Below, piece after piece: positions 1-47,247 of a stretch of DNA of 47,247 bases. The stretch's first letter is position 1; every line of letters starts with the position of its first letter. Under the pieces are notes generated by a model. That model did no database searches and was not told the DNA's origin. It saw only the letters and a program-made list of their open reading frames with translations. A program made the position numbers and the translations under genes. Origin of the DNA: a virus; the IMG/VR virus record IMGVR_UViG_3300040801_001422, positions 1 through 47,247 of that record. One strand, given 5' to 3'.

Positions 1-13
1 CGGAGCAAAGCAC

Positions 14-547
14 ATGGTACTGATACAACTTACTACCGCACCCAACGTAGTCTACGATGTCATCAATACAAAAGAAACAGACGTCACTCGGATTGCTAAC
101 ACCATCGGCAAAGAAGCCTGGGCAGAAGTGCATAAGCAATCCAAAGCATCGCAGTCTGCACTGGCACATGCCTTTGCTGAGGTTTCGGTAGACGGTGTAT
201 ACGACGACGAACTGTCCGGTGAGCTTACTATCAAACTGGACCGCATGTTGCGCCCGAAGCGTGTGAAGTTTGTTCCTGCTCCGCGTGTCGTTGAAGTACA
301 CGAAGAGGAAGAAGCAACCAAGAAGCCCAAGGCTCCGAAAGCTCCTGCAAAGCCCAAGAAGCCTGCTGCGCCTGGCAAGCCCAAGCAGCCCAGCAAAGCT
401 GACCTGGTGCGTGAAGTGATCAAGGCAAACCCGAAGGCAGATGCTGACAAGCTGATCGCAATGGTCATTGCCGACGCGAACATCGACATTCCGGATGCAA
501 GGGTTAAGATCTACGTTACTGAGAACATTGCAAAGGTGCGTGGATGA
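14..547 (+). CDS. Hypothetical protein with Lys/Pro/Ala-rich linker and C-terminal helical module
   Basis: A 177-residue protein preceded by GGAGCAAAG. It has three parts: an N-terminal domain (about 1-95), a short acidic patch (HEEEE), a low-complexity Lys/Pro/Ala linker (about 103-127) resembling histone-H1-type tails, and a C-terminal module beginning SKADLV (about 128-177). This last module is similar to the C-terminus of the SprT-like protein at 1396-2139: both have SKA(D/E)xV, then IAxxAxI, then RxYxxxN and a final KV. The basic linker suggests nucleic-acid contact, but that is inference. The stop overlaps the next start (ATGA), so it is the first visible gene of a coupled operon whose promoter lies outside the window. 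I recognise no family. Confidence 0.85.
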   Translation: MVLIQLTTAPNVVYDVINTKETDVTRIANTIGKEAWAEVHKQSKASQSALAHAFAEVSVDGVYDDELSGELTIKLDRMLRPKRVKFVPAPRVVEVHEEEEATKKPKAPKAPAKPKKPAAPGKPKQPSKADLVREVIKANPKADADKLIAMVIADANIDIPDARVKIYVTENIAKVRG

Positions 548-801
548 TGGCTACACTCATTAGCGGACTGCGGTGCCTGGTCCATGCCCGAAGCGAAGAG
601 AACAGCGTGGTAGTGGAACACTTCGGAGACGCAGACACCACACTGGATACTATCCGGGGTCGCATAAACGCAGCAATGGGGTTTGATATCTTCGACGACA
701 TTCTCGAAGCGCCCAGCGCGGTAGTATACGGCACGCCCGACACGAAGTACAGGCTCCTGGTCACACACGACGACTTCGCTGACATCATGTTCAGGAGATA
801 A
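544..801 (+). CDS. Hypothetical protein, paralogue of the gene at 1074-1325
   Basis: An 85-residue soluble protein whose start overlaps the previous stop as ATGA; a second in-frame ATG at 547 is equally possible. The middle reads GFDIFDDI, and the gene at 1074-1325 has GHDIFDEI at the matching place, preceded in both by a short strand and an IR-containing helix and followed by a basic YRLL/YKLI segment. The two are therefore diverged copies in the same operon, separated by one membrane-protein gene. No catalytic motif is visible and the function is unknown. Confidence 0.8.
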   Translation: MMATLISGLRCLVHARSEENSVVVEHFGDADTTLDTIRGRINAAMGFDIFDDILEAPSAVVYGTPDTKYRLLVTHDDFADIMFRR

Positions 802-804
802 GTG

Positions 805-1077
805 ATGCTCGAATACATTGTAGCTGCCGAGTGGGCACTAGCTGGTATACTGTTTGCTGGTGCTACATTACTCCGCATCGCCAAGGCAGAGAAGCAGAGA
901 AAGAGGTCGTTCGATGCAATGTACGGTCGCTATGTACTGGCACGCCGGATAGACGACGAAGACTACTGTGTCGTCTACGACTACTCCAAAGCCCACGCAG
1001 AGTACAGAGCTAAGAGAGCAGCAATGCGAGCTGAAAAGTTTAACGCAATTATTCTTCCGTTTAAGAGAAAGCAATGA
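805..1077 (+). CDS. Small membrane protein, single N-terminal TM segment
   Basis: A 90-residue protein with one hydrophobic segment at about residues 4-26 (IVAAEWALAGILFAGATLL) followed by a strongly basic, charged cytoplasmic tail that ends in KRKQ. A GTG at 802 would add one residue. I prefer ATG 805 because AGGAGA at 792-797 lies seven bases upstream. The gene is coupled to its neighbours: it follows the previous stop directly and its own stop overlaps the next ATG. The likely topology is a short periplasmic N-terminus and a cytoplasmic tail; the function is unknown. Confidence 0.75.
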   Translation: MLEYIVAAEWALAGILFAGATLLRIAKAEKQRKRSFDAMYGRYVLARRIDDEDYCVVYDYSKAHAEYRAKRAAMRAEKFNAIILPFKRKQ

Positions 1078-1325
1078 TCACGCGAATGTACAGAAAGACA
1101 GAGCTTAGGAGTACTCGGCAAAACGTTCGCATTCTGCACAGGGGCGAATCCGACTCAGAGGTGATCAGAGAGGAAGTCGAGTTCCTAATAGGACACGACA
1201 TATTCGACGAGATAAGAGCATCAGCTGAATCACGTGAGGCCACGTACCTCAATCACGATTATAAGCTCATTATCCCCCGAAGTATATACGACACGATCTT
1301 GGGAAAATACCAGGAAAAAAGTTGA
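1074..1325 (+). CDS. Hypothetical protein, paralogue of the gene at 544-801
   Basis: An 83-residue protein with the core GHDIFDEI matching GFDIFDDI in the gene at 544. The N-terminus is basic (MITRMYRKTELRSTRQ), and an alternative ATG lies at 1086. The start overlaps the upstream stop (ATGA). This is the last gene of the first operon; a sigma-70 promoter for the next unit follows ten bases after its stop. The two copies are far apart in sequence but keep length and motif order, which points to an old duplication kept under selection. The function is unknown. Confidence 0.78.
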   Translation: MITRMYRKTELRSTRQNVRILHRGESDSEVIREEVEFLIGHDIFDEIRASAESREATYLNHDYKLIIPRSIYDTILGKYQEKS

Positions 1326-1334
1326 ATTGATCGG

Positions 1335-1363
1335 TTGACGTTTCCATTCTACGAGGCTATAAT
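1335..1363 (+). promoter_or_regulatory. Sigma-70 promoter P1 (TTGACG-17-TATAAT)
   Basis: -35 TTGACG at 1335-1340, 17-base spacer, perfect -10 TATAAT at 1358-1363. The spacer begins TTTCCATTC, the same element found after the -35 box of five other promoters in the window. It precedes the SprT-like gene. Confidence 0.88.
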
Positions 1364-1395
1364 AGCTATAACAGTTAGGAAACGGAGTTAGGAAA

Positions 1396-2139
1396 ATGCA
1401 AAACATAGTTGAACTTAAAAAAGCATGTTTGGCAGAGATTGAGCGGGCCTATCAAATTGTTGAGGCCAAGTACGGCCAAAGCATTCCGCGTGTACCTGTT
1501 ACTTTTTCCAACAAGCTGACCAAGACCGCAGGTAATGCAAGCTACACTCGCAACCGCGCAACTGGTAAGCTGACTCCGAAAGGTATTAAACTTAGTTTGC
1601 CTTTGCTGAGGCTGAACGGTGAGACTTTCGTAACCGATACCCCGGCACACGAAGCTATGCACATTGCAACTTACGCACTTTTTGATTATGCTGGCCACGG
1701 TCCGCACTGGAAGAACTTGATGCGTTTGGTAGGTCGTGACACCAGCCGCTGCCACCAGATGGAGACAGTACAGACCGGCCGTGTTAAAGCAACTTGTGGT
1801 TGCCAGGTGCACATGATCACCAAACAGCGCGCCAACAAAATGCGCCGGGGTGCTAGCTACATATGTAAGCTGTGTCGTACAAGCCTGAAGCTTGGTGGCA
1901 GCATTGCACCTGCTCCGAGCAAGCCGGTTCGTGAAGTGACCAAGGCAACTGCTCCTGTTACTCAGCCGCGTAGCAAGGCAGAGGTTGTGAAGGCTGCGAT
2001 CAAGATGTTCAAGCAGGCTGGCACTGCACTGGACCAAGTACTGGAAAGCAACAAGGTGGTCCAGGAGATTGCAGCAGAGGCAGGGCTTACCGCAGCACTG
2101 TGCCGCACTTACTTGAAGAACAACTGGAGGAAGGTGTAA
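1396..2139 (+). CDS. SprT-like zinc metalloprotease
   Basis: A 247-residue protein with the zincin signature HEAMH (HExxH) at residues 85-89 and a third likely zinc ligand in GHGPHW (H104), the arrangement of the SprT/Spartan family. A zinc ribbon follows: CGC at 134-136 and CxxC at 157-160. Spartan enzymes cut proteins covalently trapped on DNA; bacterial SprT is less well understood, so a role in clearing DNA-bound proteins here is inference. After a flexible Pro/Ala segment there is a C-terminal helical module (about 196-247, SKAEVV to RTYLKNN) shared with the first gene of the window. It starts at ATG 1396 after TTAGGA and is the first gene after promoter P1. Its stop overlaps the next ATG (TAATG). 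Confidence 0.88.
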   Translation: MQNIVELKKACLAEIERAYQIVEAKYGQSIPRVPVTFSNKLTKTAGNASYTRNRATGKLTPKGIKLSLPLLRLNGETFVTDTPAHEAMHIATYALFDYAGHGPHWKNLMRLVGRDTSRCHQMETVQTGRVKATCGCQVHMITKQRANKMRRGASYICKLCRTSLKLGGSIAPAPSKPVREVTKATAPVTQPRSKAEVVKAAIKMFKQAGTALDQVLESNKVVQEIAAEAGLTAALCRTYLKNNWRKV

Positions 2140-2381
2140 TGGCATACTGTACTGAGCACCTCACTAAAGAAGACTCACAAAGAGCACTGAAGAGGGTGGT
2201 AGACTACAGTTTGGTGTTAATGGTATCTGTTGCCTTTGCCCTTATCGGTCTTATAAAGCTAATGTATACTGGCTCTTACTGGTCGCTTATCATCTGGTGT
2301 ATAGTTGCACTGTGGGCAGCATTTTCTGCGGATCAGAACTACTGCCTTGTTCGTGACTACATCAAGAAGCAGTCAGTATAA
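2139..2381 (+). CDS. Small membrane protein with two TM segments
   Basis: An 80-residue protein starting at the ATG that overlaps the SprT-like gene's stop (TAATG), behind a strong GGAGGAAGG. It has a charged N-terminus (about 1-22), TM1 at about 26-46 (LVLMVSVAFALIGLIKLMY), TM2 at about 50-68 (WSLIIWCIVALWAAFSA) and a charged tail. A longer reading frame opens at 2100, but that start lies inside the SprT-like gene without a matching ribosome site. It is translationally coupled to the protease, which may mean joint action, but nothing in the sequence proves it. Confidence 0.78.
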   Translation: MAYCTEHLTKEDSQRALKRVVDYSLVLMVSVAFALIGLIKLMYTGSYWSLIIWCIVALWAAFSADQNYCLVRDYIKKQSV

Positions 2382-2392
2382 ACAACTAACCG

Positions 2393-2400
2393 GATAAATA
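2393..2400 (+). promoter_or_regulatory. Candidate late promoter GATAAATA
   Basis: GATAAATA lies 29 bases upstream of the ATG at 2429, in the gap between two membrane-protein genes. It matches the T4 late consensus TATAAATA except at the first base and recurs before tail genes elsewhere in this window. It could give the micro-membrane operon late expression in addition to readthrough from P1. Confidence 0.6.
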
Positions 2401-2428
2401 GTAGCACTTAATTATTCGGAGACCGAAC

Positions 2429-2641
2429 ATGACTAAATTAGAAAGAGAACAGCTCACAAAAGAAATGTCGTCACTCAACAAGATGATGACAGGTCTACTT
2501 GTTAGCCTCATGGTACTTGTTACGACATTGGTTCTAGCGCCGGTGGTATGGAGCTTGATCCCATACGCGGTAATAGCTGTACTGACCGCAACGATTGCAT
2601 ATCGTCACAAAGCAATCGAGAAGATCGTCAATCCCGAATGA
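2429..2641 (+). CDS. Small membrane protein with two TM segments
   Basis: A 70-residue protein: charged helical N-terminus (about 1-18), TM1 at about 20-40 and TM2 at about 42-58, then a short basic tail ending VNPE. It begins after TTCGGAGACCGAAC, whose GGAG is about nine bases from the ATG. The stop overlaps the next start (ATGA). It is the first gene after a GATAAATA motif. A holin-like role would fit its size and topology but is not supported by any specific motif. Confidence 0.78.
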   Translation: MTKLEREQLTKEMSSLNKMMTGLLVSLMVLVTTLVLAPVVWSLIPYAVIAVLTATIAYRHKAIEKIVNPE

Positions 2642-2817
2642 GGGTTTGGCAACTACTGATACTGATGTTAGCCATACTGACCGGCTTGCTCAGTATCAGT
2701 TGGCCATACGTCGACATAGCATCGAAGGATCCAAGGTTTCAATTTAATGACATCAATACTACTAACGACCCTAACACTCCAAGCGGCAGTTCTGATGATA
2801 GTGGGGGTCGCTTCTAA
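2638..2817 (+). CDS. Small secreted or membrane-anchored peptide
   Basis: A 59-residue product starting at the ATG that overlaps the previous stop (ATGA). A hydrophobic N-terminal segment (about 3-21, VWQLLILMLAILTGLLSIS) is followed by a polar, Asn/Asp/Ser/Gly-rich tail, so it is a signal-anchor protein with its tail probably in the periplasm. There is no cysteine after the hydrophobic segment and hence no lipobox. The reading frame continues upstream to 2548, but the coupled start is better supported. Its last 71 bases overlap the next gene in another frame. Confidence 0.7.
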   Translation: MRVWQLLILMLAILTGLLSISWPYVDIASKDPRFQFNDINTTNDPNTPSGSSDDSGGRF

Positions 2818-2902
2818 CAATCCCATAGCATCGTCTTACCTCATAGGAGGGGCATTAGGCTCCGCACTCTCCCTGGCTGTAGCTGCAATTATCCTGCTAT
2901 GA
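2747..2902 (+). CDS. Tiny membrane protein overlapping the previous gene out of frame
   Basis: A 51-residue frame, almost entirely hydrophobic, with two candidate TM stretches: about 3-21 and about 31-51 (YLIGGALGSALSLAVAAIILL, Gly/Ala-rich with a GxxxG-type face). It begins inside the preceding gene in a different frame, with AAGG ten bases upstream of ATG 2747; an internal ATG (2798) would give a 34-residue version with one TM. It ends with a stop that overlaps the next ATG (ATGA). The coding call rests on frame length, TM character and coupling. Confidence 0.55.
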   Translation: MTSILLTTLTLQAAVLMIVGVASNNPIASSYLIGGALGSALSLAVAAIILL

Positions 2903-2982
2903 CTACTCTCCAAGAAATAGCACTAGGCGCTACCATAGGGCTAGTAGTCGCTGCAATCTTCACACTGATAATGGTCATATAA
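2899..2982 (+). CDS. 27-residue single-TM micropeptide
   Basis: Starts at the ATG overlapping the previous stop. The product MTTLQEIALGATIGLVVAAI plus seven more residues is one TM helix with a short acidic N-terminus. Its TM resembles that of the preceding 51-residue protein (small-residue-rich, ending in a run of I/L/V). It lies just upstream of promoter P2. It is shorter than most gene finders allow; the support is coupling and composition. Confidence 0.5.
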   Translation: MTTLQEIALGATIGLVVAAIFTLIMVI

Positions 2983-2986
2983 TAGG

Positions 2987-3015
2987 TTGACCTTTCCATC
3001 CAACTCTACTATAAT
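2987..3015 (+). promoter_or_regulatory. Sigma-70 promoter P2 (TTGACC-17-TATAAT)
   Basis: -35 TTGACC at 2987-2992, -10 TATAAT at 3010-3015, 17-base spacer beginning TTTCCATCC, followed by GTTTACA. It drives the gene at 3047. Confidence 0.9.
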
Positions 3016-3046
3016 GTTTACAAGCTGAACAAATGGAGCAAAGGAC

Positions 3047-3388
3047 ATGGAACAAAGATACTGGGTTAGCAACGGAAAACACGAAGCACTGGCTGCTACT
3101 CTTCGGGAAATGATTCCTGCGTCGGGTTCGGTACTGCGTCCTCGGAAAAACAAAGCCCTGGAGAAATTCCGCAAAGCCTGTAATTGCTACTACGATCTCT
3201 ACAATAACGGACTGATCAATCGTGCCAGGGAGTTCGCTGGCGTGTTTGGCATAGCATCGAGTCAATACAAATATACCATCCGCTATCCTAAGTTCGATTC
3301 GCATCTGTACACCCGAGTCGAAGCCAAGATGGACGAGATTGTTCTCGAGGCAGCCCTGGAACAAGGACTCATAAACATGGAAGATTAG
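3047..3388 (+). CDS. Hypothetical protein
   Basis: A 113-residue soluble, helix-rich protein with good ribosome site GGAGCAAAGGAC right before ATG 3047. It contains a basic segment (RPRKNKALEKFRKA, about 34-48), the phrase YYDLYNNGLINRA and an acidic C-terminus. It is a single-gene transcription unit between promoters P2 and P3. No motif identifies a function, and I recognise no family with confidence. Confidence 0.82.
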   Translation: MEQRYWVSNGKHEALAATLREMIPASGSVLRPRKNKALEKFRKACNCYYDLYNNGLINRAREFAGVFGIASSQYKYTIRYPKFDSHLYTRVEAKMDEIVLEAALEQGLINMED

Positions 3389-3391
3389 TGG

Positions 3392-3420
3392 TTGACCTTT
3401 CCACTCAACTTCCATATAAT
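3392..3420 (+). promoter_or_regulatory. Sigma-70 promoter P3 (TTGACC-17-TATAAT)
   Basis: -35 TTGACC at 3392-3397, -10 TATAAT at 3415-3420, spacer 17 beginning TTTCCACTC. It lies 27 bases upstream of cca and is its dedicated promoter. Confidence 0.9.
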
Positions 3421-3446
3421 ATATACATATTAAAGGAGTTGAGCAA

Positions 3447-4652
3447 ATGAATACATTTTTAGTCGGAGGCGCAGTACGAGACATGCTGCTTGGCCTCGAG
3501 CACAAAGACAAGGACTTCGTAGTCGTTGGCTCTACCCCTGCTGAAATGGAAGCCAGGGGCTTCAAGCAAGTAGGCGCTGACTTCCCCGTGTTCCTGTGCC
3601 CGGAGACCAAAGACGAGTTTGCCTTGGCCCGCACCGAGCGTAAGACAGGCAAAGGTCACACTGCATTCGTTTGCGATGCTAGTCCTGAAGTAACGCTGGA
3701 AGAAGACCTGATGCGTAGGGACCTCACTATCAACGCAATGGCACTGAACGACGAAGGCGAAGTAGTTGATCCCTTTGGCGGACAAGAAGATCTTGCGAAT
3801 GGTATCCTGCGTCACGTTAGTCCTGCGTTTGCTGAAGATCCTTTGCGGGTACTGCGAGTCGCACGGTTTGCTTCGAGGTTTCCAGAGTTCCGCATAGCTG
3901 CCGAGACTATGCTGCTGATGACAGAACTTGTCAAGGCTGGCGAGATAGCAACACTGACTGCCGAGCGTGTATGGCAGGAAATGAGCAAGGCACTGGTTGA
4001 GGCACAGCCCAGCAAGTTCTTCGAAGTACTGCGTGACTGTGGTGCGTTGAAGGTACTGTTGCCAGAGCTTGATGCCCTGCGCGGAGTTCCGCAGCCTGCA
4101 GCCCACCACCCGGAGATCGATACGTTTGTTCACGTGTTGCTGGCACTGGATCAAGCTGTCAAGATGGACGCCGACCTTGACGTTCGCTTCGCTGTACTGA
4201 TGCACGATCTGGGCAAAGGACTTAGCCCTGTAGAGACACTGCCCGCCCACCACGGACACGAGCAAGCAGGCGTGCCGCTGGTTGAAGCAGTATGCGATAG
4301 GCTGAAGGTTCCTAAGGCTACTCGCAGGTTGGCTCTTGCAGTGTGCGAGCATCACTTGCGGTGTCACAAGATACTGGACTCTCGTCCGGGCAAGGTGTTC
4401 AAACTGCTGATGGCACTGGACGGACTGCGTAGGCCAGAGATGGTTGAAAAGTTCGCCCAGGCATGTGAAGCGGATGCACGGGGTCGCACTGGACTCGAGG
4501 ATAGGCATTACCCACAGGCAGACAAGCTGAGAGCAGCACTGCCGTTGGTCAAAGCTGTTTCGGCACAGCCTTTAGTGGAGCGTGGTTTCACTGGGCTGAA
4601 GCTTGCAAAGATGCTGGAACAGGAACGTGTTCGGGCCCTTATAAATTTATAA
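3447..4652 (+). CDS. cca: CCA tRNA nucleotidyltransferase (bacterial class II, with HD domain)
   Basis: A 401-residue enzyme that adds or repairs the 3' CCA end of tRNAs using CTP and ATP. Motifs of class II nucleotidyltransferases are present: LVGGAVRD at 5-12, catalytic DKD at 21-23, RRDLTINAMA at 90-99 and EDPLRVLRVARFASR at 130-144. A C-terminal HD phosphohydrolase domain is intact (MHDLGKG with HD at 253-254, then HHGH), as in E. coli-type Cca, which has 2',3'-cyclic phosphodiesterase and phosphatase activities. The length matches E. coli Cca (412 aa) and similarity by eye is very high along the whole protein, so it was probably acquired from a gamma- or beta-proteobacterium. It starts at ATG 3447 after AAGGAG, alone behind promoter P3. 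No tRNA gene is visible here, so its substrates lie elsewhere in the phage genome or are host tRNAs. Confidence 0.97.
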   Translation: MNTFLVGGAVRDMLLGLEHKDKDFVVVGSTPAEMEARGFKQVGADFPVFLCPETKDEFALARTERKTGKGHTAFVCDASPEVTLEEDLMRRDLTINAMALNDEGEVVDPFGGQEDLANGILRHVSPAFAEDPLRVLRVARFASRFPEFRIAAETMLLMTELVKAGEIATLTAERVWQEMSKALVEAQPSKFFEVLRDCGALKVLLPELDALRGVPQPAAHHPEIDTFVHVLLALDQAVKMDADLDVRFAVLMHDLGKGLSPVETLPAHHGHEQAGVPLVEAVCDRLKVPKATRRLALAVCEHHLRCHKILDSRPGKVFKLLMALDGLRRPEMVEKFAQACEADARGRTGLEDRHYPQADKLRAALPLVKAVSAQPLVERGFTGLKLAKMLEQERVRALINL

Positions 4653-4659
4653 TAAGGGC
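4635..4659 (+). terminator. Inverted repeat at the 3' end of cca
   Basis: GCCCTTAT at 4635-4642 pairs with ATAAGGGC at 4652-4659 across a 9-base AT loop. It covers the cca stop codon and abuts the -35 box of promoter P4. It may stop readthrough into the next unit, but there is no T-run after it, so it is not a classical intrinsic terminator. Confidence 0.4.
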
Positions 4660-4687
4660 TTGACATTTCCTTCCAATCTGCTATAAT
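4660..4687 (+). promoter_or_regulatory. Sigma-70 promoter P4 (TTGACA-16-TATAAT)
   Basis: Perfect -35 TTGACA at 4660-4665 and -10 TATAAT at 4682-4687, 16-base spacer beginning TTTCCTTCC, followed by GTTTACATACTAAA. It drives the three-gene operon 4717-5578. Confidence 0.9.
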
Positions 4688-4716
4688 GTTTACATACTAA
4701 ACAAGCGGAGCAAGAC

Positions 4717-4947
4717 ATGAGCTACTACGATGAGACCATAGTAAAGCAACTGGGCAAAACCCAAGCAGAACTGTCCCGCTTGTTTGATACTGCTCAAGAG
4801 GCCGCACACGAACTGGCGCGCATGAAAGCCGCAATCCAGGAAGGGCAAAGGCTTGCAGTGATCGCAGCATCTACGCTCTACTCCGAAGAACAGAGGAAAG
4901 AAGCAAGCGAGAGCCTGGTGCGCCTGATGCTGGTAACGTCAGTATGA
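4717..4947 (+). CDS. Hypothetical helical (coiled-coil) protein
   Basis: A 76-residue protein, nearly all predicted helix with heptad-like spacing of hydrophobic residues from about 8 to 70 (KQLGKTQAELSRLF, QEAAHELARMKAAI). It has no hydrophobic segment. The ribosome site GGAGCAAGAC precedes ATG 4717. It is the first gene of an operon whose other two genes encode membrane proteins, so it may be a soluble partner of them (inference from coupling: its stop overlaps the next ATG). Confidence 0.8.
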   Translation: MSYYDETIVKQLGKTQAELSRLFDTAQEAAHELARMKAAIQEGQRLAVIAASTLYSEEQRKEASESLVRLMLVTSV

Positions 4948-5147
4948 AGTTTGCTGTATTCATCGTAGCATCCTTGCTGGGTATATTCTTCCTAAGCCTG
5001 GCTTTCCTTGGACTGGGCGTACTCATAGGAGTTTCGTCCTTTGCAGTATCAAACCCAGTTCTACTAATTCAAGTTAGTGGATCTGCTGCGGTTGCATCGT
5101 TTGTGGTAGCCTTTGTGTCGTTTGTGACCCTCAAGAGAATACCATGA
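4944..5147 (+). CDS. Small membrane protein with two TM segments
   Basis: A 67-residue hydrophobic protein: TM1 about 3-32 (VFIVASLLGIFFLSLAFLGL and onward) and TM2 about 40-61, ending in a short basic tail (TLKRIP). Its start overlaps the upstream stop and its stop overlaps the next start, both as ATGA, giving a tightly coupled three-gene unit with 4717-4947 and 5144-5578. The function is unknown. Confidence 0.78.
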   Translation: MKFAVFIVASLLGIFFLSLAFLGLGVLIGVSSFAVSNPVLLIQVSGSAAVASFVVAFVSFVTLKRIP

Positions 5148-5578
5148 AGTTTTGGCCCATATTAGTAGCAGCCCATCGCAACACTGTCTCCTCTGTAAAG
5201 AACTCAGGTAACAGGTTCAAGGAAGCACTGAATAACACAGTCGAGGCAATGTACGAATTACTGGTGGGTGTGTTTGGAACAATCATATGGCCCATACTTG
5301 CCATCTTCGCATTACTCTTTCCAGTTATTGCATTAGTGACATGGCCTGCACTAGTAACGATCAGAGCCCTTTACATATATGTCAGAGCTTGGAAAGGTTA
5401 CTATAACACATTGAAGTCTCTGAACTTACCCAACACACCCACTGGCATATACGACATAGAAAGGTACGAGAAGAACCTAAAAGACCTCGACAAGGCATAC
5501 GGTGTGCGATATCCGAGAGCAGAAAAGGCACTCGAAGCCATGAAAATACAGGCAATATTAGCCAACAAAAAGTATTGA
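5144..5578 (+). CDS. Membrane protein, hypothetical
   Basis: A 144-residue protein: amphipathic N-terminal part (about 1-38), a central hydrophobic block (about 39-86) able to form two or three TM passes, and a basic C-terminal cytoplasmic domain (about 87-144). The stop codon TGA lies inside the -35 box of the next promoter (TTGACA at 5575-5580), so no space separates the operons. The family is unknown. Confidence 0.8.
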   Translation: MKFWPILVAAHRNTVSSVKNSGNRFKEALNNTVEAMYELLVGVFGTIIWPILAIFALLFPVIALVTWPALVTIRALYIYVRAWKGYYNTLKSLNLPNTPTGIYDIERYEKNLKDLDKAYGVRYPRAEKALEAMKIQAILANKKY

Positions 5579-5603
5579 CACTTCCATCCTTTTCCCATAC
5601 AAT
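5575..5603 (+). promoter_or_regulatory. Sigma-70 promoter P5 (TTGACA-17-TACAAT)
   Basis: -35 TTGACA at 5575-5580 contains the stop codon of the upstream gene; -10 TACAAT at 5598-5603; spacer 17 beginning CTTCCATCC; followed by GTACACATACTAAA, close to the downstream element of P4 and P6. Confidence 0.87.
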
Positions 5604-5635
5604 GTACACATACTAAAGCAAACGGGAAAAAGAAC

Positions 5636-6223
5636 ATGAACTCAGTAGAAGCTAGCAACATCGTATGTAAGCTGGAAGCCGTAAAGGGCAACAGCAACAT
5701 CAACGTGGCAAACATCGTCAAAGCCCTTAACGGTGTAGAGGCTACTACATTTGCCACACTGACCCAGGCAAGCCCCGTTACACTGTCTGCTGCTAACAAG
5801 GGTAAGCGCATCTACAAAGTCACCAAGCAAAACGTAACCCTGTGCAATAGTGACGCCGGACTGTACACCAACAAAGTACGCCGCGAAGCCGACGCAGACT
5901 TTACTGCTCTCCCGAGTCACTACGCTATGGTCAACGACTCCTACAGTGTATGCTCACTTATAAGCAACCCTGCAAAGCACTACCTGCGCGCCATTGTTAA
6001 TAACTGCATCAGCTCAGTATACTACGATGCAGACGCAGACGTTATCCGCTCCAAAGAAGAAGTGGCAAAGCTCTGCACTCCTGCTGCGGCCAAGAAGATG
6101 CTGGACACTTCCTCTGAGACATATGTGGCCCACGCTGATGTGACCCATAGCGTGATCATCCGCACCTTTGCGCTGGAGAACATATACAGCATCAACATCA
6201 ACAAGCAATCCCTCACAGTATAA
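5636..6223 (+). CDS. Hypothetical protein
   Basis: A 195-residue soluble protein. The N-terminal half (about 1-70) looks like a helical bundle rich in Asn, Ala and Val; a basic loop (NKGKRIYKVTKQN) and a C-terminal mixed region follow. There is no signal peptide, TM segment or catalytic motif. The upstream purine stretch GGGAAAAAGAAC supports ATG 5636. It is followed after ten bases by a second gene with its own AAGGAG, so the two form one operon under promoter P5. Confidence 0.82.
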   Translation: MNSVEASNIVCKLEAVKGNSNINVANIVKALNGVEATTFATLTQASPVTLSAANKGKRIYKVTKQNVTLCNSDAGLYTNKVRREADADFTALPSHYAMVNDSYSVCSLISNPAKHYLRAIVNNCISSVYYDADADVIRSKEEVAKLCTPAAAKKMLDTSSETYVAHADVTHSVIIRTFALENIYSININKQSLTV

Positions 6224-6233
6224 GGAGCTCAAC

Positions 6234-6476
6234 ATGAACCTTAAAGAAGCACTCCAGTCAGCATCATACGTTAGCATCCTGCAGAATGATTACTACTATC
6301 GCATTGATGCAGCGACCCCAGATACAATGGTGACCGGTGAAGAAGATGCATGCCTGTATGTACACGATGTAGAGCATGGCGAGGACTATGAGTACACATG
6401 GGACGAGCTTGTAGAGATGCAGGAAGCAGGTGACCTGGAACTGTTCATGTTTGCAACCATCGAAATTAGTGGTTGA
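6234..6476 (+). CDS. Hypothetical acidic protein
   Basis: An 80-residue, strongly acidic protein (GEEDACLYVHDVEHGEDYEY). The start at 6234 is fixed by AAGGAG at 6222-6227, which overlaps the stop of the preceding gene. An acidic, DNA-mimic-like composition is often seen in small early phage inhibitors, but here that is only a compositional remark. Its TGA stop is embedded in the -35 box of promoter P6. Confidence 0.8.
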   Translation: MNLKEALQSASYVSILQNDYYYRIDAATPDTMVTGEEDACLYVHDVEHGEDYEYTWDELVEMQEAGDLELFMFATIEISG

Positions 6477-6501
6477 CTTTCCATCCATACTCCCTTACAA
6501 T
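6473..6501 (+). promoter_or_regulatory. Sigma-70 promoter P6 (TTGACT-17-TACAAT)
   Basis: -35 TTGACT at 6473-6478 overlapping an upstream stop codon, -10 TACAAT at 6496-6501, spacer 17 containing TTCCATCC, followed by GTGTACATACTAAA. Confidence 0.87.
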
Positions 6502-6534
6502 GTGTACATACTAAAGCGTAAGGGAGTAAGGAAC

Positions 6535-6762
6535 ATGGCACTAGAACTTAAGGCAGTAAAGGGAACGAATGGCAGGGCAGACATTAGCCTGACTAGGTTC
6601 TCGGGTGGTACGGAGCGTGGTGCTATGCTACAGCTGACCCGTATGACAGGTGCTGATGCTAGCGTGATCAATCTTACAAAGGCAGAGGCCGCTGAGCTTG
6701 CTGTAGCGTTGGTACAGTTTATGGCAGGTACGCCAGAATTTGCTATTCCCGAAATGGCATAG
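6535..6762 (+). CDS. Hypothetical protein
   Basis: A 75-residue protein starting at ATG 6535 behind AGTAAGGAAC. The first half reads as beta strands (SLTRFSGGTERGAMLQLTRM), the second as helices (NLTKAEAAELAVALVQFMAG), a layout common in small phage proteins of unknown role. It is the only gene behind promoter P6 and is followed by a hairpin, so it forms a separate transcription unit. Confidence 0.82.
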   Translation: MALELKAVKGTNGRADISLTRFSGGTERGAMLQLTRMTGADASVINLTKAEAAELAVALVQFMAGTPEFAIPEMA

Positions 6763-6776
6763 CACGATAGACGATA

Positions 6777-6807
6777 GAAGTCAACCAGAAAGAAAATGGT
6801 TGACTTC
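6777..6807 (+). terminator. Hairpin after the 6535-6762 gene, probable terminator
   Basis: GAAGTCAACC at 6777-6786 pairs perfectly with GGTTGACTTC at 6798-6807 (10 bp, loop of 11), followed by TTAAAAT. It ends the run of promoter-driven operons and starts the non-coding region. The T-tract is weak, so Rho independence is uncertain. Confidence 0.55.
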
Positions 6808-6892
6808 TTAAAATCCCACGGAGCCGACTGTGTGCTGTAGATGGTGGAGATCTTAGGGTGCGGGCAATACGCGCAGCAATTTTTTGTCTCCG

Positions 6893-6958
6893 CTGTATAT
6901 AGACCTCCACTACTGTATATAGACCTCCACTAAACCACTGTTGTATATAGACCTCCAC
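6893..6958. repeat. Short repeat array carrying ACCTCC
   Basis: The 20-bp unit CTGTATATAGACCTCCACTA occurs twice in perfect tandem (6893-6912, 6913-6932), and its 17-bp core occurs a third time at 6942-6958. Each copy contains ACCTCC on the plus strand, the anti-Shine-Dalgarno sequence; read on the minus strand it is GGAGGT followed by TATATA. Confidence 0.85.
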
Positions 6959-7157
6959 CGCAACACTCCCCCACTCTCATATAACTCTTCCCCCACTCAT
7001 AGAACTCTGAAAATAGTTTCCAGACCTCACAGATATGGACTATGCGAAATTTTTTTGATAAAATTTTTTATGGTGCTGTATATAAGGACTGATTCTCTCC
7101 TATAGCATCCCCTCCAACGGCATACGCGCATACCGTATAATAGGATTAGATAAGATA

Positions 7158-7226
7158 TAACACCTTTGTGTTACTCTGTGTGCATAATACACATATGGCT
7201 TGTACAAAGTAACAAATTGTGTTACT
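7158..7226. repeat. Three closely spaced stem-loops with a shared 10-bp direct repeat
   Basis: Stem 1: TAACAC/GTGTTA with CTTT loop (7158-7173). Stem 2: TGTGT/ACACA (7077+100 onward: 7177-7193). Stem 3: AGTAACA/TGTTACT (7208-7226). TTGTGTTACT occurs at 7166-7175 and 7217-7226, 51 bp apart. Confidence 0.6.
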
Positions 7227-7390
7227 ATAGGCTAAATAAGGGTGAGGTTACATTAATGCCTCATAACTGCGTCGAGTGTACTCCACTCTGAACAACTCTG
7301 CTATATAGTAGGGAGGGGGTTGTTTAAATACATATATAATGTCTGCGGCGACGGCGCGAGCGGCGGCAAAAACTAACCGGAGATCCCGAA

Positions 7391-7561
7391 ATGTTGAGAA
7401 ATATCTTTTTAGGCGCGTTACTTGTAGTGATGGTATGTGTTACTGCATTTGTTTTAATTACCCAGTCGTTCTACTTGGCTGCTTTTACTGCCTGGACTTT
7501 GGCTACTGTTGCATTTACTGCGGTGGAGCCTGTTAGACTATCCGATGAGGATGGGAAATAA
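7391..7561 (+). CDS. Small membrane protein, first of a tandem paralogous pair
   Basis: A 56-residue protein starting at ATG 7391 with GGAG at 7379-7382, eight bases upstream. It is almost wholly hydrophobic (LRNIFLGALLVVMVCVTAFV, then FYLAAFTAWTLATVAFTA), two TM segments, with an acidic tail (LSDEDGK). The next gene has the same pattern: NIFLG near the N-terminus, two TM stretches, then FTAxxP and an acidic tail. A frame at 7339-7536 overlaps it but is Cys/Tyr-rich, has no ribosome site and is rejected. Confidence 0.75.
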   Translation: MLRNIFLGALLVVMVCVTAFVLITQSFYLAAFTAWTLATVAFTAVEPVRLSDEDGK

Positions 7562-7562
7562 C

Positions 7563-7745
7563 ATGAAGAAGGCCATATTACAAAATATCTTTCTTGGAAT
7601 ACTGATGCTAACAGTATTCGTTGTTGCGCCTGTTATGGCAGTATGCTTTAGTGCATATACCCTTGCCATGTGGTGCTGGATTGCGGCGGCTGTCGGCTTT
7701 ACTGCAACTCACCCGATAGACGAGGAATATAACAGCCCTAGTTAA
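7563..7745 (+). CDS. Small membrane protein, second of the tandem pair
   Basis: A 60-residue protein: MKKAILQNIFLGILMLTVFV, a second TM stretch (about 26-46), then FTATHPIDEEYNSPS. It aligns with the 56-residue neighbour at NIFLG, at both TM segments and at the FTA-x-x-P junction. ATG 7563 lies two bases after the neighbour's stop; ATG 7551 in the same frame is an alternative start with GAGG closer. The function is unknown; position just upstream of outer-membrane protein genes suggests an envelope role (inference). Confidence 0.75.
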   Translation: MKKAILQNIFLGILMLTVFVVAPVMAVCFSAYTLAMWCWIAAAVGFTATHPIDEEYNSPS

Positions 7746-7770
7746 TGGAAATCATTTTCATGTGTTTTAA

Positions 7771-7777
7771 CTAAATA
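7771..7777 (+). promoter_or_regulatory. Candidate late promoter CTAAATA before the barrel genes
   Basis: CTAAATA at 7771-7777 resembles the GATAAATA late motif at six of seven positions of the ATAAATA core. A transcript from it would begin just inside the 5' arm of the leader hairpin at 7781-7791. It is a weaker match than the other sites. Confidence 0.35.
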
Positions 7778-7780
7778 CAA

Positions 7781-7818
7781 TAGGAGTAAACGTTGGGGTT
7801 TACTCCTAGGACTAGGAG
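7781..7818 (+). promoter_or_regulatory. Leader with two alternative hairpins controlling the barrel-gene ribosome site
   Basis: TAGGAGTAAAC (7781-7791) pairs with GTTTACTCCTA (7798-7808), an 11-bp stem with loop GTTGGG. The 3' arm's CTCCTA (7803-7808) can instead pair with TAGGAG (7813-7818), which contains the ribosome binding site of the gene at 7825. The two stems exclude each other: the first leaves the site free, the second hides it. This is visible base complementarity; regulation is inferred. Confidence 0.6.
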
Positions 7819-7824
7819 AGATAC

Positions 7825-8478
7825 ATGAAAAGTTACGCAATCCTTCTGGCGGGCATATTCTTGCTTGCTTCTTTCAACACACACGCACTAGAACCCATGA
7901 TCGAAGTTGGACCCTTGTATAACTTCTATACGGGCGATGTAGACAGCAATGTCGCTGGTGTGAAATTAAACCTCGGTGTAAAAGACCGACCTCTGTACGT
8001 ATGGAGCTCATACGAACAGGACCTTAATCCTACTGTAAACGGAACGTCGATGGGCGATGTATCCATTTTGGGTGTGGGACTAGGCGTCCGTAAGAACTGG
8101 GATAAGTTCAGTATCTTTATTGAGGGCGGCTATGGTATGGTTGATTATTCACCAGATCAAAACGCCATTGACAATACAGCATACGATTATCTTGTGGCAA
8201 ATCATGCTGCAGGTACAAGACTCATTCCTACTAAATGCCCGGAGCCCGAGTGCTACGTTAGTACAAACGACTACGATAATGGTTGGATGGGCCGGGTTGG
8301 TGCAGGCTACGACATTATGGATCACGTTCGTTTAACTGCTGCTTATCGGTGGATGGAAGCAGAACACTACATTGCCATCTGGGACGAAGAGCGATACGCA
8401 AATGATAAGGGCTATTGGCACGAACCTAAAACGCAAGACTTCGGAGCATTCGAACTCGGCGTAATGTTTACTTGGTAG
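7825..8478 (+). CDS. Outer-membrane beta-barrel protein (porin-like), copy 1
   Basis: A 217-residue protein with a classical signal peptide (KSYAILLAGIFLLASFNTHA, cleavage about 22). The mature part has alternating-residue strands rich in Gly and aromatics (SIFIEGGYG, VRLTAAYRWME) and ends in MFTW; a terminal aromatic residue is the usual BAM targeting signal. Size fits an eight-stranded OmpX/Lom/Ail-like barrel. A putative outer loop carries two Cys (CPEPEC) that could form a disulfide; copy 2 has a Cys pair at the matching place. ATG 7825 follows AGGAG by six bases. Phage-encoded barrels such as Lom are known in lambdoid phages; roles proposed for such proteins include altering host surface or blocking receptors, but this one's role is unknown. 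Confidence 0.85.
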   Translation: MKSYAILLAGIFLLASFNTHALEPMIEVGPLYNFYTGDVDSNVAGVKLNLGVKDRPLYVWSSYEQDLNPTVNGTSMGDVSILGVGLGVRKNWDKFSIFIEGGYGMVDYSPDQNAIDNTAYDYLVANHAAGTRLIPTKCPEPECYVSTNDYDNGWMGRVGAGYDIMDHVRLTAAYRWMEAEHYIAIWDEERYANDKGYWHEPKTQDFGAFELGVMFTW

Positions 8479-8486
8479 GGGGAGAT

Positions 8487-9170
8487 ATGAGAAACATAAT
8501 ACTAGCAGGGTTATTCCTGTTATTTACAGTGAGCAACACCCAGGCATGGGAAATAGATCCAAGAGTGGAAGTTGGCGGACAGGCACTTATATATTCCGAC
8601 GATTCGGACGCAGAATCTAACTGGGGCGGCAAGATTGTGTTGGGGGACAAGCGTTTTCCGGTATACTTTTGGGGTTCTATAGATAATCCCGAAGGCAACA
8701 TTCTTGCCCAAGAGATTGCGAGTCTTGAAGTTATGGGGGCTGGTCTAGGATTCGACTACAAAATAGATAAGGAAATTAGTATCTTTATCGAAGCAGGCTA
8801 CGGTCAAGTTAGCTCTAGTATCGATAAGCCCATTCTCGACGAGATGGTATATACCTACATTGTCAATGGATGGACACCGGAGGAATTAGAAGCATCTAAT
8901 ATTGCATGTGCATATAATTCGCCGACCAACGATAAGGAGTGCTACAAAGGCGCTGCTGACATTAAAGGTGCGCCAATGGCAAGAATCGGCATAGCATACC
9001 AGGCGTGGGAACATGTTAAGGTAACTGCTGGATACCGTTATATGCGTTCCGATGTCGATCTAACCATGACTGACGACGGTAACCGTTCAAACAACACCGG
9101 CGCAAGCTACACAGAAACTGCTGAATTCAACCTCGACGCATTTGAAATCGGCGTAATGTTTACTTGGTAA
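8487..9170 (+). CDS. Outer-membrane beta-barrel protein (porin-like), copy 2
   Basis: A 227-residue paralogue of the preceding gene, eight bases downstream, starting at ATG 8487 behind GGGGGAGAT. It has a signal peptide (RNIILAGLFLLFTVSNTQA, cleavage after about residue 20) and matching strands SIFIEAGYG and VKVTAGYRYMR; it ends AFEIGVMFTW, almost identical to AFELGVMFTW in copy 1. Loops differ strongly in length and sequence while strands are kept, the normal pattern for barrels facing variable surfaces. The two Cys in the matching loop (ACAY...ECYK) are retained. Both genes lie downstream of the alternative-hairpin leader and are probably co-transcribed. Confidence 0.85.
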   Translation: MRNIILAGLFLLFTVSNTQAWEIDPRVEVGGQALIYSDDSDAESNWGGKIVLGDKRFPVYFWGSIDNPEGNILAQEIASLEVMGAGLGFDYKIDKEISIFIEAGYGQVSSSIDKPILDEMVYTYIVNGWTPEELEASNIACAYNSPTNDKECYKGAADIKGAPMARIGIAYQAWEHVKVTAGYRYMRSDVDLTMTDDGNRSNNTGASYTETAEFNLDAFEIGVMFTW

Positions 9171-9177
9171 TTTTTAC

Positions 9178-9206
9178 TTGACTTAACTCGTACCTCCTGC
9201 TATACT
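9178..9206 (+). promoter_or_regulatory. Sigma-70 promoter P7 (TTGACT-17-TATACT)
   Basis: -35 TTGACT at 9178-9183, -10 TATACT at 9201-9206, 17-base spacer. It lacks the TTTCCATCC element of P1-P6. It starts the operon 9233-11720. Confidence 0.8.
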
Positions 9207-9232
9207 GTATTTTAATAGATATAGGAGTAGGT

Positions 9233-9322
9233 ATGAGTTGTCCAGATAACCTCGAGTCGAGCCTAAAGCTCACTGCATCTCGTTCCTTTTTAATAATCAA
9301 CGCACCGAAGGGGAATACCTAA
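9233..9322 (+). CDS. 29-residue leader ORF
   Basis: A short frame beginning at ATG 9233 with ATAGGAG at 9221-9227 and ending with a TAA that overlaps the next ATG (TAATG). The product is polar with one Cys near the N-terminus and a short hydrophobic stretch (SFLIINA). It is the first frame after promoter P7. It could be a real small protein or simply a translated leader that delivers ribosomes to the next gene. Confidence 0.5.
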   Translation: MSCPDNLESSLKLTASRSFLIINAPKGNT

Positions 9323-9558
9323 TGGACGACGGCACACGGCTGCTCAAGCGTCTTATCTTTGCTAAACAGATAATGATTGCTATCACTACTGCGTTCGGTA
9401 TATTCGAAGCATATTTCTTATTGCTCGGTATAGTTACATCCAACACTTCACTAATAATAGTAAGCTCTGTGTTCTTGCTGTGGATGTCGTATGTTGCTGC
9501 AAAGGACAAACTAATATTAGATGGAGCTAAGGAATTACTAAAACAACGAGGTGGCTAA
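9322..9558 (+). CDS. Small membrane protein with two TM segments
   Basis: A 78-residue protein: basic N-terminus, TM1 about 14-36, TM2 about 42-60, then a charged tail (KDKLILDGAKELLKQRGG) probably in the cytoplasm. It is coupled at both ends by TAATG overlaps. The family is unknown. Confidence 0.78.
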   Translation: MDDGTRLLKRLIFAKQIMIAITTAFGIFEAYFLLLGIVTSNTSLIIVSSVFLLWMSYVAAKDKLILDGAKELLKQRGG

Positions 9559-9830
9559 TGAATCCGAAAACTCGACAACATATTCGATCCTTGTCTTTTT
9601 TTGTTGTTTTCCTCCTAGGGGTGCTGTTTGGAATTTTTACTCGACCCACTGATCAATATCAGATTGCTATTGATTCGTACGAGCGCCTCCAGGAAAGCAT
9701 TGTGTACGTAGGATCCGAGTGCGCGAAGCCGCAAACCGGCGAAGTTGTGATTACTGGCAAGGACATAATCAATGCGGTAAAGGGCAAGCCCTTGCAATTC
9801 GTAGTAGCTACTAGTGTATCAAGTGATTAA
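9558..9830 (+). CDS. Single-TM membrane-anchored protein
   Basis: A 90-residue protein with a basic N-terminus (NPKTRQHIR), one TM segment at about 11-28 (LSFFVVFLLGVLFGIF), and a soluble domain of about 60 residues with one Cys. By the positive-inside rule the soluble part is likely periplasmic. Its ATG overlaps the previous stop. The general layout recalls o-spanin or Rz-type proteins, but there is no other lysis gene here to support that. Confidence 0.78.
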   Translation: MNPKTRQHIRSLSFFVVFLLGVLFGIFTRPTDQYQIAIDSYERLQESIVYVGSECAKPQTGEVVITGKDIINAVKGKPLQFVVATSVSSD

Positions 9831-10137
9831 CCCGACTAAGAATTTTACGCATCCTCGCCTAAATCTCTCTGGGATCGCTACAAAAAGGAAAGAAGAGAAG
9901 GATAAGTTCGAGAAGACGTGGCACCGCAAATGGGCGTTTATCCCTGTGATGTTAAGCAGTGGCAAGTGGATATGTTGGAATCGGTATTGGGTCAGATATC
10001 AGGCTGAGATTTTGCTGCCTAAGCCTTTGCAGCCTCGCCGCATGTCTCAGTATTTAACTCCATCGTTCAGGAAAGGGAAAATGATTGAGCGCATAGACGA
10101 CTACGAGATGACCGTAAGGAAGTTGCAGGAATGTTAG
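9823..10137 (+). CDS. Hypothetical protein, paralogue of the next gene
   Basis: A 104-residue basic protein probably starting at GTG 9823, which overlaps the end of the previous gene; GTG 9814 is an alternative. Neither has a clear ribosome site, so reinitiation after the upstream stop is likely. It contains IPVMLSSGKWICWNRYWVR; the next protein has LTAVLSSGKRVWLTTVWVR in the same position, and both end with a xTVRKL/LLVRKL motif. The SSGKxxW core looks like a small beta unit; the function is unknown. Confidence 0.7.
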   Translation: MINPTKNFTHPRLNLSGIATKRKEEKDKFEKTWHRKWAFIPVMLSSGKWICWNRYWVRYQAEILLPKPLQPRRMSQYLTPSFRKGKMIERIDDYEMTVRKLQEC

Positions 10138-10397
10138 ATGAGTACAAGTGGAATCAGTCGGTCTGGGAACAGAAGCGGGTACTTACTGCTGTGTTGTCTA
10201 GCGGAAAACGAGTGTGGTTAACGACTGTATGGGTTAGGGTATACATGGCTGCTACCCGTGATTTTACTTGCAAACACTCATCGATATATGTAAAAGAAAT
10301 ACTCGAAACAGTAAGTAGCGAAGAGCTACTTGTGCGAAAATTAGATGGCACAGAAAACTTGCCATGGCACATGCGTCTTAGGATGATTCAATTATGA
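10131..10397 (+). CDS. Hypothetical protein, paralogue of the previous gene
   Basis: An 88-residue protein starting at ATG 10131, inside the end of the previous gene, with TAAGGAAG about ten bases upstream. It shares the VLSSGK-x-x-W-x-x-x-WVR core and the LVRKL motif with the preceding gene, so these are tandem diverged copies. It has an additional C-terminal extension (NLPWHMRLRMIQL). Its stop overlaps the next start (ATGA). Confidence 0.75.
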   Translation: MLDEYKWNQSVWEQKRVLTAVLSSGKRVWLTTVWVRVYMAATRDFTCKHSSIYVKEILETVSSEELLVRKLDGTENLPWHMRLRMIQL

Positions 10398-10708
10398 TAT
10401 ATACTGCAAGAGTTCCGATGAGCGATATACTCCAAGGGACTTCGGTGTTTGATTCGAAGAAAATGAAGTCGGTGTTTGCAGAGTTTGGCGGCAAGGAATG
10501 CTACATACACAAAGATGAATTACTTGTACACTTCGACAATGAAGAGGATTTGGTTGCCTGGCAGTTGCGTTGGACGCCTACGCTGATACATAACACATGT
10601 CTGGAGTTATTAATAGCCGAAATAGAAGACATGCAGGAAGAAAATCCGGAGATACTCAGGGATACTAGGCTTATTACAGATATGATCAGGGCGAGCATAC
10701 GAAAATGA
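10394..10708 (+). CDS. Hypothetical protein
   Basis: A 104-residue soluble, acidic protein. The first half reads as mixed alpha/beta (GGKECYIHKDELLVHFDNEEDL), the second as helix (TCLELLIAEIEDMQEENPEIL). Its ATG overlaps the previous stop and its stop overlaps the next ATG, so it belongs to the same coupled operon. The family is unknown. Confidence 0.78.
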   Translation: MIYTARVPMSDILQGTSVFDSKKMKSVFAEFGGKECYIHKDELLVHFDNEEDLVAWQLRWTPTLIHNTCLELLIAEIEDMQEENPEILRDTRLITDMIRASIRK

Positions 10709-11139
10709 AAGGTACATGGAAAGGTATAAAGACGAGCTATCCTGCGAACTCTATGTCTGTTGTGCGTAAATTTCTAATGGACAATAAATACAAAGGGTTC
10801 CGGCTAGGCCCGTACATGAGGGCGTCTGGCGATAGCAATGTCATGGTGTACACCGACGAGCATAATTGGCTGATGTTTGTACTGAAGTACGGCAAAGAAA
10901 TGGACGATACCGTGGCGCAGTTAATTAGTAACCGACGGTGGCAGCACGGATGGGACCTTGCAGGCAAAGGATTTAAGAAAGGCGAGGCGGCGGTGTTCTT
11001 AGCCGGGCGATCTCTCGGTAAATCAAAAGTTCAGGAGTTATATTTAAATGAAATACTTAAAGACGGAAATAGCAGCAACAGAACGGTATATGCAAATTTT
11101 GAAAGAAGTCCTCATCGACCTCGGGTACACAAAATTTAG
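10705..11139 (+). CDS. Hypothetical protein with a Walker-A-like motif
   Basis: A 144-residue basic protein. Near the C-terminus it has AVFLAGRSLGKSKV (about 92-105), which fits the P-loop pattern [AG]xxxxGK[ST] preceded by a hydrophobic strand. However, fewer than 40 residues follow, too few for a full P-loop NTPase, and no Walker B is seen. It may be a fragment, a partner subunit or a chance match. Its last 92 bases overlap the next gene in another frame, an unusually long overlap for this genome, where four-base overlaps are the rule. Confidence 0.7.
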   Translation: MKGTWKGIKTSYPANSMSVVRKFLMDNKYKGFRLGPYMRASGDSNVMVYTDEHNWLMFVLKYGKEMDDTVAQLISNRRWQHGWDLAGKGFKKGEAAVFLAGRSLGKSKVQELYLNEILKDGNSSNRTVYANFERSPHRPRVHKI

Positions 11140-11338
11140 TATCTCAACCTCAGACGGCATGGCTAAAGATTTGTTCGGAAACACATTAACATATGACACC
11201 GTTCTGTGTATCGACATGGAAGAAGAGGATGCAGTAATATTTCGTGTCAAACAGGACATGAACGATCTTAATAATCGTGTTATTAGGCAATACGCCGAAA
11301 CGTTCGATAGCTGGACCGATGCTACCTGGATCGGATAA
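11048..11338 (+). CDS. Hypothetical acidic protein overlapping the previous gene
   Basis: A 96-residue protein starting at ATG 11048 with a strong AGGAG at 11033-11037, both inside the previous gene. It is helix (about 1-25), then mixed alpha/beta, with an acidic cluster MEEEDAV. The strong ribosome site supports the start even though it forces a 92-base overlap. The family is unknown. Confidence 0.75.
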   Translation: MKYLKTEIAATERYMQILKEVLIDLGYTKFSISTSDGMAKDLFGNTLTYDTVLCIDMEEEDAVIFRVKQDMNDLNNRVIRQYAETFDSWTDATWIG

Positions 11339-11351
11339 ACGAGAGTTTAAT

Positions 11352-11720
11352 ATGTCCGAGATACTTGAAAATGTCTTTCTGGTGGTGTTGCTACTGCTCC
11401 TCGGGCCGGTTATATGTATTCTTCAACCGATTCGTACGTTTAAGTTTTTCCATCGGTACATATTAGTGACCGAAATTGACACAAAAATACCTTACCTAGA
11501 ATTATACAAAGATACGATATTAGATATTCTCGAAGAATGCAATCTAAGACAGCATCTGTATACAGAAGACCTACATGCGTGGCCATCAGAAGGGGACGAA
11601 TCCGATAACATCATCCTGCATTTCAGAGGAAAAGACGCGGCAACAATGTACACACTTGCAATAGGAAATACGCTACGAGATCGTATAAAAAAGCGAGGAG
11701 TTTATATACACACGGCGTAG
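11352..11720 (+). CDS. Membrane-anchored hypothetical protein
   Basis: A 122-residue protein starting at ATG 11352 after GAGAG; the frame is open further upstream, but those starts lie inside the preceding gene. One TM segment at about 7-26 (NVFLVVLLLLLGPVICIL) is followed by a soluble alpha/beta domain of about 90 residues with basic C-terminus (RDRIKKRG). It is the last gene of the P7 operon and convergent with the tail block; I see no clear terminator in the 50-base gap. Confidence 0.75.
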   Translation: MSEILENVFLVVLLLLLGPVICILQPIRTFKFFHRYILVTEIDTKIPYLELYKDTILDILEECNLRQHLYTEDLHAWPSEGDESDNIILHFRGKDAATMYTLAIGNTLRDRIKKRGVYIHTA

Positions 11721-11770
11721 CTTCGTCTTGGTGCTATTAGGTTCGGATATTGTTACAATTTAGGTGAATT

Positions 11771-12202
11771 TTAGAGGATCTTAGCTATAATATGAGTCTG
11801 TTCTTTGTAGTCTTTAAATAGCTTTGCCCATCCTTTTCTACCACATATACGCATTGCAGCAATACCCTGTTCTTTAGCTAATTCTTCGAACTGTTTCATT
11901 AGCTCTATACCCCAGTCGGTGAAGTTAACTCCGCCAAGATATTCTATATCAAGTATTTTACATTTGGGAGCTTGCTGAACCTTAGTAACAAATGCACCCA
12001 CTGCATAATCTGATTTAGTAACTACCCAGAGCTGGGAAACTCCGGTTTTGCAAATGATTCTAAGATCGTCTAAGGAAAGTAACCCTAGTGTGTCGTCTAA
12101 TGCTGGTTCTAAAAAATGAGAAACTTTGCTCCATACATCTTCAAAGTGTTCTGGTACTACTGTGCCTAGTACGTAATCTTCGTACTGAATTTGATCATTC
12201 AA
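11771..12202 (-). CDS. GNAT-like acetyltransferase-fold protein
   Basis: A 143-residue protein at the downstream end of the late tail block. The central strand pair LWVVTKSDYAVGAFVTKV, a following strand LDIEYLGG and then a helix and IAAMRICGRKGWAKLFKDY match the core of GNAT folds as seen in virion-associated phage proteins, where R-x-x-GRxGW near the end is common. The acetyl-CoA loop (Q/RxxGxG/A) is not clearly present, so catalytic activity is doubtful. Its start overlaps the stop of the gene upstream (12199-12405). Confidence 0.65.
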   Translation of the reverse strand: MNDQIQYEDYVLGTVVPEHFEDVWSKVSHFLEPALDDTLGLLSLDDLRIICKTGVSQLWVVTKSDYAVGAFVTKVQQAPKCKILDIEYLGGVNFTDWGIELMKQFEELAKEQGIAAMRICGRKGWAKLFKDYKEQTHIIAKIL

Positions 12203-12405
12203 TTTTTAATACCTTTAGCGGTGTGTATTGATACTCCTCTAACGAATTTAAGTAGGGTCACTAACAGTGGCCGCAGGTCATCCATGTCTTGGATACTGTT
12301 GACATAGTCGTCGATTTGCTGGTCGCTGTAGTCTGTGATATCGTGTGCTAGCGCATCGATTATTTTATCCTGCTCGGGTGTAGTTTGTGCTGCAAAATCT
12401 GTCAT
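12199..12405 (-). CDS. Small hypothetical protein, tail region
   Basis: A 68-residue helical, acidic protein (TPEQDKIIDALAHDITDYSDQQIDDYV) ending in a basic tail (TAKGIKN). It overlaps its neighbours on both sides by ATGA-type junctions, so it is part of the late tail transcript. Size, acidity and position after fibre genes would suit a fibre assembly chaperone, but that is inference only. Confidence 0.72.
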   Translation of the reverse strand: MTDFAAQTTPEQDKIIDALAHDITDYSDQQIDDYVNSIQDMDDLRPLLVTLLKFVRGVSIHTAKGIKN

Positions 12406-12836
12406 ACAAATGTTACCTCAATTATAGTAGAAAGACAAGTCTCCGGAGTAAAAGAAATTTTACCGGTACCCTTTAGTTTACTAGTTATCGAAACAATTCC
12501 GTCGTTTACAAACCCACTCGAGTGGCCGTCTGGTAGATCACAGCTAACGTGACAACCCGATGGCACATTAGTTATTAATATCGGAGTAGTGCCGTCTGCC
12601 GGCGCAGATGTATTCTGAACATTAATTGCAAGAGGCTGTCTTTTTACTGGGCGATGTGGATTGGCTGTAATATCTATCTTACACCCCGAGCAACATTCGT
12701 ACTCCCCTGTTATCTCTAAATATGCTTGGCCAGGTTCAAGCGGGGTAAGGTTGGATTCGAGTCCCATTGTTTTACCTAATATCTGTCCGGTTGATGTGTT
12801 ATATAAAAACCACTTCCCTACTTTATCTGTTTCCAT
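12402..12836 (-). CDS. Tail-associated protein with Ig-like C-terminal domain
   Basis: A 144-residue protein. The N-terminal part (about 1-60) includes KWFLYNTSTGQILG and a Cys cluster (ECCSGC). The second part (about 68-144) has the strand pattern of a bacterial Ig-like domain: ITNVPSGCHVSCDL, GIVSITSKLKGTGKISF, ending IIEVTFV. Such domains decorate phage tails and heads and bind surfaces weakly. It starts after AAGGGA nine bases downstream of the big fibre gene's stop. Confidence 0.72.
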   Translation of the reverse strand: METDKVGKWFLYNTSTGQILGKTMGLESNLTPLEPGQAYLEITGEYECCSGCKIDITANPHRPVKRQPLAINVQNTSAPADGTTPILITNVPSGCHVSCDLPDGHSSGFVNDGIVSITSKLKGTGKISFTPETCLSTIIEVTFV

Positions 12837-12845
12837 GATCTTCCC

Positions 12846-15674
12846 TTATTTAAACATCGGCAACGACCACATCGCTGCGTTATACACTGATAGTGTGCTG
12901 CCGCCTAATCTCATTTGCAGGTTGTATGTATACGTTCCCGGTCCTCGGTTATCCATATATACATAGCTTGCAAAGTTAGAAAAGTTCTTTAAGTTATACG
13001 TTCCGCTATATTCTCGAGTCCACAGTGTAGTGGAGCCACGCAATAGTTTAAAATCTAATTCTCTTGCATTACCACCGGTAGCATCCATGATAACCGCCCA
13101 GCTTATCATCATGTTTGCTGTTCCGCCACTGCCAAGTGTAGGAACAGTTACAGTAACAGTTGCGATTGTTTTGTACGTAGTATTTAATGTCTGTATAAAC
13201 GATCGCTCGTTAAATGTCGGAGCCGATATGTTATTGTTTTTAATCTGTACGGTACTTATTGCTAGCTCAGCAATCTGTGCATTCCCAACCTGTGCAGACC
13301 CAATCTTAGCAGTAGTTATCGCAGCATTTGCGATTTTAGCTGTTGTTATGACACCGTTTGCTATATTAGCCTGTGACGCAATAATTTGGTTTGTTCCAAC
13401 ACTAGTTGCAGTAATTGCGCCGGCTGCAATTTTAGCAGAAGTTATCGAATTAGCAGCAAGTTTGGGTGTCGAGATTGCGCCATCTGCAATGACAATGTTA
13501 CCACCTGCTGTTAACTGATCTGTTCTGATGTTACTAGCTTGTACAGTATTAGCTTGTATCATGCTACCGGAAATGTAACCACCCTTAATGGTCACTACGC
13601 CTCCAGCACTATTAGGTGTTCCCACCTGAATTGTATTCATCTGCAAGCTATCGCCTGTGATGCTGTTGGCTTGTATCTGCGTAGATGTAATTGTGTTTGC
13701 TGCAATCTTGCTAGCAACAACAGAGTTAGCTGCAAGTTTATCAGTGCCGATTGCACCAGCAGTAATGTTATTTGAGAAAATAGCGTCCGTTGCTATTTTA
13801 CCAGCAATAACTGCTCCGGCACTTATTTTACCAGATGTAATTGCGCTGTCTTCGATCTTAGTTGATATTACTGCTCCGTCGGCAATTTTTCCAGCAAGCA
13901 CAGAAGCTTCGGCCAACTGCAATGCAGTAATAGACCCGGGTGGGATATCTAAGATGCTACCAATCGGCACAGCCTGTACACGAGCACTGAAGACGCTCTG
14001 ATTGCCACTGGTATCGACGGCCGCTGTCCACGCATAGTATGTTACACCAACTGACAACCCACCAGCAAAATAATTCCCCACTGCCGACTGTCCTACTAGA
14101 TCTGTTTCTTGTGGTTCCGACGATGCAACGGTTGATATGTATATTTTTGTATATGCATAGTCTAGGTCCGATGGATTTGTCCATGTTAGTGATATTGCGC
14201 CGAGGCCTGCGTCTGCAAGCATGTCAGTTGGCGCCGCCGGAGGAACTTCGTCACCCGGAGATGTACCCTGAACAGTAAGACCCCAGTTGCCCACTAGCCC
14301 TTGTGTATTACGAGCTCTAATTCTAACTTCATATAGCGTATTAGTGAATCCTACAAATTCCCAGAATAGTGTCTCAGCCGGTACAATAGGAGTATCCTGA
14401 TATACTACAAACGATCCAGTGGGATCGTACTGACTAATCTCTAATAGATAATCTCCGGCTCCAGCAACTGCTGTCCAATCTACTCTAACTAATACAGAGG
14501 TTTTATCTGGCTCGATTAATGTAAAGGTTAGTGTTGCTTGCGGGCCATCGTCGGGCGGCGGCTCGACTAATACAATTTCCTGTGTGTTGCTGTTAAACAG
14601 AGACACCCAGGTTCCGAACTGTCTTCCGTATACTTCTCCGGGTGGGCTATTAGGTACTTCGAGAACATCACCACCACCACCACCTGTGCCAGCGTCTGCC
14701 CAGTATGTTGTTTTGTTAGACCCGAAGGTCGATAATACCTGCCCTATTGTTCCGTCTGTTCCTGGTAGTTGGTAGCCGCCGACTCTACCAATGTGGTCGT
14801 TAGCTGTAACTGTGCCAGAGACAGTAGTGTCGCCTTGTATCGTGCTAGAGTTAACCCAGAAGGTTCCGTCGAATGTCAGTAGTTGGCCGGTTTCGGTTGG
14901 TGCAGTAATAGTTACATCACTTAGATTACCCAAGCTACCACCGCCCCCTGTGCCACTAAAGTCAAATTCGATAACTTGTGAACTCGGATTCCAGTTGATT
15001 ATAATACCTGATGTCGGTGCTGCTGTTAGTGTCCTAAACTCTAAAACACCACCGTTAGCTTCTGCAAATACTTCTGCGCCACCGCCGATGTTTGCTGCAT
15101 TGCCCGATGCAGAGTCGATAAATTCTAACCCAGTTTGTGCAGCATTAACCGCAACTATTTTTCCCTGTTGACCGACATAAGTATTTGGGGTATCGTCTAA
15201 CTCTAAGAATGAACCACCACCGGTTCCGCCACCGGAGCTTGCAAGTGTAATAGTGCCGTTGTTGTTATCGATTATTGTCATATTTGCGCCGGGCAATAGC
15301 GTCTTAAATGGTAAGTCTACGCCTTCCTTGGGAAGTGCAAGTCCAACACCTAAGCCAACATTACTCGAAGTATTCGCCTGGCCACTATTTTCAATGTCAG
15401 ACATCTCGATCCAGGCATCTACCTGATTGTCGCTTGTGCCTTTATTAAGACGCAACTGTTTAGCTGATGTGTCGTACCATAGTTGCCCCGGCACAGGATT
15501 CCTAGGCGGAGTAGCACTTGCAAAATTAGCAAGCATGTTTACCTGTGTAGTGGATATTATCTGAGCATAATTCGGATAATTTATACCAACGAGATCAACA
15601 CTCGTCTGAGTGTTTAATTGGCCGTCTGGTACAATTATAACTTGCCCGTTCGATCTTGTTACAACATATGACAT
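12846..15674 (-). CDS. Large tail fibre/tip protein with FN3 domains and repeat stalk
   Basis: A 942-residue protein. Order: an N-terminal attachment domain (about 1-80, NYxQII..TTQVNMLxNFA, PxxGQLWYDT) shared with the next upstream protein; two copies of a roughly 50-residue module ending in FKTLLPGA / FRTLTAAP and Gly-rich linkers (about 105-250); two fibronectin type III-like domains (about 375-575); a long repeat stalk (about 585-835) of short units such as ITSAKIAAGAI; and a C-terminal globular domain (about 845-942) that probably contacts the host. The stalk repeats are typical of trimeric phage fibre shafts. It lies with the 490-residue paralogue downstream of the giant baseplate gene, as expected for fibres. 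Confidence 0.88.
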   Translation of the reverse strand: MSYVVTRSNGQVIIVPDGQLNTQTSVDLVGINYPNYAQIISTTQVNMLANFASATPPRNPVPGQLWYDTSAKQLRLNKGTSDNQVDAWIEMSDIENSGQANTSSNVGLGVGLALPKEGVDLPFKTLLPGANMTIIDNNNGTITLASSGGGTGGGSFLELDDTPNTYVGQQGKIVAVNAAQTGLEFIDSASGNAANIGGGAEVFAEANGGVLEFRTLTAAPTSGIIINWNPSSQVIEFDFSGTGGGGSLGNLSDVTITAPTETGQLLTFDGTFWVNSSTIQGDTTVSGTVTANDHIGRVGGYQLPGTDGTIGQVLSTFGSNKTTYWADAGTGGGGGDVLEVPNSPPGEVYGRQFGTWVSLFNSNTQEIVLVEPPPDDGPQATLTFTLIEPDKTSVLVRVDWTAVAGAGDYLLEISQYDPTGSFVVYQDTPIVPAETLFWEFVGFTNTLYEVRIRARNTQGLVGNWGLTVQGTSPGDEVPPAAPTDMLADAGLGAISLTWTNPSDLDYAYTKIYISTVASSEPQETDLVGQSAVGNYFAGGLSVGVTYYAWTAAVDTSGNQSVFSARVQAVPIGSILDIPPGSITALQLAEASVLAGKIADGAVISTKIEDSAITSGKISAGAVIAGKIATDAIFSNNITAGAIGTDKLAANSVVASKIAANTITSTQIQANSITGDSLQMNTIQVGTPNSAGGVVTIKGGYISGSMIQANTVQASNIRTDQLTAGGNIVIADGAISTPKLAANSITSAKIAAGAITATSVGTNQIIASQANIANGVITTAKIANAAITTAKIGSAQVGNAQIAELAISTVQIKNNNISAPTFNERSFIQTLNTTYKTIATVTVTVPTLGSGGTANMMISWAVIMDATGGNARELDFKLLRGSTTLWTREYSGTYNLKNFSNFASYVYMDNRGPGTYTYNLQMRLGGSTLSVYNAAMWSLPMFK

Positions 15675-15696
15675 ATTTTTGTCCTAACTTAATTTA

Positions 15697-17169
15697 TTAG
15701 CTAAACTTTATTCCGGATACACTAACTAGTACAGTCTGGTTGGTACTGTCGCTCACGGTAAATGATGTTCCGCCGTTGAATTTAATCGAAACAGAACCTG
15801 TGTCTCCCGCAGGCTGGTGCGCCATTGCATATTTAAAAGTGGTCGATATAGTACGACGATCAAACATGTGCTGCCCACGGATACCAGTGCCGGTCCCTGA
15901 TGTTCTATTAACTACACAGACTAGCTGATCGAAGTTGGTATATGCTGACGAGAGTGTAAATGTTCCGCCGCTCGACGAGCCGGACCATAACTGGGTAGTC
16001 GAATAATTTGGCGTTGGTTTGGCATCGACATATGCTTTGGTTGTGAGGTCCTGTGGGCCAGATGGCGTAACACCATTACTCACAGAAACGTTGCCGCCTG
16101 TACCAAAAATAACTGAACGATTTGCGTTACTGTTGTTCGGATTGTAATTAGTGTTAAACAGGAAAGTTCTAGAAAATGTCGATAGTTGATCAGCTGGGCC
16201 CATGTAGAACAACCGACCGAAGTCGTTGTTTGCACTAACCCTTACTGGATCAACACCGTCGCCTGTTGTATCTTCAAAAACAATATCGTTTGCATTCGTT
16301 AGGAGATCACCGCCCAGTGATGGGGTCGACCCAGACACGCCGTCCCAAGAAGTGCCGCCACCGCCTCCTGTACTAGCAATCGTAACTTCGTTTCCACTAG
16401 TCGAAATACTTATATCTGTGCCAGCCTTTAAGGTTCTAAACTGTAGGTCGACTCCGTTCTTTTGAGCAAAAACCTGACCTGCTCCTGTGCCGATATTCGA
16501 AGCAGTGTTAACTTCGCCACCGGTGCCGCCGCCGGTTGCATCAATTTGTATAGTATCTGCGCCTTGGGTTAGTGTTACGTTTGCACCTGCTGTTAATGTT
16601 CTGAATAATAAATCAACACCAGTCTTACCTGCGAATACCTGATTTCCGGCGCCGAGGTTTACACCGTCGTTGACTTCTCCGCCTCCGCCGCCTGATCCTA
16701 CATAACTAATCGTAATATTACCTGCACTTGATGTTAATACGATGTCGCTTGGTGTGCCAGATACTAGAGATTTGAACTGTAGGTCAACACCTACCTTCTG
16801 TGCAAACAATCCTACTGCGCCAACAGTAGATGTTCCTAAATTAGATGCAGTATTATCCTGGCCTCCTCCGCCGGTTCCCGATACTGGCTCCCAAACAGCT
16901 AACGTACCATCGCCACCTGTGTTAATATTCAGTATACCATTCGAATTATCGTACCATAGCTGACCCTCAAGTGGCTCGCCCGGCGGACTACCGTTTGCAA
17001 AATTTTCTAGCAAGTGGACCTGAGTGGTTGCAACTGCTGTTCCGTAATTAGTTGAATTTTGTCCTACGAGCGGAACTGCAACTGCCGGCTGGCTAACACC
17101 GATTTGTCCGTCGGTTACTGTAACTACACCATTGGCTGGATCTGATCGTGGGACCTGATAATTTGCCAT
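15697..17169 (-). CDS. Tail fibre protein, paralogous in its N-terminal half to the 942-residue fibre
   Basis: A 490-residue protein sharing the N-terminal domain of the 942-residue fibre (VxLVGxNxxNYGTAVATTQVHLLENFA, GQLWYDN). Three copies of a module of about 55 residues follow (NxG..VFAxKxGVDLxFRTLxAG..TIxI) separated by GGGGG-type linkers (about 100-265). The C-terminal half differs: YVDAKPT, a hallmark of fibre domains, then a beta-rich tip (about 400-490). The two fibres probably attach at the same place through the shared domain, giving the tail two tips. Confidence 0.87.
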   Translation of the reverse strand: MANYQVPRSDPANGVVTVTDGQIGVSQPAVAVPLVGQNSTNYGTAVATTQVHLLENFANGSPPGEPLEGQLWYDNSNGILNINTGGDGTLAVWEPVSGTGGGGQDNTASNLGTSTVGAVGLFAQKVGVDLQFKSLVSGTPSDIVLTSSAGNITISYVGSGGGGGEVNDGVNLGAGNQVFAGKTGVDLLFRTLTAGANVTLTQGADTIQIDATGGGTGGEVNTASNIGTGAGQVFAQKNGVDLQFRTLKAGTDISISTSGNEVTIASTGGGGGTSWDGVSGSTPSLGGDLLTNANDIVFEDTTGDGVDPVRVSANNDFGRLFYMGPADQLSTFSRTFLFNTNYNPNNSNANRSVIFGTGGNVSVSNGVTPSGPQDLTTKAYVDAKPTPNYSTTQLWSGSSSGGTFTLSSAYTNFDQLVCVVNRTSGTGTGIRGQHMFDRRTISTTFKYAMAHQPAGDTGSVSIKFNGGTSFTVSDSTNQTVLVSVSGIKFS

Positions 17170-17174
17170 TTCTT

Positions 17175-17822
17175 TTAATCTCCCATTTGTATTCTTAGAG
17201 TGTACGTTATTTCTAACGTTCTATTTGCTGATTTTTGTACAGGATGAAAGATAACATGTGTTATCAGCAATGTTTCTGGATTGCTTACAAAATCTAACGG
17301 TGTAGTATTTTGTCCTTTTGGTCCTGTGTATAATGCTAATTCATTAAAGACAAAATTTGTAGTAGTGTCTGTTGAATTTTGATTTCCTATTCCTGTTGCA
17401 TTGTCGATATTTTGCTGACCGTTTGGAATGTTCGGCCCTAACACTACTACGCAAACAACATCGTCGAAGTTTTTAGTATTGCCGCCTGGTACATCGACAT
17501 TTGGATCAGCAACGTTGCCGGGGTCGTTGTTAGTCATCTCGTATACAAAAGTAGTGTTGTACAATTGATCGTTTGGATTCTTGTAAATACTCGTATTTGG
17601 TTTTCTATATATAATATTACCAGCACTGTCGATAATGACGCCGCCGTTTCCGAACGCCATGTAAGTAATAAACGAACTTCTATCGCCAGTCAGTGACTTA
17701 GCAATTGCTGTTGATATATTACCGAAGTGAACGGCGTTATCTTTATCTAGAAGAATCTCGCCGGTTTCGGCATCCTTAACTGTTACGTGTCCTTTTATAA
17801 AGCTTGACAGATGTTCTATCAT
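17175..17822 (-). CDS. Tail/baseplate structural protein
   Basis: A 215-residue protein starting at ATG 17822 behind CGAGGATAAA; a TTG 21 bases upstream is a less likely start. The N-terminus has HVTVKDAETGEILLDKDNAVH, a short beta unit also present at the end of the 44-residue gene just upstream. The rest is beta-rich, with aromatic-rich YNTTFVYEMTN and a C-terminal THVIFHPVQKSANRTLEITYTL. It sits between the giant baseplate protein and the fibres, so a connector or adaptor role is plausible (inference). Confidence 0.78.
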   Translation of the reverse strand: MIEHLSSFIKGHVTVKDAETGEILLDKDNAVHFGNISTAIAKSLTGDRSSFITYMAFGNGGVIIDSAGNIIYRKPNTSIYKNPNDQLYNTTFVYEMTNNDPGNVADPNVDVPGGNTKNFDDVVCVVVLGPNIPNGQQNIDNATGIGNQNSTDTTTNFVFNELALYTGPKGQNTTPLDFVSNPETLLITHVIFHPVQKSANRTLEITYTLRIQMGD

Positions 17823-17823
17823 T

Positions 17824-17958
17824 TTATCCTCGTTTGTTAACAAGTACAGTACCTGTGTCTACGTCTTTAATCTGTATGTGGGCCAGTATATCAACCTTTG
17901 TCTGGTCGTCTGGCTTTCTATTATCTTTAGACTTTTCGTCGTTTTCATTATTTATCAT
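17824..17958 (-). CDS. 44-residue protein sharing a motif with the next gene
   Basis: Starts at ATG 17958 after GGAAGCG, stops one base before the next gene's ATG. The first half is charged and disordered (NNENDEKSKDNRKPDDQ); the second reads HIQIKDVDTGTVLVNKRG, which aligns with HVTVKDAETGEILLDKDN at the start of the downstream protein. This motif copy, the spacing and the ribosome site support a real gene although it is very short. Its first codons overlap a GATAAATA string on the minus strand. Confidence 0.65.
   Translation of the reverse strand: MINNENDEKSKDNRKPDDQTKVDILAHIQIKDVDTGTVLVNKRG
17949..17956 (-). promoter_or_regulatory. GATAAATA overlapping a start codon, ambiguous late promoter
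   Basis: GATAAATA on the minus strand overlaps the ATG of the 44-residue gene. If used, transcripts would start after that ATG and serve only the gene at 17822. It may equally be coding sequence (Met-Ile-Asn-Asn). Confidence 0.3.
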
Positions 17959-17995
17959 TCTTTCGCTTCCTTTTAATTATTATCATATCGTATCG

Positions 17996-20900
17996 TTATA
18001 CTGGATCAGGTGGGGGGATCGGTACAACCGGTACATACGGACAATTCACTAAGAAAGACGACTGTGTAGTGGTGTTGTACATTTTTACATCACCTGCTGC
18101 ATCAGTTTCTAATTCGAACCCTCCGTTTCCATCTGGCACGGTAATTACTCCAAACCAAGGATCAGAGGTGAATGTATTAAATACACCATTGATTCCGCTA
18201 ACTTGCTGTATCTGATTACTATCAAGTACTTTCTCAGACAGAGCAAGTGCCTGCACTACAAATGTTTCGTTTGCTACTGTGGCGCCGTCTTTAAAAATAT
18301 AAACATCCGATGTGGTACCAGACGCAGTAAATGTTATGGTATGAGTCGCATTAGCTGCATACAATCCGATGTGGTCGGGATTCGATGCTTCTCCGATCCT
18401 AATAGTTACATTCGGATCTCCTAGTGGATTTTCGCCTAATGTGATTTCGAGTGTACATTCTTGCCCGATCGGCGTTGTCAGGTTCAGAGTTCTTATTCCC
18501 CAGTACGATGTAGTTACCACATCGTACGTAGCTCGTAGTCCGAATCCTGGATCTAATCCCCAAGCAAAGAACGGTAATTGCAATTGTCGTTCTAAATAAC
18601 CACCCCAGTTAGTATCGTCTGTTATCGGATCAGTTGTGGCGTAGATCGGAACGATAGTCGAGGTTACCGGAGTATCATACGGATCGGGTACCTGACTAAT
18701 ATCGCCGCCGTTCCATACCGCGGCGCCAACTTCGTGCTGGGCAATAGTTGTCCCGAGTGTTCCTCGGCGGACATCTGACAGTGTATTTCCCGAAACTATG
18801 CTGTATTCTATGCGCTCAGCATCTATCCATATAACGCCAGGGTCTGTCACCGATGCAGTCGGCAAAATACTAGCGTCATTGACAGTTATGACACTAGTGT
18901 CGTAGTCTAATTCGTCTACTAATATCGTAGATAGTGCAGTACACGTTCTAGAATATTCGTTATATCCGAGCGGGCTCACTTCTAGTTTGTATCCAACTTC
19001 GTTTAAGTCATTCTGGTCGTTCGGATTCCATACTAAGTAATTAACATTAATCACAACATTTTCCGACGGAGTAATAGGCACCATCTCTTCCGGGTGATCT
19101 TGTGTGTTTCCGAACATTTCGGCGTCAACTAGTGTAGTCGGCTCGTCTGTAAATTCTTCGCTGTCAATAATCAACCCGAATTCTTCGCCCTGCCAGGTCA
19201 TTGCAGTGTTGCCCCAATCGATCGGCAATCCGTCTATCATTAAATCGCCTACGATTCCGTTGTACGTAATAAATGCACCTTGAGCTTGCCAAGGAGTGGA
19301 GTCCCACCCGAATATAAAACCCGAGCCATCTATTATTGTTCCGTTGCATTCGCCAACCTGCGTATTTGCTAGGTACGCCATAAAGTCATTGAACTCTTCT
19401 TCTGTTTCGAAACTCTGCCCAGGTCCCCAACTTGCTCGGTCCCACTCGTCGGTTCCAGGGCCGTCGTTCGTGGAATCCCATGCATTGTATGCATCATCCC
19501 AACGATTAACAAAACTATTCATGTAGAATGCTTTGTCTTCTTCTTTGCACCACACTCGCGAATAGTTAAGAATAATTTTAAACTTACGTAACAGTGTCGC
19601 ACCGTTCGCTGGGTCAACACAAATGTTGTCCCAGCGCCAGCTCTCGTCGAGTCCGAGATAGTTGTTATTCGGATCAACTGGATGTGGCCCGAATCCTTCT
19701 CGCCACAGCCAAGGCTCTTCGTTAGGCGGATTTTCCGGAGTCGGACAGGTGCCAATTGCATCGTCCCATGCGTTTCCGTCTGCCTGGTCTATAGTAGAGA
19801 CTAGAACCGTAGTAGCATCTCGAACCTTTGTGTGATACGGTTTTGCTTCGTGTACATACGACAAGAATTCGTCTAACAAGTCTGCTTCGAAGTTAGGCTT
19901 CTGTCTTAGTAGAACATTATCTTGTAAGAATTTAATGTAAGTAGTCTTAAACGCCCAGTCGATATTTCTTTGTTCGCTGAATGCATAATTAACCATTGCG
20001 AAGTACAGTAGATTCTCATCTACTCTTAGTTCGTCGATGAATACATTATCCTTCAGTGCAGTTAGTACCTGTCTGAGTTCTAATCTTAATATAGCAGAGA
20101 AAGTATCAATGTAGATACTATCCTTAAATCGCATAGTACCCAGTTCGTATCTAACTAGCACAAATTCGTCAGCCTCCTGGTCGAATTCATAAATTTGATA
20201 TCTATCGAACACAGTCGGCGTAAACGGATATACTTTAACTAGCTCAGAATCGACAAGCTCGTCTTTAATTGCAAACAGTTCAGAGGTATCTTCTACTTGA
20301 CGTCTTGCAGTGGTGTTAGTTGTGTTGTATCCAACATTGAACCAGTCGGTGTATTCCCAGTATATGCTCGATGTTATGTCTGCATCCCAGTTATCGAAAC
20401 GATCTTGCCATAGCATAACTTCGCTCATTAGTAAGTTAACTTTCTGCGCCATGATTTTCCGTGCGCCCTGGATGTTAACAAACATATTTTGCTCTGGTCG
20501 GATGCCAATGCCATATTTCTCTTCGTCACTTAGGTAAGGGTTAGGCACCGGAAGTATCACAAGATCGTTGCCGGCCGACAGTCCGTTTGGATATTGGTCA
20601 GCGGGTAGGGGTTTAGTGTAACCCACTAAGGAGTTAACCATCTTATCCCACATAACGTCTGGGATGATAGAAAATCTATCACCTTCGCCTAGTAGTAGCC
20701 ACTGACTGTGTTCCTCGTTGGCATTTACAGTCAGCTGATAGTTTACCTGTATAACGACATTTCGATTAGACAAGATTCTATCTACATTTGCAAAAATGAG
20801 ACTCGTTGAGGACTCGGTGTACTGCACTGGTGCATACCATTCGTAGTTATACGAACGAGGGTTAATGATTAACCTCGAAATTTCTATTGTTGTTAATGTA

Positions 20901-23900
20901 CGGTTAGGGATGCTATCCGGTACAGTTTCGGTATCAGTTACCCAGAAATAATATCTAACTTCGGTAGTATGTTTAAATTTATCGTAAACAACCTCACGAA
21001 CATAATCAGTTTCGTTTCTCGGAGTACCGTCGCCGTTATACTCGGCAGGCGGCACAGAACTTTCTACCCATTCGTATATATCTGCAGATGATCCCGGAAA
21101 TACCTTGCCCCAATTATCACGACGGTATACAAGACTGTCTGTTAATTCTTCTGCAGAGGGACCAGTTCTTCCGGTGTTTAGCCAGTTTAATGTAGGTGGT
21201 TGCTCGTAGTACATATATCGTATGCGAGATAGATCCCACCAAATACGACCCACTTCTCGCTGACCAAATACATTGCTCGGATTGATTAAGCGAGGGTCGT
21301 CGGAGTGGGTGTAGCGAGCAGGGTCACGTGCTGATTTGAAACTGATGTTCTGATCTGCGTTGCCCGCAATTATGTCCTTAAAGGGGTCGTACGGTGCCAG
21401 TACTTGTACAGTTTCTCCATTGTCGCGCTCACGTATAAACGAACTCTGATAAAGCTCAGTATTAATTAATGGCTCTCTGATTCTCCAGAACAGACTGTCG
21501 TTTTTTACAGCCCATCTGTCAGTGACTACTTCGTCTATCCACGCTCTGCCTGTTGCTAATGTTCCGTAGTCATTGCGATTATAGTCATCTGCGAACCGCT
21601 GGTTAAATAGCCCGAAGTATCCTATATTAGACGGATTTATTCCCTCGAATACCTCACTATAGCGAATAAATTCCCCGGTTGGTGTAGCTAGTACCCAACC
21701 GTCTAATGCTCCGAGGTATACATACGTATAAGAATTTTTAAAATTATCAGGACCGGTTATAATTACTTGCCCGCTTGTATTTCTTCCACTCTCCTCGACA
21801 CTGAATACTGCATTGAAAACTCTTTTCTCTTTTTCTGGTATTGTGATTCCATTGTAAAAATTAAAGAATGCTTCGTTTACATCAACTAAACACAAATCAT
21901 CTAAATTCGGATCGCCGGTTGTGTTTGCTCCAGAACTAACTCTCAGGTTAGATACCGCGGAAGAACCGACCTTATATACACCCCAGTCTTCCTGCCGATT
22001 GTATGCAATCCATATATAACTACCAATCGGTGGCACTGATTCTAGTAGTGGCATCTGATAGTGTAAATCATCTGCATCAAAGAACATAAAGTCAACGTCA
22101 TCTCGATGCACGTATCCGGCGTTAGGTGCTTGGTAATCATCCCAGCCACCGGGTGCAATAGGAACTACAAAGCGTGTGTCTAGTCCCCGAGGACGAGTAA
22201 TCCACTGATCGGTGTCGTCGATGTCGATGTCTACGATAGTGTCGTTGGGGGCGTCGTATACTAAATCTAGCTGTAATACAGACCAAGCGGTATCGCCTAC
22301 AAATAAGTCGCCTTCGCCTGCTGCAACCACGGCTGCTATTTCTTCCGCTGTACCTGTTGAAATCGGATTCCCTACAATTGTCACTTTAGGTGCAACTGTG
22401 TATCCGTACCCGGGATCAGTAATTGCAATCCTTGCTACCCGTTTGTTACTACCTAATATTGCAATAGCAGTCGCTTGCCTATTAGTAGAGGGCGGTAATC
22501 CAAATTCGTTTCTTGCGTCAGGGGGCGCAATAATCACAGATGGTGCAATGTCGTATAAGTTAACAGTATTAAACAATATAATCTCTTTAACTGATCCGAT
22601 TCTATCTAGCGCAAAGTTAAACCTGAATGTCTGCGGATCACCCTTTACCTCGTCGTAGAACGATACAAACTCACTATTAACGTGGTCTTGTGTGCCGCCG
22701 AAGTCAGCAAGTTTAATTGCCCACTCTTCAGTGTAACTAATTTCTTCTTTATCTTGAATCTCGTCAGATCGCAACAACTTGTCGATCGCGTTTTCCGTTC
22801 CTTTCTGGCGAATGAATCCTTGATAGAAATTAAACTGCACATCGTCGGAAACGCCTAACTGATCTAAGAATACTCTGTTTTCGTGTCCGATTAAGTGGCG
22901 AGCCCCTTGCTCAATTTCCGGATTGTCTAGTGTCGACTCTGTGTCGTAGTAGTAACGCATACTCTCGACGATGTTGTCGAAATTCTGTATAAGTGAATTA
23001 TCCTGAACTAGGAATCCGCCAGCTTGTAGTTTACCAAACCAGTCGAGTGTCTTAATGCCGGTCCATTCTAATCTGTCCTGGCGCACACGAAGTAGTGGTG
23101 CATATATAACATCATTAAATTCGGTTATGTTGTCAAACATCATAACATGTTCTGTTTCGGTTGCACTAACTCTCAGATAATAGACACCCGTTCCTAGCGC
23201 CTTCGGCACAACTTGAATAAATTTATCATCACGGTTAATAAGTGTATCGGACGGAAGAATAGAAACACCACGCTTATCTAGGATGCTGTATACGCCGTTG
23301 TTTAGTCGCTCGACACTAGCCGGATATCCTTCTTCTACTTCGAGTGTAGTAGCTTCTGCTGCTGGGCTTAAGAAGATTGCGTTGTCCGCAGCCCACTCAT
23401 TAACGACCCAGAATAAGAATTGACTTGCTGCAAGTTTCCAGTTCTGAACTTGATTTAAATTACTAATCTCTTCAAATTTCCATCCTTGAGATTCTAAGTA
23501 TGCACCATACCCGATTAAGAAATCATATACTTCTTGCGAATTCTGCATTATGGATGCATACGGAATAATCTGTGGTTCGTCTATTCGGTCGGGCAAGTAC
23601 GTAACGGTGATGCCTCCTTGCTGTGGCAGTGCCGCTAACTTGGACCAGTTGTTAGACAAGAAACTGTCTGCTGTGTGGTCTCTCTTGGCCTGGTAAAAGA
23701 ATGTATTGTACCGAACGATCTCGCCAGCTTTATAAACTACGCCGAATTCAAAATCACGGAATGCTGCTGGTGTACCGCCTTGATTTATTTGTATTCTTCT
23801 ACTGGTCGGAGACGCAGGTAAAAAGCCAAAGGATTGCGACAATAGATCGTACCCGTATATCGTAAACGTGCCATCGGCGTTTGCTCTGACTATAACGCCA

Positions 23901-26900
23901 CTATATGTGTAATCCTTAACGCTTGAGCCAGTGTATAGGTACACCTGATAGTTGGTAGTCGGTATTATTAAATTGCCGGTATCTGATTCAGTGCTGCTGC
24001 TTTGCAGTTTAACACGAATTGTATCCTGATCAGTAAATGCACCCATTTTGTAACCAAGGTTCACATCGACTCGTCGAATGCGATTACCGAATTCGTTTGT
24101 TATGTTCTTTCCGAGAAACAGCAAACGATCACTGATATATTGTTGATACCCTGTGCGGTATGCAACGACATCGTCGATAGTTTCGGCATGTACAATTTGT
24201 GTGCTATTCTTAAGTCTTTCGTTGGTTGTTATATCTAGTAGCTGGTTACCATTTCGGTATGCAAGAGCAGCAGGATTCCAGAACTTTTCTCCGAACTCAG
24301 CAGGTCGCATGAGATATAGGAATTCTAGTACTGAATAATTGTATCCACTGTCTTGATACCACGACTGCTCAACAGGCGCACCATCGCCATATTCCCAATT
24401 GTCATCTATACCGGTCCAGCCGCCTGTAATTGGCAGGCCGAATATAATAGAAACAGATTGCGGGTCGCCGCTGGGGTCAACTGGTAAAATGGAAGATAGC
24501 CCCGGACGGACAAAAAGAGGGTCTACTCCGGCTCTGTTGCCTTCTAATATTAATCCAGCCTCAATGTCTGCCCACATCGGATTCGAACTATCCCACGGGA
24601 AGGTACCGTATGCAGTTTCCCACCAGTCGGGCTGAATGCTAAAGCCCAGCATTTCCCAGGGGTGTGTGCTCGGACGATCGGTGTCGTAGAAGTATGTAAA
24701 TATACCTCTCCAGTATCCCGGTAGAGGCACACCTTGATATGTTTGCGAACTGTAGTTCCATGTTTTCCAGTTTAGCGGATCGTAGAATTCGTTGACACGA
24801 TAGTCTGCTTTGTTTTCAGCTGTCCACTTAGAAAAGAACGACAATGTCGATGTATAATATTCTTCTCTGGTGTAGCGATTAATCGCTGACTGATCTGTTA
24901 TTGGTTCGTTCTGTCTAAACCAGCCCGGACGAATATTTTCAATTCGCAATAGTGTTGCGGGATCATCTCTAAACTCATTCATGATCCCGTTATAAATTCT
25001 CTTTTCTAACTCGAGCAACAACATGTCTCTGATGTCATCGCTTTCGAGTCCGTTAACTCCGGTAGTGATATTGCCAAACGCCGGCACAATCGACCCGTCG
25101 TGCCCTGCAATAACCCAAATCGGATCAACGTATGTTGTATCTAACTCGAACCCAGGCACGTAAACCGGGCCCATGCCAAGTTTAGCAGGTGTAGCTGGGA
25201 TATAAGCCGGTGGCGAATTATTATACATTCTTGCTAGTACCGAATCGCCCGGCGCCACAGAACCTCCGGAAATAAATTCAACGGTAGTTCCTAGGTTAGT
25301 ATCTACAATCTTATAATCACGATCAATTAGTAACAAGCTTTCTTGGTCAATTATGTTACCGGTGCCAGTTATGATCTTATATAAGTATAATGTGTTCTTC
25401 GGGTCGGTTATATCTATGTCGAATGTAAATTCTTCCGGTATTGTAGTAACCTGAACCTCTTCTGCTCTGAATACATCAGAACGAGAGATCATATATGCAT
25501 AGGCAAATGACTTAGAAAATTCCTTGGATACATTAACAACTGCCAAAACTTCTTCTAACCACAGGTCAGTACGTAAATCACCTGGCGCCAACAGCGGAGT
25601 GTATCCCGCAATATCTCTCTGCCTAACGATTTTAAGAAACTTATTTTTAAAGTTTACATATTCGTTCTGAACAAAGCGTGTAGCTTTTATTACATCGACA
25701 TCGTCCGTGGAAGAAGTGAACATAGTCTTCAATAACGACGATTCGTTCTGAAGAATGAATTCGCCTACTGCCGGGTTCTTCTCGCTGTCGTGGTAGTTGT
25801 TTATTCCTAGCTCCTCTCCTTGGAACCCATATTGACCAGCAATAATGCTACCGAAGTGAGGGGTGAGGTCACTATAGCTCAGTTCGAGTACTTCCTCGTT
25901 ATTAGGATTAGCTTCTAATTGCTTTGGTATCTCGAAATAGCCACGCTCGTAATCTTTTAAACGATCGTATGTATAGATGTATACTTCAACCGAATCGTTA
26001 AACGCTACCTTATCTTCGGTGTTAAATATAGTAACAATCGGGCCGCCATTCTCAACTCCGAATTGGAAATACATATCGCCTGCTGTTTCTAGACCAGCTT
26101 CTAGTATTCTTATCTTGTTTACAAATACTTCCATGTTCTCTTCGACTAAATTATGAGGGGATACACTTAGGTTGTATGTAAGAGAATCGGTTGGGTTACC
26201 GTTGCTGTCGACTAGCATGTCGCCAAACACAGTGTAACGATTTATAACTCTCTGCTTACTAACTTCTTCACTTTCGTACCAGGAATTTTCGTATGTCCAT
26301 GTTTCTGGGTCAGGTATGTCGTTCTCTTGTATGATTCTATAATAGTAATATCCGCTGATAGGAACGATGTTACCGCCAACAACATACGAATATCGCTCAG
26401 TCTGCAAATCGTTCTCAAATATAATGTCCGAGATTTGTCCTAGTGATTTAAAGCTAAGTGGAAATCCTAGTATTGGATCGACTACAGCATCGGGGTCATC
26501 TGACACCTTATAAGAAAAGATGTGCGATCCTTCTAGGTTCTCGAAGTCGTTGTTAGGATATACTAATTCGTTTCCTAAGTTAGTAAACGTCTTGCTACCA
26601 GGTGCATCTAAGTTATATAGATTAAATTTAATTGGTTGGTTCGGACCAGTTTTCTGGTTTGCTGCGCCGCGCCAGTATCCGTCTCTAAAGTAATAAGTTT
26701 CACCTTGGTGCTCTGTATTTGGGTGCGCTGGATCGTTGCCTGCAGGTACGCCGCCTACTACTTGTATAATAGATCCTTCTACTATTCTTGCATCACCGGG
26801 ATCTATTACCGGCTGACCGTTGTTCCATATCGTTAGTTCAATCTGGTTTCCTGAAAAATTTACCTGCCATATAAATCCACGAAGAGAATAAGGCTCTCCG

Positions 26901-28147
26901 AATATGTCTAACAGAGGCTCGTCCCACGGTTCTGACACAGATTCGTTGTCCCATATTTCGTTAGGTCCGGTGGAAGACTTATCCCAAAACGACACACTCA
27001 GGTACCCAGGGTCACACGGGAATACTATCAGATCGCCATCTGATACATCCGGCAAGAAATTTTGTACATCTGCAATAGTTTGATTTTGTACCTGTGCGTA
27101 TTGTAACGAGTTAGAGCCGCATGTAGTAATTCCGTCCTGGCAGTAGTAATCTACTTGCGCTAAAAAGGTATCGCCACTGCCGAATAATTCTATGTTTCTA
27201 AAAAATTCAATAATCGGACGAAGAGCTCTAGTTGCACCACTCGGGAATCCGGTACCGGTATATCGTAGGGACTGATTAATAGTATCAGTGTGGTACCATT
27301 TGTTTGTGCGAGACCAAGCGTTCTGATCGATGGCACCGCGTTCCATCGTAATATAATCCGGAGTGATTGATTCAGCATCGTATGTATCCCAATTCATTGA
27401 GTCCCATATTCCACTGTTTCCGTTTACTTGCGGTACTGGGAAATTTATATCCCACGGCAAGAATCGTTGTTCGGATGATGCAATAATCTGGTTATATTCC
27501 GGAACAAAGACGATACTGCTTCCAACCCCTTCGACTGTAATAACATCCGGATAGGTAGTTGATCCCTGGAAGATGATCCGCATACCGTTGCTAAAATATA
27601 AATCAGCTGGACCGGCAGAACCGCCAGTCAACGAATTAAATTCGTTTATGTCGAATTGCCGTTTGCCTAAGATGTAATCGTTTATGTCTTGGTCAGATAT
27701 GCCGGTGACTGTGATCGGCTGTAACTTACCCGGTACCCAAAAATAATTCTGATAGTTAATAAACTTGTCGACGTCAATTGGCGGCGAGTAGCTATAAGTA
27801 CGGGAGTTAAACAGACGGTCATGATTCTCGACATTGCCACCGTAATATCTGATCCTATCTATCATGTCCTGATAGAAAAATAAATTTGTTTTTTCTAGAG
27901 TCTCGATGTCAGTTGAGAACTCAGTTGGCTCTAACTGATACCATGTGCGATCTTTGTCTGGCTCAGGGATATAAAAATCCTCAAGGGGATTATACTCGCC
28001 ATTAATACGCCGACCTATATACCCGGTTAGTCGCTCTGCATTTCTTTTAGAAAATACTTGATCAAATGTTGCATCAAAAAACTTACGCTCAGTTACTGTC
28101 TGGAATATGCTAGGTAGTAATCTGATGCTGTTGGTATTGTTTGCCAT
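17996..28147 (-). CDS. Giant baseplate/tail structural protein (3383 residues)
   Basis: The largest gene in the window, 10.15 kb without a stop. It directly follows the gp6-like gene (5-base gap), the position of wedge genes 7/8/10 in T4, so it is probably a baseplate wedge or periphery protein. Composition is rich in Asp, Asn, Tyr and Trp with many beta segments. Near residue 1910 it has DPGYGYTVAPKVTIVG, a GxGYxxxPxV motif shared with the 265-residue protein at 32655. Near residues 2770-2790 a conserved-looking YVHEAKPYHTKVRD segment occurs. No signal, TM or enzyme motif was noticed. T4 gp7 is only about 1030 residues; giant proteins of this kind are seen in other T4-like marine and jumbo phages. 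The exact equivalence is uncertain. Confidence 0.88.
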   Translation of the reverse strand: MANNTNSIRLLPSIFQTVTERKFFDATFDQVFSKRNAERLTGYIGRRINGEYNPLEDFYIPEPDKDRTWYQLEPTEFSTDIETLEKTNLFFYQDMIDRIRYYGGNVENHDRLFNSRTYSYSPPIDVDKFINYQNYFWVPGKLQPITVTGISDQDINDYILGKRQFDINEFNSLTGGSAGPADLYFSNGMRIIFQGSTTYPDVITVEGVGSSIVFVPEYNQIIASSEQRFLPWDINFPVPQVNGNSGIWDSMNWDTYDAESITPDYITMERGAIDQNAWSRTNKWYHTDTINQSLRYTGTGFPSGATRALRPIIEFFRNIELFGSGDTFLAQVDYYCQDGITTCGSNSLQYAQVQNQTIADVQNFLPDVSDGDLIVFPCDPGYLSVSFWDKSSTGPNEIWDNESVSEPWDEPLLDIFGEPYSLRGFIWQVNFSGNQIELTIWNNGQPVIDPGDARIVEGSIIQVVGGVPAGNDPAHPNTEHQGETYYFRDGYWRGAANQKTGPNQPIKFNLYNLDAPGSKTFTNLGNELVYPNNDFENLEGSHIFSYKVSDDPDAVVDPILGFPLSFKSLGQISDIIFENDLQTERYSYVVGGNIVPISGYYYYRIIQENDIPDPETWTYENSWYESEEVSKQRVINRYTVFGDMLVDSNGNPTDSLTYNLSVSPHNLVEENMEVFVNKIRILEAGLETAGDMYFQFGVENGGPIVTIFNTEDKVAFNDSVEVYIYTYDRLKDYERGYFEIPKQLEANPNNEEVLELSYSDLTPHFGSIIAGQYGFQGEELGINNYHDSEKNPAVGEFILQNESSLLKTMFTSSTDDVDVIKATRFVQNEYVNFKNKFLKIVRQRDIAGYTPLLAPGDLRTDLWLEEVLAVVNVSKEFSKSFAYAYMISRSDVFRAEEVQVTTIPEEFTFDIDITDPKNTLYLYKIITGTGNIIDQESLLLIDRDYKIVDTNLGTTVEFISGGSVAPGDSVLARMYNNSPPAYIPATPAKLGMGPVYVPGFELDTTYVDPIWVIAGHDGSIVPAFGNITTGVNGLESDDIRDMLLLELEKRIYNGIMNEFRDDPATLLRIENIRPGWFRQNEPITDQSAINRYTREEYYTSTLSFFSKWTAENKADYRVNEFYDPLNWKTWNYSSQTYQGVPLPGYWRGIFTYFYDTDRPSTHPWEMLGFSIQPDWWETAYGTFPWDSSNPMWADIEAGLILEGNRAGVDPLFVRPGLSSILPVDPSGDPQSVSIIFGLPITGGWTGIDDNWEYGDGAPVEQSWYQDSGYNYSVLEFLYLMRPAEFGEKFWNPAALAYRNGNQLLDITTNERLKNSTQIVHAETIDDVVAYRTGYQQYISDRLLFLGKNITNEFGNRIRRVDVNLGYKMGAFTDQDTIRVKLQSSSTESDTGNLIIPTTNYQVYLYTGSSVKDYTYSGVIVRANADGTFTIYGYDLLSQSFGFLPASPTSRRIQINQGGTPAAFRDFEFGVVYKAGEIVRYNTFFYQAKRDHTADSFLSNNWSKLAALPQQGGITVTYLPDRIDEPQIIPYASIMQNSQEVYDFLIGYGAYLESQGWKFEEISNLNQVQNWKLAASQFLFWVVNEWAADNAIFLSPAAEATTLEVEEGYPASVERLNNGVYSILDKRGVSILPSDTLINRDDKFIQVVPKALGTGVYYLRVSATETEHVMMFDNITEFNDVIYAPLLRVRQDRLEWTGIKTLDWFGKLQAGGFLVQDNSLIQNFDNIVESMRYYYDTESTLDNPEIEQGARHLIGHENRVFLDQLGVSDDVQFNFYQGFIRQKGTENAIDKLLRSDEIQDKEEISYTEEWAIKLADFGGTQDHVNSEFVSFYDEVKGDPQTFRFNFALDRIGSVKEIILFNTVNLYDIAPSVIIAPPDARNEFGLPPSTNRQATAIAILGSNKRVARIAITDPGYGYTVAPKVTIVGNPISTGTAEEIAAVVAAGEGDLFVGDTAWSVLQLDLVYDAPNDTIVDIDIDDTDQWITRPRGLDTRFVVPIAPGGWDDYQAPNAGYVHRDDVDFMFFDADDLHYQMPLLESVPPIGSYIWIAYNRQEDWGVYKVGSSAVSNLRVSSGANTTGDPNLDDLCLVDVNEAFFNFYNGITIPEKEKRVFNAVFSVEESGRNTSGQVIITGPDNFKNSYTYVYLGALDGWVLATPTGEFIRYSEVFEGINPSNIGYFGLFNQRFADDYNRNDYGTLATGRAWIDEVVTDRWAVKNDSLFWRIREPLINTELYQSSFIRERDNGETVQVLAPYDPFKDIIAGNADQNISFKSARDPARYTHSDDPRLINPSNVFGQREVGRIWWDLSRIRYMYYEQPPTLNWLNTGRTGPSAEELTDSLVYRRDNWGKVFPGSSADIYEWVESSVPPAEYNGDGTPRNETDYVREVVYDKFKHTTEVRYYFWVTDTETVPDSIPNRTLTTIEISRLIINPRSYNYEWYAPVQYTESSTSLIFANVDRILSNRNVVIQVNYQLTVNANEEHSQWLLLGEGDRFSIIPDVMWDKMVNSLVGYTKPLPADQYPNGLSAGNDLVILPVPNPYLSDEEKYGIGIRPEQNMFVNIQGARKIMAQKVNLLMSEVMLWQDRFDNWDADITSSIYWEYTDWFNVGYNTTNTTARRQVEDTSELFAIKDELVDSELVKVYPFTPTVFDRYQIYEFDQEADEFVLVRYELGTMRFKDSIYIDTFSAILRLELRQVLTALKDNVFIDELRVDENLLYFAMVNYAFSEQRNIDWAFKTTYIKFLQDNVLLRQKPNFEADLLDEFLSYVHEAKPYHTKVRDATTVLVSTIDQADGNAWDDAIGTCPTPENPPNEEPWLWREGFGPHPVDPNNNYLGLDESWRWDNICVDPANGATLLRKFKIILNYSRVWCKEEDKAFYMNSFVNRWDDAYNAWDSTNDGPGTDEWDRASWGPGQSFETEEEFNDFMAYLANTQVGECNGTIIDGSGFIFGWDSTPWQAQGAFITYNGIVGDLMIDGLPIDWGNTAMTWQGEEFGLIIDSEEFTDEPTTLVDAEMFGNTQDHPEEMVPITPSENVVINVNYLVWNPNDQNDLNEVGYKLEVSPLGYNEYSRTCTALSTILVDELDYDTSVITVNDASILPTASVTDPGVIWIDAERIEYSIVSGNTLSDVRRGTLGTTIAQHEVGAAVWNGGDISQVPDPYDTPVTSTIVPIYATTDPITDDTNWGGYLERQLQLPFFAWGLDPGFGLRATYDVVTTSYWGIRTLNLTTPIGQECTLEITLGENPLGDPNVTIRIGEASNPDHIGLYAANATHTITFTASGTTSDVYIFKDGATVANETFVVQALALSEKVLDSNQIQQVSGINGVFNTFTSDPWFGVITVPDGNGGFELETDAAGDVKMYNTTTQSSFLVNCPYVPVVPIPPPDPV

Positions 28148-28152
28148 CTATG

Positions 28153-31100
28153 TTATACTCTCAAGTTTGTTTCGGTGTAGTTTTTAACAATTATTACATT
28201 ATCAACTGTAGCAGTAGACAGGAATAATTGATTCGGGTTGGCAATAATTTCAAATAGGTTACCGAACTGCGACTCTTCCTTTTCGGGCACAATAACTATC
28301 GAGTGTAAGAACTTAGATAGTTGAATATGTATGTAGGCTGCAAGCTCAGTGTAAAAGAATCTTTCTCCGAAGTCCCAGTTGTTTATGTCGAAATACTCGT
28401 CAATTGCCTGAATAATTCTAGTCTTTAATTCGTTGTCGCTTATCGATGCCGTAGGAATTTTCACTGCTTTAAATGTTGCTCTTAGCTCGGGCTCCGCCTG
28501 AACTCCAAACAGTACCTTAAATTCCGCCGAGTTGTAAATTAACTCGTCGGATATGCTCTTGTACTTATTCAATTCTGCAAACTCAATTTTTAACTGTTCG
28601 GTAGTCGGAGGAGCCGGAAACGACGTAGCATTGCCGTACGAGTCTTTCCATACTATCACCTCGTTGTAGTACAAATCGGTAAGCACAACGACGTCGATAA
28701 TATTAGAAACGCTCGGGTCGACGCGCTGGTCGCCGGGTGCATAATGTTTCCATTTATACGTGAGCTGCTTACTGTATGGTATGCCGACATTCAGGTCTTG
28801 CTCAAAAGATATTCCGTTTCTTCCCCAGTGATTTTCGTCTAACACCGGCTGGACTAATGTCAACTGTCCGGCTGCGTCTTCAAAGATTTGAACATTCCAG
28901 TAATTCTTTCCGAGGATGTTTGTGCCTACTTCTCCGCCGCGTAGCGTTTTGGCCTGCATAGTTGCAATAAACAATCTTGCATTTTCTCGTACAGTTACTA
29001 GATTTGAACCTGTCCAGTTTAGATACTGCTGTAAGAGGCTAGCAATTTTAGTAATTGTAGCAGGTACCGGAACTCCGTCGACGGTGTTTGGCCCTATTGT
29101 GGGATTAAACTGAAACAGTCCGGCATCTGCAAGAGACACCCTCACAGGCGGAACAGGTGGTGCCTGTACTTGCCCTTCGAAACCTATATCAAGTATAGTT
29201 GCGTTTGGGGTCTCTAGTCCATATAGGACTAAGTCTTGACTGGCTACAGTCACGAGACTGCTATCCCAACCTGTGAGCCAGGGACGACCGGTTTCGTACC
29301 CGTCTATATTTGTGTATCTCTCAAATACCACCTCGTCATCGGGACCCACCATAGTGGTAAAGGCATTCGGACTGTCTGCTGCGCCATCTTCGTTTAGATC
29401 GGCAGGAACAACTTCGACCTTAGTAGGATCTTGGTAACCGTCGTCTTGTATAAACACACCTGACAGTGTCCACGATAGTGTTGTTGTCAACGGATCTCCT
29501 GCGGCGGTTGTATTGATGTTAGGTAGCAATTGTATTTCGTCTTGCAGAGCCTTGCCAGTCACAGAATCGAAAACCTTTTGATCTGGGTCCCAGAAGAATC
29601 TTACTTGCTGTAATGACTCAAACACTGTGACCGTTCCTCGGGAAATTAACTCAAATGCCGGATTCGTTTGGCCGTCGCCTGCTTGATAGTCTACAGTTAT
29701 TAGCCATCCGTTTACATTAGAACGGTCAATTTGTGTTCCGTTCCTTAGAATAGTAAATTCGCCATTTGGGTTTGCACCGTCGATGATATACCATACACTG
29801 TTAATCAGGTCGTACCCGAGACCGAAATCTTGTCGCTCGTTTAACTTAACTCTAATTTCTTCAATAACTGACTCACTAAACAGAAAATTGAACCCAGGAA
29901 CAGACTGTAGTGCTGGCCATAGGTCTGTTATTTCAGTCGATATCTCAACCGATCCAACATTAGACACCGATGGATTAATAGGCTTACCGTTATTTAAAAC
30001 CGACTTAATCAACGTCGACTGTGTTAGAGTAGGTGAGGAATACTGGTCACCAAATATAATAGTGGCTCCTGCACTTAGATATTGATACGGAGGAGTCGTT
30101 GCAATTACATTAGAGTATCCTGTCCCGAGCGGCCAGTCTGGGATATTATCGAGCGGATTAGCTATAAAGTATCCGGTATCATTTTTAGATTTATCGGGTG
30201 ATGTTTTCCAGTATACTCCTGCAGGCAAAACAAAGTAGTTCTGACCGAAGGCCCCTTTGAATGCCGAAATGTAATTGTTTATGTAAAAGTTTTCTAACTC
30301 CGGATTAGCTGCAAACTGCTGTAACTGTAATAGAATTTCGTCTTCTACGTTGCCGATGTCGTTGTCAGTGATCGAAACTAGATCTCTTTGTTCTTCGTTG
30401 TCGTTGTATAATGCACCATCTTCGCCTAACAGGGTGATGTTAGTGTGATATCCGGTAGGATCATTGATGTCTATGTAGCGACTATGACCTGCATATGTCC
30501 TGTTAATTGCACGTATTTTGGTAATTTCGTTTCCGAACACTAACGGAAATACATTGTAATCCTCGTTGTTGATCATACGTTCTTGTGTGTAGAACGTTTG
30601 CGGTGCTCTTAGTTTAATTTGCTCGTTGGTCTCTGCGGCAGAGCCATTGCCGATTGTATTCTCTAAACTAAAGTTCACAGTGAGGTTGTATGTTTGACCG
30701 TCGACACCGTTGTAAGGGATTGTAAACTGCAGATTAGACGCATCCTCTGGACGGATGATTACATTACGGCCCGCACTTGTTCTGTACCAATAACGATAAA
30801 TTCCAGTAGGCGTATTGCCGAAGTTGCCGTCTGCAAACTTTACAGATATCTGATCGTTCAATTCGGAAATAACTTCAAATATGTTTCTTTCTTGGAAGTT
30901 AATCGAGTTGTAAATAACGTTGGTGCCGCTTACGCTAGGAACTTTTTTCCACTGCACTATTACATTACCCTGATCGTCGATCTCTTGTACGTAAACATCT
31001 CTTTGGTTGATATTATTAACTGAGATCTGCTGAACTCGATTCGGAACAGGAAAATCATATGCATAGTCTTGCTTCTCGAGCTTTCCCTGCTTGAAGTATA

Positions 31101-31866
31101 AAAAGAATCCAGTGTCGGCACTTGCTACGCCTAACGTATCATTTCGGTAAATCAGTCCAAAGGGATCTTGCGGGTTAGGATCCTTTTCATAGAACGTTTC
31201 GTTGTTAACAAATGTTGCATTCACTACATCAATCGGTATAGATTCTCCGTTTACGGTAATAGTAATAGGCTGCGTGACGTTTAAACCCAACACGTTATTC
31301 AATTCGTATAGGTCGGTCGAAATTCCGCCGACAGTACCTGACTTCGACGGACGACCAAACGGATTAGTAGGGTTCAATGCGTTGTTTAGCACAGTAACAA
31401 ACTGATCGAACCAGTCTGGATTGTTAGGATCGGCCCAGAACACAGGTACGTTAGCTAGCGAGTTTCCTGCACTGTCAGTTAGCAACTGATTAGTTCGAAG
31501 ATAATTCACCTTAAACAAGCCGTTAGTAGCAATGTTACGCTTCGGCTGATAGTTAATTAATCTAGCTAGGCGTATAATGCTTTCTCTGCGCTGAGCAGTA
31601 TCCATGATATTTTCACGACTGTTTAGATCGACACGAAATGCCAGGCTTGTTCCTAAGTAGGCAAGCAATTCGATAATTGCTACAAATTCTGAACTTTCTA
31701 TATAGTCGTTGAAATCCTCAGGGTACTGTACCCTGACATACTCAACTAGTGCTAGTTTAATTGTGTCGAAATCATATGCAGTGAAGTCGATCTCTTGGAA
31801 AGATTTATATACTTTAGTAAAATCTTCGCCTGCAAATAGATTACTCTGTCTTACTATCTGAGACAT
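28153..31866 (-). CDS. gp6: Baseplate wedge protein gp6-like (baseplate J family)
   Basis: A 1237-residue protein. The first 110 residues fit T4-type gp6: a helix ending IDFTAYDFDTIKLALVEYVR, then FNDYIESSEFVAIIELLAYLGTSLAFRVDLNSRENIMDTAQRRESIIRLARLINY in shape, i.e. 'LLAY' and 'R.S.I.LA...Y.P' hallmarks. Wedge gp6 dimers form the iris that triggers sheath contraction. T4 gp6 is 660 residues, so this one carries a large insertion or extension. The C-terminal part (about 1110-1200) has the typical FDINNWDFGERFFYTELAAYIH segment seen near the end of gp6/J proteins. Its start overlaps the stop of gp25 by one base; they are co-transcribed. Confidence 0.87.
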   Translation of the reverse strand: MSQIVRQSNLFAGEDFTKVYKSFQEIDFTAYDFDTIKLALVEYVRVQYPEDFNDYIESSEFVAIIELLAYLGTSLAFRVDLNSRENIMDTAQRRESIIRLARLINYQPKRNIATNGLFKVNYLRTNQLLTDSAGNSLANVPVFWADPNNPDWFDQFVTVLNNALNPTNPFGRPSKSGTVGGISTDLYELNNVLGLNVTQPITITVNGESIPIDVVNATFVNNETFYEKDPNPQDPFGLIYRNDTLGVASADTGFFLYFKQGKLEKQDYAYDFPVPNRVQQISVNNINQRDVYVQEIDDQGNVIVQWKKVPSVSGTNVIYNSINFQERNIFEVISELNDQISVKFADGNFGNTPTGIYRYWYRTSAGRNVIIRPEDASNLQFTIPYNGVDGQTYNLTVNFSLENTIGNGSAAETNEQIKLRAPQTFYTQERMINNEDYNVFPLVFGNEITKIRAINRTYAGHSRYIDINDPTGYHTNITLLGEDGALYNDNEEQRDLVSITDNDIGNVEDEILLQLQQFAANPELENFYINNYISAFKGAFGQNYFVLPAGVYWKTSPDKSKNDTGYFIANPLDNIPDWPLGTGYSNVIATTPPYQYLSAGATIIFGDQYSSPTLTQSTLIKSVLNNGKPINPSVSNVGSVEISTEITDLWPALQSVPGFNFLFSESVIEEIRVKLNERQDFGLGYDLINSVWYIIDGANPNGEFTILRNGTQIDRSNVNGWLITVDYQAGDGQTNPAFELISRGTVTVFESLQQVRFFWDPDQKVFDSVTGKALQDEIQLLPNINTTAAGDPLTTTLSWTLSGVFIQDDGYQDPTKVEVVPADLNEDGAADSPNAFTTMVGPDDEVVFERYTNIDGYETGRPWLTGWDSSLVTVASQDLVLYGLETPNATILDIGFEGQVQAPPVPPVRVSLADAGLFQFNPTIGPNTVDGVPVPATITKIASLLQQYLNWTGSNLVTVRENARLFIATMQAKTLRGGEVGTNILGKNYWNVQIFEDAAGQLTLVQPVLDENHWGRNGISFEQDLNVGIPYSKQLTYKWKHYAPGDQRVDPSVSNIIDVVVLTDLYYNEVIVWKDSYGNATSFPAPPTTEQLKIEFAELNKYKSISDELIYNSAEFKVLFGVQAEPELRATFKAVKIPTASISDNELKTRIIQAIDEYFDINNWDFGERFFYTELAAYIHIQLSKFLHSIVIVPEKEESQFGNLFEIIANPNQLFLSTATVDNVIIVKNYTETNLRV

Positions 31867-32267
31867 TATATTGTTCCCTCAGTTTCTCTTACAAAATCAA
31901 TAAACAGTGTTTCTGCTGAATGGCTCGGTGTGTATATTAGCACTAGCTCAACCTGTAGTCCGTAATCGGTTTCTTTTACGTTTGTGTTTTCTAATTCTAC
32001 TCTCGGATCGGACCGAACAATGCGCTCGACATCGTCAATGATCGCTTGCTTAGTTAAATCGTCAAACGGGTCGAATAATAATTCATGAATTATGCTACCG
32101 TACTCGGGTAGCATAACTCTTTCTCCTACTTTAGTCTGGAATTCGTTTAGCAAGTCCTGCTTCACACAGTCGATATCAGTGATGCTGTATGGCGGTGCTA
32201 ATCGTTGGAAAGTTGTGAACCCAACGTATATTGGTGTAGTTGCTCTTTGCTGTTTTGTTCCTGCCAT
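31866..32267 (-). CDS. gp25: Baseplate wedge protein gp25-like
   Basis: A 133-residue protein, the same length as T4 gp25 (132). Hallmarks of the gp25/lysozyme-like wedge family: DIDCVKQDLLNEFQTKVGERVMLPEYGS in outline, then IIHELLFDPFDDLTKQAIIDDVERIV and DPRVEL. gp25 sits at the wedge core beside gp6 and gp53 and nucleates sheath assembly; the family is conserved in contractile injection systems. A late-type GATAAATA lies 27 bases upstream of its ATG, so it starts a new late transcript with gp6 and the giant protein. Confidence 0.93.
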   Translation of the reverse strand: MAGTKQQRATTPIYVGFTTFQRLAPPYSITDIDCVKQDLLNEFQTKVGERVMLPEYGSIIHELLFDPFDDLTKQAIIDDVERIVRSDPRVELENTNVKETDYGLQVELVLIYTPSHSAETLFIDFVRETEGTI

Positions 32268-32293
32268 TTTCCACCCGAGTGTGCGTTTTTAGT

Positions 32294-32301
32294 TATTTAT
32301 C
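32294..32301 (-). promoter_or_regulatory. Late promoter GATAAATA for gp25-gp6-giant operon
   Basis: GATAAATA on the minus strand, 27 bases upstream of the gp25 ATG, followed by ACT as at 39796. It is back-to-back with sigma-70 promoter P8. Confidence 0.72.
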
Positions 32302-32328
32302 ACTTAAAATTAAAAGACGCTTTAATGG

Positions 32329-32357
32329 TTGACAATAATACTAATAGGCGCTATTAT
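32329..32357 (+). promoter_or_regulatory. Sigma-70 promoter P8 (TTGACA-17-TATTAT)
   Basis: Perfect -35 TTGACA at 32329-32334, -10 TATTAT at 32352-32357, 17-base spacer ending GGCGC. It drives the lone plus-strand gene at 32401 inside the minus-strand tail block. Confidence 0.82.
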
Positions 32358-32400
32358 ACTTGGGCAATAATGCATCCACTGCTCAAAAAGGTAAAACTAT

Positions 32401-32628
32401 ATGAGTAAGAGAATTAATATTTCTCGTTTTGAGGAGCTTGTCAAGCGAGCTGAGGCTTACAACGGCCGTGTTCCTGGCAAGCGTTTCTATCCTATCCAGG
32501 CCCGGGATGGTAAAATCCTGGTTTTCGGTATGTACGACGGACAAACAAAGAAGTATGTTTTGTCTGAGCCGTTTGTCGACGTCAATTTGGCGTTCGATGA
32601 AATCGAGGCAATGCTTAACGCTGCTTGA
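32401..32628 (+). CDS. Small hypothetical protein, moron-like
   Basis: A 75-residue soluble, slightly basic protein: helix RFEELVKRAEAYNG, a beta hairpin (RDGKILVFGMYDGQTKKYVL), and a C-terminal helix (FDEIEAMLNAA). It is the only plus-strand gene between 11771 and 38427, with its own sigma-70 promoter (P8) and a UUCG hairpin after the stop. This independent-unit layout is that of a 'moron', a gene inserted between structural genes and expressed on its own, often early. AAAAAGG lies about ten bases before ATG 32401. No family was recognised. Confidence 0.82.
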   Translation: MSKRINISRFEELVKRAEAYNGRVPGKRFYPIQARDGKILVFGMYDGQTKKYVLSEPFVDVNLAFDEIEAMLNAA

Positions 32629-32633
32629 ACGAT

Positions 32634-32651
32634 ACGGGGCTTCGGCCCCGT
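32634..32651. terminator. UUCG-loop hairpin between convergent genes
   Basis: ACGGGGC, TTCG, GCCCCGT: a 7-bp GC-rich stem with the very stable UUCG tetraloop on the plus strand. It lies six bases after the moron's stop and just before the stop of the minus-strand gene at 32655. No T-run on either side, so termination may need Rho or act by 3'-end protection. Confidence 0.6.
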
Positions 32652-32654
32652 AAG

Positions 32655-33452
32655 TTAAGGTGGTGGCGAAATAGTCACCAATGCTGTGAATTCAGTCGGC
32701 GGCGGTAATACCTGAAATATATTATACGACCCACCGAATACTACATTAATCGATGTTACTTCTCCATTTGAGATGACTGCTTCTGCGACTGCTGTTTCGT
32801 CGCCGTTGCTGATAGTTACAGTTGGTGGAGTAACGTACCCCTTTCCTCCGTCAGTAACTGTAATTTGTGTTATTTCGTATCTCTGTACAAAGATATTCGA
32901 GTCCGGCGGAACAGGTAATATAGGTGGAATCGGTATGAAATCTGTTATTTCTGCTGTTGCAGTTCTCTCGGCCGGTGGCGGCTCTATTGTTATCGTAAGG
33001 AGTTGAGTTTCTACGTCGGTGTAAGACCCTGGGCTATTTATAATAATCGAGGTTACTACTCCGTTTTCTACGACCGCTGTTGCTAGTGCTGTTCCGCTAC
33101 TAAAACTAACTGCCGGTGGGTTAAGACTGTCGTATCCGGCTCCACCTTCACTAATTGTCGCGCTGATAACGCCATTGTCGTCTGGCCCGTATTGTTCAAA
33201 CAGTATTGTGCTGACGCCTGCTTGGTCTGGCAACAGTTGGTCTCGTGGTGGAGAAATCGGTTTATCGGGGTAAATCGGAAACTCCGGCAATTCAAACTCA
33301 GGAAAGGAAGGTATCACCGGAATTGGATCGACTGTCACCTGTGGGTCAATAGACTCCCAGTTCGGAATTAATCCATTGGGCATCTCTAAGCCAGCAGGGA
33401 GATTTTGATTTCCTAAATTTCGTATTATTCGTCTAAGTTCTACTAGTGTCAC
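32655..33452 (-). CDS. Baseplate-associated protein with GxGYxxPPxV repeats
   Basis: A 265-residue protein between gp5-like and gp25-like genes. A Pro-rich N-terminal region (about 20-80, PIPVIPSFPEFELPEFPIYP) is followed by two copies of a beta repeat: GGAGYDSLNPPAVSFSSGTA...VVENGVVTSI and GGKGYVTPPTVTISNGDE...VISNGEVTSI. The same GxGYxxxPxV element occurs in the giant protein. Ends in PPP. Position suggests a baseplate or spike component; its stop-start overlap with the gp5-like gene is four bases. Confidence 0.8.
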   Translation of the reverse strand: MTLVELRRIIRNLGNQNLPAGLEMPNGLIPNWESIDPQVTVDPIPVIPSFPEFELPEFPIYPDKPISPPRDQLLPDQAGVSTILFEQYGPDDNGVISATISEGGAGYDSLNPPAVSFSSGTALATAVVENGVVTSIIINSPGSYTDVETQLLTITIEPPPAERTATAEITDFIPIPPILPVPPDSNIFVQRYEITQITVTDGGKGYVTPPTVTISNGDETAVAEAVISNGEVTSINVVFGGSYNIFQVLPPPTEFTALVTISPPP

Positions 33453-35317
33453 TCTGTTAATCTCCGTAGGAACTCGTAGTATTCCGCAGGATCGGTTCCG
33501 CGATTAATATGTGCTGGGCACGGCTCGTATGTCATTAGTCGACTCACTATTGTCTCAATATCTTCGGTTTTTCGTTCCCAGTAATTCGGTATTTTGGCCG
33601 TTCTCGGAGCCGATACAGCATCGACCTGATTGTTTCCTAATTTAATTGTTGCGTCACCGTCGAACTCTAATAGCACGTTTGTTCTGACATACTTGGCAAT
33701 AGGTTCTGCTTCGGTTGCAGTTGATGCCGTGCTGGATAAATCCGGAGTTGCCGCTTCGGGGCCCGCTATGCTGCCCGGGGTTGCGCCGCCCGACTCTCCA
33801 GTGTTTGTGTCACCGGATCCGCCGTCGTCTGTCCATGTGTAGAAATGTGTGTGTCCGACTAGTCCGAGTCCCGGCGCCCTGAAATCTGGAGCATACATGT
33901 TGCCCCCTGATGTGATTGTACCGTTTACCTCGAAATTCCCCGAAGCATCTAGTTGACAATTAGCAGACCTAGTTGTAGTGTGGCCTACTGCTGAAAATAT
34001 GTTGTTGCCGCCAACACCGATTTCCTGGTTACCAGTTACACTTTCTGTCTTGTTGCCGCCTATTGTTATTCCTTCGTTACCCTCTACTACTTCAGTTCGG
34101 TTGCCGTCGACACGTATATCTTCGTTGCCTGCAATAGACTCGATCACATTACCATCGACGCGCTTGTTTTCGTCTAACGCTACATATTCTGTCTTATTTC
34201 CAGCTGCCACTAATACATCTAAGTTGCCGTTTGTAACTGTAATAAAAGCATTATCGTCTACAGTACAATATAAATCATTTAGGGCCTGCATATATATGTT
34301 GCCGCCTACACCGGTACCTTCGTCGACAATCTTATTGTTCTCGTCTGTGTTTTGTGCTGCCTTCATTTTTATATTTTGGCCGGCTTCGATGTTTATGTTG
34401 CCGTCTGCTCTTAAATTAAAATCTTGTTCAGTACGCATCGAGATAGACTTAGCACCGAAGATGTCAACATTGCCCTCTTCATCCATTTGTATCCAGGCCG
34501 TTCCTTTTTTATTAATTGCGTAGATTAGTCCATTAGTTTCGTCTATGCGTATCATTGCTCCGGTGCGAGTTCTGAAACCGATATATTCGTCCTTGCCGTT
34601 AACGTCGCCGTCATCCATTACGAATGTATGGCCGCCTAATCTAGCAGGGCCTTGTACTTCATTATTGTTACGAGGATCAACCGGGCCGGGGGTGCTAAGG
34701 CCCACAACATGCGACGGAGTTTCTCTCATAGCAGAACTCGACGTCAAACCTCTGATCGGGTCTTCGATTAATCCCTGATCACCTATGCCTCGAGTTCTAG
34801 TTTCGTGCCACGGGCGTCTCGGATGTCTCGGGTTTGCAATAGTATCCTTAGTCGAGTCCCATTTATTGTATTCTGCGACCGGCAAAGCTTTCCCGGGGTT
34901 AGTGACATTACCGGCATTCTGTTTATTCTTATCAGACGCAGCAATGCCGGGGACTTCGTGCAGCATGTATTCTTTAAATAATACACCTACCCAAATTGCG
35001 CGGTTAATGTCGCCGCCTGGAAACATAACTAACACTTCGTTGTTTATATCCGGTGGCACTGCCCAGAACCCGTATGCAGTTTGCGTATCTTGCATTGTGT
35101 CTACGATCGATCTAGAGTTTTTTGTTTTTGTTGTGGCACCACCGAATGGTGATAAGTATCCACACACTATCCAGCCGTTTGGGTCATCCTCGGCGCTGTT
35201 AAACTCCGGAATCCACACCCGTATTCTTCCTGCTAGTTTAGCATCGGAAGTATCTTTAACATATCCAATATATGTTCTATCTAGATAACGCTCTCTTACT
35301 TGGTTATTCTTTATCAT
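33449..35317 (-). CDS. gp5: Baseplate hub/spike protein gp5-like, without lysozyme domain
   Basis: A 622-residue protein. The N-terminal OB-fold domain (about 14-115) reads GYVKDTSDAKLAGRIRVWIPEF ... GFWAVPPDINNEVLVMFPGGD ... WVGVLF, as in gp5/VgrG spikes. A beta-rich middle (about 225-320) has MIRIDETNGLIYAINKKG and IxMRTEQDFNLRADGNINIEAG. A repeat needle follows (about 370-435: VDGNVIES, VDGNRTEV, IGGNKTES, VGGN), the triple beta-helix pattern of gp5C. In T4 a lysozyme domain lies between OB fold and needle; here the link (about 115-215) is too short and lacks catalytic motifs. The C-terminal 100 residues after VGHTHFYTW are a Ser/Thr/Ala linker and an extra domain. Confidence 0.88.
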   Translation of the reverse strand: MIKNNQVRERYLDRTYIGYVKDTSDAKLAGRIRVWIPEFNSAEDDPNGWIVCGYLSPFGGATTKTKNSRSIVDTMQDTQTAYGFWAVPPDINNEVLVMFPGGDINRAIWVGVLFKEYMLHEVPGIAASDKNKQNAGNVTNPGKALPVAEYNKWDSTKDTIANPRHPRRPWHETRTRGIGDQGLIEDPIRGLTSSSAMRETPSHVVGLSTPGPVDPRNNNEVQGPARLGGHTFVMDDGDVNGKDEYIGFRTRTGAMIRIDETNGLIYAINKKGTAWIQMDEEGNVDIFGAKSISMRTEQDFNLRADGNINIEAGQNIKMKAAQNTDENNKIVDEGTGVGGNIYMQALNDLYCTVDDNAFITVTNGNLDVLVAAGNKTEYVALDENKRVDGNVIESIAGNEDIRVDGNRTEVVEGNEGITIGGNKTESVTGNQEIGVGGNNIFSAVGHTTTRSANCQLDASGNFEVNGTITSGGNMYAPDFRAPGLGLVGHTHFYTWTDDGGSGDTNTGESGGATPGSIAGPEAATPDLSSTASTATEAEPIAKYVRTNVLLEFDGDATIKLGNNQVDAVSAPRTAKIPNYWERKTEDIETIVSRLMTYEPCPAHINRGTDPAEYYEFLRRLTE

Positions 35318-35322
35318 TAAAA

Positions 35323-37515
35323 TTACTGCCTGATGTTTGGATTATTGTCAAATATTTCCTGGTATACATTTTTCTCCTCGGGCGGAGTAAATATGTCGTC
35401 CTCGGCTCTTGTAAGATTTTTCTGTACTAAATACGTAGTATCTTCTGTTGCAACTGCGCTAGTATACTGTAGTAACGACGGGTCATTTAATACTTCGTTT
35501 AAATCTATTAACGGGTCAATAACAGAATACAATTTCTGCGTAAACAATCCGTTTGTAAATTCGTGGTCTATTCTCTTAACCAAGTATAGCCCGTTTATCA
35601 TAGACGATCTGCTAAGAATAACACCGGTGTCGACTCCAGGCAGGTCGGGTGTTCTCAACGATAACAAGAAGGCAGGCTGACCGACCGCAGCAATTTCTGG
35701 CTCCAGAGATCCTGTTTGCCCGGGTTCGCCGAGCCAGGTCGGGTCGCCCTTTATAGTCATTTCGATGTTTGCAATATCACCCGATATCCCACTAAACGCT
35801 TGCTGGAACAAACTGTTAACCGATGCTCGGCCGGTATCATTGCCAGTCGTAACAGATTTCATCCAGTCGAGCCCGGCAATTGTTCCGAGGTCGGTTTCGA
35901 TGTAGGCCAGCGGATACGATCTGTACGATAGTGACTTTTGTTTTTCGAGATCTGGTGTGAATGTATAATCTGACACATATCGCTGCGGGCCGCGTGTTGT
36001 TGCGGCGGCGCCGTCTGTTCCGTTTTCCTTTCCTTTGTTTGCCTTTCTTTCGGCAGCAATTAACCTGGACTTTGTAGCAATATCTACTAACCGGTTTAGT
36101 TCTAGTTGTTCTTCTTCTGTATACTGTCCGGTTTTAATTGCTTCTCTAAGAGCGGCCTCAGCGTTATACGGCGAGACACCCAAGCGTCGAATCGTAACTG
36201 CTTTATTCTGATCATAGTTTGCAATTTGTCGCCGTAGCTCTGCAACTGTTTCGTATTCGTCGGTAAACTGCTCTCCCTCGGCCTTAGATGAATGTGTCGT
36301 AAAGAACCCGCCCTTCGGTGGCATATTTACATACCATGCATTGTTGAAGGTTAAATCAAGATCTATGATCTGATCATTCTCTCCGGTAAAAATGTATTTG
36401 TAGTGTTTTAAAATTAAATTATCGTTTACATAATTTCTATATCTTTCGTCTGTTCGAGCAAGTGCGTCAGTTGGTACTGCTTGCAACTGTCCTATTTTGT
36501 ATTCCTTTATTCTATATGTAAATTTCCTCTGATAATCCCCTCGAGCGATGTCAAATGAGATTACCTGACTTTCTGTTACTACCCGGTGAAGGCGCTTTAT
36601 TGCATTTGCATTGTTTTCGACATCAGCCGGAGTGTTGGTGTTTCGTGCAAACTCTTGATATTTGGGTGCATTAGATATAACTCGGTTAATAAAATCGACG
36701 ATAGTTATATTTTTCTCAGACTGTACGTTACGCTTGGCGCCTTGGCCAGCCTCTTCAGTTGATACTTGTGTGCCGTCTAATGTGGCCGCTGATACAGAAT
36801 CAAATACTTCTAATTTGCTAATGTCTTCGCCGTCTAGTATTATTTCATACTCGTCTGGTTTTACCTGCAGAAGGTTTGCTTGTGTTTTTGATTGTTCGTT
36901 TAGCTGTCTTGTCAGATCAGCAAATACCTCCTTTAATGTCCCCTTGCCTAATGTAGATGTGGACTTTTTAATCACCCCATACTGATCTTGCTGTGCTGTT
37001 TCTTTGTAATGCACTGCAAGAACGTCATATGTCGATCCACCTGCATACACGGAAGTAGTCATGCTCTTAACCATAATGGGCCACCGCCACACATCATTAG
37101 TCAGCTTGACTGGCTCGCCAGTCCCGGGCGAGTTTGCCAGAAAAGAAAGTTCTATAAAGTACGGAACTTTATAATAGGTGTTTATGTCTAGTTCCAAACT
37201 TGCAGCATAAATTCTGTCGAGCATAGACGCCCCGCTGAATTCTCGCAGGCGCATATTCATCATGCTATAGTTTGCATTTTGAGATTGTTTAGACATAGAC
37301 ACGTAATTTGTTGTTGTAAAGTTTTCTATGAATATCTGACTAGTTACGCCCGACTCTGCAATAATAATGCCATTGCTCGGTGCAAGCTGATCGAACGAGG
37401 TTATATCTACTGTCTCGGGCAGCATATAAAATGTCAGATGATACGTTGTTAAATCGTATGCATCTAGTCGATTAGGAGTTATTCCTCTTTTTAATGGAGA
37501 TATTTTTGTCGCCAT
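35323..37515 (-). CDS. Baseplate hub-region structural protein
   Basis: A 730-residue protein just upstream of the gp5-like spike gene in transcription order, where a hub component (gp27-like role) would be expected. The first 180 residues are beta-rich (YHLTFYMLP, VYAGGSTYDVLAVHYKE). A middle helical part contains IVDFINRVISNAPKYQEFARN. Later come a Lys/Glu-rich segment (about 480-500), and a C-terminal region ending PGVDTGVILSRSSMINGLYLVKRIDHEFTNGLFTQ, which resembles the end of hub proteins of the gp27/gpD class. Family assignment is by context and style, not by a decisive motif. Confidence 0.75.
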   Translation of the reverse strand: MATKISPLKRGITPNRLDAYDLTTYHLTFYMLPETVDITSFDQLAPSNGIIIAESGVTSQIFIENFTTTNYVSMSKQSQNANYSMMNMRLREFSGASMLDRIYAASLELDINTYYKVPYFIELSFLANSPGTGEPVKLTNDVWRWPIMVKSMTTSVYAGGSTYDVLAVHYKETAQQDQYGVIKKSTSTLGKGTLKEVFADLTRQLNEQSKTQANLLQVKPDEYEIILDGEDISKLEVFDSVSAATLDGTQVSTEEAGQGAKRNVQSEKNITIVDFINRVISNAPKYQEFARNTNTPADVENNANAIKRLHRVVTESQVISFDIARGDYQRKFTYRIKEYKIGQLQAVPTDALARTDERYRNYVNDNLILKHYKYIFTGENDQIIDLDLTFNNAWYVNMPPKGGFFTTHSSKAEGEQFTDEYETVAELRRQIANYDQNKAVTIRRLGVSPYNAEAALREAIKTGQYTEEEQLELNRLVDIATKSRLIAAERKANKGKENGTDGAAATTRGPQRYVSDYTFTPDLEKQKSLSYRSYPLAYIETDLGTIAGLDWMKSVTTGNDTGRASVNSLFQQAFSGISGDIANIEMTIKGDPTWLGEPGQTGSLEPEIAAVGQPAFLLSLRTPDLPGVDTGVILSRSSMINGLYLVKRIDHEFTNGLFTQKLYSVIDPLIDLNEVLNDPSLLQYTSAVATEDTTYLVQKNLTRAEDDIFTPPEEKNVYQEIFDNNPNIRQ

Positions 37516-37516
37516 G

Positions 37517-37816
37517 TTATCTTGCTAACCTATCTATCGTTTCTCTGGTAGGTGTAAATATTAATGTTCCTGCTACAAAATCAGTTATCGGATCGATTAT
37601 GTTGTCTGGGTTACGTATAGCAAAAACCCACCAGAGGTTTGGCGTCCCGTACAAATCAAATGCCATTAGATCTGGTCGCTCGTTGTACTTCGGGATAATT
37701 TCAACTAACGGGTCGTCCGGAGTAGCTGGTATTGAAATTGGTACCCAGATATCTAGGTAAAAATCTTTTATCGGGGTTTCTAAATACTTACTCGTATACT
37801 TGCTATTAATTGCCAT
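37517..37816 (-). CDS. gp53: Baseplate wedge protein gp53-like (LysM-type)
   Basis: A 99-residue protein. The phrase ERPDLMAFDLYGTPNLWWVFAIRNPDNIIDP matches the core of gp53, where a 'YG-x-P-x-L/Y-W-V' segment precedes a LysM-like fold, followed here by DFVAGTLIFTPTRETI. T4 gp53 is 196 residues, so this is a short form holding only the core. gp53 clips wedges together around the hub. It is next to the junction protein gene (one-base overlap) and before the hub gene, consistent with T4-like order. Confidence 0.87.
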   Translation of the reverse strand: MAINSKYTSKYLETPIKDFYLDIWVPISIPATPDDPLVEIIPKYNERPDLMAFDLYGTPNLWWVFAIRNPDNIIDPITDFVAGTLIFTPTRETIDRLAR

Positions 37817-38427
37817 TATATATACCCGTCCTGTAATAGAGTTCCATTTCTAAATTTCTGCAGACTAAACGTATCCTTTAATGTGCGTGGGTTGTAGTAA
37901 AGATCCATTGTTAACGCAATATTAAGAAACGTCGGCACGGAGGTGTTTATATTTCCGTCTACTACTGTGACATAATCTACATCCGGTTGCAGTGTGTAGG
38001 TATAGTTCTTAATGATAACCGGAACATCTTTAAACTGCTGGTTACCCATATAATTAAATTTCACAACCGGTGGCGGGGCGCCTGCTAGTGCATCGGTTGT
38101 ACCAAAGTATGACTTAGTTATCGACCTAAAGAAGTGCATCGCAGCAAGAGTGTACTTAGCTTCGTCTAATGTCTGAGAGGTAAAATCAGCAGTAAGTACA
38201 ATTTCACCTACATACGATCTAGCGTATGCATTATACTTATAGTTGCTATGGGTGAATGTATACTCCTCGTATTCCGAATTACCAGATAATTGCATAACTG
38301 GTGTATACGGAAAGACTAGCATATTGCGCTTTCTCAAGGGTTCCATAATTTCGCCGGTGCCGAAAATGCCCGACTGTCTACTAAACGGACGAATACTTGC
38401 TCTATAATCTAATTCTAATTCTGCCAC
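37816..38427 (-). CDS. Tail tube-baseplate junction protein (gp48/gp54-type), tentative
   Basis: A 203-residue beta-rich protein, the first gene of the main late tail transcript. Features: MLVFPYTPVMQLSG, a strand-rich middle (VGEIVLTADFTSQTLDEAKYTLAAMHFFRSITKSYFG), APPPVVKFNY, and YTYTLQPDVDYVTV. This pattern occurs in T4-like phages in a protein between the tube and baseplate genes, often labelled gp48 or gp54 or simply structural. It follows a GATAAATA late promoter by 23 bases. Confidence 0.7.
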   Translation of the reverse strand: MAELELDYRASIRPFSRQSGIFGTGEIMEPLRKRNMLVFPYTPVMQLSGNSEYEEYTFTHSNYKYNAYARSYVGEIVLTADFTSQTLDEAKYTLAAMHFFRSITKSYFGTTDALAGAPPPVVKFNYMGNQQFKDVPVIIKNYTYTLQPDVDYVTVVDGNINTSVPTFLNIALTMDLYYNPRTLKDTFSLQKFRNGTLLQDGYI

Positions 38428-38449
38428 ACACGTTGTCTCCTATTTGCAT

Positions 38450-38457
38450 TATTTATC
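38450..38457 (-). promoter_or_regulatory. Late promoter GATAAATA for the tail block
   Basis: GATAAATA on the minus strand, 23 bases upstream of the junction protein ATG at 38427. It is divergent with sigma-70 promoter P9 in a 140-base intergenic region. Confidence 0.72.
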
Positions 38458-38500
38458 AACTAAATTAACTACATACATAACGACCTGGTAAACTTTTTGG

Positions 38501-38529
38501 TTGACATGTTGTCTAAAAGACGCTATACT
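38501..38529 (+). promoter_or_regulatory. Sigma-70 promoter P9 (TTGACA-17-TATACT)
   Basis: Perfect -35 TTGACA at 38501-38506, -10 TATACT at 38524-38529, 17-base spacer ending AAAAGACGC. It lies upstream of the sigma factor gene and rules out translation starts before about 38536. Confidence 0.85.
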
Positions 38530-38568
38530 GGATGCATAACAATAATAACCACATACAGGGAAAGTAAT

Positions 38569-39408
38569 GTGAGGAAAAAAGTAAATTATCTCAACAACAA
38601 AGATATGTTGATGGAGATTCATAAAAGTAAATTATCTTTCTGCGAGTACTCCGACGAAAAATACGGTTGGTTTGATCACATACTGGACTCTGTTGATGAA
38701 ATCAACGACGAGACTATAGCAGAAGCTAAGAAACGCCGGGCCGCAAGAATTGCTGATTTAGCGTACAGAAAAGCAATGTTTGAGTCGGAGAGCTTGCCTA
38801 GGCCAAAGTTAAGCGAGTTTAAATTTGACCCGGAGACTATCGACGAGTCCGAATTAGTCTTTCGTGTTATAACCTACGAACACATACCTCTTGCGCCTGG
38901 CCGTAAGAAGAATCCCAAGACCGTAGCAGATGACCATATACGATTAAATTTCATACCGTTTAAGCACTACATACTGGAAGGTACAGGCAATGCTAGGCGG
39001 CCAGTAGAGGTATTAAAATCTCACTACTACAAGGGTGAATTTAATCATACCCACGGCTCGATTACCGATAAATTAGCAAGAATGTTCATGCTAATGGTAA
39101 ACAAGTATAGCCAGAGATCGAATTGGCGGGGCTATACATATCTAGACGAAATGAAGGGGCAGGCACTTTTGCAATTGTCGCAAATGGGTTTACAGTTTAA
39201 CGAGGCAAAGAGTGATAACCCGTTCTCGTATTACACTGCATCTGTATCGAACAGTTTTACTAGAGTACTTAATATAGAAAAGAAAAATCAAAATCTGCGG
39301 GACGACTTATTAGTCCAGGCAGGGCAGAGTCCGAGTTACACTCGTCAGCTTGCAATCGAAGAAGAAATTCGAAAGCTACGAGAAGATGCAATATTAGATA
39401 CAGATTAA
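38569..39408 (+). CDS. gp55: Late-transcription sigma factor, gp55-like
   Basis: A 279-residue protein from GTG 38569, chosen because the frame's earlier starts lie within promoter P9 and because AGGGAAAG sits eight bases upstream of the GTG. The N-terminus (RKKVNYLNNKDMLMEIHKSK) and the central part FMLMVNKYSQRSNWRGYTYLDEMKGQALLQL ... NPFSYYTASVSNSFTRVLN match a reduced sigma region 2, as in T4 gp55 and its relatives: 'YLDEM..A.L.L', 'NPF.Y.T....N.F.R.L..EK'. gp55 directs host RNA polymerase to TATAAATA-like late promoters, matching the GATAAATA motifs in this window. T4 gp55 is 185 residues; marine T4-like forms vary. Confidence 0.85.
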   Translation: MRKKVNYLNNKDMLMEIHKSKLSFCEYSDEKYGWFDHILDSVDEINDETIAEAKKRRAARIADLAYRKAMFESESLPRPKLSEFKFDPETIDESELVFRVITYEHIPLAPGRKKNPKTVADDHIRLNFIPFKHYILEGTGNARRPVEVLKSHYYKGEFNHTHGSITDKLARMFMLMVNKYSQRSNWRGYTYLDEMKGQALLQLSQMGLQFNEAKSDNPFSYYTASVSNSFTRVLNIEKKNQNLRDDLLVQAGQSPSYTRQLAIEEEIRKLREDAILDTD

Positions 39409-39410
39409 TA

Positions 39411-39773
39411 ATGACCAATGCAAGGCATACTAGGATCGATATACAAGAATATTTGTACCCTGGCTCTACTATATCCTTGCATTCGCATCGAGAAATGGAA
39501 GGATTAGACGAACTACTCGAGACACTATTTGGTACAGTATATATCTATCCGTCTAAGTTATTCTCCAAAGATGCCGAAGATTTTCTTTTAGTAGACGTAC
39601 TAACGGCCAAATATCCTAAAGATTTTAACATTATAGTGGGGAATTGTAAAAATGCAAGGACACGAATTGTTCAGGTTAAACTAAATCCGCCAGGTAAGAA
39701 TACACTAGATTATGAACTGCTTACTATAGGCTGCACCGGACTGATTAAAGTTACGTTAGGCACAATCAAATAA
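39411..39773 (+). CDS. Hypothetical protein downstream of the sigma factor
   Basis: A 120-residue protein two bases after the sigma gene's stop, without its own ribosome site, so translation is probably coupled. Alpha/beta layout: helix MEGLDELLETLFG, strands VYIYPSKLF and FNIIVGNC, C-terminal beta hairpin (YELLTIGCTGLIKVTLG). T4 late transcription needs the coactivator gp33, but this sequence does not resemble the helical gp33, so I leave it unnamed. Confidence 0.78.
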   Translation: MTNARHTRIDIQEYLYPGSTISLHSHREMEGLDELLETLFGTVYIYPSKLFSKDAEDFLLVDVLTAKYPKDFNIIVGNCKNARTRIVQVKLNPPGKNTLDYELLTIGCTGLIKVTLGTIK

Positions 39774-39795
39774 TAATTACGTTTACTACCAAAGT

Positions 39796-39803
39796 GATAA
39801 ATA
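39796..39803 (+). promoter_or_regulatory. Late promoter GATAAATA before the homing endonuclease
   Basis: GTGATAAATAACTACATACA contains the motif at 39796-39803, 25 bases upstream of ATG 39828. Late-promoter control is also typical of T4 homing endonuclease genes. Confidence 0.72.
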
Positions 39804-39827
39804 ACTACATACACTTCGGAACTAAAC

Positions 39828-40637
39828 ATGTTTATATATAAAATAACAAACCTGTTAAACGGGAAAATATATATCGGGTATGACACTGGTTCCACTTTAG
39901 ATAACAATCGGTGGAATTACCATCTTAGACAATACAAGCTAGATAAGACAAAAGTGTTGTATGCTGCCATGAGAAAATATACACCTGATAAATTTAAATA
40001 CGAAATCATAGATGATGCCGATTGTATTATAGAGTTGTGCCAAAAAGAAATTTATTATATTGCTGCATTTAAATCTAACGATGTTGCTACTGGATATAAC
40101 CGAACAAAGGGCGGAGATGGAGGGGACACATTTAGTTGCCGCAGCAGCAAATCCCAACAAGTAACAAGGGACAAAATAAGCAATAGTAATAAGTTGCGCT
40201 GGGCAAATATCGACCGTGACGAAAGGAAGGAACTGACTAGGCACATGAATCTACGTAAGTGGGCTGATACTACACCGGAAGACAAGAAGAAAAAGACGGC
40301 ACACCTACACACCGATATTATTAATCGAAAAAAATCAGAGGCACTGAAAGAGTTTTATAATAATAACCCAGAGGTAGCAAAGGACAAAGGGATTGCAATT
40401 AAACAGTGGCAAGATGAAAACAAAGACACTGTGGTTAAGCAGAACAAAATAAATTCGGCAAAGGCAGCCGATGTAAACCGAAAAAAGATACGAGTAATAG
40501 ACCCCGAAGGCAACGAAACAGTTTACAACAGTAAGAAAGATTTTATTGCTGAACACGGGCACATTATTGCTCGAATAATAACAAAAACAAAGGCCGGCAA
40601 GAAACACAACGGCTGGCAAGGGTGGGAAATTGAGTAA
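39828..40637 (+). CDS. GIY-YIG homing endonuclease
   Basis: A 269-residue protein. The N-terminus FIYKITNLLNGKIYIGYDTG carries the GIY-YIG core (KIY...YIG), followed by a helix with R (NNRWNYHLRQY) and the catalytic-type E in CQKEIYYIAAFKS (about 75-87). The basic C-terminal half (about 110-269) has DNA-binding repeats typical of free-standing homing endonucleases (KISNSNKLRWANID, KSEALKEFY, and a terminal NUMOD-like IRVIDPEGNETVYNSKKDFI). It sits between the sigma region and gp47, behind its own late promoter, the way Seg-type endonucleases sit between T4 genes. Its end overlaps the gp47 start by eight bases. Confidence 0.9.
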   Translation: MFIYKITNLLNGKIYIGYDTGSTLDNNRWNYHLRQYKLDKTKVLYAAMRKYTPDKFKYEIIDDADCIIELCQKEIYYIAAFKSNDVATGYNRTKGGDGGDTFSCRSSKSQQVTRDKISNSNKLRWANIDRDERKELTRHMNLRKWADTTPEDKKKKTAHLHTDIINRKKSEALKEFYNNNPEVAKDKGIAIKQWQDENKDTVVKQNKINSAKAADVNRKKIRVIDPEGNETVYNSKKDFIAEHGHIIARIITKTKAGKKHNGWQGWEIE

Positions 40638-41646
40638 ACAATTATTTAAAAAGGTAGCTGCATTTACCGACATCCACTTTGGAAACAAGCACAACAGCCG
40701 TCAGCACAACCAAGACTGCGAAGAATTTGTAAAGTGGTTTATAGAAAGATCCAAAGAACGCAAGTGCGATACTTGTATATTCCTTGGTGACTGGCACCAC
40801 CACCGAGCAAGTGTTAATGTTTCCACCCTAAACTATACCATGTCTAACTTACGCTTCCTGTCGGATGCGTTCGAACATGTGTATATCATAACCGGCAACC
40901 ACGATTTGTTTTACCGTGAGAAACGAGAAATACACTCGCTTCCTATGGGAGAGCACTTCCCGAACATCACTATGGTAGATCAACCATTCATAAAAGATGA
41001 TGTTGCTATTGTTCCTTGGTTGGTCGAGGACGAGTGGAAAAAGGTAAAAGACATCAAAACAAAATATATGTTTGGTCACTTTGAGATACCAGGATTCAAA
41101 ATGAATGCTCAAATCGAAATGCCCGATCACGGCACTATTAATAGAGCGCAGTTTAAGCACCAAGACTACGTTTTCAGTGGGCACTTTCATAAGCGCCAGA
41201 ACGACGGACATATACATTACATAGGCAATCCGTTCGGGCATAACTTTGCAGATGCATGGGACTTTACTCGTGGTGCTATGTTCTTAGAGTGGGACGGTGA
41301 TCCAGAGTATGTCGATTACGAGGCTGGTCCTAGATATGTCACTTGTTACCTGTCTGAACTTTTAGAGAACACCGAAGAGTTTTTAAAACCGAAAACATCA
41401 GCACGAGTCACGTTAGATGCCGAGATCACATACGAAGAGGCTAACTTTTTGAAAGAAACGTTTATAGAAAATTATGACATCAGAGACTTAAAGTTAATCT
41501 ACGATCGTGAAGCACAAGAAGAAATCGAATTCGAAGGCGAAATCACCTTCCAGACAGTAGATCAAATTGTAGCCGAGCAACTCGCTAACTTAGACCTTGA
41601 TACCTTTAGTGGTAGCAAATTAATCGAAATATACAACAACTTATAA
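40630..41646 (+). CDS. gp47: Recombination nuclease subunit gp47-like (SbcD/Mre11 family)
   Basis: A 338-residue calcineurin-type phosphoesterase. Metal-binding motifs in order: TDIHFG (D14, H16), LGDWHHH (53-58), TGNHD (88-92), FGHF (148-151) and SGHFHKR (183-189). With gp46 it forms the Mre11/Rad50-type complex that resects DNA ends for recombination-dependent replication and helps degrade host DNA. The start is a TTG (40630) preceded by GGTGGGAAA, lying inside the last codons of the homing endonuclease gene; no ATG is available before the first motif. Its stop is three bases before gp46. Confidence 0.95.
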   Translation: MSKQLFKKVAAFTDIHFGNKHNSRQHNQDCEEFVKWFIERSKERKCDTCIFLGDWHHHRASVNVSTLNYTMSNLRFLSDAFEHVYIITGNHDLFYREKREIHSLPMGEHFPNITMVDQPFIKDDVAIVPWLVEDEWKKVKDIKTKYMFGHFEIPGFKMNAQIEMPDHGTINRAQFKHQDYVFSGHFHKRQNDGHIHYIGNPFGHNFADAWDFTRGAMFLEWDGDPEYVDYEAGPRYVTCYLSELLENTEEFLKPKTSARVTLDAEITYEEANFLKETFIENYDIRDLKLIYDREAQEEIEFEGEITFQTVDQIVAEQLANLDLDTFSGSKLIEIYNNL

Positions 41647-41649
41647 TAT

Positions 41650-47247: not shown

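Follow-up and report, generated by a model that had tools for sequence, protein, structure and literature searches.

The analyzed window is a 47,247-base stretch of an IMG/VR virus record. Its left arm carries two adjacent plus-strand genes, here called barrel genes 1 and 2, both of which very probably encode outer-membrane β-barrels. The two genes are separated by 8 bases, and both starts are preceded by a purine-rich ribosome-binding site. In barrel gene 2 this site lies in front of the ATG at 8487, and the listed open reading frame begins earlier, at the TTG at 8472. The products are full-length paralogs that share 36% identity and 52% positives in a pairwise comparison (E 2e-35). The features of the region are collected in Table 1.

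Table 1. Positions of the barrel gene pair and of neighboring features in the window
Feature	Position	Strand	Description
Small hydrophobic protein, 56 aa	7391..7561	+	Two membrane segments by eye; paralog of the 7563..7745 gene
Small protein, 60 aa	7563..7745	+	Two predicted membrane segments; paralog of the 7391..7561 gene
11-bp hairpin	7781..7808	+	Immediately 5' of the barrel gene 1 ribosome-binding site; -16 kcal/mol, z -3.5, 0/200 shuffles
Barrel gene 1	7825..8478	+	217 aa; residues 1-21 form the signal peptide; eight strands, placed by transfer from the barrel 2 model; Cys138/Cys143 in the long loop; GVMFTW at the C terminus
Barrel gene 2	8487..9170	+	227 aa counted from the ATG; residues 1-20 form the signal peptide; eight strands predicted; Cys141/Cys152 within a partly helical loop of 55 residues; GVMFTW at the C terminus
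Sigma-70-type promoter-like site, TTGACT-17-TATACT	9178..9206	+	Directly 3' of barrel gene 2, ahead of the genes that follow
78-aa protein	9322..9558	+	Two predicted membrane segments
90-aa protein	9558..9830	+	One N-terminal membrane segment
Tail-fiber protein	12846..15674	-	PHROGs tail-fiber families; close to where the convergent tail/baseplate cluster (12.8-38.4 kb) ends

Each protein begins with a Sec-type signal peptide, MKSYAILLAGIFLLASFNTHA in barrel 1 and MRNIILAGLFLLFTVSNTQA in barrel 2, recognized by eye and by a home-made filter. The C termini read AFELGVMFTW and AFEIGVMFTW. They form a β-signal with a terminal aromatic residue and with hydrophobic residues at positions -3, -5, -7, and -9. 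The signal peptides and the common GVMFTW end had been pointed out in the original prediction, and inspection finds both. Neither protein has a lipobox, and the cysteine that follows the signal peptide in Llp/Cor-type lipoproteins is absent from both. Each barrel contains exactly two cysteines, all located in the same long predicted extracellular loop. The second cysteine is aligned between the paralogs and the first is not, the spacing being 5 positions in barrel 1 and 11 in barrel 2. A cysteine pair in a matching loop had been noted in the original prediction.

The home-made filter combines a signal peptide with a β-signal. Of 1,227 stop-to-stop frames between 100 and 600 aa long, taken from the window and four related contigs, 5 pass it: the two barrel genes, an evident barrel in the relative G007, and two frames that look like noise. 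The barrel features are therefore not a matter of chance, given how few frames pass. As a control, the filter recovers lambda Lom (1 of 24 frames). It fails to recover the barrel of Vibrio phage nt-1 named in BFVD and so misses some barrels.

Structural models were computed with AlphaFold2 from an input alignment of the two barrel sequences only. The model of mature barrel 2 is fair, with a pLDDT of 71 and a pTM of 0.62. It fits eight strands. On one side they are joined by turns of 2-4 residues; the loops on the opposite side measure 5, 14, 55, and 10 residues. The model of the barrel 1 precursor is poor (pLDDT 50, pTM 0.48) and renders part of the signal peptide as a strand. Eight amphipathic strands close into a barrel in the barrel 2 model; for barrel 1, the same arrangement is suggested by the paralogy together with the weak model. 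The alternation of hydrophobicity along the strands exceeds that of shuffled sequences in barrel 2 (p 0.011) and, with strands transferred from the barrel 2 model, in barrel 1 (p 0.031).

Foldseek searches of the PDB place OmpW on top for both models, with E values of 7e-7 and 6.5e-6. The fit is loose, with a TM-score of about 0.5 and an rmsd of 7-8. OmpW and OprG are within the top five matches of both models, and the larger barrels FadL, TodX, and OpcA also appear. In VIA-align 2, barrel 2 reaches a Z score of 13.3 with OmpA (rmsd 2.6 over 121 aligned residues), a score shared by a designed barrel and by OprF. Barrel 1 reaches a Z score of 13.6 with NspA (rmsd 3.5 over 148 aligned residues), a score also reached by OprF, a Legionella porin, and OmpA. 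Avidins and other soluble barrels rank lower, at Z scores of 8 to 9. The predicted barrel fold is well supported by the models and the structure comparison, the barrel 1 model being weak. The structure prediction that had been proposed as a check thus returns an eight-strand model for barrel 2 and barrel-like matches for both proteins. The tandem pair itself is confirmed as two real, adjacent, paralogous open reading frames of barrel-like character.

No family profile matches the barrels above its cut-off. Pfam PF13505 (OMP_b-brl) matches barrel 1 at 26.2 bits (E 1.1e-5) and barrel 2 at 19.3 bits (E 0.0013), both below the gathering cut-off of 28.7 bits. PF06316 (Ail_Lom) and phrog_108 match neither barrel at an E limit of 10, a search in which most weak matches are lost to the HMMER filters; for Lom, the E values with these profiles are 1.1e-53 and 7.5e-74, respectively. 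The comparison with Ail/Lom put forward earlier accordingly yields no profile match. The OmpW/OmpX family is matched by fold only, at 6-17% identity, and no family profile exceeds its cut-off.

The two paralogs differ in their loops mainly by insertion, as gap columns are concentrated there: loops hold 17 of them and strands a single one, with strand limits taken from the barrel 2 model. Identity is 41% in strands (44 of 107 aligned columns) and 31% in extracellular loops (22 of 72), a difference that is not significant (Fisher p 0.16). An earlier partition based on the barrel 1 model gave 45/107 for strands and 22/71 for loops, with 17 and 3 gap columns. Faster loop substitution between the two barrels is thus weakly indicated. 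The loops had been called very different, which is right for gaps and not significant for identity. Loop divergence is likewise a weak sign of specialized targets: the insertions lie mostly in loops, but the excess of substitutions is not significant.

The barrel genes lie among small membrane proteins and outside the virion-gene cluster. The 56- and 60-aa proteins encoded directly upstream are paralogous, with a local alignment score of 89 against a shuffle mean of 25.5 (sd 5.1, maximum 56, 2000 shuffles). Two duplicated envelope pairs are therefore located side by side. Upstream of this unit, some 630 bases (6763-7390) hold no convincing gene. A terminator-like site is found at 6858, ahead of the barrel unit, and a 16-nt repeat, GTATATAGACCTCCAC, is present in three copies (6895, 6915, and 6943), with no further exact copy within the window. 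The hairpin in front of barrel gene 1 is possibly a 5' mRNA stabilizer or a minus-strand terminator. The barrel unit points towards the convergent tail-fiber cluster, and the nearest gene with a tail match, at 12846, lies at a distance of 3.7 kb, beyond several small genes.

The plus strand of the left arm contains eight sigma-70-type sites that match at 10 or more of 12 positions, compared with a mean of 1.3 and a maximum of 5 in 200 first-order Markov resamples; the minus strand contains one. At a looser threshold of 9/12, positions 1-13,000 hold 22 such sites against 21.2 expected, which is no excess. Between 6501 and 9178 there is neither a sigma-70 site with at least 10/12 matches nor a copy of GATAAATA, and only weaker 9/12 matches occur, for example at 7036-7064. 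The element GATAAATA may be a late motif, a candidate role assumed from its resemblance to the T4 late promoter. It occurs at five sites, 38450, 32294, and 17949 on the minus strand and 39796 and 2393 on the plus strand, at least three of them just upstream of genes. Its count is at chance level, the shuffle mean being 2.6 and 10 of 100 shuffles reaching five or more.

Several database searches were made for homologs of the barrels. A tblastn search of 50,697 phages at E 1 returned no homolog of either barrel, and blastn with the 7-12 kb part of the window found nothing. Pattern scans of viral contigs with single proteins, which require exact short peptides, gave no barrel homolog, and a two-sequence profile had no match in the viral or genome contigs scanned. 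A degenerate pattern, IFIE[GA]GYG, hit one viral contig and was dropped, since the site lies outside any listed barrel-like frame. One search of the PDB by sequence was empty; the other produced three matches at chance level (E 0.49 to 1). PHROGs gave no match, and NCBIfam gave only weak matches far below the cut-offs.

Of 80 related viral contigs, 50 were searched with a two-barrel profile (A1), and none matched; in stretches from all 80 it matched solely the window's own copies. Recovery of both genes from the window's own record is the only positive control for this profile, and distant homologs may escape it. Among bacterial genomes, A1 matched 0 of 15, 0 of 369 in the class of a gammaproteobacterial MAG, and 1 of 398 in a phylum-wide set (E 3.3e-4). 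The single match was rejected as a different and larger barrel-like protein of 449 aa, which resembles a FadL-type transporter. PF13505 gave one weak match each in G007 and G038 among 49 relatives. PF13505 and the home-made filter, methods that both miss some barrels, detected no barrel in PA5oct, and PF13505 and the filters did not locate the BFVD barrel of Vibrio phage nt-1. In the databases searched, the barrel pair thus appears as orphan sequences, and distant homologs may have been missed.

The late sigma factor, baseplate, and SbcC-like genes of the contig are of T4 type. The nearest annotated relatives, however, are jumbo phages of the PA5oct group, with a late sigma factor 54% identical; PA5oct is classified in the family Arenbergviridae. 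Relatives in IMG/VR share up to 68% identity in the best late sigma segment, among the best 80 of 591. Judged by these sequence relationships, the record is a fragment of a jumbo phage related to PA5oct, and the label of a T4-like lytic phage in the original prediction applies only broadly.

From about 15.7 to 47 kb, the window is largely collinear with four larger relatives (G001, G002, G007, and G017). A 3,383-aa protein encoded in the tail/baseplate cluster (17996-28147, minus strand) is matched in all four, with a best match of 37-47% identity. The left arm (1-12 kb) has a single weak match among them, at 26% in G007. In G001, G002, and G007, other genes occupy the place after the tail-fiber genes, some of them glycan- or sugar-like by eye. 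The contig of G017, the closest relative, stops 2.4 kb past its tail-fiber-like gene, so that the corresponding arm is not visible. The collinear right part, the nearly unmatched left arm, and the other genes found at this place in three relatives suggest that the left arm is probably accessory. The arm also contains a CCA-adding tRNA nucleotidyltransferase gene (3447-4652) with a GC content of 55%, compared with 43% for the contig. The enzyme is most like those of Gammaproteobacteria, at 57% identity over nearly the full length for the top match and up to 60% over part, and Betaproteobacteria are also among the matches listed. The gammaproteobacterial likeness may be a weak hint at the host.

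Analogy and gene context favor receptor masking, that is, superinfection exclusion, as the best reading of the barrel pair. The barrels would be made by the phage in an infected Gram-negative cell, exported by Sec, folded by BAM, and inserted into the outer membrane of that cell. The four loops would be displayed outside; the third is long, and its two cysteines probably form a disulfide that closes it. They may mask, bind, or crowd a receptor, and the altered cell surface would reduce adsorption of other phages or of the phage's own progeny. The duplicated pair would serve two targets or two host receptors. Taken as a whole, this mechanism is tentative, and we put its probability somewhat below even.

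Exclusion is the most economical use in the light of phage precedents, in which outer-membrane-directed proteins are encoded beside receptor-binding genes (lom after J, and the lipoproteins of T5 and BF23). The promoter-rich arm at the stricter threshold, the small membrane neighbors, and the position outside the virion cluster also count in its favor. Against it stand the 3.7 kb to the nearest gene with a tail match, the vanishing promoter excess at the looser threshold, and the stretch around the barrel genes free of strong promoters and of GATAAATA. The loose Foldseek fits, the low pLDDT of barrel 1, and the non-significant loop substitution weigh in the same direction. The precedents themselves are imperfect: passages of PMC4198210 credit Lom with adhesion rather than exclusion, and T5 Llp, in passages of PMC9586334, is a lipoprotein that acts from the periplasm and not a barrel. 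A bolder version, in which the small-membrane-protein pair and the barrel pair form an "envelope takeover" cassette that acts together across the envelope, each barrel being matched to a different phage receptor as a two-target shield near the tail-fiber locus, is highly unlikely.

The top-five ranking of OmpW and OprG for both models, and the 385-kb size reached by one relative, agree with a role in envelope support or in uptake while a jumbo-phage infection runs its long course. The barrels might then stabilize the outer membrane or form narrow channels, as OmpX/OmpW-like proteins do. A fold match alone does not confer a function, however, and this role leaves the duplication with loop insertions unexplained; we regard it as unlikely. 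Still less probable is adhesion or long-term conversion, in which infected cells would adhere, through the loops, to surfaces or to neighbors. Its model is Lom, a phage outer-membrane protein encoded beside the tail gene J, for which an adhesion role is reported in passages of PMC4198210. The barrels have no sequence relation to Lom, and no lysogeny gene is found among the proteins examined from this fragmentary record.

The tandem 56- and 60-aa pair and the small membrane proteins at 9322-9830 could also be read as parts of a lysis cassette, with the upstream pair as holins and the barrels weakening the outer membrane. The downstream genes, however, have their own promoter-like site, and the scan of nine plus nine neighbors in the window detected no endolysin or spanin match. 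We rank this possibility low, as a rather improbable one. Incorporation of the barrels into the virion ranks low as well and has a close to negligible probability, as the signal peptides, the barrel fold, and the location outside the structural cluster all speak against it and no supporting point was found. Receptor masking thus remains the preferred reading.

Phage-encoded outer-membrane barrels are a known kind of protein, as exemplified by Lom and many BFVD entries. Lambda Lom (PF06316, phrog_108) resembles the window barrels in being a phage-encoded, small outer-membrane protein with a signal peptide and a fold of the eight-strand barrel family. The lom gene lies directly after the receptor-binding tail gene J and is single at its locus, unlike the barrel pair. 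Lom belongs to a temperate phage, and its sequence has no detectable relation to those of the barrels.

Phages T5 and BF23 offer a different parallel. According to passages of PMC8624392 and PMC9586334, a receptor-blocking lipoprotein gene adjoins the receptor-binding gene in these phages. T5 Llp and Cor are described there as phage proteins directed to the outer membrane, as is predicted for the barrels, with llp beside the gene of the receptor-binding protein; they are lipoproteins and not barrels. Llp, with 61 residues in the modeled structure, binds FhuA from the periplasm in the account excerpted from PMC9586334. Methylophage Melnitz, in passages of PMC9004378, also encodes an outer-membrane barrel, CsgG, which is a curli secretion channel with the partner CsgF, unlike the small eight-strand barrels described here. 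The bacterial proteins OmpW, OmpA, OmpX, NspA, and OprF have a fold in common with the window barrels, at about 6-17% identity.

Likenesses in fold are also found among viral models. Foldseek matches seven BFVD entries at E 0.001 or better, several of which come from uncultured phages and are named outer-membrane barrels or porins; more named phages appear at weaker E values. Barrels of Vibrio phage nt-1 (R9TIU5), Synechococcus phage S-CBWM1 (A0A3G1L3F6), and an uncultured Caudovirales phage (A0A6J5QAM2) have a similar fold, at 10-14% identity, TM-scores of 0.36-0.43, and E values of 8.5e-5 to 0.027. S-CBWM1 encodes, at L241 4523-5767, a 156-aa hypothetical protein (PF13505 E 0.41) beside a rare-lipoprotein-A-like gene. 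It has the same length as the S-CBWM1 entry named an outer-membrane barrel in BFVD. In the same wider phage group, G007 (385 kb) encodes a 148-aa barrel with a signal peptide and a β-signal (L084 1501-1944, minus strand). This is a single gene that scores 27.8 bits with Porin_4 (cut-off 27), has no match to the A1 profile, and lies about 75 kb from the tail-fiber-like genes of G007 (222-224 kb).

The titles and abstract openings listed, drawn mostly from outside subscription journals, contained nothing on paired phage-encoded outer-membrane barrels. Term searches in the jumbo-phage review PMC13282480, in PMC12487901, and in the superinfection-exclusion review PMC11436027 turned up nothing about outer-membrane barrels of phages. 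An outer-membrane barrel is the name or prediction given to many phage proteins, and for most of those among the BFVD matches listed no function is known. Single phage-encoded outer-membrane barrels are thus already known; what is unusual here is a diverged tandem pair, of orphan sequence, that adjoins a second duplicated membrane pair. Two diverged barrels on one scaffold provide a natural comparison of what the loops bind and of whether competing phages are excluded, which bears on phage-phage competition and host range.
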